Shown: piece by piece, positions 1 through 64,000 of the stretch
Layout: each line of letters starts with the position of its first letter
Numbering within the stretch: position 1 is the stretch's first letter
NCBI RefSeq assembly: GCF_013019105.1
Contig: NZ_BLTE01000004.1
Coordinates: forward strand, 124,001-188,000
DNA: 64,000 bases
Source of the DNA: Fundidesulfovibrio magnetotacticus
Lineage (GTDB): Bacteria; Desulfobacterota; Desulfovibrionia; Desulfovibrionales; Desulfovibrionaceae
Reading direction: 5' to 3'
Translations under genes and position numbers: made by a program
Notes under the pieces: model-generated
Told to the model about the DNA's origin: nothing
The model's input: only the letters and a program-made list of their open reading frames with translations
Database searches by the model: none

Positions 1-707
1 CCCAGGGCGTCGGACTCGGTGAGGCGCAACAACCGCCCCGCCACGGGGTTGCACACCGTCACGCGGCCCGCGCGGTCCACTGCCACGATGCCGTTGTCCG
101 TGGAGGTGAGCACGGCGCGCAAGAGCGAGTTCTTGGCCTTCTCCACCGAGCGGCCGTGGGCGATGCGCTTGGCCTCGCGAACGGCGGCCAGGATGCTGGC
201 GGGGCTGGGCTCCACGGGCTGGCAGGGGATGCCCAGACGCGCGGCGTAGAGCGCCATGATGTAGCCGCCCACCACCATGTCCGCCCCCCGCTCGCGGGCG
301 GCGAGCAACGCGGGGACGATGCCCTCCTGGGTCTCCCACTCCACCACGTCCACCTGCGCGCCGAGCATGCGGCCCAGTTCGACGGCGTTGTCGGACATGG
401 GCGGGAAGGCCACCACGGCCACGCGCCGGGCGCGCTCCCGGGCCTTGTGCAGGGCCGTGAGGAGGTCGAGGCTGGAGGTGGAGATGTCCACCACCGAGAG
501 GTCGGGCAGGGCGTCCTGCACGCGGCGGGCCGTGGCCCCGCGCGAGATGACCACCTCCACGCCCCGGTCGGCCAGGGCGCGGGCGGTGTCGGCCGCGCCG
601 TCCATGAGACCCTCGGCCAGGAGCACGTCGGGGTGTTCGGCGCGCAGGATTTCCCGGGCGGCTTCCTGCATGCGGGGGGTGAGGGCGATGAAGGCGATGG
701 TCTGCAT
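1..707 (-). CDS. Sigma-54-dependent regulator, PrpR_N and PAS domains (partial)
   Basis: This is the N-terminal part of a transcriptional activator; the gene runs off the left edge, so only about 235 residues are visible. The reading starts at an ATG (705-707) and begins MQTIAFIALTPRMQEAA. It then shows the alternating alpha/beta pattern of the PrpR_N ligand-binding domain (about residues 1-180), followed by the start of a PAS domain (TSTDNGIVAVDRAGRV, about 200 onward). Proteins of this layout normally continue with an AAA+ sigma-54 activation domain and a Fis-type helix-turn-helix, which would lie outside the window. It diverges from the carboxylate operon at 902, and paired direct repeats plus a sigma-54 promoter candidate lie between them, so it very likely controls that operon. 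The effector is unknown; a carboxylate is an inference. Confidence 0.8.
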   Translation of the reverse strand, partial: MQTIAFIALTPRMQEAAREILRAEHPDVLLAEGLMDGAADTARALADRGVEVVISRGATARRVQDALPDLSVVDISTSSLDLLTALHKARERARRVAVVAFPPMSDNAVELGRMLGAQVDVVEWETQEGIVPALLAARERGADMVVGGYIMALYAARLGIPCQPVEPSPASILAAVREAKRIAHGRSVEKAKNSLLRAVLTSTDNGIVAVDRAGRVTVCNPVAGRLLRLTESDAL

Positions 708-728
708 GGCAGCCTCCGTGCAACACTC

Positions 729-785
729 TGCGACATTCTGCGACGGAATGCACCATAAACGTTTCATTGCTGCGACATCGTGCGA
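729..785 (+). promoter_or_regulatory. Two direct repeats, probable activator (UAS) sites
   Basis: TGCGACAT-N2-TGCGA occurs at 729-743 and again at 771-785. The copies are exactly 42 bp apart, about four helical turns. They lie between the divergent sigma-54 regulator and the operon starting at 902, just upstream of a GG-N10-GC promoter element. This is the usual arrangement for enhancer sites of a sigma-54 activator. The repeat is seen directly; its use by the adjacent regulator is inferred. Confidence 0.6.
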
Positions 786-815
786 AATGGCCTTGAAATC
801 ATTGTGCTTACTATC

Positions 816-831
816 TGGAACGGTTTCTGCT
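816..831 (+). promoter_or_regulatory. Sigma-54 (-24/-12) promoter candidate
   Basis: TGGAACGGTTTCTGCT matches the sigma-54 consensus TGGCACG-N4-TTGCW at all but two positions and keeps the GG-N10-GC core. It would start transcription near 842, giving a leader of about 60 nt before the GAGGAGG ribosome-binding site of the transporter at 902. The paired repeats at 729-785 lie 30-90 bp upstream. Confidence 0.6.
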
Positions 832-901
832 GCAAGGCCTCCGAGGGAAACGGGACCCGCAACCCGGACCGCCGACGGGCGGCCGCAACGAGGAGGAGCG
901 C

Positions 902-2338
902 ATGAAACTGGACTGGAAGGCCATCGTGCCCGTGGCCATCGGCTTGGCCATCTGGCTCGTGCCCACGCCCCAGGGGCTGCAGCCTTACGCCTGGCAGTAT
1001 TTCGCCCTGTTCACGGCCGTCATCGCGGCCCTGGTGCTGGAGCCCATCCCGGCTGCCGCCGCTGGGCTCATGGGCATCACCCTGGCGGCGGCGCTCAACC
1101 TTGTGCCCGCTCAGGCGGGCGTGGCCCCCACCACGGCCGACGCCCTGCGCTGGGCGCTATCCGGCTTCTCCAACGGCACGGTGTGGCTCATCTTCGTGGC
1201 CTTCATGTTCGCCATGGGCTACGAGAAGACGGGCCTGGGTCGGCGCATCTCCCTGGTGCTCATCAAGAAGCTCGGGCGCTCCACCCTGGGCCTGGGCTAC
1301 GCGGTGGCCCTGGCCGACCTGGCCCTGGCCCCCTTCACCCCCTCCAACACCGCGCGCTCCGGCGGCGTGATCTTCCCCATCATCAAGAACATCCCGCCCC
1401 TCTACGGCTCCACGCCCGAGAGCGGCGCGCGCAAGATCGGCGGCTACCTCATGTGGACCGCCCTTTCCGCCACCTGCGTCACCAGCACCATGTTCCTCAC
1501 GGCCCTGGCCCCCAACCTGCTGGCCCTCTCGCTCCTGGAGAAGACGGCCAAGTTCACCTTCACCTGGAACGAGTGGTTCCTCTCCCTGGCCCCGGCCTGC
1601 ATCATCCTGTTTGCGGCCCTGCCCTACCTAGTCTACGTGATCTATCCCCCCGAGATCAAACGCAGCGACGACGCACCCCGCTGGGCCGGGGAAGAGCTGG
1701 CCAAGATGGGAGCGCTCACCCGCAAGGAAATCACCATGGCAGGGCTGGCCGTGTTCGCCCTTGTGCTCTGGATCTTCGGGGGCAAGCTCTTCGACGCCAC
1801 CACCGTGGCCCTCATGGCGCTCTCGCTGATGATCCTCACGGGCGTGGTCACCTGGGAGGACATCACCGGCCACAAGACCGCCTGGAACGTGCTCTGCTGG
1901 TTCGCCACCCTGGTGGCCCTGGCCGACGGACTGGGCAAGGTGGGCTTCCTCAAGTGGTTCGCGGCCCTGGCGGCGGGGGCCATGTCTGGCTTCTCCATCA
2001 GCGCCCTGATGCTGGCCCTGGTGCTGCTGTTCTTCTTCATCCACTACATGTTCGCCAGCCTCACGGCCCACACCACGGCGCTGCTCCCGGTGATCCTGGC
2101 CACGGCCATGGGCATCCCCGGCATTCCCATGAAGACCTTCGCCATCCTCATCTGCGCCACCCTGGGGCTCATGGGCATCCTCACGCCCTATGCCACGGGG
2201 CCGAGTCCGGTGTACTACGGCTGCGGCTACATCACCCGCAAGGAGTTCTGGACCCTGGGCTTCGTCTTCGGCGTGATCTTCATCGGCGTGCTCCTGGGCG
2301 TGAACTTCCCCTATCTGCTGATGCGCGGGGCATCCTAG
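902..2338 (+). CDS. DASS-family anion:Na+ symporter (di/tricarboxylate)
   Basis: A 478-residue inner-membrane transporter with about a dozen hydrophobic segments. It belongs to the divalent anion:Na+ symporter family (CitT/TtdT/SdcS relatives), whose members carry succinate, malate, fumarate, tartrate or citrate. The family's substrate-binding SNT motif is visible in APFTPSNTARSGG, and its counterpart in the second half reads SLTAHTTALLPV. The ATG at 902 follows a strong GAGGAGG site. It is the first gene of the operon and is followed after 30 bp by malate dehydrogenase, so a C4 dicarboxylate or tartrate is the likely cargo. Substrate and import versus exchange cannot be told from sequence alone. 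Confidence 0.88.
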   Translation: MKLDWKAIVPVAIGLAIWLVPTPQGLQPYAWQYFALFTAVIAALVLEPIPAAAAGLMGITLAAALNLVPAQAGVAPTTADALRWALSGFSNGTVWLIFVAFMFAMGYEKTGLGRRISLVLIKKLGRSTLGLGYAVALADLALAPFTPSNTARSGGVIFPIIKNIPPLYGSTPESGARKIGGYLMWTALSATCVTSTMFLTALAPNLLALSLLEKTAKFTFTWNEWFLSLAPACIILFAALPYLVYVIYPPEIKRSDDAPRWAGEELAKMGALTRKEITMAGLAVFALVLWIFGGKLFDATTVALMALSLMILTGVVTWEDITGHKTAWNVLCWFATLVALADGLGKVGFLKWFAALAAGAMSGFSISALMLALVLLFFFIHYMFASLTAHTTALLPVILATAMGIPGIPMKTFAILICATLGLMGILTPYATGPSPVYYGCGYITRKEFWTLGFVFGVIFIGVLLGVNFPYLLMRGAS

Positions 2339-2368
2339 GCCGCAACAATCAACGAGGGGCATGAAACA

Positions 2369-3301
2369 ATGAACGGCAAGATCACCGTGTTCGGGGCGGG
2401 CAACGTGGGCGGGGCGGTCACCCGCAGGCTCATCGAACGCAAGCTCTGCAAGAAGGTGGTGCTGGTGGACCGCAGCCCGGGCAAGGCCCAGGGCGTGGCC
2501 CTGGACATCCTGGAAGCCAGCCCGGTGGACCTCCTGGAGCCGGTGTGCCTCTCGGGCGAGAACCTGGAGGAGACCCGCGACTCCGACGTGGTGATCGTCA
2601 CCGCGGGGGCCAGGCGCACCGAGGGCATGACCCGCGACGACCTCCTGCGCGTAAACGCCCAGATCGTGGGCGAGTGCGTGGCCAAGGCCGCGCGCTACAG
2701 CCCCTACGCCTTCCACATCATCGTGAGCAACCCGCTCAACGCCATGTGCCACGTGGCCATGCGCGCCGGGCAGATCCCGCCATCGCGCATCACCGGCATG
2801 GCGGGCATCCTGGACGCCTGCCGCTTCCAGTACTTCATCGCCAAGGAGTTGAACGTCTCGGTGGAGAACGTGCAGGCCATGGTGCTGGGCGAGCACGGCG
2901 AGGACATGCTCCCCGTGCCGCGCTACTCCACCGTGGCGGGCGTGCCCGTGGCCGAGATGATCCCCCCCGAGCGACTGGCCGATCTGGTGGCCCGCACCCG
3001 CGACGGCGGGGCGGAGATCATCAGGCTCATGCAGACCAGCGCCTTCTACGCCCCGGCCTCGGCCGTGATCCAGATGGTCTCGGCCGTGGTCATGGACAAG
3101 CGCAAGATCCTGCCCTGCGCGGCCTACCTCCAGGGGGAATACGGGGTGACGGGGGCCTTCATGGGCGTGCCGGTGAAGCTGGGGGCCAACGGCGTGGAGC
3201 AGATCGTGGAGATCGAGCTCTCCGACCAGGAACGCCAGGCCCTGGGGGCGAGCGCCGACAAGATCAAGCAGCAGCTGGCCGTGCTGGGCCAGGCCTGCTG
3301 A
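2369..3301 (+). CDS. mdh: Malate dehydrogenase (lactate/malate dehydrogenase family)
   Basis: A 310-residue cytoplasmic NAD-dependent oxidoreductase interconverting malate and oxaloacetate. The Rossmann glycine motif is at the N-terminus ([11 protein letters not shown]). The substrate-binding Arg segment is [13 protein letters not shown], followed by VSNPLNAM. The catalytic His is in [13 protein letters not shown]. An Arg-rich mobile loop (GARRTEG), rather than a Gln there, favours malate over lactate as substrate. It lies 30 bp after the transporter and 53 bp before the fumarase/tartrate dehydratase alpha gene. In this operon it would remove or supply oxaloacetate formed from the imported carboxylate. 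Confidence 0.88.
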
Positions 3302-3354
3302 ACCGGCAAAACGAACGCCCGGACGCGTCCGGGCCAGCGAAAAGGAGCTTGCTG

Positions 3355-4254
3355 ATGGACAAGCACGAGGCCCAGAGGACCCTGACGGACCTCATGGCCC
3401 GCTTCACGGGCTACGTGGGCAAACGCCTGCCGCAGGACGTGCTGGACAGGCTGGCCGAGCTGCGCCGGGGCGAGGACAGCCCCCTCGCACGGGTGGTGTA
3501 CGACTCCATGTTCGAGAACCTCGAGGCCGCAGACCGCCTCGACAGGCCCTGCTGCCAGGACACGGGCGTGATCCAGTATTTCGTCTCGGCCGGTGCGGGT
3601 TTCCCGCTCCTGGGGCGTCTGGAGGAAATTCTTCGCGACGCGGTGCGCCAGGCCACCCGGGAGGCCCCCCTGCGCCACAACGCCGTGGAAACCTTCGTGG
3701 AGAAGAACACCGGCGACAACACCGGCGTGCGCGTGCCCTGGATCCACTGGGACATCGTGCCCGACAGCGACGAAGCCGTGGTGGAGGTCTACATGGCCGG
3801 CGGCGGGTGCAGCCTGCCCGGCGCGGCCAAGGTGCTCATGCCCTCGGCCGGGTACGAGGGCGTGGTGCGGTTCGTCTTCGACGTCATCACCTCCTACGGC
3901 GTGAACGCCTGCCCGCCGCTCTTGGTGGGCGTGGGGGTCTCCACCTCGGTGGAGACGGCGGCCGTGCTCTCCAAGAAGGCCATCCTGCGCCCCCTGGGCA
4001 CGCGCAGCCCCAAGCCCCAGGCGGCCGAGATGGAGCTTCTGCTGGAAAAGGGGCTCAACGAGGTGGGCCTCGGACCCCAGGGGTTGTCGGGCAACGCCTC
4101 GGTGCTGGGCGTGCACATCGAGTCCTCGGCGCGCCACCCCTCCACCATCGGGGTGGGCGTGTCCGTGGGCTGCTGGGCGCACCGGCGCGGGACCATACGC
4201 ATCGCCCCGGACCTGAGCTACGAGATTCTTTCCCACAAGGAGGCCGCGCTGTGA
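3355..4254 (+). CDS. Class I fumarase / L-tartrate dehydratase, alpha subunit
   Basis: A 299-residue subunit of a two-component [4Fe-4S] hydro-lyase. Likely cluster cysteines are in [20 protein letters not shown] and [11 protein letters not shown]. The ATG at 3355 has AAGGAG just upstream. The open frame extends further upstream, but that part overlaps mdh and is not coding. The family contains fumarase (fumarate to malate) and L-tartrate dehydratase (L-tartrate to oxaloacetate), and the two are not separable by eye. The neighbouring malate dehydrogenase fits either reaction, while the tartrate-dehydrogenase-like gene at 4867 tilts the context toward tartrate. The stop overlaps the GTG start of the beta subunit by translational coupling. 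Confidence 0.85.
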
Positions 4255-4856
4255 AAAAGGTGCTCACCACGCCCATCAAGGACGCGGACCTGGAGTCGTT
4301 GCGCGCCGGGGATGTCGTCTATCTGGACGGGCACATCGTCACCTGCCGCGACGTGGGCCACCGTCGGCTCATCGAACTGGGGCGCGAGCTGCCCGTGGAC
4401 CTCAAGGGCCTGGCCATCTTCCACGCCGGGCCCATCGTGGCCAAAGACGGCGACGCCTGGAAGATGATCTCCATCGGCCCCACCACGAGCATGCGCATGG
4501 AGCGCTTCGAGAAGGACTTCATCGAGCGCACGGGCGTGAAGCTCATCGTGGGCAAGGGCGGCATGGGGCCGGACACGGCCGAGGCCTGCGCGCGCCACAA
4601 GGCCGTGCACGCCGTGTTCCCCGGCGGCTGCGCCGTGCTGGCCGCCGAGGAGGTGGAGGAGATCGAGCGCGTGGAATGGGAGGACCTGGGCATGCCCGAG
4701 GCCCTGTGGGTCTCGCGCGTGAAGGGGTTCGGCCCGCTCATCATCTCCATCGACACCCTGGGCAACAACCTCTTCGAGACCAACAAGGCCCGCTTCAACG
4801 CGAAGAAGCTCCCGGTGATCGAGGACATCAACCGCCAGGTGCGGTTCATCAAATAG
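4251..4856 (+). CDS. Class I fumarase / L-tartrate dehydratase, beta subunit
   Basis: A 201-residue beta subunit, the swivel domain that completes the [4Fe-4S] hydro-lyase with the preceding gene. It contains the conserved [17 protein letters not shown] and VGKGGMG segments, including the Lys-Gly loop typical of the FumA C-terminal/TtdB family. The GTG at 4251 overlaps the TGA of the alpha gene (GTGA), so expression is coupled and stoichiometric. It is followed 10 bp later by the dehydrogenase gene. Whether the complex makes malate or oxaloacetate is unresolved, as for the alpha subunit. Confidence 0.85.
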
Positions 4857-4866
4857 GAGACGCGAC

Positions 4867-5949
4867 GTGAAGACCTACAGGATCGCCGTGATCCCCGGCG
4901 ACGGCATCGGCAAGGAACTGGCCCCGGAAGGGATGCGCGTGCTGGACGCCGCCGCCCGGGCCGCGGGCGGCTTCTCCCTGGAGTACGAAATCTTCCCCTG
5001 GGGCTGCGACTACTACGTGCAACACGGGATGATGATGCCCGAAGACGGCCTGAAGACGCTCTCGACCTTCGCCGCCATCTACTTCGGGGCCGTCGGCTAC
5101 CCGGAACTGGTGCCCGACGACGTGTCCCTGCACGGGCTGCTCATCAAGCTCCGCCTGGGCTTCGACCAGTACGTCTGCCTGCGCCCCAGCACCCTGCTGC
5201 CGGGCGTGAAGAGCCCGCTGCGGGGGGTGAAGCCCGGCGACATCGACTTCGTTACCGTGCGCGAGAACACCGAGGGCGAATACGCCGGGGCGGGCGGGCG
5301 CATGCATCCGGGCCAGCCCTCGGAACTGGCCATCGAGACGGCGGTGTTCACGCGCGCGGGTTGCGAGCGCGTGATCCGCTACGCCTTCGAGCTGGCCCGC
5401 TCGCGGCCGCGCAGGATGCTGGCCCACGCCACCAAGTCCAACGCCCAGAAGCACACCCTCACCTTCTGGGACCAGATCTTCGACGAAGTGGCCCGCGACT
5501 ACCCCGACGTGAAGACCGAGCGCGTGCTGGTGGACGCCATGGCCGCGCGCTTCGTGCTCAAACCGGGCTCCCTGGACGTGGTGGTGGCCTCCAACCTCTT
5601 CGGGGACATCCTCACGGACATCGGCGGGGCCATCACCGGCAGCCTGGGCCTTTCGGCCAGCGGCAACATCGACCCCGAACGGCGCTACCCCTCCATGTTC
5701 GAGCCCGTGCACGGATCGGCCCCGGACATCGCGGGCAAGGGCATCGCCAACCCCATCGCCATGGCCTGGAGCGGAGCCATGATGCTGGACTTCCTGGGCG
5801 AGAAGCGCGCCGGGGCGCTCATCGAGGCGGCCATCCGCGCCGTGACCGCCGAGGGGACGACCCTCACCCCGGACCTGGGCGGCACGGCCACCACCACCCA
5901 GGTCACCGACGCCCTCGTCGCCAAGGTGAACGGGCTGGCCAAGGCCTGA
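4867..5949 (+). CDS. Tartrate dehydrogenase / D-malate dehydrogenase-like
   Basis: A 360-residue NAD-dependent beta-hydroxyacid oxidative decarboxylase of the isocitrate/isopropylmalate dehydrogenase family. Family motifs are clear: IPGDGIGKE at the N-terminus, TVRENTEGEYAG, the metal-binding NLFGDILTDIGG, and FEPVHGSAPDIAGKG. The CLRPSTLLPGVKSPL region resembles the tartrate dehydrogenase/DmlA branch more than LeuB or Icd. That branch acts on tartrate isomers and D-malate, giving oxaloglycolate, glycerate or pyruvate. A GTG start at 4867 is preceded by AGGAGA. Its place at the end of a dicarboxylate/tartrate operon supports that role over leucine or TCA biosynthesis. The exact substrate is not provable here. 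Confidence 0.8.
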   Translation: MKTYRIAVIPGDGIGKELAPEGMRVLDAAARAAGGFSLEYEIFPWGCDYYVQHGMMMPEDGLKTLSTFAAIYFGAVGYPELVPDDVSLHGLLIKLRLGFDQYVCLRPSTLLPGVKSPLRGVKPGDIDFVTVRENTEGEYAGAGGRMHPGQPSELAIETAVFTRAGCERVIRYAFELARSRPRRMLAHATKSNAQKHTLTFWDQIFDEVARDYPDVKTERVLVDAMAARFVLKPGSLDVVVASNLFGDILTDIGGAITGSLGLSASGNIDPERRYPSMFEPVHGSAPDIAGKGIANPIAMAWSGAMMLDFLGEKRAGALIEAAIRAVTAEGTTLTPDLGGTATTTQVTDALVAKVNGLAKA

Positions 5950-5959
5950 AAAGAAAAAG

Positions 5960-5985
5960 CCGGGGCGGCCGCGCGGCCGCCCCGG
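5960..5985. terminator. Perfect 13-bp inverted repeat after the operon
   Basis: CCGGGGCGGCCGC at 5960-5972 is followed at once by its exact reverse complement (5973-5985). It sits 10 bp after the last operon gene. An A-rich run (AAAAGAAAAA, 5949-5958) precedes it on the plus strand and no T run follows it. A classical intrinsic terminator is therefore better formed on the minus strand; on the plus strand the hairpin may only slow or protect the mRNA end. Confidence 0.5.
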
Positions 5986-6110
5986 GGAAATTCCGGAGGC
6001 GCAGGCAGCACCAAGGCGGATGCCAGCCGCCAAGCGGTGGACGATGCATGAGTGGCAAGGATGCCTGAACTCCAAAGTGGTCCGGTGAACCGTGCGGCGT
6101 GTTGGGCGCG

Positions 6111-6139
6111 TTGACGTCCAGCGTGATCCAGAATAGTTG
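6111..6139 (+). promoter_or_regulatory. Weak sigma-70 promoter candidate, possibly leaderless
   Basis: TTGACG (6111-6116) and TAGTTG (6134-6139) are separated by 17 bp. Initiation would fall about at the ATG of the ImmA gene (6146), which has no visible ribosome-binding site. A leaderless transcript would explain this, but the -10 match is poor. Confidence 0.25.
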
Positions 6140-6145
6140 TTCTGC

Positions 6146-7354
6146 ATGAGCAACCGTATTCTTCCGGTCAATCACGGCCTGCTCACGTGGGCGCGCGAGC
6201 AGGCGGGGCTGTCCCTTCGTGATGCCGCCGTGCGCGCGAAGATCGCGCCGCTCAAGACGCGGGGAGAGCACCCCGGCATGAATGCCGAGGAGCGTCTTTT
6301 GTCCTGGGAGACCGGCGTCGCTTCGCCCAGCTTCAAACAACTGGAAAGCCTTGCCAGGGCATATCGCAGGCCAGTTTTGACTTTTTTCCTCCCCAGCGTT
6401 CCCGTGAAGGAAAGCTCGCTGGCCGATTTTCGTACTGTGCCGGGCCGGGACGCCTCCTCTGGAACGCCGGAATTCTCGGCGTTCATGCGCCGTGTGGAAT
6501 GGCTTCAGGAAGGCCTTCGGGAACTTGTCGAACAGGAAGGGAGACTACCGCTTGCGTTCGTCGGCGCGGTGTCGCCCGAGGTCCCCGCACAGGATGTCGC
6601 CTGGCGAATTCGAAAGACGCTCGACATGCCTTTCGAGGTCCAACGTCGCCTGCCGGGAAAGGATGCGCTGTTTCGCCTGCTGCGCGGCAAAGTGCAGGAG
6701 TTGGGCGTCTTTGTCCTGGTTGAAGGCGATCTAGGTAGCAGTCATTCCCGTATCTCCCCTGAAGAGTTTCGCGGTATCGCGATCTGCGACGTACTTGCAC
6801 CGTTGATTGTAGTTAACGCCAACGACAGCAAGTCCGCTCAACTCTTTTCCCTGGTGCATGAACTGGCGCATGTCTGGATCGGTGCTAGTGGTGTTTCAAA
6901 CTATGATTCTCTGCATCATGAGACAGGACTCTCGCAGGCATCCACAGAAGAATACTGTAATGCGGTTGCTGCGGAATTTCTTGTTCCGGAAGTCGATCTA
7001 CGTGAAGCCGTTTCGCTCGTTGAAGGACAAGATCCTCTTGAGATGGCGCAGACTCTCGCGCGCATGTTCAAGGTTAGTCCCATGGTCGTCGCAAGACGAT
7101 GTAAGGATGTCGGTGTCCTGAACGGCAAGGAGTACTGGGGTGTTTTCCAAGCATTGAAGACGATCTGGGAAGGACAGCAGAAACGTGTACGGCCCAATGA
7201 AGGGGGCCCTTCGCGAAATGTCCTAGACCGTTACAGGCTTGGTGAACGCGTGATCAGTACGATTCTGGCTGCGGCAAACGACGGGAGGCTTTCCTTGCGG
7301 GATGCATCCCGGATGCTTCGCGTGAAAGTCGACAGACTAGGCCGGATCGCCTGA
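6146..7354 (+). CDS. XRE HTH plus ImmA/IrrE metallopeptidase
   Basis: A 402-residue protein. It has an N-terminal Xre-type helix-turn-helix (about residues 10-65, with AREQAGLSLRDAA) and a COG2856 zinc peptidase domain whose HELAH motif falls at His238-His242. Relatives cleave repressors (ImmA) or activate stress genes (IrrE), and often act as the antitoxin or regulator of small toxin pairs. The start was set at ATG 6146; a TTG three codons upstream is less likely. No Shine-Dalgarno sequence is visible. The stop overlaps the next start (TGATG), so the two are translationally coupled. Base composition is visibly less GC-rich than the flanking genes, suggesting acquisition. Confidence 0.85.
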   Translation: MSNRILPVNHGLLTWAREQAGLSLRDAAVRAKIAPLKTRGEHPGMNAEERLLSWETGVASPSFKQLESLARAYRRPVLTFFLPSVPVKESSLADFRTVPGRDASSGTPEFSAFMRRVEWLQEGLRELVEQEGRLPLAFVGAVSPEVPAQDVAWRIRKTLDMPFEVQRRLPGKDALFRLLRGKVQELGVFVLVEGDLGSSHSRISPEEFRGIAICDVLAPLIVVNANDSKSAQLFSLVHELAHVWIGASGVSNYDSLHHETGLSQASTEEYCNAVAAEFLVPEVDLREAVSLVEGQDPLEMAQTLARMFKVSPMVVARRCKDVGVLNGKEYWGVFQALKTIWEGQQKRVRPNEGGPSRNVLDRYRLGERVISTILAAANDGRLSLRDASRMLRVKVDRLGRIA

Positions 7355-7815
7355 TGCGCTACATTTTCGATTCCAACGTGCTCATCACGGCCCATCGGTG
7401 GGACTTCACGTTCGATGGCTCGCCGTATTTTTGGGATTGGCTGGTGTCTCTCGGTTCTCAGGGAGTGGTGGGAATTCCCGAGTGCGTGTTCATGGAAATC
7501 AACAGGAGTACGGACCAGCTTTCTAAGTGGCTGAAGAAAAACCGGAGTGTGTTTTTCATTCCGACGGAAGATGCAGCATTGTCCGTGCAGGCGGCCCTTT
7601 CAGCCTACACAACGCACTCCGAGAGGGATGTCGAGCGGATTCCGGATGCCGATCCCTTCGTGGTGGCGCATGCGCTGTCGTCTGGATCGACAGTGGTGAC
7701 GTATGAGACACCCAAACCCAATGCCGCCCCGCACAACCGAAAAATACCCGATGTTTGCGCGCTGCTAAACGTCGCGTGCGTGCGGTTCCCACGTTTTCTC
7801 TGGGATATGCGCTAG
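7354..7815 (+). CDS. DUF4411 PIN-like protein, probable toxin
   Basis: A 153-residue protein beginning MRYIFDSNVLITAHR. The first acidic residue of a PIN-type nuclease fold (DSN) is in place, and further acidic residues appear as FMEINRS and DADPFVVAHAL. This pattern fits DUF4411, a PIN-like family usually encoded beside XRE/ImmA proteins. The overlap with the upstream ImmA gene supports a two-gene toxin-antitoxin-like unit, with this as an RNase-like effector. The nuclease role is inferred from the family; no activity is demonstrable from sequence. Its stop lies about 50 bp from the convergent PhnA-domain gene. Confidence 0.75.
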   Translation: MRYIFDSNVLITAHRWDFTFDGSPYFWDWLVSLGSQGVVGIPECVFMEINRSTDQLSKWLKKNRSVFFIPTEDAALSVQAALSAYTTHSERDVERIPDADPFVVAHALSSGSTVVTYETPKPNAAPHNRKIPDVCALLNVACVRFPRFLWDMR

Positions 7816-7863
7816 CTGTGAACAACGTCTGTAGACTTCAAAGTTAACCCGCCTCTTCCCGGC

Positions 7864-8085
7864 TCAGGCCTTCTTCAGGAAGCAGGTCTTGAGCACGAGG
7901 CCCTTCACCTTGTCGGCGTTGCACTCGATCTCGGCGGGATCGTCCGTGAGGCGGATGTTCTTGATGAGCGTGCCGCGCTTGAGCGTCACGCTTGATCCTT
8001 TCACTTTGAGGTCTTTGGTCAGCGTGACGCTGTCGCCGTTGTTCAGAACGGTTCCGTTGGCGTCCTTCACGATCACGTCGTCCAT
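7864..8085 (-). CDS. PhnA/YjdM-domain small protein
   Basis: A 73-residue protein, MDDVIVKDANGTVLNNGDSV, that matches the C-terminal SH3-like domain of the PhnA/YjdM family. Full-length members have about 110 residues with an N-terminal zinc ribbon; that part is missing here. The ATG at 8083-8085 has GGGAG upstream, so the short form appears genuine; the longer open frame upstream is Arg/Pro-rich and unlikely. Despite its name the family has no proven role in phosphonate use. It is convergent with the DUF4411 gene and not obviously linked to the CheA operon. Confidence 0.75.
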   Translation of the reverse strand: MDDVIVKDANGTVLNNGDSVTLTKDLKVKGSSVTLKRGTLIKNIRLTDDPAEIECNADKVKGLVLKTCFLKKA

Positions 8086-8212
8086 GCGGTGGCTCCCGGG
8101 CTGGTTGGGCTGTCGCGCGGGCCCGTGCCCCCCGCGACGCCCGGCGGGCATACTCCTTCGGGCTTCCGGGGGCAAGGGCCGCGCGGCGGGGCCTCCGGTC
8201 CTGGCCGCCCCG

Positions 8213-10264
8213 TCAGGCCGCGCGGTTCTGCTGTTGGCGCGAGAAGGCGAAGGCGATCAGGTTGGCCACGTCCAGGATCACCGAGACGCCGCCGTCGCCG
8301 TTCACGGTGGTGCCCGCGATGAAGCGCACGCTGCCCAGGGCCTCGGAGAGGGGCTTGATCACCGCCTGCTGCTGGCCCACCACGGCGTCCACCGCCAGGC
8401 CCACCCACTTGCCCTCCACCCCCGTGACCACGATGCGTTCGTAGCCGGGCTGCTCGCCGGGCACGTCGAGCAGGCCGCGCACGCTCACGCAGGGGATCAG
8501 CTCGCCCTTGTACTCCATGGAGCCGACCATGGGCGGACGGCCCTCCAGGAAGCGTTCCTGGCAGGCCTCCACGGCCGCCAGGGGCAGCACGAAGAACTCC
8601 GAACCCACGCGCACCTGAAGCCCGTCGATGATGGCCAGGGTGAGCGGCAGGCGGATGGTGAGCCGACACCCCTTGCCGGGCGTGCTCTCCACGTCCACGG
8701 AGCCTCGCAGGCTCTCGATGTTCTTCTTCACCACGTCCATGCCCACCCCGCGCCCTGAGACGTTGGTGACCTGCTGGGCCGTGGAGAAGCCCGGGGCGAA
8801 GATCATGCCCAGGATTTCCTGTTCGGTGGGGTTGTCCGTGGGCGCGATGAGCCCGCGTTCGATGGCCTTGGCCTTCACGCGCTCGGTGTCGATGCCCTTG
8901 CCGTCGTCGGTGATGGTGATGTGGATGTTGCCGCCGGAGTGCACGGCGTCCAGGGTGATGTTGCCCTTGGGCGGCTTGCCTTGGGCCTCGCGGGCCTCGG
9001 GGGCTTCGATGCCGTGGTCGATGGAGTTGCGCAGGATGTGCACCAGGGGGTCCTTGAGCTGGTCGATCACGTTCTTGTCCAGCTCGGTCTGCGCGCCCAG
9101 GCCGTTGAAGGCAACGTCCTTGCCCATGGACTGGCCCAGGTCGCGCACGAGGCGGCGCATGGTGCCGTAGATGGAGCCGATGGGCACCATGCGGATGCCC
9201 AGGGTGTTGTCGCGCATTTCGGAGACGAGGCGCTGGAGGTCCTCGGCCACGCTGCGCAGGACCGAATCTCCCGAAGTGCCTGCAAGCTGGCTCAGGCGCG
9301 ACTGCACGATGACCATCTCGCCCACCAGGTTCACCAGGGCGTCCAGGCGGGCCGAATCCACCCGGATGCTCGCGGTGGAGCCCGCGTCCGGAGCGGCGGC
9401 CGTCTTGGCCGTTGAGCGCATGCTCACCTTGGCGGCGATCCACCCGGCGATCTCGTCGCGCAGGGCCTCGAAGGACTTCCCCGCCCCGGCCTGCAGCATG
9501 TCCAGGAGCGTGGGGATGTCGGAACCCCGGACGGCCTCGGGACGGATTTCCTCGATCTTCACGCCGTGTTCGTCCTCCACGAAGATGAACACGTCGCGGA
9601 TGGCGTCGATGCCCTTGTCCTGGATGATCAGGATGTCCCACCAGCCGTAGGCCGTCACGGGGTCCATGGCCTCCAGGGAAGGGATGGTCCCGGGCCGGAA
9701 GACGCTCCAGAGCCTGCCCAGGTCCTGCAGTTCGGCCATGAGGCGCATGGGGTCGGTGCCGGAGAGGAAGGTGCCGGGCGCGGGCTGGTAGCGCAGGAGG
9801 TAGGTTCTGGCGGTGGAGGGGTCGAAGCGGCGGTGGCCTTTCGGCTGGTCCTGGGCGTCTCCCGGCTGGGCCTCCTGCCGCGCGGGCGGCTGCCCCAGGT
9901 AGGGGCGCAGCCGGGAAAGGATTTCGTCGGAGACGGCCACGTCTTCGGGGGCGGCTTTCGGGGAGGCCAGCAGCCTGCCCACGTGGTCCTTGGCCTCCAG
10001 GGTGAGGCCCAGAAGCTCGGTGGTCAGCTGGAGTTCGCCGGAGCGGACCTTGTCGAAGACGGTTTCCACGTCGTGGGCGAAGCGGGCCAGCTCGTCGTAG
10101 CCGAACATGGCCCCGGAACCCTTGATGGTGTGGATGTCGCGGAACACCTTGGCGATGCATTCGGCGTTGCCCGGGTCGTTCTCCAGCTCCAGGAGCATGT
10201 GTTCCAGGTCGGCCAGGAGTTCGGCGGCCTCTTCCTTGAAGAGTTGGGCGGCGTCCAGGTTCAT
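8213..10264 (-). CDS. cheA: CheA-type chemotaxis histidine kinase
   Basis: A 683-residue cytoplasmic kinase that phosphorylates a CheY/CheB-type response regulator. The N-terminal Hpt domain has the phospho-acceptor His45 in DIHTIKGSG. A middle region (about 140-240) resembles a docking domain, followed by the dimerisation helix pair and an HATPase with N-box LRNSIDHGIE (about 411-420) and G-box DDGKGID. The last 140 residues form a CheW-like coupling domain. Its ATG (10262-10264) overlaps the stop of the STAS gene. The operon order is MCP, STAS, CheA. No separate CheW, CheR, CheB or CheY is in view, so these partners must be elsewhere. Confidence 0.92.
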   Translation of the reverse strand: MNLDAAQLFKEEAAELLADLEHMLLELENDPGNAECIAKVFRDIHTIKGSGAMFGYDELARFAHDVETVFDKVRSGELQLTTELLGLTLEAKDHVGRLLASPKAAPEDVAVSDEILSRLRPYLGQPPARQEAQPGDAQDQPKGHRRFDPSTARTYLLRYQPAPGTFLSGTDPMRLMAELQDLGRLWSVFRPGTIPSLEAMDPVTAYGWWDILIIQDKGIDAIRDVFIFVEDEHGVKIEEIRPEAVRGSDIPTLLDMLQAGAGKSFEALRDEIAGWIAAKVSMRSTAKTAAAPDAGSTASIRVDSARLDALVNLVGEMVIVQSRLSQLAGTSGDSVLRSVAEDLQRLVSEMRDNTLGIRMVPIGSIYGTMRRLVRDLGQSMGKDVAFNGLGAQTELDKNVIDQLKDPLVHILRNSIDHGIEAPEAREAQGKPPKGNITLDAVHSGGNIHITITDDGKGIDTERVKAKAIERGLIAPTDNPTEQEILGMIFAPGFSTAQQVTNVSGRGVGMDVVKKNIESLRGSVDVESTPGKGCRLTIRLPLTLAIIDGLQVRVGSEFFVLPLAAVEACQERFLEGRPPMVGSMEYKGELIPCVSVRGLLDVPGEQPGYERIVVTGVEGKWVGLAVDAVVGQQQAVIKPLSEALGSVRFIAGTTVNGDGGVSVILDVANLIAFAFSRQQQNRAA

Positions 10265-10563
10265 TCGGCTCGCTCCTTGCTTTCCGGTGCGTCCTGGGCC
10301 GTCGCCGCCAGTTCCGGGAAGCCGCACAGCAGGGCTTGGCCCGCGGCCGCGCCTTGAAGCTGGCCCAGAAGGGTGCAGGTTGATCCCTTGGCCTCGCACC
10401 CGGCTCGCAGGGCGTGGAGCAGTTGGCAGAACGTGAGATCGAGATTGGTCACGCCCGCGAGGTCGAGTTCCAGGGGCGCGCCCGACCGCAAGGCTTCAAG
10501 GAACGCGGCGTGGATCTCTTCGGCCCGCGACACGCTGCAGTCGCCTGCGAGGGTGATGTTCAC
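10261..10563 (-). CDS. STAS-domain protein
   Basis: A 100-residue single-domain STAS protein (anti-sigma-factor antagonist/SpoIIAA-like fold), starting with GTG at 10563 behind AAGGGGG. The loop that carries the phosphorylatable Ser in SpoIIAA reads NLDLTFCQLL, leaving a Thr at the likely position. It lies 20 bp after the MCP gene and overlaps cheA by four bases. Small STAS proteins in this setting are known in several deltaproteobacterial chemosensory operons. A role as an adaptor or phospho-switch is inferred only. Confidence 0.75.
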   Translation of the reverse strand: MNITLAGDCSVSRAEEIHAAFLEALRSGAPLELDLAGVTNLDLTFCQLLHALRAGCEAKGSTCTLLGQLQGAAAGQALLCGFPELAATAQDAPESKERAE

Positions 10564-10582
10564 TGTCTAGCCCCCTTACGGT

Positions 10583-12667
10583 CTAGAACCGTTCGAAGTC
10601 TTCGTGTTCGTGGCCTTCGCCCAGGGTGAGCACCACGCCGCTCTTCTTTTTGGCGGGGGTCTGGGCGGTTGCGCGAGGCTGCTGGGAGCGGGCGGGGGGG
10701 GCGGTCCCCCGCTGGGGAAGGCGGGCCTGTTCCCCGTTCACCTGGAAGAAGGAGATGACGCTCTGGAGCTGCTCGGCCTGGGCCGAAAGCTCCTCGGCGG
10801 TGGAGGCCAGTTCCTCGGAGGCCGAGGCGTTCTGCTGCACCACCTGGTCCAGCTGCTGCAGGGCCTTGTTCACCTGGGCGGCCCCGGAGTTCTGCTCGGT
10901 GCTGGCGGCGCTGATCTCCTGCACCAGTTCGGCGGTCTTCTGGATGTCGGGCACCAGTCGGCCCAGGAGCGCCCCGGTGCTTTCGGTGACGGCCGTGGAG
11001 CTGCCCGAGAGGGTGTTGATTTCGGCGGCGGCCTGCTGGCTGCGTTCGGCGAGCTTGCGCACCTCGGCCGCCACAACCGCGAAGCCTTTGCCGTGCTCGC
11101 CCGCGCGGGCGGCCTCGATGGCGGCGTTGAGGGCCAGAAGGTCGGTCTGGCGGGCGATCTCCTCGATGATGGAGATCTTCTGGGCGATCTCCTTCATGGC
11201 GGCCACGGTCTGCACCATGGCCGAGCCGGACTCGCGGGCGTCGCCAGCGGCCTTCACGGCGATGGATTCGGTCTGGCGGGCGTTGTCGGCGTTCTGGCTG
11301 ATGGAGGAGGACATCTGCTCCATGGAGGCCGAGGATTCCTCCAGGGCGGCCGCCTGCTCGGTGGTTGCCTGGGAGAGGCTCTGGGCAGAGGCCGAGAGCT
11401 GCTCGCTGCCCGCCGCCATGTTGGTGGCCCCGGACTGGACCTCCAGCACCACGCTGTTGAGGCGGGCGACCATCTCCTTCATGGAGAGCAGGAGCATGTC
11501 CTTGTCGGAGCGGGGGGTCACCTCGATGCGCAGGTCTCCGGCGGCGAGGCGCGTGGCCAGCTCGGCGGCGGTGCGCTCGGCCTCCACCATGTGCTGCATG
11601 GCCTGGAGGAGCCTGCCGATCTCGTCGCCCCGGTCGGCGGCCACGTCGCGGCTCACGTCGCCCGTGGCCACGGTGTTGGCCACGCTGATGGCCGAGTTGA
11701 CGCCAGAGCGCAGCGCGCGGATCATGTACACGGCGAAGAACGCGCCGAAAGCGATGGCGGCCGCGGCCACGGCGATGTTGGTCATGTTGGCCGCCTGGGA
11801 CTCGGATTCCATCTTCTTCTTCTGGTCCTGGAAGGAGGCGTCCGCGTTGGCGCTGATCTTCTGGGCCACGACGGCCATCTCGCGCATGACGCCTGCGTTG
11901 GATTCGGCTGCCTTGAGGAAACCGTCCATGCGCGTGCGGTAGACTTCCGCCTTGGCGGCGATTTCCAGGGCCAGGACCTTGTCCTCGGCGCCGGGCAGCA
12001 TGCCCGCAAGCTCTTTGGAGGCGGGCACGAGGCGGTCCAGGATGCCCTTCGCGGCGTCCATGCGGGATTTGTCCCCGCGCCAGAGATAGTAGAGCACCTC
12101 GATGCGCGAGAGCAGGAACTGCTGCAGCACCTCGTCCGTGCGTCCCATCAGTTCATGGATTTTTGCCGCCCCGGCGAGATCATTGGCGGCCGTGGCCCTG
12201 GCGGCGGCCTCCCGCAGCCTGGCGTTGAGCTGCTCGGTGGAGCGCAGCACGGCGGTGGCGGCGTCCACGAGGGCCTTGAGGGTTTCGCCGTGGAGCTTTT
12301 CGCCCTCCTGGAACTTGCCCAGGCCCGCCTCGTAAGCCGTGGAGGCGGCCATGAGGGCGTCCATGTTTTCGCGGTTCTTGGCGTCCACGAAGACGTTCTT
12401 GAGCTCCTGGGCCGTGGCGCGCGACTCAAGGAGGTTCTTGCGCAGGGATTCCAGGCGTTTCTCGTCGTGCTGGTCGATGTAGTAGAGCATGTCCAGACGC
12501 GCCTGGAGGGTCTGCTCGGCGATGTCGGCCATATGGGCGGACTTCTCCGCGCGGCTTGCGAGGCTCTTGAGCCCGTTCCAGCCCACGTAGGCCACGCCCA
12601 AGGTGGAGAGGATGAGCAGGAAGAATCCGATGCCCAGCTTGGTGGTGAGGTTCATGTTCTTGAGCAT
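10583..12667 (-). CDS. Methyl-accepting chemotaxis protein with CheR-tether tail
   Basis: A 694-residue transmembrane receptor. TM1 spans about residues 11-31. A long all-helical periplasmic sensor of about 265 residues follows, large enough for a helical bimodular (HBM) type domain. TM2 is about 297-318, followed by HAMP and the cytoplasmic signalling hairpin, whose tip contains [20 protein letters not shown] (about 500-520). The extreme C-terminus, after a Pro/Ala/Lys-rich linker, is DFERF. This matches the x-aromatic-x-x-aromatic pentapeptide used to dock CheR or CheB. The ATG at 12665-12667 follows CGAGGAGAACGCC. It heads the MCP-STAS-CheA operon. The ligand is unknown. Confidence 0.9.
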
Positions 12668-12978
12668 GGCGTTCTCCTCGGGGTGCTGCCGCTGGTGATC
12701 CCCATAGATGTTGTCAATCGATTTCTGGGGCGTTGTTCCAGTTTGATCAATATTCCAGAAACACGAAGGGGAGTCTACTCGTTTCTGGCAAAAAACACGC
12801 ATCATGAAGAAACTGGATCGTTCGCCCGTCTCGGACTGGCCCGGTAAGCCAGCACGCGGGAAGAACTGAGTCAGCCTAAGGAATTGATACCACAACGAGT
12901 CGGTTTGTCCAACGGTATGAGGGCGGGGAACAGGGCATCCCGGCCCCCGGAAGGGACCGCGGGCCGGGCGCGGCGTTT
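12668..12978. other. Intergenic region upstream of the MCP operon
   Basis: This 311-bp stretch must hold the minus-strand promoter of the MCP-STAS-CheA operon. A TTGACA hexamer is present on the minus strand at 12712-12717, but no convincing -10 box follows at 17 bp. I saw no sigma-54 or sigma-28 element and no gene. Confidence 0.4.
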
Positions 12979-13227
12979 TCAGGGCTTGCAGATCTTGCAG
13001 GGCCGGTAGCCCGCGGCGGCGGCTTCCTCCCTGCTCTTGAGCACGGCCGTGCAGGCCTTGCAGTGGTAGAAGCGGCAACTCTGCCGGTGGTAGATGCGCG
13101 ATGTGACGTTGCCGTGGTAAACGGCATTCGGCGGCGCCAGAGGCTGCCCCGTCGCGGAGACGGCCGTGGCGAGAAGCAGGCCCAGGGCGAGCAGGACGGC
13201 GGTCAGTCCGTTGCGGAGGCGGTTCAT
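12979..13227 (-). CDS. Small secreted Cys/His-rich (Ada-like metal site) protein
   Basis: An 82-residue protein with an N-terminal signal peptide (hydrophobic core [18 protein letters not shown], likely cleavage near ATG-QP). The mature part contains [20 protein letters not shown] and ends YRPCKICKP. The spacing Cys-x4-Cys-x2-Cys and Cys-x2-Cys resembles the zinc-binding N-domain of Ada-type proteins, used by small periplasmic proteins of unknown role. The ATG at 13225-13227 has GGGAGGAG upstream. It stands alone between the MBL hydrolase and the MCP operon. Confidence 0.7.
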
Positions 13228-13325
13228 GCGCTCCTCCCGGTCGAGGCGGTCAGTGGGATCAGCGCACCGGGCGCGGGGCGGCGGCAGGATGCCGGGGCGC
13301 GCCGGGGGAGCGGTCCCGGTCGGGG

Positions 13326-14162
13326 TCAGAATTCCAGGCGTTCCCCCGCGCGGCCCTGGCGGAAGCGCTCCCCGAAGGCAGCGGACAGCGCCTGCGCGGC
13401 GTCCTTGCCCGTGCAGTGCAGGGGGACCACCAGGCCCGGGGCGCGGCTTTGCAGGGTCGCCACGGCACGGGCGATGTCGCCTGGGCCGGAGTGCATCAGG
13501 TGCATCCCCCCGAGGACGGCGCGCAGCGGCCTGCCCGGCGCGTGGACTTCCAGGGCTTCGAGGGTGTTTTCCAGGCCCGCGTGGCAGCAGCCCAGCACGA
13601 GCACCAGGCCTTCGGGGGTGTCCGTCCACAGGGCCATGTCGTCGTCGATGGGGTCCGGGCGCAGGCCTTCGGCATCAAGGAAGAAGGGCCAGCCGGGGCC
13701 GACGTCGCCGTGGGGGCGGGGCACCGGGCCGCTGACCCACACCCCGGGCACGGCCTGGAAAGGTTCCGCCGCCCAGTGCAGGCGCTCCCCGGCCAGGGCC
13801 TCCAGCGCTTCCATGGCCTCGCGCGGCATGTGCACCGGGCGCGCCTTGCCTTCTTCCACGCAGTAGCGCGGCAGCACGGCCTCGGGCCGCAGATGGACGT
13901 GCGCCCTCTCCGTCGCGGCCAGGGCCAGGGGCAGTCCCCCGGTGTGGTCGTAGTGGCCGTGGCTCAGGACCAGGGCGTCGGTCCGGGCGAGGTCCACGCC
14001 CAGTCGGCGGGCGTTGTCCTCCAGCGCCTTGCCAGCGCCCGTGTCGAAGAGCACGTTGCCGCCCGGGGCCTCGATCCACAACGAGAGACCGTGTTCGGCG
14101 GCGAAGCCCTCGCGGGCCTCGTTGTCGGCCAGAACCGTGACGGCGAGGCGCGCTCCGGGCAT
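13326..14162 (-). CDS. MBL-fold metallo-hydrolase (COG1237 type)
   Basis: A 278-residue cytoplasmic metallo-beta-lactamase-fold protein. The metal motif is LSHGHYDHTGG, with further histidines in LGGMHLMHSG and in the C-terminal PLHCTGKDAA. The N-terminus (VTVLADNEAREGF) and this spacing match the COG1237 branch, which includes a dihydropteroate-synthase-like enzyme of methanopterin pathways; most members have no known substrate. The C-terminal CTGKDAA segment is characteristic of that branch. It is transcribed away from the bacteriohemerythrin gene. The substrate cannot be deduced. Confidence 0.82.
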   Translation of the reverse strand: MPGARLAVTVLADNEAREGFAAEHGLSLWIEAPGGNVLFDTGAGKALEDNARRLGVDLARTDALVLSHGHYDHTGGLPLALAATERAHVHLRPEAVLPRYCVEEGKARPVHMPREAMEALEALAGERLHWAAEPFQAVPGVWVSGPVPRPHGDVGPGWPFFLDAEGLRPDPIDDDMALWTDTPEGLVLVLGCCHAGLENTLEALEVHAPGRPLRAVLGGMHLMHSGPGDIARAVATLQSRAPGLVVPLHCTGKDAAQALSAAFGERFRQGRAGERLEF

Positions 14163-14484
14163 CGTGACTCCTTTTGTTTGCTCTTCCGGGCTCTATGGTC
14201 TGGCGGGCAGGCGCGTCAACCCCCTGGGACGAACGGCACGGGGGCCATGCGCGGCTCGCGGCGTGCGTCTCCGAGGGGAGTCGTGCTCGTGAGCGTACCT
14301 CCGCCAGGTCGCGTCCCTTGTCCGTGTGCGCCTGCGCCAGATGCGTCCGGACGCGATCTGAAACCGTCGATGCAAAGCCTTGACAGCTGCCAACCGGCAT
14401 GGAAGGACTCTATCTTCCCGAAGTGCCGAAGCGGTTTGCCCAGTTCAGCAGGGCTGTCACGGTTATTTACGGAGATATACGCAT
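14163..14484. other. Divergent intergenic region, MBL hydrolase / bacteriohemerythrin
   Basis: 322 bp between divergent genes. A TTGACA hexamer lies about 95 bp before the bacteriohemerythrin ATG, but no well-spaced -10 box accompanies it. The last 50 bp are distinctly AT-rich (GGTTATTTACGGAGATATAC) and include the GGAG ribosome-binding site. No gene is recognised. Confidence 0.4.
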
Positions 14485-14874
14485 ATGACGATCTATTGGT
14501 TTGAAGATCTCGCAACAGGCATCCCTGATGTCGATGCCCAACATCAAGATCTGATCGCAATGATCAACGAGCTTGATGAGGCCATCGCAACACGCCAGGG
14601 CATCAGCAGGTTGTCGCAGCTCACGGACGGCCTCATCCTCTACGCAAGACACCATTTCGCAACGGAGGAGCGGCTGATGGCGGAAAGCGGCTACCGTTAC
14701 ATGGCGGAACATCTTAAGGAGCACGAGCAGTTCGGTGAGCGGGTGATGGCGATCGCCTTCGAGTCCGACGCTCCGGAGAACCATCCCAGGGCGGTTTCAG
14801 AGTTCCTGCACAAATGGCTGATCGAACACATCGGAACCGTGGACAAGCTGATGGGCGAGTGCCTGGCGGGATAG
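14485..14874 (+). CDS. Bacteriohemerythrin
   Basis: A 129-residue four-helix O2-binding di-iron protein. The full ligand set is present: His20 (DAQHQD), His57 and Glu61 (HHFATEE), His76 and His80 (HLKEHEQ), and His115 with Asp120 (HIGTVD). Single-domain members bind oxygen reversibly and are thought to serve oxygen sensing, scavenging or delivery in microaerophilic and anaerobic bacteria. The ATG at 14485 has GGAG at a proper distance. It is monocistronic and convergent with the AOR gene. Confidence 0.92.
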   Translation: MTIYWFEDLATGIPDVDAQHQDLIAMINELDEAIATRQGISRLSQLTDGLILYARHHFATEERLMAESGYRYMAEHLKEHEQFGERVMAIAFESDAPENHPRAVSEFLHKWLIEHIGTVDKLMGECLAG

Positions 14875-14920
14875 CGGGACGCCGACGGCCCGCAGTCGTC
14901 GCAGGGGCCTCGGCGCGGGC

Positions 14921-16675
14921 TCACGGCAGGCGACCGTCGCTTGTCCAGCCCCGCAGGCGGTAGTAGTCCGAGAGCAGGGTTTCCATTTCGGCCTCGGTCA
15001 GGCTCCTGCCGTCGGGCAGGGCTTCCCTGTGCAGGCGCGAGGGCAGCCGGTCGTCCTTGGCGGTGAGCCCCTCCCGGAGGTTGAATTCCCGGGTGAGGTC
15101 GAGCACGAGGGCGGCCTTGCGCCGCAGCTCCGGCCTGGAGGCTTCGAGCCCGGTCGCCAGGCCCACGGCCTTTTCCAACTCTTCCCAGGTGTACATGTCC
15201 CGGTAGAAGCGGCAGAGGATGAGCGTGTCGAAGAGGGTGAGGCGGTCCTCGAAATCGGTGAGCATTTCGGCCTTGCCCTCGATGGCGTCGGGGGGGATCA
15301 TGCCGGCCAGTTCCGGCTTGTAGAAGGTGGTGCGCAGGTGGCACGCCCCGCGCGGGGACGTGCCGTAGGCCAGGCCCATGCCCTTGAGCGCGCGCGGGTC
15401 GTAGCCCGGGGGCTCCATGCCCTTGACGTGGACGGCCAGGTCCGAGAGGCCCCACTCCTCGGCCGCGGCGACGATGCCCTGGGCCATGAGTTCCCCCACG
15501 CCCTTGCGGTTCGCGATGTCGTGGATGAGCCTGCCCACGCCCTCGTAGTCGCCGTAGTCCAGGCCGAGCTTCAGCACGCCCCTGCGACAGGCCTCGATGG
15601 CCAGGGCGCAGAGGTTCCCCGCCGAGATGGTGTCCAGGCCCAGGCGGTCGCACAGGTCGTTGAGCCAGACGATCTCGTCCATCTCCTCGATCATGCACAG
15701 GCCGCCGAAGGCGTAGATGGTCTCGTACTCCGGCCCCTCCAGGGTGAGGCCCTGGTGCCTGCCCTTGGAGAGCCTGGCCATGCGGCCGCAGGCCATGAAG
15801 CACTTCAGGCAGGCGTGGGGCGTCACGTCGTGTTCCTTGTGGAAGGTCTCCCCGCTGATCTTTGGCCAGTGCGCGCAGCTGCCCTGGCTCCAGTATTTTG
15901 CCGGGAAGGCCCCGGCCGTGTTCATGAGGGCCACCATCATGGTGGTGCCGTAGGCCTTGTAGGCCTGCACGCCCTTGTTCTCCCTGCCCGCCCTGGCGAA
16001 CGCGGCGGCGTAGGCCCGCGCGCCCTTGGGGTCGGCCAGGAGGCGCTTGCGGTCCCCCTGGAACACCACGGCCTTGAGCTTTTTGGAGCCCATCACCGCT
16101 CCCACCCCGGCCCTGCCCGCGCAGCGCCAGGAGTCGTTGGCGATGAGGGCGAAGCGCACCAGGCGTTCGCCCGCCGGGCCGATGACCACCGCGCCCGGAG
16201 CGCCCCAGCCCTGCTCCGCCACGCCCAGGGCGGCGCGCTCGGCCTCGTAGGTTTCGAGCCCCCAGAGGTGGTCGGCCTCGTGGAAGGTGCAGCCGTCGGG
16301 ATGGACGCGCAGGGCCACGGGCCTCTCGGAGGCCCCTTCCACCACCACGGCGTCGAACCCGGTCCGGTCGATGGCCTCCGGCACTTTGCCGCCCGAGTAG
16401 GACTCGGCGTAGAAGCCGGTGAGCGGCGACTTGGTGAAGACCCCGTAACGGCTGCCGCCCCACAGCGGCCCCCCGCAGAACGGCCCCGTGGCGAAGATGA
16501 GCCTGTTGTCGGGCCCCAACGGGTCCGTTCCGGCCGGATTGCGCGACAGCAGGAGCGCCGTGCCGAGCCCCTTGCCGCCCAGCACGGACTCCAGGAGGCC
16601 CGGGTCGGCGGCGTCGATGGAAAACGTCCGGTTGGAGAGGTCCACAGTCAGTATCCTGCCGTAGAATCCGAACAT
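14921..16675 (-). CDS. Aldehyde:ferredoxin oxidoreductase
   Basis: A 584-residue tungsten (or molybdenum) pyranopterin enzyme that oxidises aldehydes to carboxylic acids with ferredoxin. The start MFGFYGRILTVDLS and the RWGGSRYGVFTKSP-like segment (GPLWGGSRYGV) are typical of AOR domain 1. The [4Fe-4S] ligands are Cys289, Cys292, Cys296 and Cys488 (C-x2-C-x3-C plus the late Cys in LILCRFY), close to the positions known in Pyrococcus AOR. It is the last gene of the Liv/alcohol-dehydrogenase cluster, 117 bp after the alcohol dehydrogenase, so the pair would turn an alcohol into an acid. Substrate unknown. Confidence 0.92.
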   Translation of the reverse strand: MFGFYGRILTVDLSNRTFSIDAADPGLLESVLGGKGLGTALLLSRNPAGTDPLGPDNRLIFATGPFCGGPLWGGSRYGVFTKSPLTGFYAESYSGGKVPEAIDRTGFDAVVVEGASERPVALRVHPDGCTFHEADHLWGLETYEAERAALGVAEQGWGAPGAVVIGPAGERLVRFALIANDSWRCAGRAGVGAVMGSKKLKAVVFQGDRKRLLADPKGARAYAAAFARAGRENKGVQAYKAYGTTMMVALMNTAGAFPAKYWSQGSCAHWPKISGETFHKEHDVTPHACLKCFMACGRMARLSKGRHQGLTLEGPEYETIYAFGGLCMIEEMDEIVWLNDLCDRLGLDTISAGNLCALAIEACRRGVLKLGLDYGDYEGVGRLIHDIANRKGVGELMAQGIVAAAEEWGLSDLAVHVKGMEPPGYDPRALKGMGLAYGTSPRGACHLRTTFYKPELAGMIPPDAIEGKAEMLTDFEDRLTLFDTLILCRFYRDMYTWEELEKAVGLATGLEASRPELRRKAALVLDLTREFNLREGLTAKDDRLPSRLHREALPDGRSLTEAEMETLLSDYYRLRGWTSDGRLP

Positions 16676-16708
16676 GGATGCGCCTCGCGTGCCGGTGTGT
16701 TGCGTGTT

Positions 16709-16741
16709 GGCGCGCCCGCGGGCCGGCCTCGCGGGCGCGCC
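16709..16741. repeat. 12-bp inverted repeat between adh and AOR genes
   Basis: GGCGCGCCCGCG (16709-16720) is repeated in inverse at 16730-16741 with a 9-nt loop. No T run follows in either direction. It may stabilise or attenuate the mRNA between the two enzymes. Confidence 0.5.
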
Positions 16742-16792
16742 GGTTCACGGCGCGCAGCCCTTGGCGGGCCTCGCGCCGGGGGGAGCTTCGCC

Positions 16793-17950
16793 TCAGAGCA
16801 CGCGCCTGTAGATGGCCTCGGCGTCCTGGGCCTGGAGCTGGCGGGGGTTGTTGGCCAGCAGCCTGGTGACCTTCATGACGCCTTTGGCCAGGTCCGGGAT
16901 GTTCTCGTCCCGGACGCCGAAGCCTGAGAGCCTCGCGGGCACGCGCAGGTCCTGCGTGAGCACGCGCAGGGCCTCCACGGCCTTGAGCGCGGCCTCGCGC
17001 TGGGAGAGCCCCACCACGTTTTCTCCCAGCACCCCGGCCAAGTATGCGAACTTGGGGAGGTTGCCCAGCATGTTGAACTCCATCACCGGCACGAGCATGA
17101 TGCTGTTCGCCACGCCGTGGGGGATGTGGTATTCCGCGCCGATGGGGTAGGCGAAGGCGTGCACGGCGGTGACCCCCGCGTTGGCGAAGGCCATGCCCGC
17201 GAGCATGCTGCCCTCCATCATGTCGGAGCGGGCCTTGATGTCCGCGCCGTTGGCGTAGGCGGTGCGGATGTTGCCGTGGACCAGCCGGATGGCCTGCAGG
17301 GCCAGCATGTCGGTGACGGGCGTGGCGTTGCGGGAGGTGTAGGCCTCCACGGCGTGGATGAGCGCGTCCATGCCCGTGGCCGCCGTGATGTGCGGGGGCA
17401 GGCCCAGCGTGAGCTCCGGGTCGAGGAGGGCCACGCTGGGGAAAAGGTGCGGGCTCACGATGCCCTTTTTGAGCTTCTCGTGGTGGTCGGAGAGGATGGC
17501 GATGGGCGTCACCTCGCTGCCCGTTCCCGCCGTGGTGGGGATGAGCATCAGCTTGAGGCCGGGCTTGGGCACCAGGTCGATGCCGAACAGGGAGGAAACC
17601 TCGCCCGGATTGGTGGCCAGGATGGAGGCCACCTTGGCCACGTCCTGGGCCGAGCCCCCGCCGATGCCCACGATGGCGTCGGCCCGGAAGGCCCTGAGGC
17701 TCTCGCCGGCCCGCACGGCCGTTTCGTAGGAGGGGTCGGCCTCCACGTCCGCGAAGCGCTCGCAGGCGATCCTGGCCTTCCTGAACTGCTCCTCCAGCCT
17801 GTCCACCATGCCCGTTCCCGCGAGGCCGGGGTCCGTGACCACCAGCACCCGTTTGCCGCCCATCCCGCGTACTTCCTCGGCAGCCCGCGCCAAGGCCCCC
17901 GCGCCCATGACGATGCGGCGCGTCGTCTGAAAGATCGAACCGGTTCCCAT
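16793..17950 (-). CDS. Iron-containing alcohol dehydrogenase
   Basis: A 385-residue group III (Fe-type) alcohol dehydrogenase, NAD(P)-dependent. It has the nucleotide loop GIGGGSAQDVAK, and the metal-binding His region GVTAVHAFAYPIGAEYHIPH with the family's HxxxHG-like end. The ATG (17948-17950) lies about 140 bp after livF on the same strand. Such enzymes oxidise or reduce short-chain alcohols, diols or lactaldehyde. Next to AOR it would supply the aldehyde. It reads as part of the same transcription unit as the importer, although the gap of 142 bp leaves room for an extra promoter. Confidence 0.9.
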   Translation of the reverse strand: MGTGSIFQTTRRIVMGAGALARAAEEVRGMGGKRVLVVTDPGLAGTGMVDRLEEQFRKARIACERFADVEADPSYETAVRAGESLRAFRADAIVGIGGGSAQDVAKVASILATNPGEVSSLFGIDLVPKPGLKLMLIPTTAGTGSEVTPIAILSDHHEKLKKGIVSPHLFPSVALLDPELTLGLPPHITAATGMDALIHAVEAYTSRNATPVTDMLALQAIRLVHGNIRTAYANGADIKARSDMMEGSMLAGMAFANAGVTAVHAFAYPIGAEYHIPHGVANSIMLVPVMEFNMLGNLPKFAYLAGVLGENVVGLSQREAALKAVEALRVLTQDLRVPARLSGFGVRDENIPDLAKGVMKVTRLLANNPRQLQAQDAEAIYRRVL

Positions 17951-18092
17951 TGTGGCACCCCAGTTTGGTTTGGCCCCGCTTCAGGCGGGCACGCTTCACC
18001 CTCGGGCCGCCGCCGGGCGGGCTCGCGGGCTGACCCCGCGCCCCCCTGGGCGGCTTCGGCCGCGCACGGCCGTCCTCGATCCGGCCTTCCCG

Positions 18093-18797
18093 CTACACGG
18101 CCAGGTAGCGGCTCTGGACCGCCTCGTCGGAGCGGAAGGCCTCCACCGTGCCGGTGTAGACGGAGCGTCCCTTGTCCATCACCGCCACGCGGTCGGACAC
18201 GGCCAGGGCGAAGCGGATGTTCTGCTCCGAAAGCAGGATGGTGGTGCCCTCGCGCTTGAGCCGCAGCACCAGCTCCTTGAGTTCGCCCACGATCACCGGC
18301 GAGAGGCCCTCGGTGGGCTCGTCCAGGATGAGCACCTCCGGGTTGCCCATGAGCGCGCGGCCGATGGTGAGCATCTGCTGCTCGCCGCCCGAGAGCGAGC
18401 CGCCCATGCGCTCCAGCATGCGGGCCAGGGTGGGGAAGCACTCCAGCACGGTCTTCAGGTTCCAGCGGCCCTTGCGCTCGGCGATGACGCCCATCTCCAG
18501 GTTCTCGCGCACGGTGAACGGCCCCAGGATGCGCCGGTCCTCCGGCACGAAGCCCAGGCCCAGCCGGGCCATCCTGTAGGGCGGCAGCCCCGAGCAGTTG
18601 CGGCCAAGGAACTCCACCCGGCCCGACTTGGGCGGGGAGAGGTTCATGAGCGAGCGGAACGTGGTGGTCTTGCCCGCGCCGTTGCGGCCCACCAGGCAGA
18701 CGGTCTCCCCCTGGCGGACCTCCAGGCCCATGTCGAAGAGGATGTGGCTGCGGCCGTAGTAGGTGTTGAGGCCGCCTGCGGACAGAATGGTGTTCAT
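18093..18797 (-). CDS. livF: Liv-type ABC importer ATPase LivF
   Basis: A 234-residue ATP-binding subunit of a branched-chain-amino-acid-type (HAAT) importer. Walker A is GRNGAGKTT, the signature is LSGGEQQML, and Walker B is VLILDEPTEG. The sequence KLSPVIVGEL following Walker B and the short length are LivF-like. The ATG overlaps the livG stop by four bases. It is the last transport gene before the alcohol dehydrogenase. HAAT importers carry amino acids but also amides, urea, aromatic acids and other small molecules. Confidence 0.93.
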   Translation of the reverse strand: MNTILSAGGLNTYYGRSHILFDMGLEVRQGETVCLVGRNGAGKTTTFRSLMNLSPPKSGRVEFLGRNCSGLPPYRMARLGLGFVPEDRRILGPFTVRENLEMGVIAERKGRWNLKTVLECFPTLARMLERMGGSLSGGEQQMLTIGRALMGNPEVLILDEPTEGLSPVIVGELKELVLRLKREGTTILLSEQNIRFALAVSDRVAVMDKGRSVYTGTVEAFRSDEAVQSRYLAV

Positions 18798-19558
18798 GCG
18801 ACCTCCTCGCCCAGGTAGGCGGTGATCACTTCGGGGTTCTTGCGGATCTCCTCGGGCGTTCCCTCGGCCAGGAGCCTGCCGCTCTGGAGCACCCGCACGG
18901 TCTGGGCCAGGCCGAAGACCGTGTCCATGTCGTGCTCGATGAAGAGGAGCGTCAGGTTGAAGTCCCGCCAGAGCTTGCGCACCAGCTCGCGGGTGAGGTG
19001 GCGCTCCTCGGGGGACATGCCGGAGGTGGGCTCGTCGAGCATGAGCAGTTCCGGCTCCAGGGCCAGGGCGATGCCGATGTCCAGGAGCTTCTGGTCGCCG
19101 TGGGCCAGCTCGTGGGCCTGGCGCGCGGCGTGCCGGGCCAGGCCCAGGCTCTCCAGGATCTCCATGGCCCGCGCGGTGGCCCGTTTGAAGTCCGTCACGG
19201 GGCGAAGCGGCCTGCGGGTCTGGTCGAGCTTGGAGAGGCAGGCCACGCGGATGTTGTCCAGCACGGTCTCCCCGAGGAACAGCGAGGACACCTGGAAGGC
19301 CCGGCCCACGCCCAGGGCCACCACCTGCTGGGTGGTCATGCCCGCCACGTCCCGGCCCTTGAAGAGGATGCGGCCGCTGTCCGGCTTGAGATGGCCGGTG
19401 ATCTGGTTGAAGAGGGTGGTCTTGCCCGCGCCGTTGGGCCCGATGACCACCGAGATCTCGCCGGGCATGACCTTGAAACTCACGTCGTCGGTCACCCTGA
19501 GCCCGCCGAAGGCCTTGGAGAGGCCGTCCAGTTCCAGGAGGGGGGTGTCTGCTGCCAT
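18794..19558 (-). CDS. livG: Liv-type ABC importer ATPase LivG
   Basis: A 254-residue ATP-binding subunit. Walker A is GPNGAGKTTLF, the signature is ELAHGDQKLLDIG (Ala-His-Gly instead of Ser-Gly-Gly, as is common in LivG), and Walker B is LLMLDEPTSG. It ends ITAYLGEEVA, typical of LivG. It is tightly packed between livM (1 bp gap) and livF (4-bp overlap). Confidence 0.93.
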   Translation of the reverse strand: MAADTPLLELDGLSKAFGGLRVTDDVSFKVMPGEISVVIGPNGAGKTTLFNQITGHLKPDSGRILFKGRDVAGMTTQQVVALGVGRAFQVSSLFLGETVLDNIRVACLSKLDQTRRPLRPVTDFKRATARAMEILESLGLARHAARQAHELAHGDQKLLDIGIALALEPELLMLDEPTSGMSPEERHLTRELVRKLWRDFNLTLLFIEHDMDTVFGLAQTVRVLQSGRLLAEGTPEEIRKNPEVITAYLGEEVA

Positions 19559-19559
19559 G

Positions 19560-20534
19560 TCAGCTCCTCCCGTCCCGGGCCGGCCGGGCGCCGCTGCCGG
19601 CGAACCGGGCCTTGAGGCGGTCGATGCCGCCCATGAGCCCGTGGGGAAGGCCCAGCACCATGCCCAGCATGACCAGGCCGATGATCAGCGACCAGTATTC
19701 CGTGAAGGCCCCCACCACGTCCTCGATGACGATGATCACCGCGGCCCCGAGGAACGGGCCGAAGAACTGGCCGATGCCCCCCAGGATGGACATGAGGATC
19801 ACATGGCCGGAGGTGGTCCAGTAGAACATGTCCGTGTGGATGGAGTAGTCCACGCCGCTCATCAGGCCGCCCGCAAGGGCGGTGAAGAGCGAGGAGATCA
19901 TGTAGATGCGCTGCTGGTTGCGGCGCACCCGCCTGCCCAGGAAGCGCACCCGCTCCGGGTTCTGGCGCACGCAGCGCAGGATGAGCCCCATGGGGGAGGC
20001 GTTGAGCCGCCCCATGAACCACAGGGACGCGCCCACCAGGGCCAGCAGCAGGTAGTAGTAGACCACCTTGTTGGCGAAGATGCCCGGCGGGATGATGTTC
20101 TGCACGCCGTCGTCTCCGCCGGTGAAGGAGTACCACTTGAACATCACCTGCCAGCCCAGCTGCCCGAAGGCCAGGGTGAGCATGGTGAAGAACACCCCGC
20201 TGACGCGGATGATCAGGTGCCCCAGGAGCCAGGCGAACAGCGCGGCCAGCACGATGCCCAGGAGCATGCCCGGGAAGAACCAGGCGGCGCCCAGGTACTT
20301 CACGCAGAGCCCCACGCTGTAGGCGCCCATGCCGTAGTAGAGGGCCTGGCCGAAGGAGAGCATGCCCGTCACGCCGAAGAGCATGTTGAAGGACACCGCG
20401 AACAATCCCCAGACCAGCACGTGGGCGGCCAGGAGCATCTGGTAGTTGGTGGTTTTCAGCACGGGGACCAGGGCGAAGACCGCCAGCCCGATCAAAAGGA
20501 CGAGGGTGGTGTTGGAGAGGGACTTGCCGCCCAT
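19560..20534 (-). CDS. livM: Liv-type ABC importer permease LivM
   Basis: A 324-residue inner-membrane permease with eight to nine hydrophobic segments. It contains the family segment FNMLFGVTGMLSFGQALYYG and the GGIGQFFGPFLGAA loop that contacts the ATPases. Start at 20532-20534. It directly follows livH (1-bp gap). The protein forms the translocation path with LivH. Confidence 0.92.
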   Translation of the reverse strand: MGGKSLSNTTLVLLIGLAVFALVPVLKTTNYQMLLAAHVLVWGLFAVSFNMLFGVTGMLSFGQALYYGMGAYSVGLCVKYLGAAWFFPGMLLGIVLAALFAWLLGHLIIRVSGVFFTMLTLAFGQLGWQVMFKWYSFTGGDDGVQNIIPPGIFANKVVYYYLLLALVGASLWFMGRLNASPMGLILRCVRQNPERVRFLGRRVRRNQQRIYMISSLFTALAGGLMSGVDYSIHTDMFYWTTSGHVILMSILGGIGQFFGPFLGAAVIIVIEDVVGAFTEYWSLIIGLVMLGMVLGLPHGLMGGIDRLKARFAGSGARPARDGRS

Positions 20535-20535
20535 G

Positions 20536-21423
20536 TCAGACCCTCCTGACCTTGCGGGGGGCGAAAAGGCCCTCGGGCTTGAAGAGCAACGTCAGGGCCA
20601 TGACCAGGTAGCTGAACAGGGTGGCCCACTTGGGCACGAACACCACCGCGAAGGAGTTCACTTCGCCCAGGAGCAGCGCGGCCAGCCAGGCCCCCCAGAA
20701 GTTGCCCAGCCCCCCAAGCACCACCACGATGAGCGAATCGATGATCACCTCGATGCCCGCTCCGGGAGTCACCGAGCGCAGCGGGGCGGCCAGCACGCCG
20801 GTCATGCCCGCCAGGGCCGTGGCGATGCCGAACACCAGGGTCATGGTCATGGGCACGTTGACGCCCAGCACGGCGAGCATCTCCCTGTCCAGGGCCGAGG
20901 CCCGGGCGATGCGCCCGGCCCGGGTCCGGTTGAGGAACCACCAGGCCGCCACCACCACCGCCAGGCCGATGAGGATGACCGCCACGTTGTAGCGGGGGAT
21001 GACGATGCCGGAGAAGGAGAAGGCCCCCTGCAGGACCGCGGGCTTGGCCAGGGATTTGTACTCCGTGCCCCAGACGAGCTTCACCAGGTCGTCGATGATG
21101 AGGATGAAGGAGTAGGTCAGCAGGATCTGGAAGCCCCCCTCGTCGGCGCGGCCGTAGATGCGCCGGAGGAAGAGGAACTCGGCCAGCATGCCCAGGACGC
21201 CCGCGAAGATTCCCCCCGCCACGAGGCTCAGCCAGAAGCTCTGGCCCCACACCGAGGAGAGCTGGTAGCCCGCGTACGCCCCCAGCATGAAGAAGGAGCC
21301 GTGGGCGAAGTTGAAGACCTTCCCGACCCCGAAGATGAGCGTGAGGCCGCTGGCGATCAGGAACAGGAAGGTCGCCATGGTCAGGCCGCTCAAGAGCTGC
21401 ACGACGAAAAATGACAAATCCAT
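20536..21423 (-). CDS. livH: Liv-type ABC importer permease LivH
   Basis: A 295-residue permease partner of LivM. Visible family features are FGVGKVFNFAHGSFFMLGAY near the N-terminus and VVVLGGLGNFWGAWLAALLLG near the C-terminus. The ATG at 21421-21423 lies 66 bp after livK; a perfect 12-bp inverted repeat fills part of that gap and probably lets the binding protein be made in excess of the permeases. Confidence 0.92.
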   Translation of the reverse strand: MDLSFFVVQLLSGLTMATFLFLIASGLTLIFGVGKVFNFAHGSFFMLGAYAGYQLSSVWGQSFWLSLVAGGIFAGVLGMLAEFLFLRRIYGRADEGGFQILLTYSFILIIDDLVKLVWGTEYKSLAKPAVLQGAFSFSGIVIPRYNVAVILIGLAVVVAAWWFLNRTRAGRIARASALDREMLAVLGVNVPMTMTLVFGIATALAGMTGVLAAPLRSVTPGAGIEVIIDSLIVVVLGGLGNFWGAWLAALLLGEVNSFAVVFVPKWATLFSYLVMALTLLFKPEGLFAPRKVRRV

Positions 21424-21449
21424 TCGCCACTCCCTGTGGTTGCGAGTGC

Positions 21450-21475
21450 GAGGCGGGCGCGGGCGCGCCCGCCTC
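21450..21475. repeat. 12-bp perfect inverted repeat between livK and livH
   Basis: GAGGCGGGCGCG (21450-21461) pairs exactly with 21464-21475; only two bases separate the arms. It lies just after the livK stop on the coding strand and has no T run, so it looks like an mRNA-stabilising or partial-termination hairpin rather than a full terminator. Confidence 0.55.
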
Positions 21476-21489
21476 CGGGCCGGTCGTGG

Positions 21490-22737
21490 TTACTTTTTCT
21501 TTTCGATCCATTCCTTGGGGGGCAGCAGGTCCTCGGCCTTGTAGATCTTCCAGTTGCCCAGCATGCGCGTGGCGGGGGGGTAGTCCGTGTTGGGCATGGT
21601 CACGCCGATGGCCTGCACCTGCACCATCTGGTGCGAGGCGGGGTCGATGTAGGAGACGAACCCTTCGGGGTCCTCGGGCTCCTGGAACTTCATGCCCTCG
21701 AGAGCCTTGACCAGGGCGTCGCTGTCGTTGGGGTTGCCGACCTTCTTGACCGCCTCGGCGATGGCGTACACGCCCACGTAGGCGCCCTCGGCCGAATAGG
21801 TGGGGTAGCGGCCGGTCTTCTTGTGAAACTTGGCCACGTAGTCCTTGTTCATGGCGGTGTCGGGCCAGTTGTTGTGGTGCCTGGCCGAGAGCACCAAGCC
21901 CAGGGGCAGGCTGTCGCCCATGGCGCTCAGGAGTTCGTAGTTGCCGCCCGCGTCGGGGTGGAAATAGAGCGACTTCTCGAACAGGCCGTAGGGGGCTGCC
22001 TGCTTGATGAAGGCCACCGTGTCGCCGCCCCAGAAGCCGCTGACCACGATGTCCGGCTTGGCCTGCATGATGGAGGTGATGTAGGACGTGTAGTCGGCCT
22101 CGAAGAGCTTGGGCCAGAACTCGCCGACCATCTGGTATTTCACGCCGAAGCGGTCCAGGTTGAACTTGAGCTCCTCGATCTGGGCGTGGCCGTAGGCGTA
22201 GTCGGGGCCGATGTAGGCGATGGTCTTCCAGGGCTTGGTCTGGGCGAGCTCCTTCAGGTAGAGCGCGCCCGCGGCCATGGACTGGAAGGTGTTGTTGGCC
22301 ACGCGGAAGTAGTAGGGCTGGAGGTTCTGGGCGGTCAGCTCGGTGGCGGCGTGGTCGGTGCCGATGAAGATCTTCTTCTCCTGCTTGGAAACCTCCGTGA
22401 GGGCCAGGCCCACGGCGGAACTGACCACGCCGAAGAGGAAATTCACCTTGTCGTCGGAGATGTAGCGCTTGGCCACGGTCACGGCGTAGTCGGGCTTGGA
22501 CTTGTCGTCGGTGTTGATGAGCTGGAGCTTGTAGCCGGCCGCGCCGCCCTTGGCGTTGATCTCCTCAATGGCCATTTCGGCGGCCGCCACGGAGTCCATG
22601 CCGTAGATGCCGGCCCGCCCGCTCATGGGGTAGAGCGCCCCGATCTTGACGACTTTCTCCTGCGCGAAAGCGGACGCGTGCATCCCTGTCAGGAACAACA
22701 GCAAACAGAGAGAACAAATGCGTTTGAGCGATGCCAT
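21490..22737 (-). CDS. livK: Liv-type periplasmic substrate-binding protein
   Basis: A 415-residue periplasmic binding protein (Peripla_BP_6) with a Sec signal peptide (RICSLCLLLFLTGMHASAFA, cleavage before QEK). The mature start VVKIGALYPMSGRAGIYG is typical of the branched-chain amino acid and amide binding family. It is the first gene of the importer operon and lies 660 bp downstream of a PAS-sigma-54 regulator. The ligand cannot be read from sequence. The adjacent alcohol dehydrogenase and AOR suggest a substrate that yields an alcohol or aldehyde rather than simply a branched-chain amino acid. Confidence 0.9.
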   Translation of the reverse strand: MASLKRICSLCLLLFLTGMHASAFAQEKVVKIGALYPMSGRAGIYGMDSVAAAEMAIEEINAKGGAAGYKLQLINTDDKSKPDYAVTVAKRYISDDKVNFLFGVVSSAVGLALTEVSKQEKKIFIGTDHAATELTAQNLQPYYFRVANNTFQSMAAGALYLKELAQTKPWKTIAYIGPDYAYGHAQIEELKFNLDRFGVKYQMVGEFWPKLFEADYTSYITSIMQAKPDIVVSGFWGGDTVAFIKQAAPYGLFEKSLYFHPDAGGNYELLSAMGDSLPLGLVLSARHHNNWPDTAMNKDYVAKFHKKTGRYPTYSAEGAYVGVYAIAEAVKKVGNPNDSDALVKALEGMKFQEPEDPEGFVSYIDPASHQMVQVQAIGVTMPNTDYPPATRMLGNWKIYKAEDLLPPKEWIEKKK

Positions 22738-23396
22738 CCGACATTCCTCCTGTTGGGTGTTTGGCTGATTCTCAAGTCCGATCCGGCACGCGACCGGATG
22801 CTGTCGCGCTACGAGACGAACCTCCCTCCGGTCTGGTTCGCGCGCGGGCCGTGCGCGGGGGTTCCGGGCCGTCCGCCGGGTGTCCGGCCAAGGGGGCGGC
22901 GGCTGCGCGCTGCGCGGGGGCTCTGGGCGCCCGAGGGCTCCGTGGTGCGGGTGGGGCGGCTACTCATGCCCTCCCTGCCGGGAATGGCGGCAAAGCGCAT
23001 GCTCCGTGCCTGAATGGCGTCTCGTCTCTTGGTGTGTCGCAAAAGCACGGTCCTTGTCTTCATGGAATCAACCAGGCGACAGACTCAACGGCACAAAGAA
23101 TGCTGAACGTGCGACGGAACAGAAAAGGCAACGATCCGTTGCCGTTCATGCCGGGCGTGATGCGTACGACGTGCGACGGCCACCGTCGATCCGCCCCCCC
23201 GCAGAAGGGGGACCTTCAGTGGCTGAAAACCATACTAGCCAAAAGCATGCCAGAAACAACAGGGGCCATGGAGCGAGGCGGAGGGCCGACTGCCGCGCGC
23301 GGCGGGAGGCGACGGGCGGTGCGGATCTGCGAACGATGTCGCCACTGGCTGTTTGAACGTGCTGTAATATCAATCATTCGCATCGTTGCGACAGAA
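22738..23396. other. Long intergenic leader between the sigma-54 regulator and livK
   Basis: This 659-bp region separates two genes on the same (minus) strand. No gene is recognised in it. It holds a sigma-54 promoter candidate on the minus strand (22997-23010). Copies of the heptamer TGCGACA are at 23035-23041 (minus) and 23387-23393 (plus), and GCGACATC is at 23335-23342 (minus). The first 250 bases would form a long 5' leader of livK; no riboswitch was recognised there. Confidence 0.45.
22997..23010 (-). promoter_or_regulatory. Sigma-54 promoter candidate for the liv-adh-AOR operon
   Basis: On the minus strand GGCACGGAGCATGC keeps the GG-N10-GC core, with a perfect GGCACG -24 box and ATGC at -12. 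It lies about 260 bp before livK and downstream of a sigma-54 activator gene. A second match, CCGTGCTTTTGC (about 23039-23051), has a better -12 box but the wrong spacing. Confidence 0.4.
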
Positions 23397-25166
<1,770 letters not shown>

Positions 25167-25301
25167 TCCCCATGGGTAGCAACACCTGGACGGTCAACGC
25201 CACGGCTGGGAACTGCACCGGTATCGAATCGGAAACGAGCTTACCGGCAGAACGGGGGTGAGTAAAGCGGCCCGACCGAAACGGCGGGTGCGCCGATGGA
25301 A

Positions 25302-26153
25302 TCAGTCGCGGAAGGCCAGGCGGACCACTTCCTCGGGGCCGTGCAGGGCGTTCACGGCGTCGGCGCGCTCGAAACCCAGGCGCGAGCCCAGGTGGACCAG
25401 CACGTAGTCCGCGCCGAGGCCAAGGCCGGGGGCGAGCCTCCCGGCCAGGGCCCGGCAGCGCGCCTGGGCCGCGCCGCTGGCCGGCCAGTCCGAGTCGGAG
25501 AGAAAGCCGATCACGTGCTCGGGGCGCACGTCGTCCGCGGTCATCGTGAGGCCCGAGCCCGACAGGGAGAGATAGTGGTTCACCACGGCCAGGGGACGCA
25601 CCCCTCCGGCCAGGGTCACGTCGTCGAGGCCGTGCATGGCGGCCACGGCCAGCAGGAGTTCTCGGTCGGCGTTGCGGGCCGTGAGTTCCCGGAGCACCCA
25701 GGAGTGGTGGTCCTCATTCCTTCCGATGAACGGGTCCTCCGATTTCTCCAGCTCGAAGCGCTCGTTGAAGCGGTAGACGAAACGCTTCATGGCGTCGTGC
25801 AGCAGGATGGCGGCGTAGACGAGTCCGGGCCTGGCGGGCAGCCCCCGGGAGGCGTGGACCTTGAGCAGGGCTTTGGCGTTCTCCAGGTCCTGGAGCACGT
25901 GGAGCGCCAGGCCGCCCACGTGGGCGTGGTGCGCGCCCGAGCCCGGGCAGGCCTCGAAGGGCATGGGGGTAAACCAGGGATGGGCGTAGGCGGTGGCGGG
26001 GCCGTCGAGGCGCATGAACTCCTCGGCGAGGTCGCGCCAGCGGGGCTCGTCCACGGCCGGAAGGAACTCCTCGCGGATGCGGCGTGCGGCCGGCACGCCC
26101 AGGAAGCCGGACAACTCCCGGACGGAAAGGGGAAGCGCGGGGCGGCCGCTCAT
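25302..26153 (-). CDS. HD-domain metal-dependent hydrolase
   Basis: A 283-residue protein with an HD-superfamily metal site. His75/His76 and His78 (GSGAHHAHVGG), the HD pair His119-Asp120 (ILLHDAMKRF) and His149-His150 (NEDHHSWVLRE) are in place. Its ATG overlaps the stop of the ugpE-like permease by four bases, so it is the last gene of the Ugp operon. In enterobacteria that slot holds the glycerophosphodiesterase UgpQ, which has a different fold. An HD phosphodiesterase or phosphonate-active HD enzyme acting on the imported phospho-compound is a reasonable inference. The family alone does not fix the substrate. Confidence 0.8.
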   Translation of the reverse strand: MSGRPALPLSVRELSGFLGVPAARRIREEFLPAVDEPRWRDLAEEFMRLDGPATAYAHPWFTPMPFEACPGSGAHHAHVGGLALHVLQDLENAKALLKVHASRGLPARPGLVYAAILLHDAMKRFVYRFNERFELEKSEDPFIGRNEDHHSWVLRELTARNADRELLLAVAAMHGLDDVTLAGGVRPLAVVNHYLSLSGSGLTMTADDVRPEHVIGFLSDSDWPASGAAQARCRALAGRLAPGLGLGADYVLVHLGSRLGFERADAVNALHGPEEVVRLAFRD

Positions 26154-26980
26154 TTGATGCCTGCCCGCATGAACGACTGCACGAACTGCCGCTGGAAGAG
26201 GAGGAAACCGAGCAGCAGCGGCCCGCTGGTCATGAGGGTGGCCGCGGTGATCACCGCCCAGTCGACGCCCTGTTCGGTGGAGGAGAACACCTGGAGCCCC
26301 ACGGTGAGAGGCCGCGAGTGCACGGTGTTGGTGACGATGAGCGGCCACAGGAAGTTGTTCCAGTGGTAGCTCACCGAGACCAGGGCGTACGCCAGGTAGA
26401 CCGGCCTCCCCAGGGGGACGTACACGTGCCAGAGGATCTGCAGGACGCCCGCGCCCTCCACGGCCGCCGCGTCGTCGAGCTCCTTGGGCACGGTCTTGAA
26501 GGTCTGGCGCAGGAGAAAGATGCCGAAGGCCGAGGCCATGTAGGGCAGCCCGATGGAGAGGGTGGAGTCCAGGATGCCGATCCTGGCCATGGTCTGGTAG
26601 TTTTCCACCACCAGCACGTCCGGCATGATCATGAGCTGCATGAGCACCAGGGCGAAGGCGAGCGTCTTGAAGCGGAAGTCGTACTTGGCGAAGGCGTAGG
26701 CCGCCAGCGTGCAGAGCACCAACTGCACGGCCAGCACAATGGTCACCAGCAGGACGGTGTTCACGAAATACTTGGCGAAGGGCGCGGCGGCCCAGGCCTT
26801 GGCGAAGTTCTCGAGCGTCAGGGGCGCGAGCAGGTGGAAGCGCGTGGAGAACTCGGGGGAGTGGAACGCCGTCCAGACAGCGTAGAGCAAGGGCAGCGCC
26901 CAGAGCAGGGCGAGGGTCCACGCGGCCGCGGTGTCCAGCAGGCGCGCTCCGCCGCGGTCGTAGGGATTTGCCGCGTTCAT
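26150..26980 (-). CDS. ugpE: Ugp-type ABC importer permease (UgpE-like)
   Basis: A 276-residue inner-membrane permease of the carbohydrate-uptake CUT1 family with six hydrophobic segments. The EAA loop is visible as ELDDAAAVEGAGVLQILWHVYVP-like sequence, in two parts: ELDDAAAVEGAG and LWHVYVPLGRP. Resemblance to UgpE is by order in a C-B-A-E operon and by general sequence. It overlaps its partner permease by four bases and the HD gene by four bases. Confidence 0.85.
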   Translation of the reverse strand: MNAANPYDRGGARLLDTAAAWTLALLWALPLLYAVWTAFHSPEFSTRFHLLAPLTLENFAKAWAAAPFAKYFVNTVLLVTIVLAVQLVLCTLAAYAFAKYDFRFKTLAFALVLMQLMIMPDVLVVENYQTMARIGILDSTLSIGLPYMASAFGIFLLRQTFKTVPKELDDAAAVEGAGVLQILWHVYVPLGRPVYLAYALVSVSYHWNNFLWPLIVTNTVHSRPLTVGLQVFSSTEQGVDWAVITAATLMTSGPLLLGFLLFQRQFVQSFMRAGIK

Positions 26981-27861
26981 CTGTAGTGGACCTTCTTTTC
27001 GAGAACCCCGAACTGAAGGATGGACGCCAGCCCGAGAAAGAGCAGGAGCACGAGGGTGAGCGTGGCCCCGTAGCCGGTGTCCCAGAATTTGAAGCTCACT
27101 TCATAGATGTAGTAGAGCAGCAGGGAGCTTGCGTTGTTGGGTCCCCCCTGGGTCAGCACGAAGAGGTGGTCCACCATGCGGAAGGCGTTGATGGTGGCGT
27201 TCACCAGGACGAAGAGCGTGGTGGGCATGATGAGCGGTATGGCCACCCTGCGGTAGTAGGTGAAGCGCGAGGCCCCCTCCACCATGGCCGCCTCGCCCAG
27301 GGAGGGCGGAATCTGCTGCAGGGCCGCCAGATAGAAGATCATGAAGAATCCCGCATCCTTCCATACGGCCACGGCGATGACGCAGTAGAGGGCCGTGCTC
27401 TCGCTGCCAAGCCAGTTCACCCCCGAGAACCCCAGAAAGCGCCTGACCTGTTCCAGCAGGCCGTATTCGGGGGTGTAGAAAAAGAGCCAGATGTTGGCCA
27501 CGGCGATCATGGGCAGCACGGTGGGCACGAAGTAGCTCAGCCTCAGCCAGGCCTGGCCCGGCAGCCCCGCGTTGACCAGGAAGGCCATAGTCATGGCCAG
27601 GGCGATGGAAAGCGGGATGGTGCAGGAGGCGAAGACCAGGTTGTTCTTGAGCACCTTCCAGAAGATCTTGTCCTCGAGCAGGAAGCGGTAGTTCTCGAGG
27701 CCCACGAATTCCGGGGCGGCCCCGCCCTTTCCGGCCAGGAAGAAGCTGGAGATGAAGGTGTTCACGGCCGGATAATGGGTGAAGGCCATGATGAGGGCCA
27801 CCGCCGGAAGCAGCAACAGCCATGCGTTGATGGGGTTGTTCACGGCCGGGCGAAGCGCCAC
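26977..27861 (-). CDS. ugpA: Ugp-type ABC importer permease (UgpA-like)
   Basis: A 294-residue CUT1 permease with six hydrophobic segments. The EAA-type loop is LGEAAMVEGASRFTYYRRV. The N-terminus (NAWLLLLPAVALIMAFTHYP) is a typical first membrane helix. ATG 27859-27861. It follows the binding-protein gene after 104 bp containing a strong hairpin. Confidence 0.85.
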   Translation of the reverse strand: MALRPAVNNPINAWLLLLPAVALIMAFTHYPAVNTFISSFFLAGKGGAAPEFVGLENYRFLLEDKIFWKVLKNNLVFASCTIPLSIALAMTMAFLVNAGLPGQAWLRLSYFVPTVLPMIAVANIWLFFYTPEYGLLEQVRRFLGFSGVNWLGSESTALYCVIAVAVWKDAGFFMIFYLAALQQIPPSLGEAAMVEGASRFTYYRRVAIPLIMPTTLFVLVNATINAFRMVDHLFVLTQGGPNNASSLLLYYIYEVSFKFWDTGYGATLTLVLLLFLGLASILQFGVLEKKVHYR

Positions 27862-27919
27862 GTCGTCCTCCCTTTCCGGGGTTTACCGCCGCCCGGCTGG
27901 GGCAGGCGGGACATTCAGG

Positions 27920-27950
27920 CCGGACCGGGCGCAAGGGCCGCCCGGTCCGG
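27920..27950. repeat. 12-bp inverted repeat between ugpB and ugpA
   Basis: CCGGACCGGGCG (27920-27931) pairs perfectly with 27939-27950 across a 7-nt loop. It directly follows the binding-protein gene in transcription order, the same placement as the hairpin after livK, and probably raises binding-protein mRNA relative to the permeases. Confidence 0.55.
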
Positions 27951-27965
27951 TCGCGGGGCGAGAGA

Positions 27966-29261
27966 TCAGCGCTTGTAGCGCCTGAGGATGCGTTCCGCCT
28001 CGGCCTGGGCCTCGTTGAGGGCCTCGGCCGGGGTCTTGGTGCCGTTGACGGCGGCCTGGATGGCGTCGTCCAGGGCCTTGGTCACGCGCTGGTTTTCATG
28101 GGTGGAGAGTTCGGCCACGGCATGTTGGAGCTGGTCGCGGGCCACGGCCGCGTAGGGGAAGGTCTGCACGTAGTCCTTCATCAGCTTGGTTTCCCAGGCG
28201 TCCGGGCGGACCGCCACGTAGCCGGTGTCGATGCCCCATTGCGCGGCGCGTTCGGCCGTGGTCATCCACTTCACGAACTGCACCGCGGCCTTGCGCTCCG
28301 CCGGGGTGGCCTTCTTGAAGATGTAGAAGTTGCCGCCCCCGGTGGGGGACCCCGGGCGCTTGTTGGCGGGGAGCATGCCCACGCCGAAATCGAACTTGGC
28401 GTTGTTGCGCACGTTCGTCAGGTTGCCGGTGGTGGTCCACATGATGGCGGTCTTGCGCTCGAAGAAGTCCTTTGGTGTGGTGGCCCAGTCGATGGTGCCC
28501 TTGGGGGAGACCTCGTACTTGCGGGAGAGGTCCACCAGGAACTGGAGCGCCTCGACGGAGGCGGGCTTGTTGAAATAGACCTCGGTGCCGGCGGGGTTCA
28601 TCAGTTCGATGCCGTTCTCGATGGCCAGCGCCTGGAAGAGCCAGTAGGCGTATCCGGTGGTGGGGATGGCCACGCCCCACTGGCTCACCACGCCCGAGGC
28701 GTCTTTTTTGGTGAGCTTCTTGGCGAAGTCGAGCATTTCGGTCCAGGTCTTGGGCGGGGTGTTGGGGTCGAGCCCGGCCTCCTTGAAGGCCTCCTTGTTC
28801 CAGTACATGACGATGGTGGAACGCTGGAAGGGGATGCCCCAGGTCTTGCCGCCGGTCTGGCTGTTCTGCATGAAGCCGGGGTAGTAGTCCTTCACGAAGC
28901 CCATTTCCTGGGCGGGGAGGATTTCGTCGTAGGGGACCACGGCGTCCTCGTCGATCAGGGTGTACATGTCGGTGGAGAGGAGCACGGCCACGTGGGGCGG
29001 CTCTCCGCCCTTGAGGGCGGTGAGGGCCTTGGTGAGCGTTTCGCGGTAGATGCCCGCGTAGACCGGCGTAATCTTGATGTCCGGGTTCTCCTTCATGAAC
29101 GATTCCGTCATGCCCTCGATGACCTTTGTGATGGGGCCGCCCACGGCCACCGGGAAGTAAAAGGTCAGGGACACCTTCTCGGCCAAGGCGGTGCTGGACA
29201 GCAGGAGAAGCAGCGCGAAAGCCAGGACCAGGAATTGCGGTTTCACCGTTTGTTTGAGCAT
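27966..29261 (-). CDS. ugpB: Ugp-type periplasmic substrate-binding protein
   Basis: A 431-residue extracellular binding protein of family 1 (CUT1). It has a signal peptide (FLVLAFALLLLLSSTALA, cleavage before EKV), then VSLTFYFPVAVGGPITKVIE. Conserved features of the UgpB branch are present: PFQRSTIVMYWNKEAF, PKTWTEMLDFAKKLTK, and GGGNFYIFKKA. Ligands of this branch are sn-glycerol-3-phosphate and glycerophosphodiesters. Ligand assignment is by similarity and by the ugpC-B-A-E order. Confidence 0.87.
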   Translation of the reverse strand: MLKQTVKPQFLVLAFALLLLLSSTALAEKVSLTFYFPVAVGGPITKVIEGMTESFMKENPDIKITPVYAGIYRETLTKALTALKGGEPPHVAVLLSTDMYTLIDEDAVVPYDEILPAQEMGFVKDYYPGFMQNSQTGGKTWGIPFQRSTIVMYWNKEAFKEAGLDPNTPPKTWTEMLDFAKKLTKKDASGVVSQWGVAIPTTGYAYWLFQALAIENGIELMNPAGTEVYFNKPASVEALQFLVDLSRKYEVSPKGTIDWATTPKDFFERKTAIMWTTTGNLTNVRNNAKFDFGVGMLPANKRPGSPTGGGNFYIFKKATPAERKAAVQFVKWMTTAERAAQWGIDTGYVAVRPDAWETKLMKDYVQTFPYAAVARDQLQHAVAELSTHENQRVTKALDDAIQAAVNGTKTPAEALNEAQAEAERILRRYKR

Positions 29262-29340
29262 GCCGTCACCTCTGGGGTTGAAGGTTGGATGCGTTGGAGT
29301 TCCCCGGGGGGAGGGCCGATGGTGCGGTATTCGATGGCGC

Positions 29341-30411
29341 TCAGCGCGTGCCGCGCGGGTCGCGGCCGCCGATGCGAAGCCCCGTGTCGGCGTGGAAATA
29401 GTGCGCGCGGGATTCGTCGAACCGCAGCCGCACCTCCTGGCCGGGGCCGAGACGAGACATGCCCTCCACGGCCGAGCAAACCGTCTGGTCCCCCACGCGG
29501 CAGGACACCACCGAGTTGACGCCGAGGTATTCCACGGAGAGCACGCTGGCCGACCAGTTCCCTTCGGCAGAGATTTCCAGGTGTTCCGGCCGGATGCCTA
29601 GAAAACAGTCCGGGTGGGGCGCTCCGGGCGCGGCGGCGCCGGAGGCCCCCCGCACGCCGATGCCGTCCGGGCCCGAAGCCAGCCGGACCAGATTCATGGG
29701 CGGCGTGCCGATGAAACTGGCCGCGAAGAGGCTGGCAGGGGTGGTGTAGAGTTCCTCGGGGGTGCCGTTCTGCACGATGCCCCCGCCCTGCATGAGGATG
29801 ATGCGGTCGGCCATGCTCATGGCTTCGGTCTGGTCGTGGGTGACGTAGACCATGGTCATGCCCAGGGAGAGTTGCAGGGCGCGGATTTCACGGCGCATCT
29901 CCTGGCGCAGTTTGGCGTCCAGGTTGGAGAGCGGTTCGTCCATGAGGCAGACCGGGGTCTCGGCCACCAGGGCTCGCCCCAGGGCGACGCGCTGCTGTTG
30001 CCCGCCCGAGAGCGCGGCGGGCTTGCGGTCCAGGAGTTCCCCCAGGCCCAGGATCCCCACGGCGCGGTCGAGCCTGCGGGCCTGCTCGTCCCGCGGAACC
30101 TTGCGCACCTTGAGGCCGAAAAGGATGTTCTCGCGCACGTTCAGGTGCGGAAACAAGGCATAGGACTGGAAAACCATCGCCAGACGCCGCTCCGAGGGGG
30201 AGAGGCCGGTCACGTCCTTGTCCGCGATGAAGATCCTGCCGGAACTGACCGTCTCCAGCCCGGCGATGAGGCGCAGGGTGGTGGACTTGCCGCACCCTGA
30301 CGGTCCGAGCAGCACCATCAGGCTCCCTTCGGGCGCCACGAAGCTCACGTCGTCGACGGCGCGAACCTGACCCCAATGACGCGAAACGCTCTCAAGCCGT
30401 ATCTGCGGCAA
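29341..30411 (-). CDS. ugpC: Ugp-type ABC importer ATPase
   Basis: A 356-residue CUT1 ATPase (MalK/UgpC type). Walker A is GPSGCGKSTTLRL, the signature is LSGGQQQRVALGRA, Walker B is VCLMDEPLSNLDA, and a C-terminal TOBE/OB regulatory domain follows from about residue 240. It starts with TTG (30409-30411), supported by a perfect AGGAGG five bases upstream; no ATG or GTG is better placed. It is the first gene of the operon, with ugpB 79 bp downstream. Confidence 0.87.
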   Translation of the reverse strand: MPQIRLESVSRHWGQVRAVDDVSFVAPEGSLMVLLGPSGCGKSTTLRLIAGLETVSSGRIFIADKDVTGLSPSERRLAMVFQSYALFPHLNVRENILFGLKVRKVPRDEQARRLDRAVGILGLGELLDRKPAALSGGQQQRVALGRALVAETPVCLMDEPLSNLDAKLRQEMRREIRALQLSLGMTMVYVTHDQTEAMSMADRIILMQGGGIVQNGTPEELYTTPASLFAASFIGTPPMNLVRLASGPDGIGVRGASGAAAPGAPHPDCFLGIRPEHLEISAEGNWSASVLSVEYLGVNSVVSCRVGDQTVCSAVEGMSRLGPGQEVRLRFDESRAHYFHADTGLRIGGRDPRGTR

Positions 30412-31143
30412 AACGACCTCCTGGCAAGCCTGAAAAGCCGGGACGTTCAGATTCGTACAAAGTTAGCCGGATCGTCACAAAAGTTCAAGCGATTAGAACC
30501 CGGGGCCGCCCGTCGAAGAAACCTCTGCCGCGCACAACATGCGGTTAGTACACCAGCGAAGACCTGTAAGCCAGCAACTTGACGAGCGGATGGCGATGCC
30601 GGGGCAAAGCGCGCGGCGTCGCGAAAGCGGAAATTCCCGCGCGGGCGTTCCGTGCAAGGCGCGCCGCCGGGACTCCGCGCGGATGCGGCCCGGACCCGGC
30701 GCGGGGACGCAGGCCCCGCAGCGCGGCGGCGACGTGTGGCGCGCAGGGAGCGGCAGAACGAGCCGACGCGTTCCGGACGTTGCGGCGAGCGTCCGGCGGG
30801 AGGGACTGGCGGGTGCGCCGTCAGCGTCGGATGCGCGGAAGGGCATGGCCCGAATGAACAAATTGCTGTCGGACGTTCGTGATGTTCAGAGCCGCAGGCC
30901 TCACGGCCCGAGAGGGAGGGGCGTCTACGCGGGAACAGGCGCGAGGGGCAAGAGGCCGCATCGGCCTTGGCCCGGCGGGATGCCCTGCGCCGCGCGCACC
31001 GGTGTCCCACCCTCAAGAAACGGGCGGGGGCCGGTTTCACCCGGGCGCATTTCGGGATTGGGGGACAGACGGTGCAGAGCGTCCTTGCTGATTACGCTCC
31101 GTGTCGCATCATGGGGTGGCAGGCCCGACACGTTGAAATTGTC
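30412..31143. other. Intergenic region upstream of the ugp operon
   Basis: About 730 bp, with no convincing gene on either strand; the open frames are Arg/Pro/Ala-rich and low-complexity. The first 90 bp are the most AT-rich part and should contain the ugpC promoter. On the minus strand two similar elements, ACTTTTGTGACGA (30472-30484) and ACTTTGTACGA (30453-30463), are 19-21 bp apart and could be regulator half-sites. The rest is featureless GC-rich DNA ending at the tRNA gene. Confidence 0.4.
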
Positions 31144-31232
31144 TGGTGCCCGAGGCCGGACTCGAACCGGCACGACCCTTTCGGATCAAGGGATTTTAAG
31201 TCCCTGGCGTCTACCAATTCCACCACTCGGGC
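31144..31232 (-). tRNA. tRNA-Leu (anticodon UAA), CCA encoded
   Basis: Read on the minus strand: acceptor GCCCGAG pairs with CTCGGGC plus discriminator A and an encoded CCA. The anticodon loop is ACTTAAAAT with anticodon TAA. The T-arm has GGTTCGAGTCC, and there is a long class II variable arm. Total length is 89 nt with CCA. Confidence 0.95.
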
Positions 31233-31320
31233 ACGAGGGGTCCGCCTTCCTAGCTTCCGGGCCGCCCGTACGTCAATCGCGCCCCTTGGCCCCGGGCGCG
31301 CCTGCTGGTATGACCGCGCC

Positions 31321-32619
31321 ATGCAACACCATCGCAACCGCCTGGTCATCCTGGGGCTCGACGGCCTGCCCTTCAGCCTCGCGCGGGAACTCTGCCGCGC
31401 CGGGAAGCTCCCCAACCTTGCCCGTGTGGCGCTCTCGCCCAACGCCCGCGCGCTGCGCGCCGAATTGCCCGAGCTCTCGCCCGTCAACTGGGCCAGCCTC
31501 GTCACCGGCCGGGACCCCGGCGGTCACGGCGTCTTCGGCTTCTCGCGCATCGACCCCGCCGCCTACGCCCTCTCGCTTACAGACTCCTCCGCCATCGCCG
31601 CGCCCACGCTCTTCGAGCGCATGGGCGAGAAGGGGCTCACCTCCAAGGTGATCAACCTCCCCGGGGCCTACCCCGCCCGGCCCATCCCGGGCATGCTCGT
31701 GGCCGGATTCGTGGCGCACGATCTTCAAAAGGCCGTTCATCCCCCCTTCCTGGCCTCCATCCTGGCCGGGGAGGGCTACGTGCTCGAAGCCGACACCACG
31801 CGCGGCGCCTCCGACCCCGACTACCTTTTGGCCCAGGCCCGGGCCACGCTGCGCTCCCGCGCCAAGGCCCTGGACCTCTTCTGGCCCGACCTCGCCTGGG
31901 ACCTCTTCATGCTCGTGCTCACGGAGACCGACCGCATCTTCCATTTCTTCTATCCCGCCGTGGCCGAACCCCTGCACGCCCTGCACGGGCCCTTCATGGA
32001 GTTCATGGCCGAGTGGGACCGCGTGATCGGCCTGTTCCTGGACCGCTACGACGCCCTGCCGGAGCCAAAACGCCTGGTGGTCCTGGCCGATCACGGCTTC
32101 ACCGCCTGCAAGGCCGAGGTGGACCTGAACGTCTGGCTCATGCAGAAGGGCCTGCTCTCCCTGCGCGAAAAGGGCGCGGGCGAATACGACAGCTCCGTCA
32201 TCGCCCCGCACCAGACCGCCGCCTTCGCCCTGGACCCGGGGCGTGTCTACATCAACTGCAAGGAGCGCTTCGCCCGGGGCGTGTTCCACCAGTACGTGGC
32301 CGACAAGCTGCGCGCCGAGATCAAGGCCGGGCTGGAGGAGCTCACCGTGGACGGGGAAAGGGTCATGGCCGCCGTGCACGATCCCCGCGCCATCTACTCC
32401 GGCCCCCTGGCGTTCAAGGCCCCGGACCTGGTCTGCGAGCCCAATCCCGGCTTCTCGCTCACGGGGAAGTTCGACCGCACGGAGCTTTCCGGCTTTTACG
32501 GCCGCGCGGGCTGCCACACCGCCGGGGACGCCTTCTTCTTCGATTCGGCCGCCAGCGCTCCGGGGCGCGTGAGCGAGGCCGGACGCCAGCTTTTCGCCCA
32601 CTTCGGCCTGGAGCCCTGA
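31321..32619 (+). CDS. Alkaline-phosphatase-superfamily phosphodiesterase
   Basis: A 432-residue protein of the type I phosphodiesterase/nucleotide pyrophosphatase group. The metal site starts ILGLDGLPFSL; the probable nucleophile is Ser or Thr in LSPVNWASLVTG followed by RDPGGHGVFGF. Later metal ligands are in LTETDRIFHFFY and VVLADHGFTACK. There is no signal peptide, so it is cytoplasmic. Relatives hydrolyse phosphodiesters, pyrophosphates or other phosphoryl compounds. It starts with ATG 31321 and is only 3 bp before the helicase, so the two are co-transcribed although no functional link is known. Confidence 0.83.
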   Translation: MQHHRNRLVILGLDGLPFSLARELCRAGKLPNLARVALSPNARALRAELPELSPVNWASLVTGRDPGGHGVFGFSRIDPAAYALSLTDSSAIAAPTLFERMGEKGLTSKVINLPGAYPARPIPGMLVAGFVAHDLQKAVHPPFLASILAGEGYVLEADTTRGASDPDYLLAQARATLRSRAKALDLFWPDLAWDLFMLVLTETDRIFHFFYPAVAEPLHALHGPFMEFMAEWDRVIGLFLDRYDALPEPKRLVVLADHGFTACKAEVDLNVWLMQKGLLSLREKGAGEYDSSVIAPHQTAAFALDPGRVYINCKERFARGVFHQYVADKLRAEIKAGLEELTVDGERVMAAVHDPRAIYSGPLAFKAPDLVCEPNPGFSLTGKFDRTELSGFYGRAGCHTAGDAFFFDSAASAPGRVSEAGRQLFAHFGLEP

Positions 32620-32622
32620 CCC

Positions 32623-34854
32623 ATGCCCATCGACTTCGCCGCACGGCTCAATCCCGCCCAGCTGGAGGCCGTCACCGCCACCGAAGGCCCCGTGCTGGTC
32701 ATCGCCGGGGCGGGCTCAGGCAAGACGCGCACCCTGGTCTACCGCCTGGCCCGGCTGGTGAGCCAGGGCGTGGAGCCCTCGTCGATCCTTCTGCTCACCT
32801 TCACCCGCAAGGCCGCCGCCGAGATGCTCGCCCGGGCCGAGCGCCTGCTGGGCATGGCCCTGGGCGGCGTGCAGGGCGGAACGTTCCACGCCTTCTCCTT
32901 CGCCACCCTGCGCCGCAACCCCGAGGCCTCGGGCCATGCCGGAAGCCTGACCATCATGGACCGGGGCGACGCCGAGGAGGCCCTGAGCCACGTGATCGCG
33001 GAGCTGGGCGCGGGCAAGGGCGACAAGAGCTTCCCCAAGAAGGGCTTCGTCCTGGAGCTCATCAGCAAGAGCCGCAACAAGGAGCTGCCCATCCCGGAGA
33101 TCCTCTCGCGCGAGTCCTACCAGCTCCTGCCCCACGCCGCCGCCCTGGAGGAGATCGCCCGCGGCTTCGAGCGCTACAAGCGGGGCCACGGGCTGCTGGA
33201 CTACGACGACATGCTCTTCACCCTGGAGCAGGCCCTCACCCGCGACGCCGCCCTCCTGGAGCGCCTGCGCGAGCGCCACCGCTACCTCATGGTGGACGAA
33301 TACCAGGACACCAACCTCGTGCAGGCCCGCCTCGTGAAGCTCCTGGCCGGGGAGCGCGGCAACGTGATGGCCGTGGGCGACGACGCCCAGTCCATCTACG
33401 CCTTCCGGGGGGCCAACGTGGAGAACATCCTCTCCTTCCCGCGCATCTACCCCGGCACGCGCGTGGTGCGCCTGGAGCAGAACTACCGCTCCACCCAGCC
33501 CATCCTGGACCTCACCAACGCCGTGTTGCGCCAGGCCAAGGACCGCTTCGACAAGAACCTCTTCTCCGAACGCCTGGCCGGCCCCAAGCCCGAGGTGGTC
33601 AAGGCCTATTCCGACCAGACCCAGGCCCAGCTGGCCGTGCGCCGCATCCGGGAACTCCGGCGCGAGCACCTGCCCTGCGAGATCGCCGTGCTCTTCCGGG
33701 CGGGGTACCAGTCCTACGCGCTGGAGCTGGCCCTGAACAAGGAGGGCGTCCCCTTCCAGAAGTACGGGGGCCTGCGCTTCTCGGAGGCGGCCCACGTGAA
33801 GGACGCCGTGGCCTTCCTGCGCGTGGTGCACAACCCCCGCGACGTGGTGGCCTGGAAGCGCGTGCTCGTGCTGGTGGACAAGGTGGGCGAGAAGACGGCA
33901 CTCAAGATCGCCGCGTCCGCGCGCGAGGGCGACTTCCAGGCCCTGGACGCCCAACGCCGCAAGAACCCGGGGCTCGACGCCCTGTTCTCCTTCCTGGAGG
34001 AGCTGCGCGCCGATCCCGGCGGCCCGGCCTCGCTCCTGGAGCGGGCCGTGGTCTTCTACACGCCCACGCTCACCAGGCTCCATCCCGAGGACTATCCCCG
34101 CCGCCTGGCCGGGCTCGAACAGCTCTCCCAGATCGCGGCATCCTACGCCCACCTGGAAGCCTTCCTGGCCGACCTGGCCCTGGAGAACCCCGAGGAGGAG
34201 CGCAAAGGCGTGCGCGAGGACGCCGTGGTGCTCTCCACCGTGCACTCGGCCAAGGGCCTGGAGTGGCCCGCCGTGCTCATCCTGGACCTGGTGGACGAGC
34301 GCTTCCCCTCGCGCCACGCCCTGGCCCGGCCGGAAGACCTGGAGGAGGAGCGCCGCCTGCTCTACGTGGCCTGCACCCGCGCCAAGGATTCGCTCACCCT
34401 CTACGTGCCCGGCACGGTCTACAACCGCGCGGGCGGGGGCTCGCAGCCCGCCATGCCCAGCCTCTTCGTGCGCGAGCTGCCCCGCGAGTGCTTCACCGAG
34501 CTGCGCGAGACGTTTTCCGGCGGCCTCACGCCCGCCCTCCAGGCCCAGGCGGCAGCCGAGCCCAGGCCCTCCTGGGACGCGCCTTCCTCGGGCGGCTCGC
34601 GGTTTGCCTCGCGGGGCGTCGCCGCGCGCCAGCCCCTCGCGGCCGACCCCGACGATCCGCGCGCCGAGCCGGGGGGCTCGCCCTTCGCCAGCGCCTCGGA
34701 CGCGTGCGGCACGGGCGCCATGAGCTACTGCAGCCACCGCATCTTCGGCCGGGGCAAGGTTGTGGCCGTGCTGGACGGCGGCAAATGCCGGGTGAACTTC
34801 CCCGGATTCGGCCTGAAGGTGATCCTGCGGGAATACCTGGAGATGGAGCCGTGA
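32623..34854 (+). CDS. UvrD/PcrA-type ATP-dependent DNA helicase
   Basis: A 743-residue superfamily 1A 3'-5' helicase. Motifs in order: LNPAQLEAV (Q motif), GAGSGKTRTL (Walker A), LTFTRKAAAEM (Ia), MVDEYQDTN (II), VGDDAQSIYAFRGA (III), LEQNYRST (IV), TVHSAKGLEW (V), and LLYVACTRAKD (VI). The last 45 residues (HRIFGRGKVVAV and onward) resemble the Tudor-like domain at the end of PcrA/UvrD that contacts RNA polymerase. A Pro/Ser/Gly-rich linker precedes it. The stop overlaps the GTG of the phosphatase gene. Probable role: DNA repair, or clearing of recombination or transcription intermediates. Confidence 0.92.
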   Translation: MPIDFAARLNPAQLEAVTATEGPVLVIAGAGSGKTRTLVYRLARLVSQGVEPSSILLLTFTRKAAAEMLARAERLLGMALGGVQGGTFHAFSFATLRRNPEASGHAGSLTIMDRGDAEEALSHVIAELGAGKGDKSFPKKGFVLELISKSRNKELPIPEILSRESYQLLPHAAALEEIARGFERYKRGHGLLDYDDMLFTLEQALTRDAALLERLRERHRYLMVDEYQDTNLVQARLVKLLAGERGNVMAVGDDAQSIYAFRGANVENILSFPRIYPGTRVVRLEQNYRSTQPILDLTNAVLRQAKDRFDKNLFSERLAGPKPEVVKAYSDQTQAQLAVRRIRELRREHLPCEIAVLFRAGYQSYALELALNKEGVPFQKYGGLRFSEAAHVKDAVAFLRVVHNPRDVVAWKRVLVLVDKVGEKTALKIAASAREGDFQALDAQRRKNPGLDALFSFLEELRADPGGPASLLERAVVFYTPTLTRLHPEDYPRRLAGLEQLSQIAASYAHLEAFLADLALENPEEERKGVREDAVVLSTVHSAKGLEWPAVLILDLVDERFPSRHALARPEDLEEERRLLYVACTRAKDSLTLYVPGTVYNRAGGGSQPAMPSLFVRELPRECFTELRETFSGGLTPALQAQAAAEPRPSWDAPSSGGSRFASRGVAARQPLAADPDDPRAEPGGSPFASASDACGTGAMSYCSHRIFGRGKVVAVLDGGKCRVNFPGFGLKVILREYLEMEP

Positions 34855-36824
34855 GCGTCCGCGCCCGGCTGTTCATCCTGCTGCTTCTTCTCTCCGTGGC
34901 GCCCGTGGTGCTTCTGCGCCTGAACGCCCAGCGCGCCCGCCTGGAACTCACCGACGACCTGGTGCGCCGCTCCCAGCATACCCTGGTGACCAAGGCCAAG
35001 GCCGCGCTGCTGCTCATGGTGGAGGACCACGCCGAGATGTGGCGGCGCGAAGCCCAGCTCCTGGAGCAGACCCTTCGGCTCCAGGCCCTGGGCGTGGAGC
35101 TGGCCCTGGCTCGGGGCGAAGGTCTGGAGGACGCCTACGGCCAGGCCCTGGGCGGGCACGAGAGCCTGATCCACGGGCAGGTCACCGTGTTCGAGGACGG
35201 GCGCGTCGATGTGCCCGAGGGGGCGCAACGGCCGCCCCGGGGCTTCGACGGGCGCAAGGCCGCCTGGTACCGTCTGGCCTGGGAGCGCGGCCGCCTCGTC
35301 TGGTTCGCTCCGGTGATCGACCCTTCCAGCCGTCGTGTGGGGCTCACGGTGGCCGTGCCCGTGCGCGACGCCTCGGGCCGGGCGGTGGGGGTCACGGCGC
35401 TCACCGCGCCGCTCTCCGTGGGCGAGACGGCGCGCAGCCACGCCCAGGCCGTGTCCGGGAGCGTGAAGAGCTTCCTGGTGAACATCGCCCATCCCGAGTC
35501 CGAGGCCAGGGGGCTGCGGGTGATCGGCGAGGCCGACGCCCTGGAGCACGGCCCTCCCGAAGCAGGCCACGGCATGGGGCGGCGCATGGGCATGCTGGGC
35601 CTTGCGGCCCCGCGCTGGCTCTCCATGGACGACCCCGCCGAACTCGCGGCCGTGCTGGCCGACCTGCGCGCGGGGAAAAGCGGCGTGCGCCAGGCGGAGC
35701 TGGACACCCGCGACGTGATCTGGGCCTACGCCCCCCTGCGCACCGAGGGCTACGCCCTGGTGATGACCGCGCCCAAGCGCGACGTGGCCGCCGAGGCGCG
35801 CCAGGCGGGCGAATACATCGAGACGCGCATCGAGAACCAGTTCCGGGAGACCTTCTTCGTGGCCCTGGGTCTGCTTTTGCTGGCCACGGCGGCCTCCTGG
35901 CTGGCGGCGCGTTCGGTCTCGCGCCCCCTGGTGGACCTGGCGCGCGCGGCCAAACGCCTGGGCCGGGGCGACTTCGAGGCCCGCGTGGAGCCCTCGGGCG
36001 GCGGAGAGATCGAGGCCCTGGGCCACGCCTTCAACCGCATGATCCCCGAACTCAAGGAGAACACCCGCCTGCGCGACGCCATGGCACTGGCCCGCGAGGT
36101 GCACGACCGCTTCATCCCCGAGCGTCTGCCCGACCTGCCGGGCCTGGACCTGGCCGGCTCCAGCACGGCCTGCAACGAGGCCGGCGGCGACTTCTACGAC
36201 GTGCTCCCCGACGCCCACGGCCGCCCCGGCACGGCCGCGGCCCTGCTGGGCGACGTGTCCGGCCACGGCGTGGACGCGGCCCTGCTCATGGCCACGGCCC
36301 GGGCCTTCCTGCGCCAGCGCGCCCTCCAGCCCGGCGGCCCGGCCCGGGTGGTGCGGGACGTGAACACCCTGCTGTTCGCCGACACCGACGGCTCCGGGCG
36401 CTTCCTCACGCTCTTCTACCTGGAACTGGACGCCAAGGCCCGCCGTCTGCGCTGGGTGCGCGCCGGGCACGACCCGGCCATCCTCTACCGCCGCCGCCAG
36501 GACGCCTTCGAGGACCTGGGCGGCCCCGGCATTCCCCTGGGCGTGGTGGGCGAACGCCTCTGGCCGGAGTGCGAGCGCCCCTGGCCCGAGGCGGGCGACA
36601 TCCTCCTGGTGGGGTCCGACGGCATCTGGGAGACCTGCTCGCCGGATGGGGAAATGTTCGGCAAGGAGCGCGTGCGCGAGGCGATCCGCCTGCGCCGCGA
36701 GGCCCCGGCCGCCGGGATCCGCGACGGCCTGCTGGCCGATCTGGCGGCTTTCCGGGGCGAAGCCCCGGCCGAGGACGACGTGACGCTGCTCGTGATCAAG
36801 GCTGCTGAAGGAGGAGAGATATGA
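34851..36824 (+). CDS. Membrane HAMP-PP2C (SpoIIE/RsbU-type) phosphatase
   Basis: A 657-residue signalling protein. TM1 is residues 5-21; an extracytoplasmic sensor of about 310 residues follows (dCache-like in length). TM2 is about 334-352, HAMP is about 353-405, and a PP2C-type Ser/Thr phosphatase occupies about 420-650. Metal-binding Asp residues are in GGDFYDV, GDVSGHGVDAALL, GSDGIWE and EDDVTLLVIK. RsbU-type phosphatases act on phosphorylated STAS anti-anti-sigma proteins. GTG 34851 overlaps the helicase stop (GTGA); its own stop overlaps the next gene (ATGA). No STAS or anti-sigma partner is adjacent; the nearest STAS protein in the window is in the CheA operon. Confidence 0.88.
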   Translation: MSVRARLFILLLLLSVAPVVLLRLNAQRARLELTDDLVRRSQHTLVTKAKAALLLMVEDHAEMWRREAQLLEQTLRLQALGVELALARGEGLEDAYGQALGGHESLIHGQVTVFEDGRVDVPEGAQRPPRGFDGRKAAWYRLAWERGRLVWFAPVIDPSSRRVGLTVAVPVRDASGRAVGVTALTAPLSVGETARSHAQAVSGSVKSFLVNIAHPESEARGLRVIGEADALEHGPPEAGHGMGRRMGMLGLAAPRWLSMDDPAELAAVLADLRAGKSGVRQAELDTRDVIWAYAPLRTEGYALVMTAPKRDVAAEARQAGEYIETRIENQFRETFFVALGLLLLATAASWLAARSVSRPLVDLARAAKRLGRGDFEARVEPSGGGEIEALGHAFNRMIPELKENTRLRDAMALAREVHDRFIPERLPDLPGLDLAGSSTACNEAGGDFYDVLPDAHGRPGTAAALLGDVSGHGVDAALLMATARAFLRQRALQPGGPARVVRDVNTLLFADTDGSGRFLTLFYLELDAKARRLRWVRAGHDPAILYRRRQDAFEDLGGPGIPLGVVGERLWPECERPWPEAGDILLVGSDGIWETCSPDGEMFGKERVREAIRLRREAPAAGIRDGLLADLAAFRGEAPAEDDVTLLVIKAAEGGEI

Positions 36825-37063
36825 CCACCACCGAGAAAGACGCAAAATTCCGCTTCTGCCCGCTTCTGACCACGCCCGAAGGCAAGATGCGCTTCTGCCA
36901 GGGCGCGCAGTGCATGATGTGGCGCTGGTGCGGCGAGGAGGAGGGGGCCGAGGCTCCGGGTTTCTGCGGGCTGGCCAGCGCGCCCGCGGCCCTCTCGCGC
37001 CGCCAGGCAGGCGGCTTCCTGCGCGCCGAACCCCGAAAGGAACCCGAGAACCCCTTCGGCTAG
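36821..37063 (+). CDS. Small Cys/Trp-rich protein, function unknown
   Basis: An 80-residue protein with no recognised family. Cysteines are at 13 (FRFCPLL), 26, 31 and 37 (FCQGAQCMMWRWCGE) and 49 (GFCGLA), a pattern suggesting a bound metal or Fe-S centre. The C-terminal 30 residues are Arg/Pro-rich. The ATG overlaps the phosphatase stop by four bases, and a ribosome site GGAGGAG lies inside the end of that gene, so it is made together with it. It could be a partner of the phosphatase, but this is inference from coupling only. Confidence 0.65.
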   Translation: MTTTEKDAKFRFCPLLTTPEGKMRFCQGAQCMMWRWCGEEEGAEAPGFCGLASAPAALSRRQAGGFLRAEPRKEPENPFG

Positions 37064-37135
37064 GGGCCGGGGGCATGGACAGCGCAGGCCGATGGCGCTA
37101 TCCCCCTGGAAATGCCTGCACAGTGGGAGGTGACC

Positions 37136-37903
37136 ATGCGCCTGATGCTCCGCACGCTCGCGATCGCAGTGCTCGTCCTCAACGCCTGGCAGGCCCTGGC
37201 CGCCGACCAGCTCCCCCCGCGCTTCTTGCGCCTGCGCGACCTGGCCCCGGACATCGTCCAGGAGATGCGCTACCACGGCTGGCACAACTTCCTGGGCCGC
37301 CCCGTGAAAGGCTATGAAGACCCCGAGTGCATCCTGACCATCGACGCGGCCAAGGCCCTGATCGCCGTGCACGAGGAGCTGCGCGCCTCGGGCCTGGGCG
37401 TGAAGGTCTACGACTGCTACCGCCCCCAGCGCGCCGTGAACGACTTCGTGAGCTGGAGCCAGGTCCCGGAAGATCAGATCACCAAGGACGAATTCTACCC
37501 CCGGGTGGACAAGAAGGACTTCTTCGACCTGGGCTACGTGGCCAAGAAAAGCGGCCATTCGCGCGGCTCCACCGTGGACCTGACCATCATCCCCTGGCCG
37601 CCCCGCGAGGGCGAGGCCTACACGGCGGGGCAGCGGCTCATGCCCTGCAACGCCCCCTACCCGGAGCGCTTCCGCGACAACTCCCTGGACATGGGCACGG
37701 GCTTCGACTGCATGGACGTGCTGTCGCATTCGCTCACCCCGGATATCCCCTTCGTGGCCCAGAGCAACAGGATGCTCCTGCGCAGGCTGATGGAGAACAA
37801 CGGCTTCTCCCCCTACGAGCAGGAGTGGTGGCACTTCACCCTGCGCAAGGAGCCCTTCCCCGACACCTACTTCGACTTTCCCGTGACCTCCGCCAGGAAG
37901 TGA
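37136..37903 (+). CDS. VanX/DdpX-type D-Ala-D-Ala dipeptidase (M15D), exported
   Basis: A 255-residue zinc peptidase with an N-terminal signal peptide (LMLRTLAIAVLVLNAWQALA). The metal and catalytic residues of M15D enzymes are present: SGHSRGSTVD (His141, Asp148) and EQEWWH (Glu230, His233). The Arg-rich CYRPQRAV segment also fits. Such enzymes hydrolyse D-Ala-D-Ala or related cell-wall dipeptides. Export suggests periplasmic murein-peptide recycling rather than glycopeptide resistance, and no vanH/vanA genes accompany it. ATG 37136 was chosen because GGGAGG lies 5 bases upstream; a longer frame from 37112 has no such site. Confidence 0.88.
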   Translation: MRLMLRTLAIAVLVLNAWQALAADQLPPRFLRLRDLAPDIVQEMRYHGWHNFLGRPVKGYEDPECILTIDAAKALIAVHEELRASGLGVKVYDCYRPQRAVNDFVSWSQVPEDQITKDEFYPRVDKKDFFDLGYVAKKSGHSRGSTVDLTIIPWPPREGEAYTAGQRLMPCNAPYPERFRDNSLDMGTGFDCMDVLSHSLTPDIPFVAQSNRMLLRRLMENNGFSPYEQEWWHFTLRKEPFPDTYFDFPVTSARK

Positions 37904-37985
37904 TGCTTCCCGGCGGGCCTCCCCCCAACGGCACGAACCGAAGCGGCAGGCCGCCCCACGCAGGCGCGCCCGGCCAGGAGCCAGC

Positions 37986-38519
37986 ATGCGCAAGAGCGAT
38001 CGTGAAGTTCTCGATCCCATAGTTGTGGAGGCCCTTTTGCAGCGGGCCGAATACGTGCATCTCGCCCTGCGCGACGGGGAGGAGACCTACAGCGTCCCCG
38101 TGAGCTTCGGCTACCGGGACCGGGCCCTCTATTTCCACGGCGCGGCCGAGGGCCGCAAGGCGCGGGCCTTGCGCGCCTGCGACCGCGTGAGCTTCTCGGC
38201 CGTGGTGGAATGCGAGCTTGCCCGCCAGATCAAGGCCTGCGCCTACTCGGCGCACTACAAGTCGGTGTGCGGCTCGGGCCGGGCCACCATCCTCACGGAC
38301 CCCGAGGAGAAGGCGGCGGCCCTGGACGTGATCATGGGCCATTACGAAGGCCCCACGGGCCCCTATCCCCCCGAGATGCTCAAGCGCACCGAGGTGGTGC
38401 GTTTGGACGTGGAGGTGCTGTCGGGCAAGGCCAATCCCCCCTGGCAAGGCGGCGTGGAGCTCGACGACGACGAGTGCCTGGGCTGCGAGGACGCGGACGA
38501 CGCCCTGGGCGCGGACTGA
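37986..38519 (+). CDS. Pyridoxamine-phosphate-oxidase-fold flavin protein
   Basis: A 177-residue protein of the PNPOx-like split-barrel superfamily (NimA-like branch). Recognisable segments are MRKSDREVLD, YVHLALRDGEETYSVPVSFGY and YFHGAAEGRKARALR, with YKSVCGSGRATIL later. Relatives bind FMN, F420 or heme and reduce small molecules such as nitroimidazoles; most natural substrates are unknown. The Asp/Glu/Cys tail (ELDDDECLGCEDADD) is unusual and could bind metal. The ATG at 37986 follows CAGGAG. Single gene, convergent with rlmD, whose stop is 1 bp away. Confidence 0.78.
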   Translation: MRKSDREVLDPIVVEALLQRAEYVHLALRDGEETYSVPVSFGYRDRALYFHGAAEGRKARALRACDRVSFSAVVECELARQIKACAYSAHYKSVCGSGRATILTDPEEKAAALDVIMGHYEGPTGPYPPEMLKRTEVVRLDVEVLSGKANPPWQGGVELDDDECLGCEDADDALGAD

Positions 38520-39851
38520 TCAGTCCGCGCGCGTGAGGCGCGCCACGCACTCGATGTGCGGGGTGTGCGGGAAGAGGTCCACGGGGGTCACGCGCTCCAC
38601 GCGGTAGGCCGGGGCCAGGCGGCCCAGGTCCCGGGCCAGGGTGGAGGGGTTGCAGGAGACGTAGACCACCCGGGGCGGCCTGGCCTGGGCCAGGGCCTGG
38701 AGGGCCTTGGGGTCCAGCCCCGCGCGGGGCGGGTCCAGCACGGCCGCGTGGGGGATGTCCTTGCGCCGAGCCAGCACGAGCTTCACGTCCCCGGCCTGGA
38801 AGAAGCAGTTGGTCAGGCCGTTGGCGGCTGCGTTGGCCTGGGCGTCCTCAACGGCGGCCTGGGAGATCTCGAAGCCCGTCACGCGCCCGGCCGTGCGCGC
38901 CAGGAAGAGGCTCAGGCCCCCCGCGCCGCAGCAGAGGTCCCAGGCGGTCTCGCCGGGCGCGAGGGCGGCGGCCTCGGCGGCCCGGGCGTAGAGCAGGGCG
39001 GCGGCACGGGTGTTGGTCTGGAAGAAGGAATCGATGCCCACGCGCAGGGCTAAGCCGTCCAGGGACTCCTCAAGGAAGTCGTTGCCCAGGGTGAAGGCCC
39101 GGTGCTCGGCCTGGGCGATGTCGGCCCGGTCGGCGCGCACGCCCAGCACCAGCCCGTCCAGGTCCGGGCAGTCGCGCATGAGGGCCTCGCAGAGGGGGCG
39201 CAGCCGCTTGAAGGGCGCTTTGGGGCCCACGATGATCTGGGCCAGCCAGCGCCCCGTGGTTTCGCTCGCGCGCAACACCAGATGCCGCCAAGTCCCCGTG
39301 CCCGTGCGCCCGAAGTAGGGCGGCAGCTGGGTCTTGGCGGCCATGGCGCGCACGGCCGCCACCAGGGCCATGGCGGGCGCCGGCATGAGCCCGCACGCGC
39401 AGACCTCCACGATGCGCGAGGGGTCGAAGCGGCCGCGCAGGCCCAACGTGGGGCCGGGGCCGAAGGCGAACTCCATCTTGTTGCGGTAGCCCCGCGTGAG
39501 CGGCGAGGGCACGGTCTCGTCCACGGGGGGGGTGAGCCCGGCCAGGCGTTCCAGCTGTTCGGCCACGATCTGGCGCTTCCAGTCCAGCTGGGCCTCGTAG
39601 GCCGCGTCCTGCCAGGAGCAGCCGCCGCAGGGGCCGTAATGGGGGCAGAAGGGCTCCACGGCGTGGGGCGAGGGCTCAAGCACCTGTTCGGCCACGGCAC
39701 GGAGGCAGCGGGGATCGTCCTTGACCACGCGGGCCAGCACCCGCGAACCGGGAAGCCCGCCCTCCACGAAGGCCACGCGGCCCTCCAGGCGGGCCAGGCC
39801 CGCGCCGCCGAAGGCCGGACGTTCGATGGAAAGTTCCAGAAGTTGCGCCAT
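38520..39851 (-). CDS. rlmD: 23S rRNA (uracil-5)-methyltransferase, RlmD/TrmA family
   Basis: A 443-residue SAM-dependent RNA methyltransferase with a TRAM-like N-domain (about 1-60). The Fe-S cysteines lie in CPHYGPCGGCSW and later VCACGLMPAP. SAM-binding DLCCGAGGLSLFLAR and the catalytic VSCNPSTLARDL complete the family pattern. The most probable product is m5U1939 of 23S rRNA (RlmD), although RumB/RlmCD-type targets are possible. ATG 39849-39851 chosen from the N-terminal match (MAQLLELSIERPAFGG); the longer upstream frame is not coding. No obvious Shine-Dalgarno. Confidence 0.87.
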   Translation of the reverse strand: MAQLLELSIERPAFGGAGLARLEGRVAFVEGGLPGSRVLARVVKDDPRCLRAVAEQVLEPSPHAVEPFCPHYGPCGGCSWQDAAYEAQLDWKRQIVAEQLERLAGLTPPVDETVPSPLTRGYRNKMEFAFGPGPTLGLRGRFDPSRIVEVCACGLMPAPAMALVAAVRAMAAKTQLPPYFGRTGTGTWRHLVLRASETTGRWLAQIIVGPKAPFKRLRPLCEALMRDCPDLDGLVLGVRADRADIAQAEHRAFTLGNDFLEESLDGLALRVGIDSFFQTNTRAAALLYARAAEAAALAPGETAWDLCCGAGGLSLFLARTAGRVTGFEISQAAVEDAQANAAANGLTNCFFQAGDVKLVLARRKDIPHAAVLDPPRAGLDPKALQALAQARPPRVVYVSCNPSTLARDLGRLAPAYRVERVTPVDLFPHTPHIECVARLTRAD

Positions 39852-39990
39852 GGGGGCATCATGCCCGGCGAATCCGGCGGCGGCAAGCCCGGCGTGATCC
39901 CCTGCGAGGCGGCCTCGGGGCCGCGCGGCCTGGGCGTGCGCTTGTGGGAGGCGGGGAAGGGGGGTAAGGGATGCGCCAAGGAGTCCGCGC

Positions 39991-41022
39991 ATGAAGACGC
40001 TCACCGCCCTGCTGACGCTCTGTTTCGCAGCCCTGGCGTTCCAGCCCCGGGCACTGGCCCAGGACTGGCAGCTGCGCGACATTTGCGACCTGCGCAAGTC
40101 CCCGCCCGCCGGGCGTCCGGCCGGGTGCGCGCGTCTGGCCGCCGACGTGCTGGCCCTGCTGCCCGAGAAGGCCGGGCCGGGCAACCTGGCCCTGCTGGCC
40201 GACTTCTCCGACAACCTGGAGAAGGCCGGAGCGGGCTGGGACAACCCCTGCCGCGACCCCGGCCGCTGCCCGGACTTCGCCTATTCCATCCGCTACGCCA
40301 TGGTGCCCCGCAAGGAGGTGACCATCCCCAAGGACAAGGTCTACACGGCCTACGTCTGCCGCGAGGGCTTCTCGGCCACCGGCCAGGACGACGGCGCGTG
40401 CCGGAGCAAGCTCGTGAAGGTGCTGCGCGAAATGATCGTGCGGGCGCGCAAGGAGGGGATGTTCCTGGCGCTGCTCAAGTGCGGGGCCTCCGAGGGCGAG
40501 GCCGTGCGACCCGACGGCGCGGGGGTGATGGGCTTCGAGCTCATGTACGCCTTCGTGCCCCTGCCGGGCATGATTTCCGGACCGCCCTCGGTCCCTTCCG
40601 CGGTCTCTCCGACGGACCCTGCCCTGGGCGCGCGCCAGCCCCTGAGCCAGATCGCAGCTTCCGCCGCCGCCCCGGCGCAGGAGGCCAGGAAGCCCGCCCC
40701 GCAGGGGGCGCAGCCGCCGGTTCCGGCCCAGGTTCCAACCCCTGCTCCCGCTCCCGCTCCGGCGCAGCCGCCTGTCTACCCGCCCGAGCTCCACGGGGCC
40801 GACGGCGAGGTGGTGTTCCAGGTGGCCGCGCTGCCCACCCTGGTGCAGGCCGAGGCCGTGGCCGACCGCCTGGCGAGCCAGGGCGTGGAAACCAGCTTCG
40901 AACAGGCCCAGGTGAACGGACGCGACGTCTACCGCGTGCTGGCGCGCTCCTCCGGCAGCCCCGAGGCCCTGCGCCGCAGGCTGGCCGAACTGGGCTACCC
41001 CGGGGCCTTCCCCAGGCGCTGA
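39991..41022 (+). CDS. Secreted SPOR-domain protein
   Basis: A 343-residue exported protein with a signal peptide (LTALLTLCFAALAFQPRALA, cleavage before QDW). The mature region has several Cys in a compact domain (IRYAMVPRKEVTIPKDKVYT). A Pro/Ala linker at about 215-265 leads to a C-terminal SPOR domain (EVVFQVAALPTLVQAEAVAD onward) that binds denuded septal murein. It is likely periplasmic and cell-wall associated. It lies 127 bp before the first VgrG gene but need not belong to that island. Confidence 0.78.
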   Translation: MKTLTALLTLCFAALAFQPRALAQDWQLRDICDLRKSPPAGRPAGCARLAADVLALLPEKAGPGNLALLADFSDNLEKAGAGWDNPCRDPGRCPDFAYSIRYAMVPRKEVTIPKDKVYTAYVCREGFSATGQDDGACRSKLVKVLREMIVRARKEGMFLALLKCGASEGEAVRPDGAGVMGFELMYAFVPLPGMISGPPSVPSAVSPTDPALGARQPLSQIAASAAAPAQEARKPAPQGAQPPVPAQVPTPAPAPAPAQPPVYPPELHGADGEVVFQVAALPTLVQAEAVADRLASQGVETSFEQAQVNGRDVYRVLARSSGSPEALRRRLAELGYPGAFPRR

Positions 41023-41149
41023 CCTGGCCCGCCCCCAGCCGCTGCCCGCTTGACAGCGGCTGGCCGAAAAGGGATTCTCCGCCAATGATGGAGGACACGG
41101 GCCGCGCGTCCGGCCCCCAGACGCGCACCACCCTTGCAGGAGGCCGGAC

Positions 41150-44100
41150 ATGGCGCAGAGCCGATACGCCCGTTTCGAGTTCGACGTGGAGGGCCAGCCG
41201 GCCGGGCGCTTCCAGGTGGTGGAGTTCCAGGGGCAGGACGCCCTCTCAACGCCCTACGCCTTCACGATCACGCTGATCTGCCAGGGCCAGGGGCCGTCCC
41301 CGGCCGAGGTGGTGCGGCGCAAGGCCACCCTGCGCATCAACGGCGAAACCACCTCGAACGCCTACTCCGGGGTGGTCTTCGCCTACCAGTACATCCAGAG
41401 CCGGGGCGACGTGAGCTTCTTCCGGGCCGTGCTTTCGCCCGGCTTCAAGCTCCTGACGTACACCCGGCAGAATCAGATCTTCCTGGACCAGAGCCTGCCG
41501 CAGATCCTCTCCACGGTGTTCGGCCAGTGCCGGTTCACGGCCTTCGACCTGCGCCTGTCGGCCGATTATCCCCCCCTGGAATTCGTGTGCCAGTACAACG
41601 AGTCCTGCCTGGACTTCGTCTCGCGCCTCATGGAGCACCAGGGCATCTACTACGCTTTCGAGGAGCAGGAGGCGGGCGAGGTGCTTGTGGTCACCGATTC
41701 GCTCATGAGCCACACCCCCCTCTCGGCAACGCCCTGCCTCTACCTGCCGCCCTCGGGCATGGACGACCCCCAGCGCGAGAGCGCCGTGCACCAGCTGGTG
41801 CTCGACCACAGGATCGTGCCCGCCGTCGTGGTGCTCAAAGACTACAACTACCTGCGCCCGGACCTGGAACTCCTGGCCGAGGCCCCCGTGGCCCCGGACG
41901 GCGTGGGAGTGCACTACCACTACGGCGACCACTTCCTCACCCAGGACGAGGGCGCGCGCCTGGCGCGCATCCGCGCCGAGGAGCTGCTGGCCGGGCAGGA
42001 GGTCTTCGCGGGCGCGAGCACGGCCATGCTCCTGCGCGCGGGCGGCCTGGTCACCCTGGCGGGCCACCCCCTGGAGGCCTGCAACATCCAGATGCTCGTC
42101 ACCGGCGTGGAGCACAAGGGCCGCGACAAGACCCCTCTCACCGCAGGCCTGGAGCACGCCGCCACCGCCTCGGACCAGGAAAACTACTACCGCAACACCT
42201 TCCATTCCATGGCGTCCCGGCGGCAGTTCCGCCCGGCGCGCTCCACGCCCCGCCCGCGCATCGCCGGCCAGTTCCACGCCAAGGTGGACGCCGAGGGCGA
42301 GGGCCAGTACGCCATGATCGACGACCTGGGGCGCTACAAGGTGCGCCTGCCTTTCGACCTGGCCGGACGCCCCGAAGGCCAGGCCTCCTGCTGGCTGCGC
42401 CTGGCCGAGCCCTACGCCGGACCCAGGTACGGCCTGCACTTCCCCCTGCTCAAGGGCACCGAGGTGCTGCTCTCCTTCATCGACGGCGACCCGGACCGGC
42501 CCGTGATCACCTCCGCCGTGCACAACGGCCAGAACCTCAACCACGTGCGCTCCAACACCAACGCCATCAACGCCATCAAGTCCGCCGCCAACAACCAGAT
42601 CGTCATGGGCGACCTCCAGGGCCAGGAGTTCATCGGCCTCTATTCGCCCTTCCACGAGACGAGCATCGCCCTGGGCTCCACCAAGCCCGGCGGCGGGGGC
42701 AGCATGGAGTTCAAGACCAAGGGCGAGAGCCAGACCCTGGTGCTGGGCGACGAGAACAAGCTCGTGGGCGGCACGTCCATCGAGGGCACGGCGGGCGTGA
42801 AGGCCGAGATCACGGCGGGCATGGCCCTGGAGATCATGGGCGGATGGAAGTCCGAGCTGGTGATGGGCAACCACTTCGGCATGGTGGTGGGCAACGGGCT
42901 GGAGATGGGCAGCGAGTCCAAGTCGATCTTCGACACCAAGGAGATCCAGGGCACCACGGGCATCGAGATCCAGGCCGGGCTCTCGGAGGCCTACGTGGCC
43001 GCGCTCACCTCCATGCGCAACTGGTACACCGCGGCCGCGGGCCTCACGGCCGTGGCGGCCGTGCTTGGCACCGCCGCCTCCGAAACCTGGACCAAGGACG
43101 GCTGCTGGCACGACCAGGGCGACTCCGCCATCGACGAGGGCCTGGGCATCACCTTCACGGGGCTCACGGGGGTGGTGGGCATCATCGCGGGCTACTGCGG
43201 CTACAAGATCCAGCAGCAGCTCAACGCCATCCAGACCGGCAGCCTCTGCAAGGCCGTCACCGAAGTGGCCATGAACAAGGACGGCTTCGAGGTGGAGGTG
43301 AACCGCTTCAACCTGGGCGCGCTCTCCCTGAGCAACGTCTCCCCCCTGCCCACGCCCATCACCCTCAAGGCCGTGGGACAGAACGCGGCGAAGCAGACCG
43401 TGGAGTCTTTCCTGCAATTCCGACAGGACGCGGCGGGCATCCGGCTGGTGAACATGGAGCCCTCCACCGGCGGTCCGGAACCCTCCATGCTCGTGATGAG
43501 CAACGCCAACCTCGTCTCCCTGCTCATCCCCGACGCGGGCCAGCTGAAGATGGACGCCACCGCCCAGGGCGCTCCGGTGGTCACCCTCCAGGCCATCGAG
43601 GGCCAGGAGAAGTCCACGGTGCAGTTGGACAAGCACAAGGTGCTCCTCCAGGCCCCGGACGGCTCCGCCACCGTGGAGGTGCAGAAAAACCTCGTGGCCC
43701 TGGCCTCCGCCCAGGCCAAGACCACGGGCGTGAACATCAACGCCAGCGATGTCCTGCTGAACGCCACCGGCAAGGTGGACATCATGGGCGGGCTGGTGAA
43801 GGTCCAGGGCGGCAAGGTCTATCTGGGCGGGGCGGGAGGGGCCTCCATCACGGGCGACCTCACCGTGGACGGGGCCACCACGCTCAAGGCCACCAAGACC
43901 GGCGACCTGAGCGTGAACGGCAACGTGAACATCACCGGCAGCATGAGCGCCCAGTCGGTCGCCGCGGACAGCGCGTCCGTGAAGAACGACCTCTCCGTGG
44001 GCGGCAAGACCACCACGAAGAGCGCGGACGTGAAGGACGACCTCAACGTGGGCGGCAAGTCCACCTCGGGCAGCGCGAACGTGAAGGGCGACCTCAAGGT

Positions 44101-44215
44101 GGGCGGCAAGGCCGACGTGGACGGCAACGTGAGTTCCGGACACAGGATATCCGGCAGGGACAACGAGCTCGACGACGATCCGTTCTTCAACATGTTCAAG
44201 AACCCGAACAAATAG
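41150..44215 (+). CDS. vgrG: VgrG spike protein, extended with repeats and hydrophobic insert
   Basis: A 1021-residue T6SS spike protein, longer than the 600-700 residues of simple VgrGs. The gp27-like base is about 1-370 (RYARFEFDVEGQPAGRF start). A gp5-like OB domain is about 375-460 (GEGQYAMIDDLGRYKVRLPF). Beta-helical spike repeats follow. Two hydrophobic stretches are unusual: about 625-644 (WYTAAAGLTAVAAVLGTAAS) and about 667-687 (ITFTGLTGVVGIIAGYCGYK). The C-terminus has three tandem 17-residue repeats of the form xVKxDLxVGGK (43976-44128), then an acidic tail NELDDDPFFNMF. ATG 41150, with AGGAGG 8-13 bp upstream. It heads the spike island. Confidence 0.9.
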   Translation: MAQSRYARFEFDVEGQPAGRFQVVEFQGQDALSTPYAFTITLICQGQGPSPAEVVRRKATLRINGETTSNAYSGVVFAYQYIQSRGDVSFFRAVLSPGFKLLTYTRQNQIFLDQSLPQILSTVFGQCRFTAFDLRLSADYPPLEFVCQYNESCLDFVSRLMEHQGIYYAFEEQEAGEVLVVTDSLMSHTPLSATPCLYLPPSGMDDPQRESAVHQLVLDHRIVPAVVVLKDYNYLRPDLELLAEAPVAPDGVGVHYHYGDHFLTQDEGARLARIRAEELLAGQEVFAGASTAMLLRAGGLVTLAGHPLEACNIQMLVTGVEHKGRDKTPLTAGLEHAATASDQENYYRNTFHSMASRRQFRPARSTPRPRIAGQFHAKVDAEGEGQYAMIDDLGRYKVRLPFDLAGRPEGQASCWLRLAEPYAGPRYGLHFPLLKGTEVLLSFIDGDPDRPVITSAVHNGQNLNHVRSNTNAINAIKSAANNQIVMGDLQGQEFIGLYSPFHETSIALGSTKPGGGGSMEFKTKGESQTLVLGDENKLVGGTSIEGTAGVKAEITAGMALEIMGGWKSELVMGNHFGMVVGNGLEMGSESKSIFDTKEIQGTTGIEIQAGLSEAYVAALTSMRNWYTAAAGLTAVAAVLGTAASETWTKDGCWHDQGDSAIDEGLGITFTGLTGVVGIIAGYCGYKIQQQLNAIQTGSLCKAVTEVAMNKDGFEVEVNRFNLGALSLSNVSPLPTPITLKAVGQNAAKQTVESFLQFRQDAAGIRLVNMEPSTGGPEPSMLVMSNANLVSLLIPDAGQLKMDATAQGAPVVTLQAIEGQEKSTVQLDKHKVLLQAPDGSATVEVQKNLVALASAQAKTTGVNINASDVLLNATGKVDIMGGLVKVQGGKVYLGGAGGASITGDLTVDGATTLKATKTGDLSVNGNVNITGSMSAQSVAADSASVKNDLSVGGKTTTKSADVKDDLNVGGKSTSGSANVKGDLKVGGKADVDGNVSSGHRISGRDNELDDDPFFNMFKNPNK
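43976..44128 (+). repeat. Three in-frame 51-bp repeats in the first VgrG tail
   Basis: The protein units begin SVKNDLSVGGK, DVKDDLNVGGK and NVKGDLKVGGK; each is exactly 17 residues. The pattern resembles the shaft repeats of phage tail fibres and polymer-forming beta proteins. Confidence 0.7.
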
Positions 44216-44260
44216 CGCGCCAACGGCGGCCGCCCATGTCGCGGACGCGGAGTCCAGTCG

Positions 44261-46843
44261 GTGAAAAAGATCAAGCCGGAGAAGCTCTCCCTCACGCATC
44301 GCTGCACGGTCTTCAACAAGGACAACCTGCTGTTCGTCAATCTGTTGGGGGCTTTCTCCTTCGACCGCCCCGACGAGCCCCTGGGCGAGGACGTCCTGTG
44401 GGCCGCCCTCAAGGAGGCCTGCGGCCCCCACGTGTTCGACGAGGGCTACCTGAAGTCGCGCGGGGAGTTCATCGTGCACGGCAGCTGCCACGCGCCGGGC
44501 GGCGCGCCGGTCCGGGGCTGCGAGGTGTGCGTGCGCGTGGGCGGCCTCTCCAAGCGCCTGACCGTCTTCGGGGACCGCTACTGGGTTGGCGAGGGCGCCA
44601 TGACCCAAGCCACCGACCCCGAGCCCTTCACCTCCATGCCCCTGGGCTGGGAGCGCGCCTTCGGCGGCAAAGGCTACAACCGCAACCGCCTGGGCAAGGG
44701 CGCGGTCCCCATGACCCTGCCAACAGGCGAAACCCTGCGTCCCCTCCCTAACCAGGAAGACCCCTGCGCCCTGATCACCAACCCCGGCGACCGTCCAGAA
44801 CCCGCCGGACTCGGCCTGCTGGGCAGCCTGCGCTTCTGGCGCGGCAGGGGCCTTGGCGCCTACGGCGAGAAATGGTTCGCGGAACACTGGCCCTACATCG
44901 CGCCGGACTACGACCTGGACCTCATCAACACCGCCTGCCCGGATCAGTGGATCGAGGGGTACTTCAAAGGCGGCGAGGACGTGGAAATCCACAACATGCA
45001 CCCGCGCGAGCCCGTGCTGCGCACCCGCCTGCCCAGGCTGCGCGCCAGGGCCTACATGCGCCGGGCGATCTGGGACCGCATCGGCTACAACGAGCTGGAG
45101 CCCCACTGGGACACGGTCTGGCTCCTGCCCGAGCGCAAGCTCATGCTTTGCGTCTGGCGTTCCATGTTCCTGGTGTCCAGCCAAGGCGCGCGCGACGTCA
45201 CCCACGTCTGCGCCGAGCTGGAGCACCAGGACGCGCCCCCCAAGCCCCGCCAGCACTACCTCGACGTGCTGGGCGGCGCACCCCTGGAGCCGGAGTCCCA
45301 GGCTCCCGGAGCGCCGCCGCCCCCTCCCTCCCAGGCGGCTCCGGCCTCCGCGCCAACGCCCGCACCCGTGGCGGCCCCGGCCTCCGTTTCCGCCCCCCAG
45401 GCCGAGACGCCTCCCCCTCCGCCCATCCCGGACCCCGAGATGGAGGCCATGCTCGAAAAGGTGCGGGGCATCCTGGCCAAGCAGGGCATCAGCATCCCCA
45501 CGGCCCCTCCGCCGCCCCCGGACCCCTTCGGCCTGGGCGGCCCGAACCCCGAAGAGGCCATGGCCAAGGCCGGGGATCTCCTCAAGACCACCGGCGAGGA
45601 GCTTCAGCGGACCCTGGCGGCCCAGGGCATTCCCGTCCGCCCCGTGGACCCCGCCGCGCCGCCCGATCCGCGCAAGCTCCTGGCCGCCCTGGACGCCCTG
45701 GACGTGCGCGACGCGCGTCTCGCCGAGGGGCTCAAACAATTGCGCGCCGCCCTCGCCGAGGACGCGGCCTCCCCGCCTCCGCCTCCGACGGGCGCGGCCC
45801 CCGAACCCCCGGCCGCCGCCACCGCGCCTCCGCCTCCGCCGTCCTCCGGCCTCACGCGCCTGGAGGTGCTGCGCCGCGTGGGGCAGGGGCTCTCCCTGGC
45901 GCGCCAGGACCTCACCGGCCTGGACCTTTCCGCCGCGCCCCTGGCCGGGGCCGACCTGCGCGAGGCCATCCTGGAGAACGTGAGCCTCAAGGGCGCGGAC
46001 CTGGCCGGGGCGAATCTCTCCGGGGCCATCCTGCCCGGGGCGGACCTCTCCGGGGCCGCCGCCTCCCGAGCCGACTTCACGGGCGCGTTCGCCCACGGGG
46101 CCAAGGCCGCCGGAGCCGCCCTGGCGGGCGCGGTCCTCGCCCGGGCGGACTTCGCGGGCGCGGACTTCACCGGGGCCGACCTCACCGGGGCCGACCTCTC
46201 CCGGGCCAGCCTGGACAAGGCCCTCCTGCCTGGGGCCGTGCTGGCCGGATGCCTCGCCCCCGGCGCGCGCTTCGCAGGGGCCGACGCCACGGGGGCGGTG
46301 TTCCGCAAGGCCCGCATGGAGCGCGCGGGGTTCGCCTCCGCCCGCCTGGACGGGGCCGACTTCGAGCAGGCGGGCGTGCCGGGGGCCGACTTCCTCAACG
46401 CCTCGGGGCGCAAGGCGTGCTTCGCCGGGGCCGACCTCTCTGGCAGCCAGGCCCCGGGCGGGGCCGCCTTCCAGGAGGCGGACTTCACCAGCGCCAGCTT
46501 GGCCGGGGCCACCTGGACCGACTGCGACCTCTCCCACGCCCGCCTCTCCGGGGCCGTGCTGGACGGAGCGAGCCTTCGCCGCACGCGCCTGGAGAACGCC
46601 GACCTCACGCGCTCCACGGCGCGCTCCGCCGTGCTCGACGAGGCGGACCTCTCCGGGGCGCGCCTCGTGGCCGTCAACGCCTTCAAAGCCTCCCTGCGCG
46701 AGGCTTCCCTGCACAAGGCCGACATGGGCGACTCCAACTTCTTCCTGGCCGACTTCTTCCGCGCCCGATTCCACGAGACCAACCTGGCCGGAAGCAACCT
46801 GGGGCGCACCATCCTGGAAAAATGGCGCTCCATCAAACTCTAG
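44261..46843 (+). CDS. DUF2169 adaptor fused to a long pentapeptide-repeat domain
   Basis: An 860-residue two-part protein. Residues 1 to about 330 match DUF2169 (SLTHRCTVFNKDNLLFVN, FTSMPLGWERAFGGKGYNRN), a T6SS family that includes an Agrobacterium adaptor loading a PAAR-like effector on VgrG. Residues about 336-533 form a Pro/Ala-rich linker region interrupted by two charged helical stretches. From about 547 to the end runs a right-handed pentapeptide-repeat helix (A[DN]LxG units, about 60 repeats). The GTG at 44261 has GGAG 8 bp upstream. Pentapeptide helices in known proteins mimic DNA (Qnr, MfpA) or act as scaffolds; a cargo or effector role here is inferred. Confidence 0.85.
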   Translation: MKKIKPEKLSLTHRCTVFNKDNLLFVNLLGAFSFDRPDEPLGEDVLWAALKEACGPHVFDEGYLKSRGEFIVHGSCHAPGGAPVRGCEVCVRVGGLSKRLTVFGDRYWVGEGAMTQATDPEPFTSMPLGWERAFGGKGYNRNRLGKGAVPMTLPTGETLRPLPNQEDPCALITNPGDRPEPAGLGLLGSLRFWRGRGLGAYGEKWFAEHWPYIAPDYDLDLINTACPDQWIEGYFKGGEDVEIHNMHPREPVLRTRLPRLRARAYMRRAIWDRIGYNELEPHWDTVWLLPERKLMLCVWRSMFLVSSQGARDVTHVCAELEHQDAPPKPRQHYLDVLGGAPLEPESQAPGAPPPPPSQAAPASAPTPAPVAAPASVSAPQAETPPPPPIPDPEMEAMLEKVRGILAKQGISIPTAPPPPPDPFGLGGPNPEEAMAKAGDLLKTTGEELQRTLAAQGIPVRPVDPAAPPDPRKLLAALDALDVRDARLAEGLKQLRAALAEDAASPPPPPTGAAPEPPAAATAPPPPPSSGLTRLEVLRRVGQGLSLARQDLTGLDLSAAPLAGADLREAILENVSLKGADLAGANLSGAILPGADLSGAAASRADFTGAFAHGAKAAGAALAGAVLARADFAGADFTGADLTGADLSRASLDKALLPGAVLAGCLAPGARFAGADATGAVFRKARMERAGFASARLDGADFEQAGVPGADFLNASGRKACFAGADLSGSQAPGGAAFQEADFTSASLAGATWTDCDLSHARLSGAVLDGASLRRTRLENADLTRSTARSAVLDEADLSGARLVAVNAFKASLREASLHKADMGDSNFFLADFFRARFHETNLAGSNLGRTILEKWRSIKL

Positions 46844-46895
46844 CCGCCGAGGCCCCCATGACCCGCCACCGCACCGCCCAGCATCGGGAAGCCCC

Positions 46896-47951
46896 GTGAA
46901 CCGCCAGGAACTTCTGGACCTCCTGGACCAGGGCCGGGACACTGAGCGCCTGGACCTCACCGGGGCCGACCTGGCGGATCTGGACCTTTCCGGGCGCGAC
47001 CTGGGCGCGGCCACGCTGCGGGGCGCGTCCCTCGCGGGGGCAAGCCTGCGGCAATCCCGCCTCGCGGGCGCGGACCTGGCCCAGGCCCGCCTGGACGGGG
47101 CCGATCTCGCCGGGGCCGATCTCTCGGGCGTCTCCCTGGACGGGGCGGACCTGCGCGGGGCGGACCTCTCCGGCGCGCGCCTCGCCATGGCCCGGCTCCC
47201 CGGGGCGCGCCTTGGCGGTGCGCGGCTCTCCGGGGCGGACCTGCGCGGGGCGGACCTCTCCGGCGCGGACCTCTCCGGGGCCGTCCTCTCCGGGGCGGAC
47301 CTGCGGCAGGCGACGCTCCGGGGAGCGGTCCTCAGTCGCGCCGACTGCTCCGGCGCGGAGATGGAGGGCCTGTCCCTGGCCGGTCAGCGCTTCGCCGGGT
47401 GCTCCTTCGCCAAGACCTTCCTGGACAAGGCGGACCTCTCCCAGGCCCGCTTCGAGGGTTGCAATCTCTTCATGGCCTACCTCGACGGCGCGCTCTGCCG
47501 CGAGGCCGTCTTCGAGGGGTGCGACCTCACCCAGGCCTCCCTGGCCGGGGCCGATCTTTCCGGCGCGTCGCTCCTCGGGGCCAAGGCGCGGTGCGCGCAT
47601 TTCGACGGGGGCCAGGCCCCGGGCGCGACCCTGCACGGAGACTTCGCCATGGCCAGCTTCGAGCGGGCCGGACTCGCCGGGGCGGACCTGGACGGCGCGC
47701 TGCTGCCCAACGCCATCCTGACCGGGGCGTCCCTACCAGGGGCGCGGCTCGCTGGCGCGGACCTCTCCCGGGCCGACCTCTCCCACGCGGACCTCACCCG
47801 GGCCGATCTTTCCGGGGCGAACCTGACGCTCGCCAATCTCCACCGCACGGTTTTGCAGGACGCCGTGCTCGACGGCGCGGCCACCGAAGGCGCGCGCCCG
47901 ACCGACCCGGCCCTGGCCGCCGCCGAGGACTGGACCCCGCCCCCGGCCTGA
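46896..47951 (+). CDS. Pentapeptide-repeat protein
   Basis: A 351-residue protein made almost wholly of pentapeptides (LDLTGADLADLDLSGRDLG and so on), from about residue 18 to about 330, with a short charged N-terminal helix and a Pro-rich end. No signal peptide. The GTG at 46896 has GGGAAG a few bases upstream. It lies between the DUF2169 fusion and the DUF3540 gene, all on one strand with short gaps. It resembles the C-terminal half of its neighbour and may have arisen by partial duplication; role unknown, perhaps cargo or immunity-like partner. Confidence 0.85.
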   Translation: MNRQELLDLLDQGRDTERLDLTGADLADLDLSGRDLGAATLRGASLAGASLRQSRLAGADLAQARLDGADLAGADLSGVSLDGADLRGADLSGARLAMARLPGARLGGARLSGADLRGADLSGADLSGAVLSGADLRQATLRGAVLSRADCSGAEMEGLSLAGQRFAGCSFAKTFLDKADLSQARFEGCNLFMAYLDGALCREAVFEGCDLTQASLAGADLSGASLLGAKARCAHFDGGQAPGATLHGDFAMASFERAGLAGADLDGALLPNAILTGASLPGARLAGADLSRADLSHADLTRADLSGANLTLANLHRTVLQDAVLDGAATEGARPTDPALAAAEDWTPPPA

Positions 47952-47982
47952 CGCCCGGGCGCACGAACCCCATGGAGCCATC

Positions 47983-48633
47983 ATGAACGCATTGGCCAAG
48001 ATGAACCCCGGCGGCGAGGAGCCCGTGCTGAGCCTCGCCACGGTGACGGGGGCCCTGGACGGCCGCCTCCTGGTGCGCCGGGGCGGCGCGGTGTTCCCCG
48101 CGTTGCGCGCGGCGGGCTGCCTGCTGGAGCCCGAACCCGGCGATCTGGTGCTCGCCGTGAACGAACCCTCGGGCGCGGCCTTCGTGCTTTCGGTGCTCGT
48201 GCGCGCCTCCCAGGCCCCGGGCCGCGCGGGCCTGGAGGAGGGCCTGACGCTGCACGCCGGGCAGGGGCCTTTGACCCTTGATGCGGGGCGCCTGGGCCTG
48301 CGCGCCGGTCAGCTTCTGGAGATGTCCGCGCCCCGGGCCACGCTGGAGGCGGACAAGGCCGAGGTGCGCGCCGGAGCGCTCTCGCTGGCGGGGGAGAGCC
48401 TCACCCAGGCCTTCGCCCGCATCCGCACCGCCGCCGGGGCCATGGAGCGCGTGGTGGGCCGCCTGGTGGAGCGCGCCACGCGGGTGCTGCGCCGCGTGGA
48501 CGAGTGCGAGGACGTGCGCGCCGGGCGCTACCGCCTGGACGCGGAGGACTCCCTGCGCCTGGACGCCGGGGAGATGCGCCTCGAAGCGCGCGGCAACGTG
48601 GACGTGGACGGCCGGAAAATCCGCCTGGGTTGA
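47983..48633 (+). CDS. DUF3540 T6SS-associated protein
   Basis: A 216-residue cytoplasmic protein. The N-terminal half (LSLATVTGALDGRLLVRRGGA, EPEPGDLVLAVNEP) has the small beta-barrel pattern of DUF3540. The C-terminal part is alternating helical and beta-strand sequence ending RLEARGNVDVDGRKIRLG. DUF3540 is found beside VgrG, DUF2169 and DUF4150 genes in many genomes; its role is unproven but an assembly or spike-tip function is likely. It starts at ATG 47983 and is followed 10 bp later by the PAAR-like gene. Confidence 0.8.
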   Translation: MNALAKMNPGGEEPVLSLATVTGALDGRLLVRRGGAVFPALRAAGCLLEPEPGDLVLAVNEPSGAAFVLSVLVRASQAPGRAGLEEGLTLHAGQGPLTLDAGRLGLRAGQLLEMSAPRATLEADKAEVRAGALSLAGESLTQAFARIRTAAGAMERVVGRLVERATRVLRRVDECEDVRAGRYRLDAEDSLRLDAGEMRLEARGNVDVDGRKIRLG

Positions 48634-48643
48634 GGAGCACACG

Positions 48644-49054
48644 ATGTTTGCCACCACCAACGAGACCGGCATGGCCGGAGCCTTCCCCGACGTGTGCCTC
48701 ACCCCCGCGCCCCCCGCGCCGGACCCCGTGCCCATCCCCTACCAGAACATGGCCATGATGCAGAACGCCAAGGGCTCCACCTGCGCCTCCAAGGTGTTCG
48801 TCAAGGGGGCCAAGGCCGTCACCCTTAAGACCGAGATCGCCCAGAGCGTGGGCGACGAGCCGGGCACGGCGGGCGGCGTGGCCTCGGGGCGCATCCAGGG
48901 GCCGTGCCGCTTCACCTCGGGGAGCCTCAAGGTGGTCATCGAAGGCGAGGCCGCCGTGTTCCAGGGCTCCGCCACCAAGCAGAACGGCGACAACCCCAAC
49001 ACCGTGGGGGTGGTGAGCAACCCCAGCCAGACAACGGTGATGTACATGGAATAG
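48644..49054 (+). CDS. DUF4150 PAAR-like spike-tip protein
   Basis: A 136-residue protein beginning MFATTNETGMAGAFPDVCLT. It carries the DUF4150 features VPIPYQNMAMMQNAKGST and KNGDNPNTVGV-like sequence (KQNGDNPNTVGVVSNPSQT). DUF4150 folds like PAAR and caps the VgrG trimer, usually with an effector attached; here it is a stand-alone tip with no extension. GAGGAG precedes the ATG at 48644. It lies directly between DUF3540 and the second vgrG. In Agrobacterium a DUF4150-bearing effector requires a DUF2169 adaptor, matching this gene set. Confidence 0.88.
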   Translation: MFATTNETGMAGAFPDVCLTPAPPAPDPVPIPYQNMAMMQNAKGSTCASKVFVKGAKAVTLKTEIAQSVGDEPGTAGGVASGRIQGPCRFTSGSLKVVIEGEAAVFQGSATKQNGDNPNTVGVVSNPSQTTVMYME

Positions 49055-49178
49055 CGGCTTCAACGCGGGCCGGGTTGCCGCGACGGCAGTCTTCACGTAG
49101 GTTCGCACTCTCCAGGAGCGCGCCCGACGGCGAAGCGCTCCGCAAAGACAGCGTTCAACGCCATCCGGGAGGCGCGCC

Positions 49179-51416
49179 ATGCCTGAAGCCGTTCCCCCCC
49201 GTTCGGAGTTCGCCGTTTCCGGCCTGTCCGCCGACACCTTCCAGGTGGCCCGTTTCACCGGCCGGGAGTCTCTCGCGGGGCTCTACGAATTCGAAACGTT
49301 CCTGGCCGCGTCCGGACCAGGGCCGGACCCGGAAGCCGTGCAATCCGGACGGGCCACGCTCACCGTGCGCCGCCCCTCGGGGTGCGACATCTTCTGGCAC
49401 GGCATCGTGCGCGAGTTCGACCAACTGGAGCGCAACCACGGGCTCACCTACTACCGAGCCGTCCTGGTCCCCCGCGCGTGGTGGCTCACCCAGACCCTGG
49501 GCACGCGCATCTTCCTCGACGCGGACCTGACCCGCGTGCTGGACTCCGTGTTCCGCGAGGCCGGGCTCCAGCAGGGCCTGGACCTCGAATTCCGCCTGCG
49601 CGACACCTACTCCCGGCGCGAATGGATCTGCCAGTACGCCGAGACCGGCTGGAACTTCGCCAGCCGACTCATGGAGCGCGCCGGGGTCTACTGTTTCTTC
49701 GAGCAGGAGGCCGACCGCGAGAAGCTGGTGATCACGGACACCTTCATGTCCCACATGCCCCTGGGCAACGACGCCCATCTGGCCTACCGCCCGGCCTCGG
49801 GCCTGACGGACGCGCAGTCCCCGGAGCATGCCCGGACCTTCCGCCGCTGCTTCCGCCAGACACCCCGGGGCGTGCGCGTGCAGGGCTACAACTACCGCAC
49901 CTGCAAGACCCTCCAGGCCACGCGCGGCGTGGTCGGGCACGGTCAGGTCCAGGTGTACGCCCACGAGGACGACCCGCGCACCAACACCGAGGCCGAGCGC
50001 ATGGCCAAGGTCCGCGCCGAGTCCCTGAACTGCCGGCGCGCGCTCTACCACGGCTCCACCACGGCCCCATTTCTGCGGCCGGGCTGCACCTTCCGGCTTC
50101 TGGACCACTACGACGAGTCCTTCAACCGCGAGTACCTCGTGGTGGAGGTGGTCCACGAGTGCCGCCAGGAGTCCGCTCTTTCCACCCGGGGCCTGCAGGA
50201 CGTTCCGGAGCAGACCACCTACCGCAACGACTTCGCGGCCATCCCCTCCAACGTGCAGTTCCGGGCCGAGATCGCCACGCCCCGGCCCAAGGTCTCCGGC
50301 CCCCTCACGGCCTGGATCGACGGCGAGGGCGACGGACACTACGCCGAGGTGGACGCGCTGGGCCGCTACAAGGTGCGTTTCGCCATGGACCTCTCGGACC
50401 GCGAAGGCGGCAAGGCCTCCCACTGGATACGCCTCATCACGCCCTACGCCGGGGAAGGCCACGGCCTGCACCTGCCCCTGCACAAGGGCGCGGAGGTGCT
50501 GGTGCTCTTCCGCAACGGCAACCCGGACAAGCCCGTGATCGCCGGGGCCGTGGCCAACCAGGCCCAGAAGATGGTGGTGAACCAGGACAGCAGCACCCAG
50601 TGCCGCCTGACCACGGCCGGAGGCAACCTCCTGCACGTGGAAGACAGGGACGGAAGCCAGCGTTTCCTGATCCAGAGCCCCGTGCAGAACTCCTGGGTGC
50701 GCATCGGCGCGCCCAACGACCCGCCCCCGCCGCCCGACTGGGACTGGAGCAGCCTGCCCACCAAGGACGGCATCGCCCTGGCCACGGGCGGCTCCTTCAG
50801 CGTGAACTGCCAGGTCTGGAACACCGTCACCCTGGGGGAGCAGTCGTCCACCGTGGTGGGGGCCAAGGCCGTCACCGTGCTGGGCGAGGCGCTCAACGTG
50901 AACCTGGGGCCGCGCCAGGACGTGATCATCCCACGCAAGACCGACTTCACCCCCGCGCGCTCCGGCATCCGGGCCGCCATGGAATACCTGCACCTGCGCC
51001 GCGCCGTGGTGGTGGGCGGACAGGACCAGGCCCTGATCGTGGACCAGCAGCAGGTGCTGGGGCAGCAGAACAACGTGGTGGGGGGCCAGCAGCAGGTCGT
51101 CGCCCAGCAGGACAACGTCGTCGTGGACCAGCAGCAGCTTCTGGCGAACAACAACAACGTGATCGGAGACCAGCAGCAGCTCGTCGCCCAGCAGGACAAC
51201 GTCGTCGCGGATCAGCAGCTGATCGTGGCGAACAACAACAACATCGTCGCGGAAAACAACAATGTTGTCGTCAACCAGGAGAATGTTGTCGTCGAGCAGA
51301 ACAATCAGCTTGTCGAAGTGAACAACATCGTTGTCAACCAGAACAACGTCGTGCAGGAGCAGGCCAACCTGGGCGTAGTGCAGAACAACGTGGTGGCCGA
51401 TGTGAACTTCGTCTGA
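49179..51416 (+). CDS. vgrG: VgrG spike protein with Asn/Gln heptad-repeat tail
   Basis: A 745-residue T6SS spike protein. The gp27-like base is about 10-370 (FQVARFTGRESLAGLYEFET), followed by a gp5-like OB domain (GDGHYAEVDALGRYKVRFAM, about 385-405) and a short spike. A Pro/Trp segment (NDPPPPPDWDW) and a beta region (residues about 530-620) follow. The final 125 residues (621-745) are seventeen tandem heptads of the form x-x-Q/N-Q/N-Q/N-aliphatic-aliphatic, then ADVNFV. Both VgrGs of the island share the base but have unrelated tails. ATG at 49179; no strong Shine-Dalgarno is evident (GGGAGG 5-10 bp upstream is a candidate). It is the last gene of the island. Confidence 0.9.
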   Translation: MPEAVPPRSEFAVSGLSADTFQVARFTGRESLAGLYEFETFLAASGPGPDPEAVQSGRATLTVRRPSGCDIFWHGIVREFDQLERNHGLTYYRAVLVPRAWWLTQTLGTRIFLDADLTRVLDSVFREAGLQQGLDLEFRLRDTYSRREWICQYAETGWNFASRLMERAGVYCFFEQEADREKLVITDTFMSHMPLGNDAHLAYRPASGLTDAQSPEHARTFRRCFRQTPRGVRVQGYNYRTCKTLQATRGVVGHGQVQVYAHEDDPRTNTEAERMAKVRAESLNCRRALYHGSTTAPFLRPGCTFRLLDHYDESFNREYLVVEVVHECRQESALSTRGLQDVPEQTTYRNDFAAIPSNVQFRAEIATPRPKVSGPLTAWIDGEGDGHYAEVDALGRYKVRFAMDLSDREGGKASHWIRLITPYAGEGHGLHLPLHKGAEVLVLFRNGNPDKPVIAGAVANQAQKMVVNQDSSTQCRLTTAGGNLLHVEDRDGSQRFLIQSPVQNSWVRIGAPNDPPPPPDWDWSSLPTKDGIALATGGSFSVNCQVWNTVTLGEQSSTVVGAKAVTVLGEALNVNLGPRQDVIIPRKTDFTPARSGIRAAMEYLHLRRAVVVGGQDQALIVDQQQVLGQQNNVVGGQQQVVAQQDNVVVDQQQLLANNNNVIGDQQQLVAQQDNVVADQQLIVANNNNIVAENNNVVVNQENVVVEQNNQLVEVNNIVVNQNNVVQEQANLGVVQNNVVADVNFV
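51039..51398 (+). repeat. Tandem 21-bp (heptad-coding) repeats in the second VgrG
   Basis: Seventeen in-frame units code for sequences such as VDQQQVL, GQQNNVV, AQQDNVV and ANNNNVI. A 27-nt block is identical at 51097-51123 and 51181-51207, an offset of 84 bp (four units), which points to recent expansion by duplication of four-unit blocks. Confidence 0.85.
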
Positions 51417-51899
51417 GGAGGGCGGCGCGGAGCCTCAGCGCATCAGCGCGGCATCAGCATGCATCGGCGTTGTACCGGCGCGAACTACGCGCCAGCCCAG
51501 GCGTTCACGCGAGCGCGCGGCGTAGCGAGGACGCCGGGTGCGTCCTCATGGTCCGTGGGCGCTGCAGGGGCATTTACCCGTGCGCGCGGCGTGGCGAGCG
51601 GGTTCCGTGGTCAGTCCGGGGAGGGGGCCGCTCCCGCGAATCCGTCGCCGGAATTGGCTTCGAGCCATCGTCGCATGGTGAGTCACCTGGCGGCTTCGCG
51701 CCTGTCCAAGCCGTCCTGATCGGCCAGGATAATCCCCACCAGATGATGGTGAAGACGCGCGGGATGTCCATGGTGGAACGGCTCCTCGCGGGTGATGCTG
51801 AACCCGCTCCGGCACGGGCTGACATCGGGTGGGGGGGGCGTCAAGCGGCGGCGACGCTCATGCCTCTGCATCGCCGCCGCCGCGTGTCTCTCCGGTTGC
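51417..51899. other. Intergenic region between vgrG and secA, with a short direct repeat
   Basis: 483 bp between convergent genes, with no gene recognised on either strand. A 23-bp element at 51507-51529 recurs at 51576-51598 with 20 identities (core GCGCGCGGCGT). No clear terminator hairpin with a T run was seen for either secA or vgrG. Confidence 0.5.
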
Positions 51900-54413
<2,514 letters not shown>

Positions 54414-54432
54414 GTCGTCTCCTTGAAATTCC

Positions 54433-55599
54433 TCACCAGGGACCGCGCAGGGACGCCGCATCCACGGCGTCCAGCCAGTGTCCCGCGAGAACCCCCTCCG
54501 GCGCGTGCGAGCGAAGCTGGAACACGCAACCGGAACAGCCGGTCAGTATCCGGTCACCGGGCCGGGGTCCATAGAAATCGAGGCATTGACGCGCCACCTG
54601 GGCCGAAAGCCCGGGGGCCGAAAGTTTGAGCGCGCCGCCGAAGCCGCAGCACGGGCCTTGGCCCGTTCCCTCCGCCCGGCCGCCCGTGGCGGCCCGCAAG
54701 AGCTCCCGCTCGCCGTCCGCCCCGTGGCAGGGCGCATGGTGGATGATCCGGCCGGGAACCTGCCCCGTCTCCGCGAACTCCACACGCGAAGCCAGCCGGG
54801 CCAAAGGCTCGATCCCTTCGCTCCACAGCCGGGCCTCGCCGGGTTCCCAGCCCAGGTCCTCATTGGCGTAGCCGCGCAGAGCCTCCAGGCACGTGGCGCA
54901 AAACACCGCCACCAGGGGCCGTCCGGCCGCGCGCCACTCGGACACGTTGCGCCGCATCATCGCGCCGCGCGCCTCCAGAAGGCCCGCTCCGGCGAGCGTC
55001 TTGCCGCAGCACGCGAACCCGGGGTCGCCAGACACCGCGTACCCCAGCCCCGTAAGCAGCGCGGCCGCCTTGGCGCTCCATCCCGGCGACACGTGCCGGG
55101 CGGCGCAGCCCGCGAAAACTACGGCCTTGCGATCGTTCCCGCAAGCATTGAATCGCACCGGACAAAGCCACGGCTCGAACCCCGGGCCGCCGCCCATGGC
55201 CCGCAAATCGCCCAGCGCCGCGCCCAGCGCGCCCGACTTGTACGACGGCAAGAGCCCGGCCACCGTGGCCATCACCGGCCACAACACCCCGGCCCCCGCC
55301 ACCCAGCGGCCCCACAGCCATCCCTCGAAGCCCGGACTCGTCGCCTTCATCCGAGAAACCGACTCAGCCGCGCTCAATTTGAACGGGCACGCGCCCCGGC
55401 AACGACCACACCCCAGGCACATCCCCGCCAGACGCCGCGCCGACGCCGCGTCCACCACGCCGCCAGACGAAGACTCCAGCAAATGCTTCGCGCGCGGCGA
55501 CAACTGCTCCCGCGACGTGGCCGCGAACAATGGGCACACGTCCAGGCACTTGCCGCACATCACGCAGGACCGGGCAGGGGCGGTCACAAAGCACTCCAC
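54433..55599 (-). CDS. GlcF/LldE-type Fe-S oxidase subunit
   Basis: A 388-residue electron-transfer subunit with two [4Fe-4S] ferredoxin motifs ([11 protein letters not shown] and [12 protein letters not shown]) and two CCG-type heterodisulfide-reductase-like domains ([19 protein letters not shown] then [21 protein letters not shown]). It pairs with the FAD subunit at 56145-57527 to oxidise lactate or glycolate and pass electrons to the membrane pool. The start is a GTG (55599) without a good ribosome site, but the first Cys motif begins at residue 12, so little can be removed. Separated from its FAD partner by 545 bp of palindromic DNA. GlcE is absent. Confidence 0.85.
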
Positions 55600-55762
55600 G
55601 GGGCCGGACGGCGGGAGGGGCGGCAGGGCCGGGCGGCAGGGCGGTCGGAGAATATGCCTCCGGCAGGCAAAGGGCTACGCCCTCTGCACTCCCACTCCGC
55701 TTCGCGGGCTTCACCGGCGACGGCAGTCTTGCCTGCAAGACCCTTGCGGCTGCGCCGCCTTT

Positions 55763-55800
55763 CGCGCGGGGATTCGCGCAAAGCCGCGAATCCCCGCGCG
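55763..55800. repeat. Perfect 16-bp inverted repeat
   Basis: CGCGCGGGGATTCGCG (55763-55778) pairs exactly with 55785-55800 around a 6-nt loop. Confidence 0.7.
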
Positions 55801-55967
55801 GGGGGCCGTGGCGCTTCGCGCCAGGGGATTGTGAGCAAGAGCTTTCCCTTTGGATTTATGATGGAAATTCCTTGTTCATCGCCGCTTGCGGCGATGGCAG
55901 TCCGCCCGGATAAGCGCTGCTATGAGCGCGTTCCCGGCGGGTGTTCGCTGCTGTGAACAGTGCTGTT

Positions 55968-56021
55968 CCTGGGTGTTGGAGCCCCTGCGCGAGGTCCCGC
56001 GCAGGGGCTCCACCACCCAGG
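55968..56021. repeat. 24-bp near-perfect inverted repeat
   Basis: The arms 55968-55991 and 55998-56021 match at 23 of 24 positions around a 6-nt loop. The left arm begins CCTGGGTG and ends CTGCGCG. This is the strongest hairpin seen in the window. Confidence 0.75.
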
Positions 56022-56071
56022 AGCAGGAACCGACGACCTGCCCGGTGAAGCCCGCGAAGCAATTGCCGGGT

Positions 56072-56092
56072 CCAGGGGGGGCTCCCCCCTGG
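56072..56092. repeat. 9-bp inverted repeat
   Basis: CCAGGGGGG (56072-56080) pairs with CCCCCCTGG (56084-56092) around GCT. Confidence 0.6.
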
Positions 56093-56120
56093 CGGGTGCA
56101 GGGCAGCTCCCTGCCGGGGT

Positions 56121-56137
56121 TTGGGGCGGAGCCCCAA
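56121..56137. terminator. Hairpin just after the glcD-like stop codon
   Basis: TTGGGGC (56121-56127) and GCCCCAA (56131-56137) flank GGA. It sits 7 bp beyond the stop of the FAD subunit gene. No T run follows, so at most a partial terminator. Confidence 0.45.
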
Positions 56138-56144
56138 CGCCCGT

Positions 56145-57527
56145 TCAATACGCCTTGCCGGGGTTCATGATGCCGTGGGGGTCGAAGACGGCCTTGACCT
56201 GGCGCATGATGCTCACGGCTTCGGGGCCGCGCATGCGTTCGAGCCAGTCCAGCTTGGAGACGCCCACGCCGTGTTCGCCGGAGATGGTGCCTCCGAGTTC
56301 GATTGTCAAGGCGAGGACTTCCTGTTTTGCCTGGGCGGCGTGTCGGGCCTGATCCGGTTCGGAGGCGTCGTGCATGAGGCTCACGTGGAGGTTGCCGTCG
56401 CCCAGGTGCCCGAAGACCACGGGGACGAGGCCGCGGCTGCGGGCGATGTTCCGGATGCGGGCCACGGCGTTGGCCACTTGTCCGCGCGGCACGGCGATGT
56501 CGTCGGAGGCCTTGTTGGGGCCGAAGTGGAAGGCGGCCTGGCTGATCTGTCGCCTGGGGTTCCATAGCCGGTCTTCCTGGGCGGGGGTGTCGCCCTGTTC
56601 GAGGAATGCGGGGCTGTGCCGTTCCAGGGCGTTTCGCAGCCGGGCCAGGTCGGCGCGGGCGGACTCGGGGGAGCCGTCCACCTTGAAGAGCAGGGCGGAC
56701 CGGCCGCCGGCGGGCCAGGGCGCGTCGCCCAGGTGTTCCAGGGCTTCCATGGCCTCGGCGGAGAGGTATTCGAGGGCTGCGGGGAGCACGCCGGAGGCCA
56801 GGGCGTCGGCTGCGGCCAGGGGGGCCTGGTCTTCGGCTGCGAAGACGGCCAGGAGCGAGGCGCTGGCCTGGGGCAGCGGGATGAGCTTGAGGGTGGCCTG
56901 GAGCACGAAGCCCAGGGTGCCTTCCGCGCCGACGAAGAGTCGCGTGAGATCGAGCCCGGCCACGTCCTTGTGGCAGCGCGATCCGGTCCGGAGGATGGAG
57001 CCTCCGGGCAGGGCGGCGTGGAGCCCCAGTACCCAGTCGCGGGTGGTGCCGTACTTGAGGGCGCGCAGGCCTCCGGCGTTCTGGGCCAGGTTGCCGCCGA
57101 TGGTGGAGTAGGCCACGCTGGCGGGGTCCGGGGCGTAGAGGAGCCCCCGGGCGGCGCAGGCGTCGCGCAGGGCGGCCGTGATCACGCCGGGCTGAACGGT
57201 GCAGGCGAAGTCTTCGGGGGTGATCTCCAGGATGCGGTTCAGGCGCGCGGTGGCGATGACGAGGCCGCCTTCCAGAGGCAGGCACGCGCCCACGCGGTTG
57301 GTGCCCCGTCCGCGCGGGTAGACAGGGATGCGCTCCAGGTGGGCCAGGCGCAGGGTCTCGACCACCTGTTCGGGGCGCTCCGGCAGCACGGCGGCCCAGG
57401 GCTGGGCGCGGCCACGGCTGGCGTCCGCGCCGTAGACAAGGAGTTCGGCCGGGTCGGTGACCAGGGCGTCGCCGGGGTAGATGTCGCGCAAGGCGCGCAG
57501 GGCGGAGGATGACAGGAATGCTGGCAT
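56145..57527 (-). CDS. FAD-linked oxidase, GlcD/DLD type
   Basis: A 460-residue vanillyl-alcohol-oxidase-fold flavoprotein. The FAD-binding domain includes YPRGRGTNRVGACLPLEGG and YSTIGGNLAQNAGGLRALKYG. The C-terminal domain ends with VFGHLGDGNLHVSLMHD and GTISGEHGVGVSKLDWLE, typical of D-lactate/glycolate dehydrogenase subunit D. It oxidises a 2-hydroxy acid and passes electrons to the Fe-S subunit 545 bp downstream. In Desulfovibrio-type bacteria lactate is the expected substrate; glycolate is possible. ATG 57525-57527. Confidence 0.88.
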   Translation of the reverse strand: MPAFLSSSALRALRDIYPGDALVTDPAELLVYGADASRGRAQPWAAVLPERPEQVVETLRLAHLERIPVYPRGRGTNRVGACLPLEGGLVIATARLNRILEITPEDFACTVQPGVITAALRDACAARGLLYAPDPASVAYSTIGGNLAQNAGGLRALKYGTTRDWVLGLHAALPGGSILRTGSRCHKDVAGLDLTRLFVGAEGTLGFVLQATLKLIPLPQASASLLAVFAAEDQAPLAAADALASGVLPAALEYLSAEAMEALEHLGDAPWPAGGRSALLFKVDGSPESARADLARLRNALERHSPAFLEQGDTPAQEDRLWNPRRQISQAAFHFGPNKASDDIAVPRGQVANAVARIRNIARSRGLVPVVFGHLGDGNLHVSLMHDASEPDQARHAAQAKQEVLALTIELGGTISGEHGVGVSKLDWLERMRGPEAVSIMRQVKAVFDPHGIMNPGKAY

Positions 57528-57566
57528 GAGGTCTGCTCGCCGGGGTTTTGATGCGTCTTGCGCAGG

Positions 57567-59867
57567 CTAGGGAACCGTCGGGGTGGGCGGGATTGCCGTT
57601 TGTGCCGAGTTGATGAGCAGCCTGGTGAAGGCGATGCCAAGTTCCCGGCCGTCCTGAGGGGCGAAGGTCGCTTCCGGGTTGGCCGTATCATGGTTCCAGG
57701 CTTTCAGCTTGAAGCTGAGAGTGTTGATGCCTTTTACCGTGTGAAGCGTCGTTGCGGTTTCGGCAGCTGGCGCCAGCCAAGGGGTTACGCTGAGACTCTT
57801 GTGATCGGCAATTGGCGTGCCGTTGAAAAGTACAAGCACATCCTGTGCGTTGATGGGGTTTGAGAATGCGTACTCGATGTTGATGTCCCGTGGGCTTTCT
57901 TCGATGAGGCGAATTGTTGCTTCCGGTCCCATGGTCCAGCGGTAAGAGACGCCGTCGGATGTCTCTATATCGCCGATGCCGGATTCGGAGGTTTCCAGGG
58001 TTGAAGAGACGAAGTGCTCGCTGTTTATGGTGTTGGCATAAATCCGGATGTTCTTGATGCCAAGGACCGTGTTGTCGATGTTCATGTACCCAGGGTGCGT
58101 AGATTTCCGTTCCATAAAAAAGCGGAGTGTGAGGATGTCCTGGCTGTGGTTGCGTATGAACGCAACAGCTCGACCTGAGTCGTCGAATTGAAGCTTGGCG
58201 TCGTAGAACGATGCGCCGTCAAAACTGTACTCGGCGCGAAGGATGTCCTTCTCGGGGTACTGGCAGGATGATTGAACTTGTACTTTGAAGAATACGTCGT
58301 CGGTTGTCTTTGGCATTGATACGCTGTAGTCGAAGTGTGACAAGGTGTCGTTTGCATGAGGTATGATTGTGAATCCGAATGTTAGTAATATGTTGATGTT
58401 GCGAATGTTTGTCGTTCTTTCGAGAAATGATAACGGTTCTGCTGTGAGCGTCAAGGACTTTGGGAACGATGTCATGGAGTCCTGAATGTGTTGCACAGGG
58501 ATTGTGTAGATGTGGCCCCATGGGAAGGCATCATCGCTGGCGGAGGGGTATTTCTTGAGGAATTCATTTTCGTTGGATGCAAGGTGCGAGAAGTCTCCAA
58601 AAGTAATGATGCGAAACTTGTCGATGTTATGGTGTGTTGTGAGAAATACGTTGCTGAAAAGAGTTTTGCCCGATCCCGAGGCGTACCATTGGGCAGCATC
58701 CAGCCAACTGCTGTCTGTGGGCACGGGGAGAATATTTTGGTCGGTCTCCACGAGCGATTCGGCGACCTGTTTGTACGTTCCCGTGTGGCTGTCCATGGAG
58801 TAATACCTGTTGCCTGTTATTGTGGTGTAGATTATGGCAATGTATGCAATGGCCAAGGTTGCCATGCAGAATCTGATGTGGCCTATAATGTTGTAAAGTC
58901 CATTTGCGATGATGATGATTGCAGGGGCCATGAGGAAGGTGAGGTGCCACGCGTTGAAGTAGGAGCTGTAGCGGATGATTGCGAGCGGGATGGCTGGAAC
59001 TGTGCAGTATAGGGCGAGAAGTGCCGTTCTCTTTCTTGCCTCTCCAGGGGTGAGAAATGCGCATGCCGCGAGCGGGATCAGAATCAATGAAATCCATGGA
59101 GTTGTCCACGGCAAGATATTCTCTGGAATTAGTTCGAAATACCGTACAATGGTATCCAGTGGATTGCCGGGTGTGCCTGTGGAATATTTTCCAAGAAGAA
59201 AGAGTGCCGTTGGTATGTATGCCAGTGAAACGATCGCGGAGAACCATAGTCCGCGTTTGAAGCAGTTTGAATTGCGTTCAAGCAGGCAGGAAACAAGGAC
59301 TATGCAGCATTGCGCTCCAATGATGAGCACGGTCAGGAATTGCAACGGGGCAAAGAGACAGTTTGTGATGAAAGTTAGGGCAATCCAACGACGTTTATGT
59401 TCGTCAATGAACCGGAACGTCCAGTAGATCGAGAATGTCGAGAGAAGAATGATGAGCGAGTAGGGCCGAACTTCGCGTGATAGGAGGATATGGAGGCTGT
59501 TTATGGAGAGAATGCCTACCGATATGACTGCAACGCGATCGCCATAGAGTTTCCTGGCAAGGAAGAAGATGGCCGCGATGGAGAGTATGCCTGCCAAGGC
59601 AGAAGGAAGGCGCAGGACGAAATCGTTTGTTCCAAAAGACATCATGGCCTTGATAAACAAATGGTAATACGGCGGGTGCGTGTCGATGCCGGTCGTTGCG
59701 CGTTCTATGATGTAGCGAGCGTCATGTTTTGCTGCCAGCGGAACAACGATTTCGTCGAGCCACATCGAAGGAACATCAAGAGCATGCAGGCGCATTGCAG
59801 CCGCGGCGAGGATCATGAATGCAAGAAGCACAATCGATTTAGCGCCGACTTTGTTGGGGTGGCTCAT
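57567..59867 (-). CDS. GT39-type (PMT/ArnT-like) membrane glycosyltransferase, low GC
   Basis: A 766-residue protein. Residues 1 to about 420 hold roughly ten hydrophobic segments. The first external loop carries the acidic pair Asp38-Glu39 (MWLDEIVVP), the catalytic hallmark of the GT-C/ArnT-PMT group that uses polyprenyl-phosphate sugars. The C-terminal half is a soluble beta-rich domain with no recognised family. The gene has markedly lower GC and many codons that its neighbours avoid (ATA, AAT, TTT), so it is probably foreign. It would glycosylate a lipid or envelope polymer outside the inner membrane. ATG 59865-59867. Confidence 0.82.
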   Translation of the reverse strand: MSHPNKVGAKSIVLLAFMILAAAAMRLHALDVPSMWLDEIVVPLAAKHDARYIIERATTGIDTHPPYYHLFIKAMMSFGTNDFVLRLPSALAGILSIAAIFFLARKLYGDRVAVISVGILSINSLHILLSREVRPYSLIILLSTFSIYWTFRFIDEHKRRWIALTFITNCLFAPLQFLTVLIIGAQCCIVLVSCLLERNSNCFKRGLWFSAIVSLAYIPTALFLLGKYSTGTPGNPLDTIVRYFELIPENILPWTTPWISLILIPLAACAFLTPGEARKRTALLALYCTVPAIPLAIIRYSSYFNAWHLTFLMAPAIIIIANGLYNIIGHIRFCMATLAIAYIAIIYTTITGNRYYSMDSHTGTYKQVAESLVETDQNILPVPTDSSWLDAAQWYASGSGKTLFSNVFLTTHHNIDKFRIITFGDFSHLASNENEFLKKYPSASDDAFPWGHIYTIPVQHIQDSMTSFPKSLTLTAEPLSFLERTTNIRNINILLTFGFTIIPHANDTLSHFDYSVSMPKTTDDVFFKVQVQSSCQYPEKDILRAEYSFDGASFYDAKLQFDDSGRAVAFIRNHSQDILTLRFFMERKSTHPGYMNIDNTVLGIKNIRIYANTINSEHFVSSTLETSESGIGDIETSDGVSYRWTMGPEATIRLIEESPRDINIEYAFSNPINAQDVLVLFNGTPIADHKSLSVTPWLAPAAETATTLHTVKGINTLSFKLKAWNHDTANPEATFAPQDGRELGIAFTRLLINSAQTAIPPTPTVP

Positions 59868-59906
59868 GTAAAGCGTGTTCCGTAAGGATGGAGTTTGAAG
59901 AGAGCT

Positions 59907-61244
59907 TCAGGAGAGCATGTAGCGCAGGGCGTAGCCGAAGGAGGGATAGGCCCACGCGATGTCCATGATCTCGCTCTGCCGCAGCCCCAGGCGCATGACG
60001 AGCATGGCCTGGTTGGCCACTTCGGCGGCGGCCTCGCCCAGGTAGGCGATTCCCAGGAGGCGTCCGCCGTCGGGTTCCAGCAGGAGCTTGTAGCCGGAGC
60101 GGCGGATGCCCAGGCGGGTGAGTTCGGGCCATGTGAGGTCCCGGGCCTGCCTCACCTCGAAGGGGACGCCCGCCGCGCGGGCCTGGGCCTCGGTGAGCCC
60201 CACGGCGGCCAGGGGCGGGTGGGTGAAGACGCAGCTGGGCACGAGGGAGTGGTCGGGCCGGACGTGGTCGCCCTCCAGGATGTTGGCGGCCACGGCCTTG
60301 GCCTCCATGACGGCCGTGGGGGTGAGCTGGGCGATGCCCGCGGCGTCCCCGGCGGCGTAGACCTTGGGGTTGGTGGTCTTGAGGAAGGGGTCCAGGACGA
60401 GGCGGCCGTTGCGGGACTCGATGCCTGCGGCGTCGAGGTCCAGCCCGTCCAGGTCCGGCACGCGCCCCGAGCCGTTGACCACCAGGTCCGCTTCGAGCGT
60501 CGCGCCGTTCTCCAGGCGCACGGCCAGTCCCGAGGCGGTCCGTTCGACGCGGCGCGGCGGCGCGCCGGTGAGGATCTCCACGCCCAGTTCCCGGGAGGCT
60601 TCCAGGAGGGCTTCCACCATCTCGGGCTCGAAGCGGCGCAGGAGCCGGTCGCCCCGGGCGGCAACGGTGACCCTGGCCCCTGCGATGGCCGCGATCTGGG
60701 CGAACTCCAAGGCGATGTACCCGCCGCCCAGGAAGAGGATGCGCCCGGGCAGCTCCTTGAGGTTCAGGAAGTCGTCGCTGGTGGCCAGGAGCTCCGCGCC
60801 GGGGATGTCCAGGGCGTGGGGCCGCGAGCCGGTGGCCAGCAGGATGTGCCCTGCGCTCAGCTCCTGGCCGTCCACCAGCAGGGTTTCCGTTCCGGTGAAG
60901 CGGGCGCGGCCGTGGTAGAGGTCGATGCCGGCCATTTCCAGCGAGGCTTCGGCGCGGGGGGGCACGGAGTCCACATAGGACTGCTTGAGCGCCGCCAGCT
61001 CCGGCCAGCTGACGGAGAGCTGGCCGCGCACCCCGTTGCGGCGGCCCATCTCGCGGGCGCGGGCAACGGCGTGGGCGGTCTCGGCGAGCACCTTCTTGGG
61101 CTCGCAGCCGCGCAGGGCGCAGGTGCCGCCGAAGTCCCCGCCTTCGGCCAGGGCCACGGAGCGTCCGGCTTTGACCAGGATGCGGGCGGCGGTGGCCCCG
61201 GCCGCGCCGGAGCCGATGACGAGCACGTCGTAGGATGGGGACAT
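59907..61244 (-). CDS. Pyridine-nucleotide disulfide-family flavoprotein, atypical C-terminus
   Basis: A 445-residue FAD- and NAD(P)-binding protein. It has the FAD-binding start YDVLVIGSGAAGATAA and the redox pair Cys42-Cys47 (GGTCALRGCEPKK), as in glutathione and mercuric reductases, plus VNGSGRVPDLDGLDL and the FAD-contact YAAGDAAGIAQLTP. The C-terminal His-Glu dyad (HPTxxE) that activates the thiol is replaced by AYPSFGYALRYMLS. It probably uses the disulfide pair in some other way or acts as a different NAD(P)H oxidoreductase. Monocistronic; start ATG 61242-61244 with GGAGG nearby. Confidence 0.8.
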   Translation of the reverse strand: MSPSYDVLVIGSGAAGATAARILVKAGRSVALAEGGDFGGTCALRGCEPKKVLAETAHAVARAREMGRRNGVRGQLSVSWPELAALKQSYVDSVPPRAEASLEMAGIDLYHGRARFTGTETLLVDGQELSAGHILLATGSRPHALDIPGAELLATSDDFLNLKELPGRILFLGGGYIALEFAQIAAIAGARVTVAARGDRLLRRFEPEMVEALLEASRELGVEILTGAPPRRVERTASGLAVRLENGATLEADLVVNGSGRVPDLDGLDLDAAGIESRNGRLVLDPFLKTTNPKVYAAGDAAGIAQLTPTAVMEAKAVAANILEGDHVRPDHSLVPSCVFTHPPLAAVGLTEAQARAAGVPFEVRQARDLTWPELTRLGIRRSGYKLLLEPDGGRLLGIAYLGEAAAEVANQAMLVMRLGLRQSEIMDIAWAYPSFGYALRYMLS

Positions 61245-61372
61245 GGTTCCTCCCGTGGGGCCGTTTCGCTGTCCGGTCTACGCCAGGAAGGAGTGCCGGA
61301 CAAGGGCGTCGCGAGGCTTGCCCTGAGGGGCGTGTCGAGGTATTGGTCTGAAACGGTCTGTAAATCTTCTGT

Positions 61373-62194
61373 ATGGTGATGCCAATGAGCGGTGGGACGG
61401 CGAAATCCGTCAAGGAGGACATCTCCAGGGCGGTCGGTTACGCGAGGCGATTCATGGCTATCAAGGCGTTGAACTCCGCGAGCAGCGCCTTCGAGGCCTA
61501 TTCAACAAGCACCAGCATCATGGGCCGGGCCAAGTTCGAGTTGGAGGTGCTGCTCCTGGACATGCTGCGCGAACTGGAGCTGGTGCCCGACATCAAGGCC
61601 CAGCTGCGCGGTGGGCTCAAGTTCCGGAAGGGCGACGAGCAGCTCTTCGCCAAGGCCCTGGCGGCCCTGGCCCAGCACCTGGAGCATATGGATAAGAGCG
61701 CCAAGGATGCGGCCCTCCAGGACAAGCTTTCGCGCATCGAGCAGGCCTTCGACAAGGCCCGCGAGGCCCTGCGGGAGAAGAACCTGCCCACGGCGCGGCG
61801 CGTGCTCAACACCGTGTGCGAACGCTACCCCGACGAGAAGGGCATCTTCACCCGCGCGGCCAAGATGCTGGCCGAGGCGGGGCTGCAGTCCGACGTGATC
61901 CCCTTCGCGGAAAAGGCCATGGAGATCGACCTCAAGGACGCCCAGGCCTATGGCCTGGCCGTGGAGGCCTGCCGCCAGATCGGCGAGCTGCCCAAGGCCG
62001 AGACCATCCTGCGCGAGGCCCTGAAGGCCTTCGGCGCGCATCCGAAAACCTACGTTTCCCTGGCCAAGGTGCTCTACCAGATGGGTCGCTGGGACCAGGC
62101 CTACGACGCCGCCCGCTCCGCCCAGGACCGCGACCCAAACCTCGCGGAGGCCCGCGAGATCGTGGAACTCACCGAGAAACGGGTGATGGGCTAG
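61373..62194 (+). CDS. TPR-repeat protein
   Basis: A 273-residue soluble protein. The N-terminal 130 residues are helical and charged. The C-terminal half carries several tetratricopeptide-type units (LREKNLPTARRVLNTVCERYP, AQAYGLAVEACRQIGELPKA, VSLAKVLYQMGRWDQAYDAA). It likely serves as a protein-interaction scaffold; its partners are unknown. There are three possible ATGs (61373, 61379, 61385); none has a strong ribosome site, and 61385 is best placed relative to GGTGA. Confidence 0.75.
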   Translation: MVMPMSGGTAKSVKEDISRAVGYARRFMAIKALNSASSAFEAYSTSTSIMGRAKFELEVLLLDMLRELELVPDIKAQLRGGLKFRKGDEQLFAKALAALAQHLEHMDKSAKDAALQDKLSRIEQAFDKAREALREKNLPTARRVLNTVCERYPDEKGIFTRAAKMLAEAGLQSDVIPFAEKAMEIDLKDAQAYGLAVEACRQIGELPKAETILREALKAFGAHPKTYVSLAKVLYQMGRWDQAYDAARSAQDRDPNLAEAREIVELTEKRVMG

Positions 62195-62254
62195 CGGCGC
62201 CTCGCGCCCAGGCGTTGCCCGCGTCGTGCGCATCCGCCCGGGCAGCGGGTTGAG

Positions 62255-63040
62255 CTAGCGCACCAGCCTTTTGCGCATGCCCCGCACCGCCAGGGGGTAG
62301 AACACCGCCGCCACGCCCGCCAGGTAGAGGGCGCTCCAGAGCACGCCCGGGCCGGTCATGCCCAGGCTGGCGGCGCGGCAGGCGCGCGTCAGGTGGTAGA
62401 GCGGCAGGAACTCCGCCAGCCCCGAGGCCCAGGCGGGCAGCCCGTCCACCGGGAAGAACGCCCCCGAGAAGAGGAACATGGGCGTCACGAAGAGGAAGAT
62501 GGGCAGGTTGAACATCTCGATGGTGGGCGTGAGCGCGGTGATCCACATGGCCACGCAGGCGAAGGCCAGCCCGCCCAGCGCCGAGAGCGGCACGAGCAGA
62601 AGCCCCTGTGGCAGGTCGATGAGCCCGAAGGCCGCGATCACCGGGCCCATCACCAGGGTCCCGGCCACGGCCTTGGTGGCCCCCCAGAGAATCTCCGCCG
62701 TGATCACGTCCTCCAGGGAGAGCGGCGTGGCCAGCATGGCGTCGAACGTCTTCTGATAGTACATGCGCACGAACGAGGCGTAGGTGTTCTCGTAGAAGGA
62801 TTGCCACATCACCGAGGCCGCCACCAGGCCCGGGGCCACGTAGGCCGTGTAGCCCACCTCCACGCCGTTCACGCGCACCGCGCCCACCATGGACCCCAGC
62901 CCGGCCCCGAAGGCCAGGATGTACAGGGCGGGCTCGGCCAGGGGGGGGATGAAGTTCACCTGCCAGGTGCGCAGGTACACCAACAGGTTGCGCCGCCAGA
63001 CGCGCCACAGACGCCAGGAAAGATTCTCGAAGGGGCTCAT
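62255..63040 (-). CDS. ABC-2 type exporter permease (NodJ-like)
   Basis: A 261-residue inner-membrane permease with six hydrophobic segments. The family segment FGAGLGSMVGAVRVNGVEVGYTAYVAPG, seen here in parts, and FLFSGAFFPVDGLPAW are typical of NodJ/DrrB-type ABC-2 permeases. Its ATG overlaps the ATPase stop by four bases. Such pairs export lipids, polysaccharide fragments or drugs; no rhizobial nod context exists here, so Nod-factor export is not implied. Confidence 0.87.
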   Translation of the reverse strand: MSPFENLSWRLWRVWRRNLLVYLRTWQVNFIPPLAEPALYILAFGAGLGSMVGAVRVNGVEVGYTAYVAPGLVAASVMWQSFYENTYASFVRMYYQKTFDAMLATPLSLEDVITAEILWGATKAVAGTLVMGPVIAAFGLIDLPQGLLLVPLSALGGLAFACVAMWITALTPTIEMFNLPIFLFVTPMFLFSGAFFPVDGLPAWASGLAEFLPLYHLTRACRAASLGMTGPGVLWSALYLAGVAAVFYPLAVRGMRKRLVR

Positions 63041-63945
63041 TCGCGCAGGTCCCTCCCGGTGAGGCGCAGGAACACGTCTTCCAGCGAAGAGGGCCGGGCC
63101 AGGGACTGCCCCGGGGGCAGGGCGCGGCGCAGAGTCTCCAGCTCCTCGAAGCCGTCGGCGAACACCAGCAGCCTGCGGCCGAAGTCTTCCACATCGAAGC
63201 CCGAGGCCTCCACCATGGCCCGGGCGCGTTCCTCGGGGTCCACCAGTTCCAGCACGGCCCGCCCGGCGTGGGAGGCCACGATGTCCGCCGGAGCGCCGCC
63301 GGTGAGGGCCTTGCCGTGGTCCATGATGAGCAGGTCGTCGCAGAGCGTGGCGGCTTCTTCCAGGTAGTGCGTGGTCAGAAGGATGGTCAGGCCCTTTTCG
63401 CGCAGGTCGCGCAGGCGGTCCCAGAGCAGGTGGCGCGACTGGGGGTCGAGCCCGGTGGTGGGCTCGTCCAGGATCAGCAGTTCGGGCTCGTTCACCAGGG
63501 AGCGCGCCAGCATGAGGCGGCGGGCCATGCCTCCGGAGAGGTCGCGCACGTCGGCGTCGGCCTTGGCCTCCAGGGCGAAGAAGGCGAGCAGCTCGTCGGC
63601 GCGGCGCTTGGCCTCGCGGCCGGGCACGGCGAAGTAGCCTGCGAACACCAGCAGGTTCTGGCGCACGGTGAGGTCCGGGTCCAGGGCGTTGTCCTGCTGG
63701 CAGACGCCCAGGCGGGCGCGGACGGCGCGCCAGTGCCGGGCCACGTCCTGGCCGAAGACTCGCAGCTCGCCACCGGTGCGGGGCGAGAAGCCGTAGATCA
63801 TGCGGATGGTGGAGGTCTTGCCCGCGCCGTTGGGGCCTAGCAGGCCGAAGATGCGGCCTTTTTCCACGCGCAGGTCCAGGCCGTCCACGGCCTTGAACCC
63901 GGCGAAGTGTTTGCGCAGGCCCACGGCCTCGACGACAGCGTTCAT
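63037..63945 (-). CDS. ABC-2 exporter ATPase (NodI-like)
   Basis: A 302-residue ATPase. Walker A is GPNGAGKTSTIRM, the signature is LSGGMARRLMLA, and Walker B is LLILDEPTTGLDPQ, the form used by drug and polysaccharide exporters of the DrrA/NodI type. A C-terminal extension of about 60 residues contacts the permease partner. Start ATG 63943-63945, with the next gene beyond the window. Confidence 0.88.
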   Translation of the reverse strand: MNAVVEAVGLRKHFAGFKAVDGLDLRVEKGRIFGLLGPNGAGKTSTIRMIYGFSPRTGGELRVFGQDVARHWRAVRARLGVCQQDNALDPDLTVRQNLLVFAGYFAVPGREAKRRADELLAFFALEAKADADVRDLSGGMARRLMLARSLVNEPELLILDEPTTGLDPQSRHLLWDRLRDLREKGLTILLTTHYLEEAATLCDDLLIMDHGKALTGGAPADIVASHAGRAVLELVDPEERARAMVEASGFDVEDFGRRLLVFADGFEELETLRRALPPGQSLARPSSLEDVFLRLTGRDLRE

Positions 63946-64000
63946 GAAGGGGCTTCTACAGGATCAAGGGGCGTCGCGCCAGACCCCGGCGGCCCGCTCA

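Follow-up and report, generated by a model that had tools for sequence, protein, structure and literature searches.

Asn/Gln heptads in a VgrG of Fundidesulfovibrio magnetotacticus as a probable polar-core version of a constant-length coiled-coil tail

The closest described relatives of the locus presented here are the Class III Tvp systems, whose model VgrG, the VgrG1 of Serratia marcescens, carries an elongated beta-prism (PMC13373197). In that system the tip-loading cap is first built on TvpC and then passed to VgrG1, and its authors discuss a long spike that reaches deeper into the membrane complex, although a long beta-prism is a tendency of Class III Tvp rather than a strictly defining trait (PMC13373197). 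Other work has shown that PIPY/PAAR-like tips are chaperoned by DUF2169 proteins (PMC11883445). A second field of comparison is that of trimeric coiled coils with polar cores, in which N@d or Q@a layers take the central core position (PMC4786415, PMC12933892) and a Qxx[I/V]xxx pattern has been defined (PMC12933892). To these can be added the stalks of trimeric autotransporters and the alpha/beta coiled coils, heptad fibres with polar core layers, the beta-layers of the latter being marked by the motif [aliphatic]-A-T-K-x-[DE] (PMC4786415, section 9). In the literature searched, VgrG, trimeric autotransporter and coiled coil were not found together, which does not imply their absence in print elsewhere, and the word 'coiled' does not occur in the main text of PMC13373197.

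The DNA analysed here, called the window, is a stretch of 64,000 nucleotides of F. magnetotacticus (contig NZ_BLTE01000004.1), and its features are collected in Table 1. The Class III Tvp gene set, that is, a DUF2169-pentapeptide fusion, a separate pentapeptide-repeat gene, a DUF3540 gene and a small PAAR-like gene, is complete at 44261-49054, and thus the locus resembles that of Serratia in combining a VgrG with TvpAB, TvpB, TvpC and a small PAAR-like protein (PMC13373197). In both Serratia VgrG1 and the window VgrG the C-terminus is prolonged by a long extension that has no toxin domain, but that of Serratia is modelled as a beta-prism of 186 Å (PMC13373197), whereas that of the window is heptad-periodic, predicted helical and of constant length. 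The identity of ORF 49179-51416 as a VgrG is supported by two Pfam domains, Phage_GPD (residues 29-330, 221.8 bits) and Phage_base_V (residues 394-457, 41.7 bits), both over the cut-off, as well as by two NCBIfam models, including TIGR03361 VI_Rhs_Vgr with 311 bits (cut-off 186); the ORF therefore contains the gp27-like hub and gp5-like OB domain that characterise VgrG/TssI. As for the PAAR-like gene, its family PF13665 corresponds to DUF4150. The second vgrG of the locus is absent from the own-genome matches of the tail model described below, and its tail contains a 51-bp tandem repeat at 43968-44110 (2.8 copies, 84% matches, 17-residue unit). Elsewhere in the window the G+C content falls to 0.50 at 58001-60000 and to 0.58 at 6001-8000, the other 2-kb bins lying at about 0.64-0.75; these two bins, which correspond to a 766-aa membrane-like ORF (57567-59867) and two ORFs (6137-7815), are perhaps acquired DNA.

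Table 1. Coordinates in the window of the vgrG gene under study, its tail and the neighbouring genes.
Feature	Position	Strand	Basis
vgrG with the heptad tail, 745 aa, ATG start	49179..51416	+	Phage_GPD, Phage_base_V, TIGR03361
Tail module, residues 590-745 (156 residues)	50946..51413	+	Anchor-to-C-terminus count; AlphaFold2 helix
18 tandem heptads, residues 619-744	51033..51410	+	Phases 1/2 aliphatic; phase 5 Gln/Asn in 16/18
C-terminal cap, residues 738-745, hydrophobic at -8, -4, -2, -1	51390..51413	+	Same pattern in sister tails
27-nt block, first copy	51097..51123	+	Exact repeat, offset 84
27-nt block, second copy	51181..51207	+	Exact repeat, offset 84
PAAR-like spike-tip gene, 136 aa, PVPIPY stretch, start codon seen	48644..49054	+	PF13665 Tox-PAAR-like, 115.8 bits (cut-off 31)
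DUF3540 gene (TvpC-type)	47983..48633	+	PF12059, 150 bits (cut-off 27.9)
Pentapeptide-repeat gene (TvpB-type)	46896..47951	+	PF00805, 260 bits
DUF2169 + pentapeptide-repeat gene (TvpAB-type)	44261..46843	+	PF09937, 249 bits; PF00805, 179 bits
Second vgrG of the locus, 1021 aa, different tail	41150..44215	+	PF05954, 232 bits

The heptad unit of the window VgrG consists of two aliphatics, a small residue and four mostly polar residues rich in Asn/Gln, and it is repeated contiguously, with no indel, up to the last residue but one of the protein. V, I, L or M occupies phase 1 in 17 of the 18 heptads and phase 2 in as many, whereas Asn or Gln is found at phases 5, 6 and 7 in 16, 14 and 16 of them, respectively. 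The original prediction of 17 heptads starting at residue 621 agrees with this count, which gives 18 contiguous units from residue 619 and 17 complete ones from 621. An aliphatic phase statistic of 633 was reached by none of 20,000 residue shuffles (shuffle maximum 401). At the DNA level, the 27-nt block said to recur at an 84-bp offset is indeed identical in both copies, and Tandem Repeats Finder detects an 84-bp period with 85% matches in the tail. The tail belongs to the coding sequence and keeps its frame, because its third-position GC matches that of the VgrG body (codon positions 1/2/3: tail 0.74/0.10/0.89, body 0.68/0.48/0.93). Moreover, the best relative found elsewhere in the genus, 53% identical over 687 residues, likewise has a Q/N-rich tail that is in frame, contrary to the possibility, raised as a refutation, that the tail would be out of frame in relatives. 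Minus-strand ORFs over the tail, together with one minus-strand profile match, were taken as shadows of the repeat. Altogether, chance or a frame artefact as the source of the array is rejected. The array is thus real and non-random and lies beyond the usual beta-prism, as had been proposed, and neither a recognised toxin domain nor an effector family was found at the C-terminus of this VgrG in Pfam or NCBIfam; a conventional effector fold, named as a further refutation, was not found either. A comparison of the tail with the phage collection gave no match, and nothing specific speaks for the amyloid-like assembly that had been suggested.

The genome encodes a T6SS, with VipB/TssC on C13 (445 bits) and on C22 (68.7 bits) and no match in the genome for PF06761. 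Of its nine vgrG genes, two lie in the window, a tandem array of six is found on contig C22 and C17 has one. The six consecutive genes on C22 (L009:10575-19995, L010:40-5671) carry equal-length but different coiled-coil tails, and beside the array we find one DUF2169-pentapeptide/pentapeptide/PAAR-like set, a DUF3540 gene and tssK/tssL/tssM-type genes (TssK, DotU and IcmF-related_N). A tail model, built as a profile of 17 tails with that of the window included and used at a threshold of E 0.001, had matches in 41 of the 288 family genomes, 51 of the 348 order genomes and 34 of 395 genomes sampled across the phylum, many of these last matches being weak; within the genus, G001 and G003 out of seven genomes gave none. 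A subset of all these matches was read as loci. Plasmids searched with tblastn returned distant VgrGs, all below 60% identity. Other genera of the family contain stand-alone proteins of ~190-240 aa in which the prism-plus-tail model finds a match although there is no VgrG hub (L026, L028, L070, L074, L075, L076, L079, L081), their lengths differing mostly by sevens.

Counted to the C-terminus from the F-x-P-type anchor, where the beta-prism ends, the tail comprises 156 residues in the window and 155 in each of the 18 sisters of the genus that were read. These sisters comprise the seven VgrGs of the same genome that are encoded outside the window and eleven from four other genomes of the genus (two from G002, four from G004, four from G005 and one from G006). 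They form 14 clusters at 40% identity, with a median ungapped identity of 0.17, so the residue count is the same in sequences that are almost wholly different. A plain motif search without a profile gave the same length for most sisters, one of 16 not being anchored by the motif. In this regard, the total from the RIG motif ranges from 231 to 268 in the 15 same-genus sisters anchored there and the segment just upstream of the tail varies by up to 37 residues, so the length is not simply frozen along the whole protein. Beyond the genus, 33 of 36 rows could be anchored, with 8 rows of 155 residues and 7 of 156, 11 that deviate from 155 by a multiple of seven in either direction, 4 that fall short of 156 by such a multiple and 3 that fit neither series, counts in which the profile sets the anchors, some of these look doubtful and the heptad profile favours gaps of seven. 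With the caveat that the rows are related, a constant tail length within the genus is well supported. Consequently, a length-variable array, as originally envisaged, does not agree with the data, and of the idea that the array is expanding there remains the internal duplication, which is real, but not the growth of a tail whose length is constant in the genus. The C-terminus is likewise uniform, with a hydrophobic residue (V/I/L/M/F/Y/W/T) at positions -1, -2 and -4 in 18 of the 18 same-genus tails and at -8 in 17. Two points were counted against our main reading, the 156 instead of 155 residues of the window tail and the unclear first half of the tail of the C17 vgrG (L011:7152-9947), which is exactly 155 residues long but has a first half that is not coiled-coil-like and contains two prolines.

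Equal lengths might also arise if co-expressed VgrGs formed heterotrimers, their tails being matched to zip together rather than serving as a ruler. The six tandem genes on C22 with equal tails would fit such an arrangement, and VgrG heterotrimers have been reported in literature cited by PMC6960284. Nevertheless, the core residues of the tails (Q/N, His or aliphatic) are so different that a mismatch would be expected in mixed trimers, the tail of the G005 orthologue, an orphan, also has 155 residues, and tails of other genera are 155 or 156 as well, all of which makes this explanation unlikely.

The 24 tails of exactly 155 residues (the 18 of the genus and six of the eight from other genera) can be stacked without gaps; the C17 tail, being unlike the rest, was left out of the mean profile. 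The power of the resulting stack of 23 tails is 34.4 at a period of 3.5, 15.2 at 7 and 0.2 at 8, and in leave-one-out comparisons the best shift was 0 for 22 of 24 tails and -7 for the other two. Set by its C-terminus, the window tail falls in the same register as the stack (0.52 at -7, 0.49 at 0), whereas its N-terminal half is one residue off (0.41 at -1, 0.43 at +6), and therefore the extra residue of the window sits near the start of the tail. Proline accounts for 4 of 3600 residues in the 24 tails, two of the four in that of C17, against 741 of 14007 in the bodies. The beta-layer motifs of alpha/beta coiled coils occur four times each in 4 of 17 sister VgrGs and once in a fifth, with none in the bodies and none in the window tail. 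A sister tail of the TIGQHTQ type matched the trimeric-autotransporter stalks 3s6l (1.1e-4) and EibD 2xzr (0.004), but its top solved match was a splicing factor (5.6e-8), so repeats of this type draw chance matches. AlphaFold2, run on the window tail alone as a single sequence, gave in the best of five models one helix from residue 592 to 744 (pLDDT 83.9), the other four reaching 31-45. The same procedure applied to the tail of the other VgrG in the window produced strands at low confidence (pLDDT 49.6), so the helix is not a default output of the program. The prediction refers to a single chain, and a three-helix trimer is what we infer beyond it. Val and Asn are poor helix formers, which was counted against a coiled coil, as were the low scores of the other four models.

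The stack also bears on the idea that the tail simply continues the VgrG beta-prism as a very long prism of the kind modelled for Serratia VgrG1. The Class III Tvp genes at the locus would speak for it, as this class tends to longer prisms (PMC13373197). On the other hand, the second half of that model is, according to the authors of PMC13373197, less confident. In general, the prism repeat of VgrG is made of octads, which do not appear in the 23 stacked tails given the negligible power at period 8, and the helical coiled-coil motifs of the sister tails, the near lack of proline and the AlphaFold2 helix likewise make a continued prism very unlikely. The original prediction had further held that a coiled coil is improbable because the two aliphatics are adjacent, an objection that does not stand: on a 3.5-residue wheel both aliphatics flank phase 5, which puts Gln/Asn in the core, and ordinary coiled coils are found among the sister tails that share this register. 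Its alternative of a threefold beta-solenoid or fibre was a good guess in the fibre, but the solenoid is disfavoured by the helical best model and by the beta-roll match of the orthologue, which is below the cut-off. Overall, the Asn/Gln tail of the window is likely, with good confidence, to be coiled-coil in nature.

The beta-roll deserves a closer view, as the window tail scores 41.1 bits with PF21300 (LbR_Ice_bind; 35.8 in the genome search, cut-off 30), and among solved structures it is closest to the grass ice protein 3ult (8.4e-5), with which it shares a 7-residue repeat rich in Val and Asn. The tail could accordingly be a beta-roll like that of the grass ice-recrystallisation-inhibition protein, with two heptads per coil, Val inside and Asn ladders at the turns. 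The repeat consensus of this family is xxNxVxG, yet Gly stands at the position aligned to the Gly of that repeat in 1 of the 18 window heptads, so the conserved Gly is missing from the tail. Moreover, the match falls below the cut-off in the orthologue (18.6 bits), a coiled-coil paralogue reaches 17.2 bits, and the remaining 8 of the 10 sister tails compared with the profile gave no match at E 0.05. The best AlphaFold2 model is all helix, and the tail shares its register and length with coiled-coil tails. We therefore regard a beta-roll as quite unlikely and the PF21300 match as probably a look-alike.

Returning to the coiled coil, the core stripe of the stack is formed by phases 7, 4 and 1, which correspond in the window to the first aliphatic, the Gln/Asn at the fifth position and the second aliphatic. 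The first aliphatic is the strongest stack phase and takes position d, so that Gln stands at a and the second aliphatic at e; an alternative register, with the second aliphatic at a and Gln at d, was refined by the stack, and Gln/Asn lies in the core under either one. At this central core position (stack phase 4, window phase 5) the fraction of Gln/Asn is 0.89 in the window and 0.72 in the orthologue, that of His is 0.72, 0.72, 0.50, 0.44 and 0.39 in five sisters, and the remaining rows have mostly aliphatic residues or Ala, mixed or other residues. The core compositions thus form a graded series rather than a new fold. Two sister species contain near-perfect TIGQHTQ/TIGQHDN arrays in their vgrG tails (L050:13669-15951, L051:7575-9806), with His at the central core position and the length of 155 kept despite a differing heptad order. 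Like the polar-core trimeric coiled coils (PMC4786415, PMC12933892), the window tail has I or V at the paired core position, since its core Gln is followed by I/V at +3 in 9 of 13 cases and by Leu in 3 more, and its three core Asn are preceded at -3 by L, V and V. It differs from them in extent: the passages on polar cores in the two papers deal with isolated layers or with engineered stretches of one to three, whereas Gln/Asn takes the core position in 16 of 18 consecutive heptads of the window. The likeness to autotransporter stalks and alpha/beta coiled coils (PMC4786415) extends to those sister tails with the beta-layer motif, but here we deal with a fixed-length tail at the C-terminus of a secretion-system spike, and the window tail is devoid of that motif. 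When the 348 order genomes were searched with a two-sequence Q/N profile, the window and G005 were the two strong members, and six further genomes matched weakly (best 2.2e-6).

The best reading of these data is that the Asn/Gln heptads are probably the polar-core form of a coiled-coil tail of fixed length by which VgrG reaches beyond its beta-prism, a judgement that covers the structure together with the ruler-like length, the docking of the tip being held more weakly. As far as the sequences indicate, such a tail, from anchor to C-terminus, is shared by the sisters in its count of 155 (156 in the window), its register, its near-absent proline and its hydrophobic cap. Since VgrG is a trimer, three tails would wind into a parallel three-stranded coiled coil of ~23 nm (155 residues with a rise of 1.5 Å). 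The Gln/Asn of phase 5 would face the axis flanked by the two aliphatics, so that nearly each heptad would give a buried amide triad, with water or anions between layers, as in those of the Qxx[I/V]xxx and [I/V]xxNxxx types. The C-terminal cap would probably present the face on which the PAAR-like (PIPY) tip protein of the neighbouring gene docks, itself presumably chaperoned by the DUF2169, pentapeptide and DUF3540 proteins. That the function of the tail is to act as a coiled-coil extension with a constant cap carrying the tip is a proposal to which we would give an even chance. The genome has two DUF2169 and two DUF3540 loci for eight VgrGs with such tails, so interchangeable spikes under one cap set would be sensible; counted against a shared cap are the other VgrG of the same locus, which lacks the tail, and the orthologue in G005, around which none of the cap genes of the locus was found in 16 kb.

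A different use of the tail would be that of an effector, with a mechanical or membrane-active role like the one suggested for the extension of Serratia VgrG1, a protein that has no toxin domain and has nevertheless been linked to membrane depolarisation (PMC13373197). In the window, no separate effector is encoded directly downstream. However, the stretch between 51416 and secA (51900-54461, minus strand) contains no candidate immunity gene, a single unannotated ORF of 86 aa being the one same-strand, gap-confined ORF of at least 80 aa, and the tail is mostly polar and Asn/Gln-rich and recurs in eight VgrGs of the genome, which renders such a role highly improbable.

Taken jointly, a T6SS ruler and an amide ladder, that is, trimeric tails of 22 heptads that keep a constant length from prism to tip while their sequence drifts, with the rod of the window wholly Gln/Asn-cored, form a tentative picture that falls somewhat short of an even chance. 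If the ruler reading were true, a shared tip-loading complex could accept many interchangeable VgrGs, and the amide-ladder reading would provide a long natural hydrated ladder able to fold, unfold and refold on firing. There would then be a second way of lengthening the T6SS spike, with a coiled coil instead of a longer prism, and a constraint of length on the spike tip that can be tested, in a system for which the part played by spike length is under open discussion (PMC13373197). In addition, such a long natural run of buried amide layers would probe how polar the core of a coiled coil can be.
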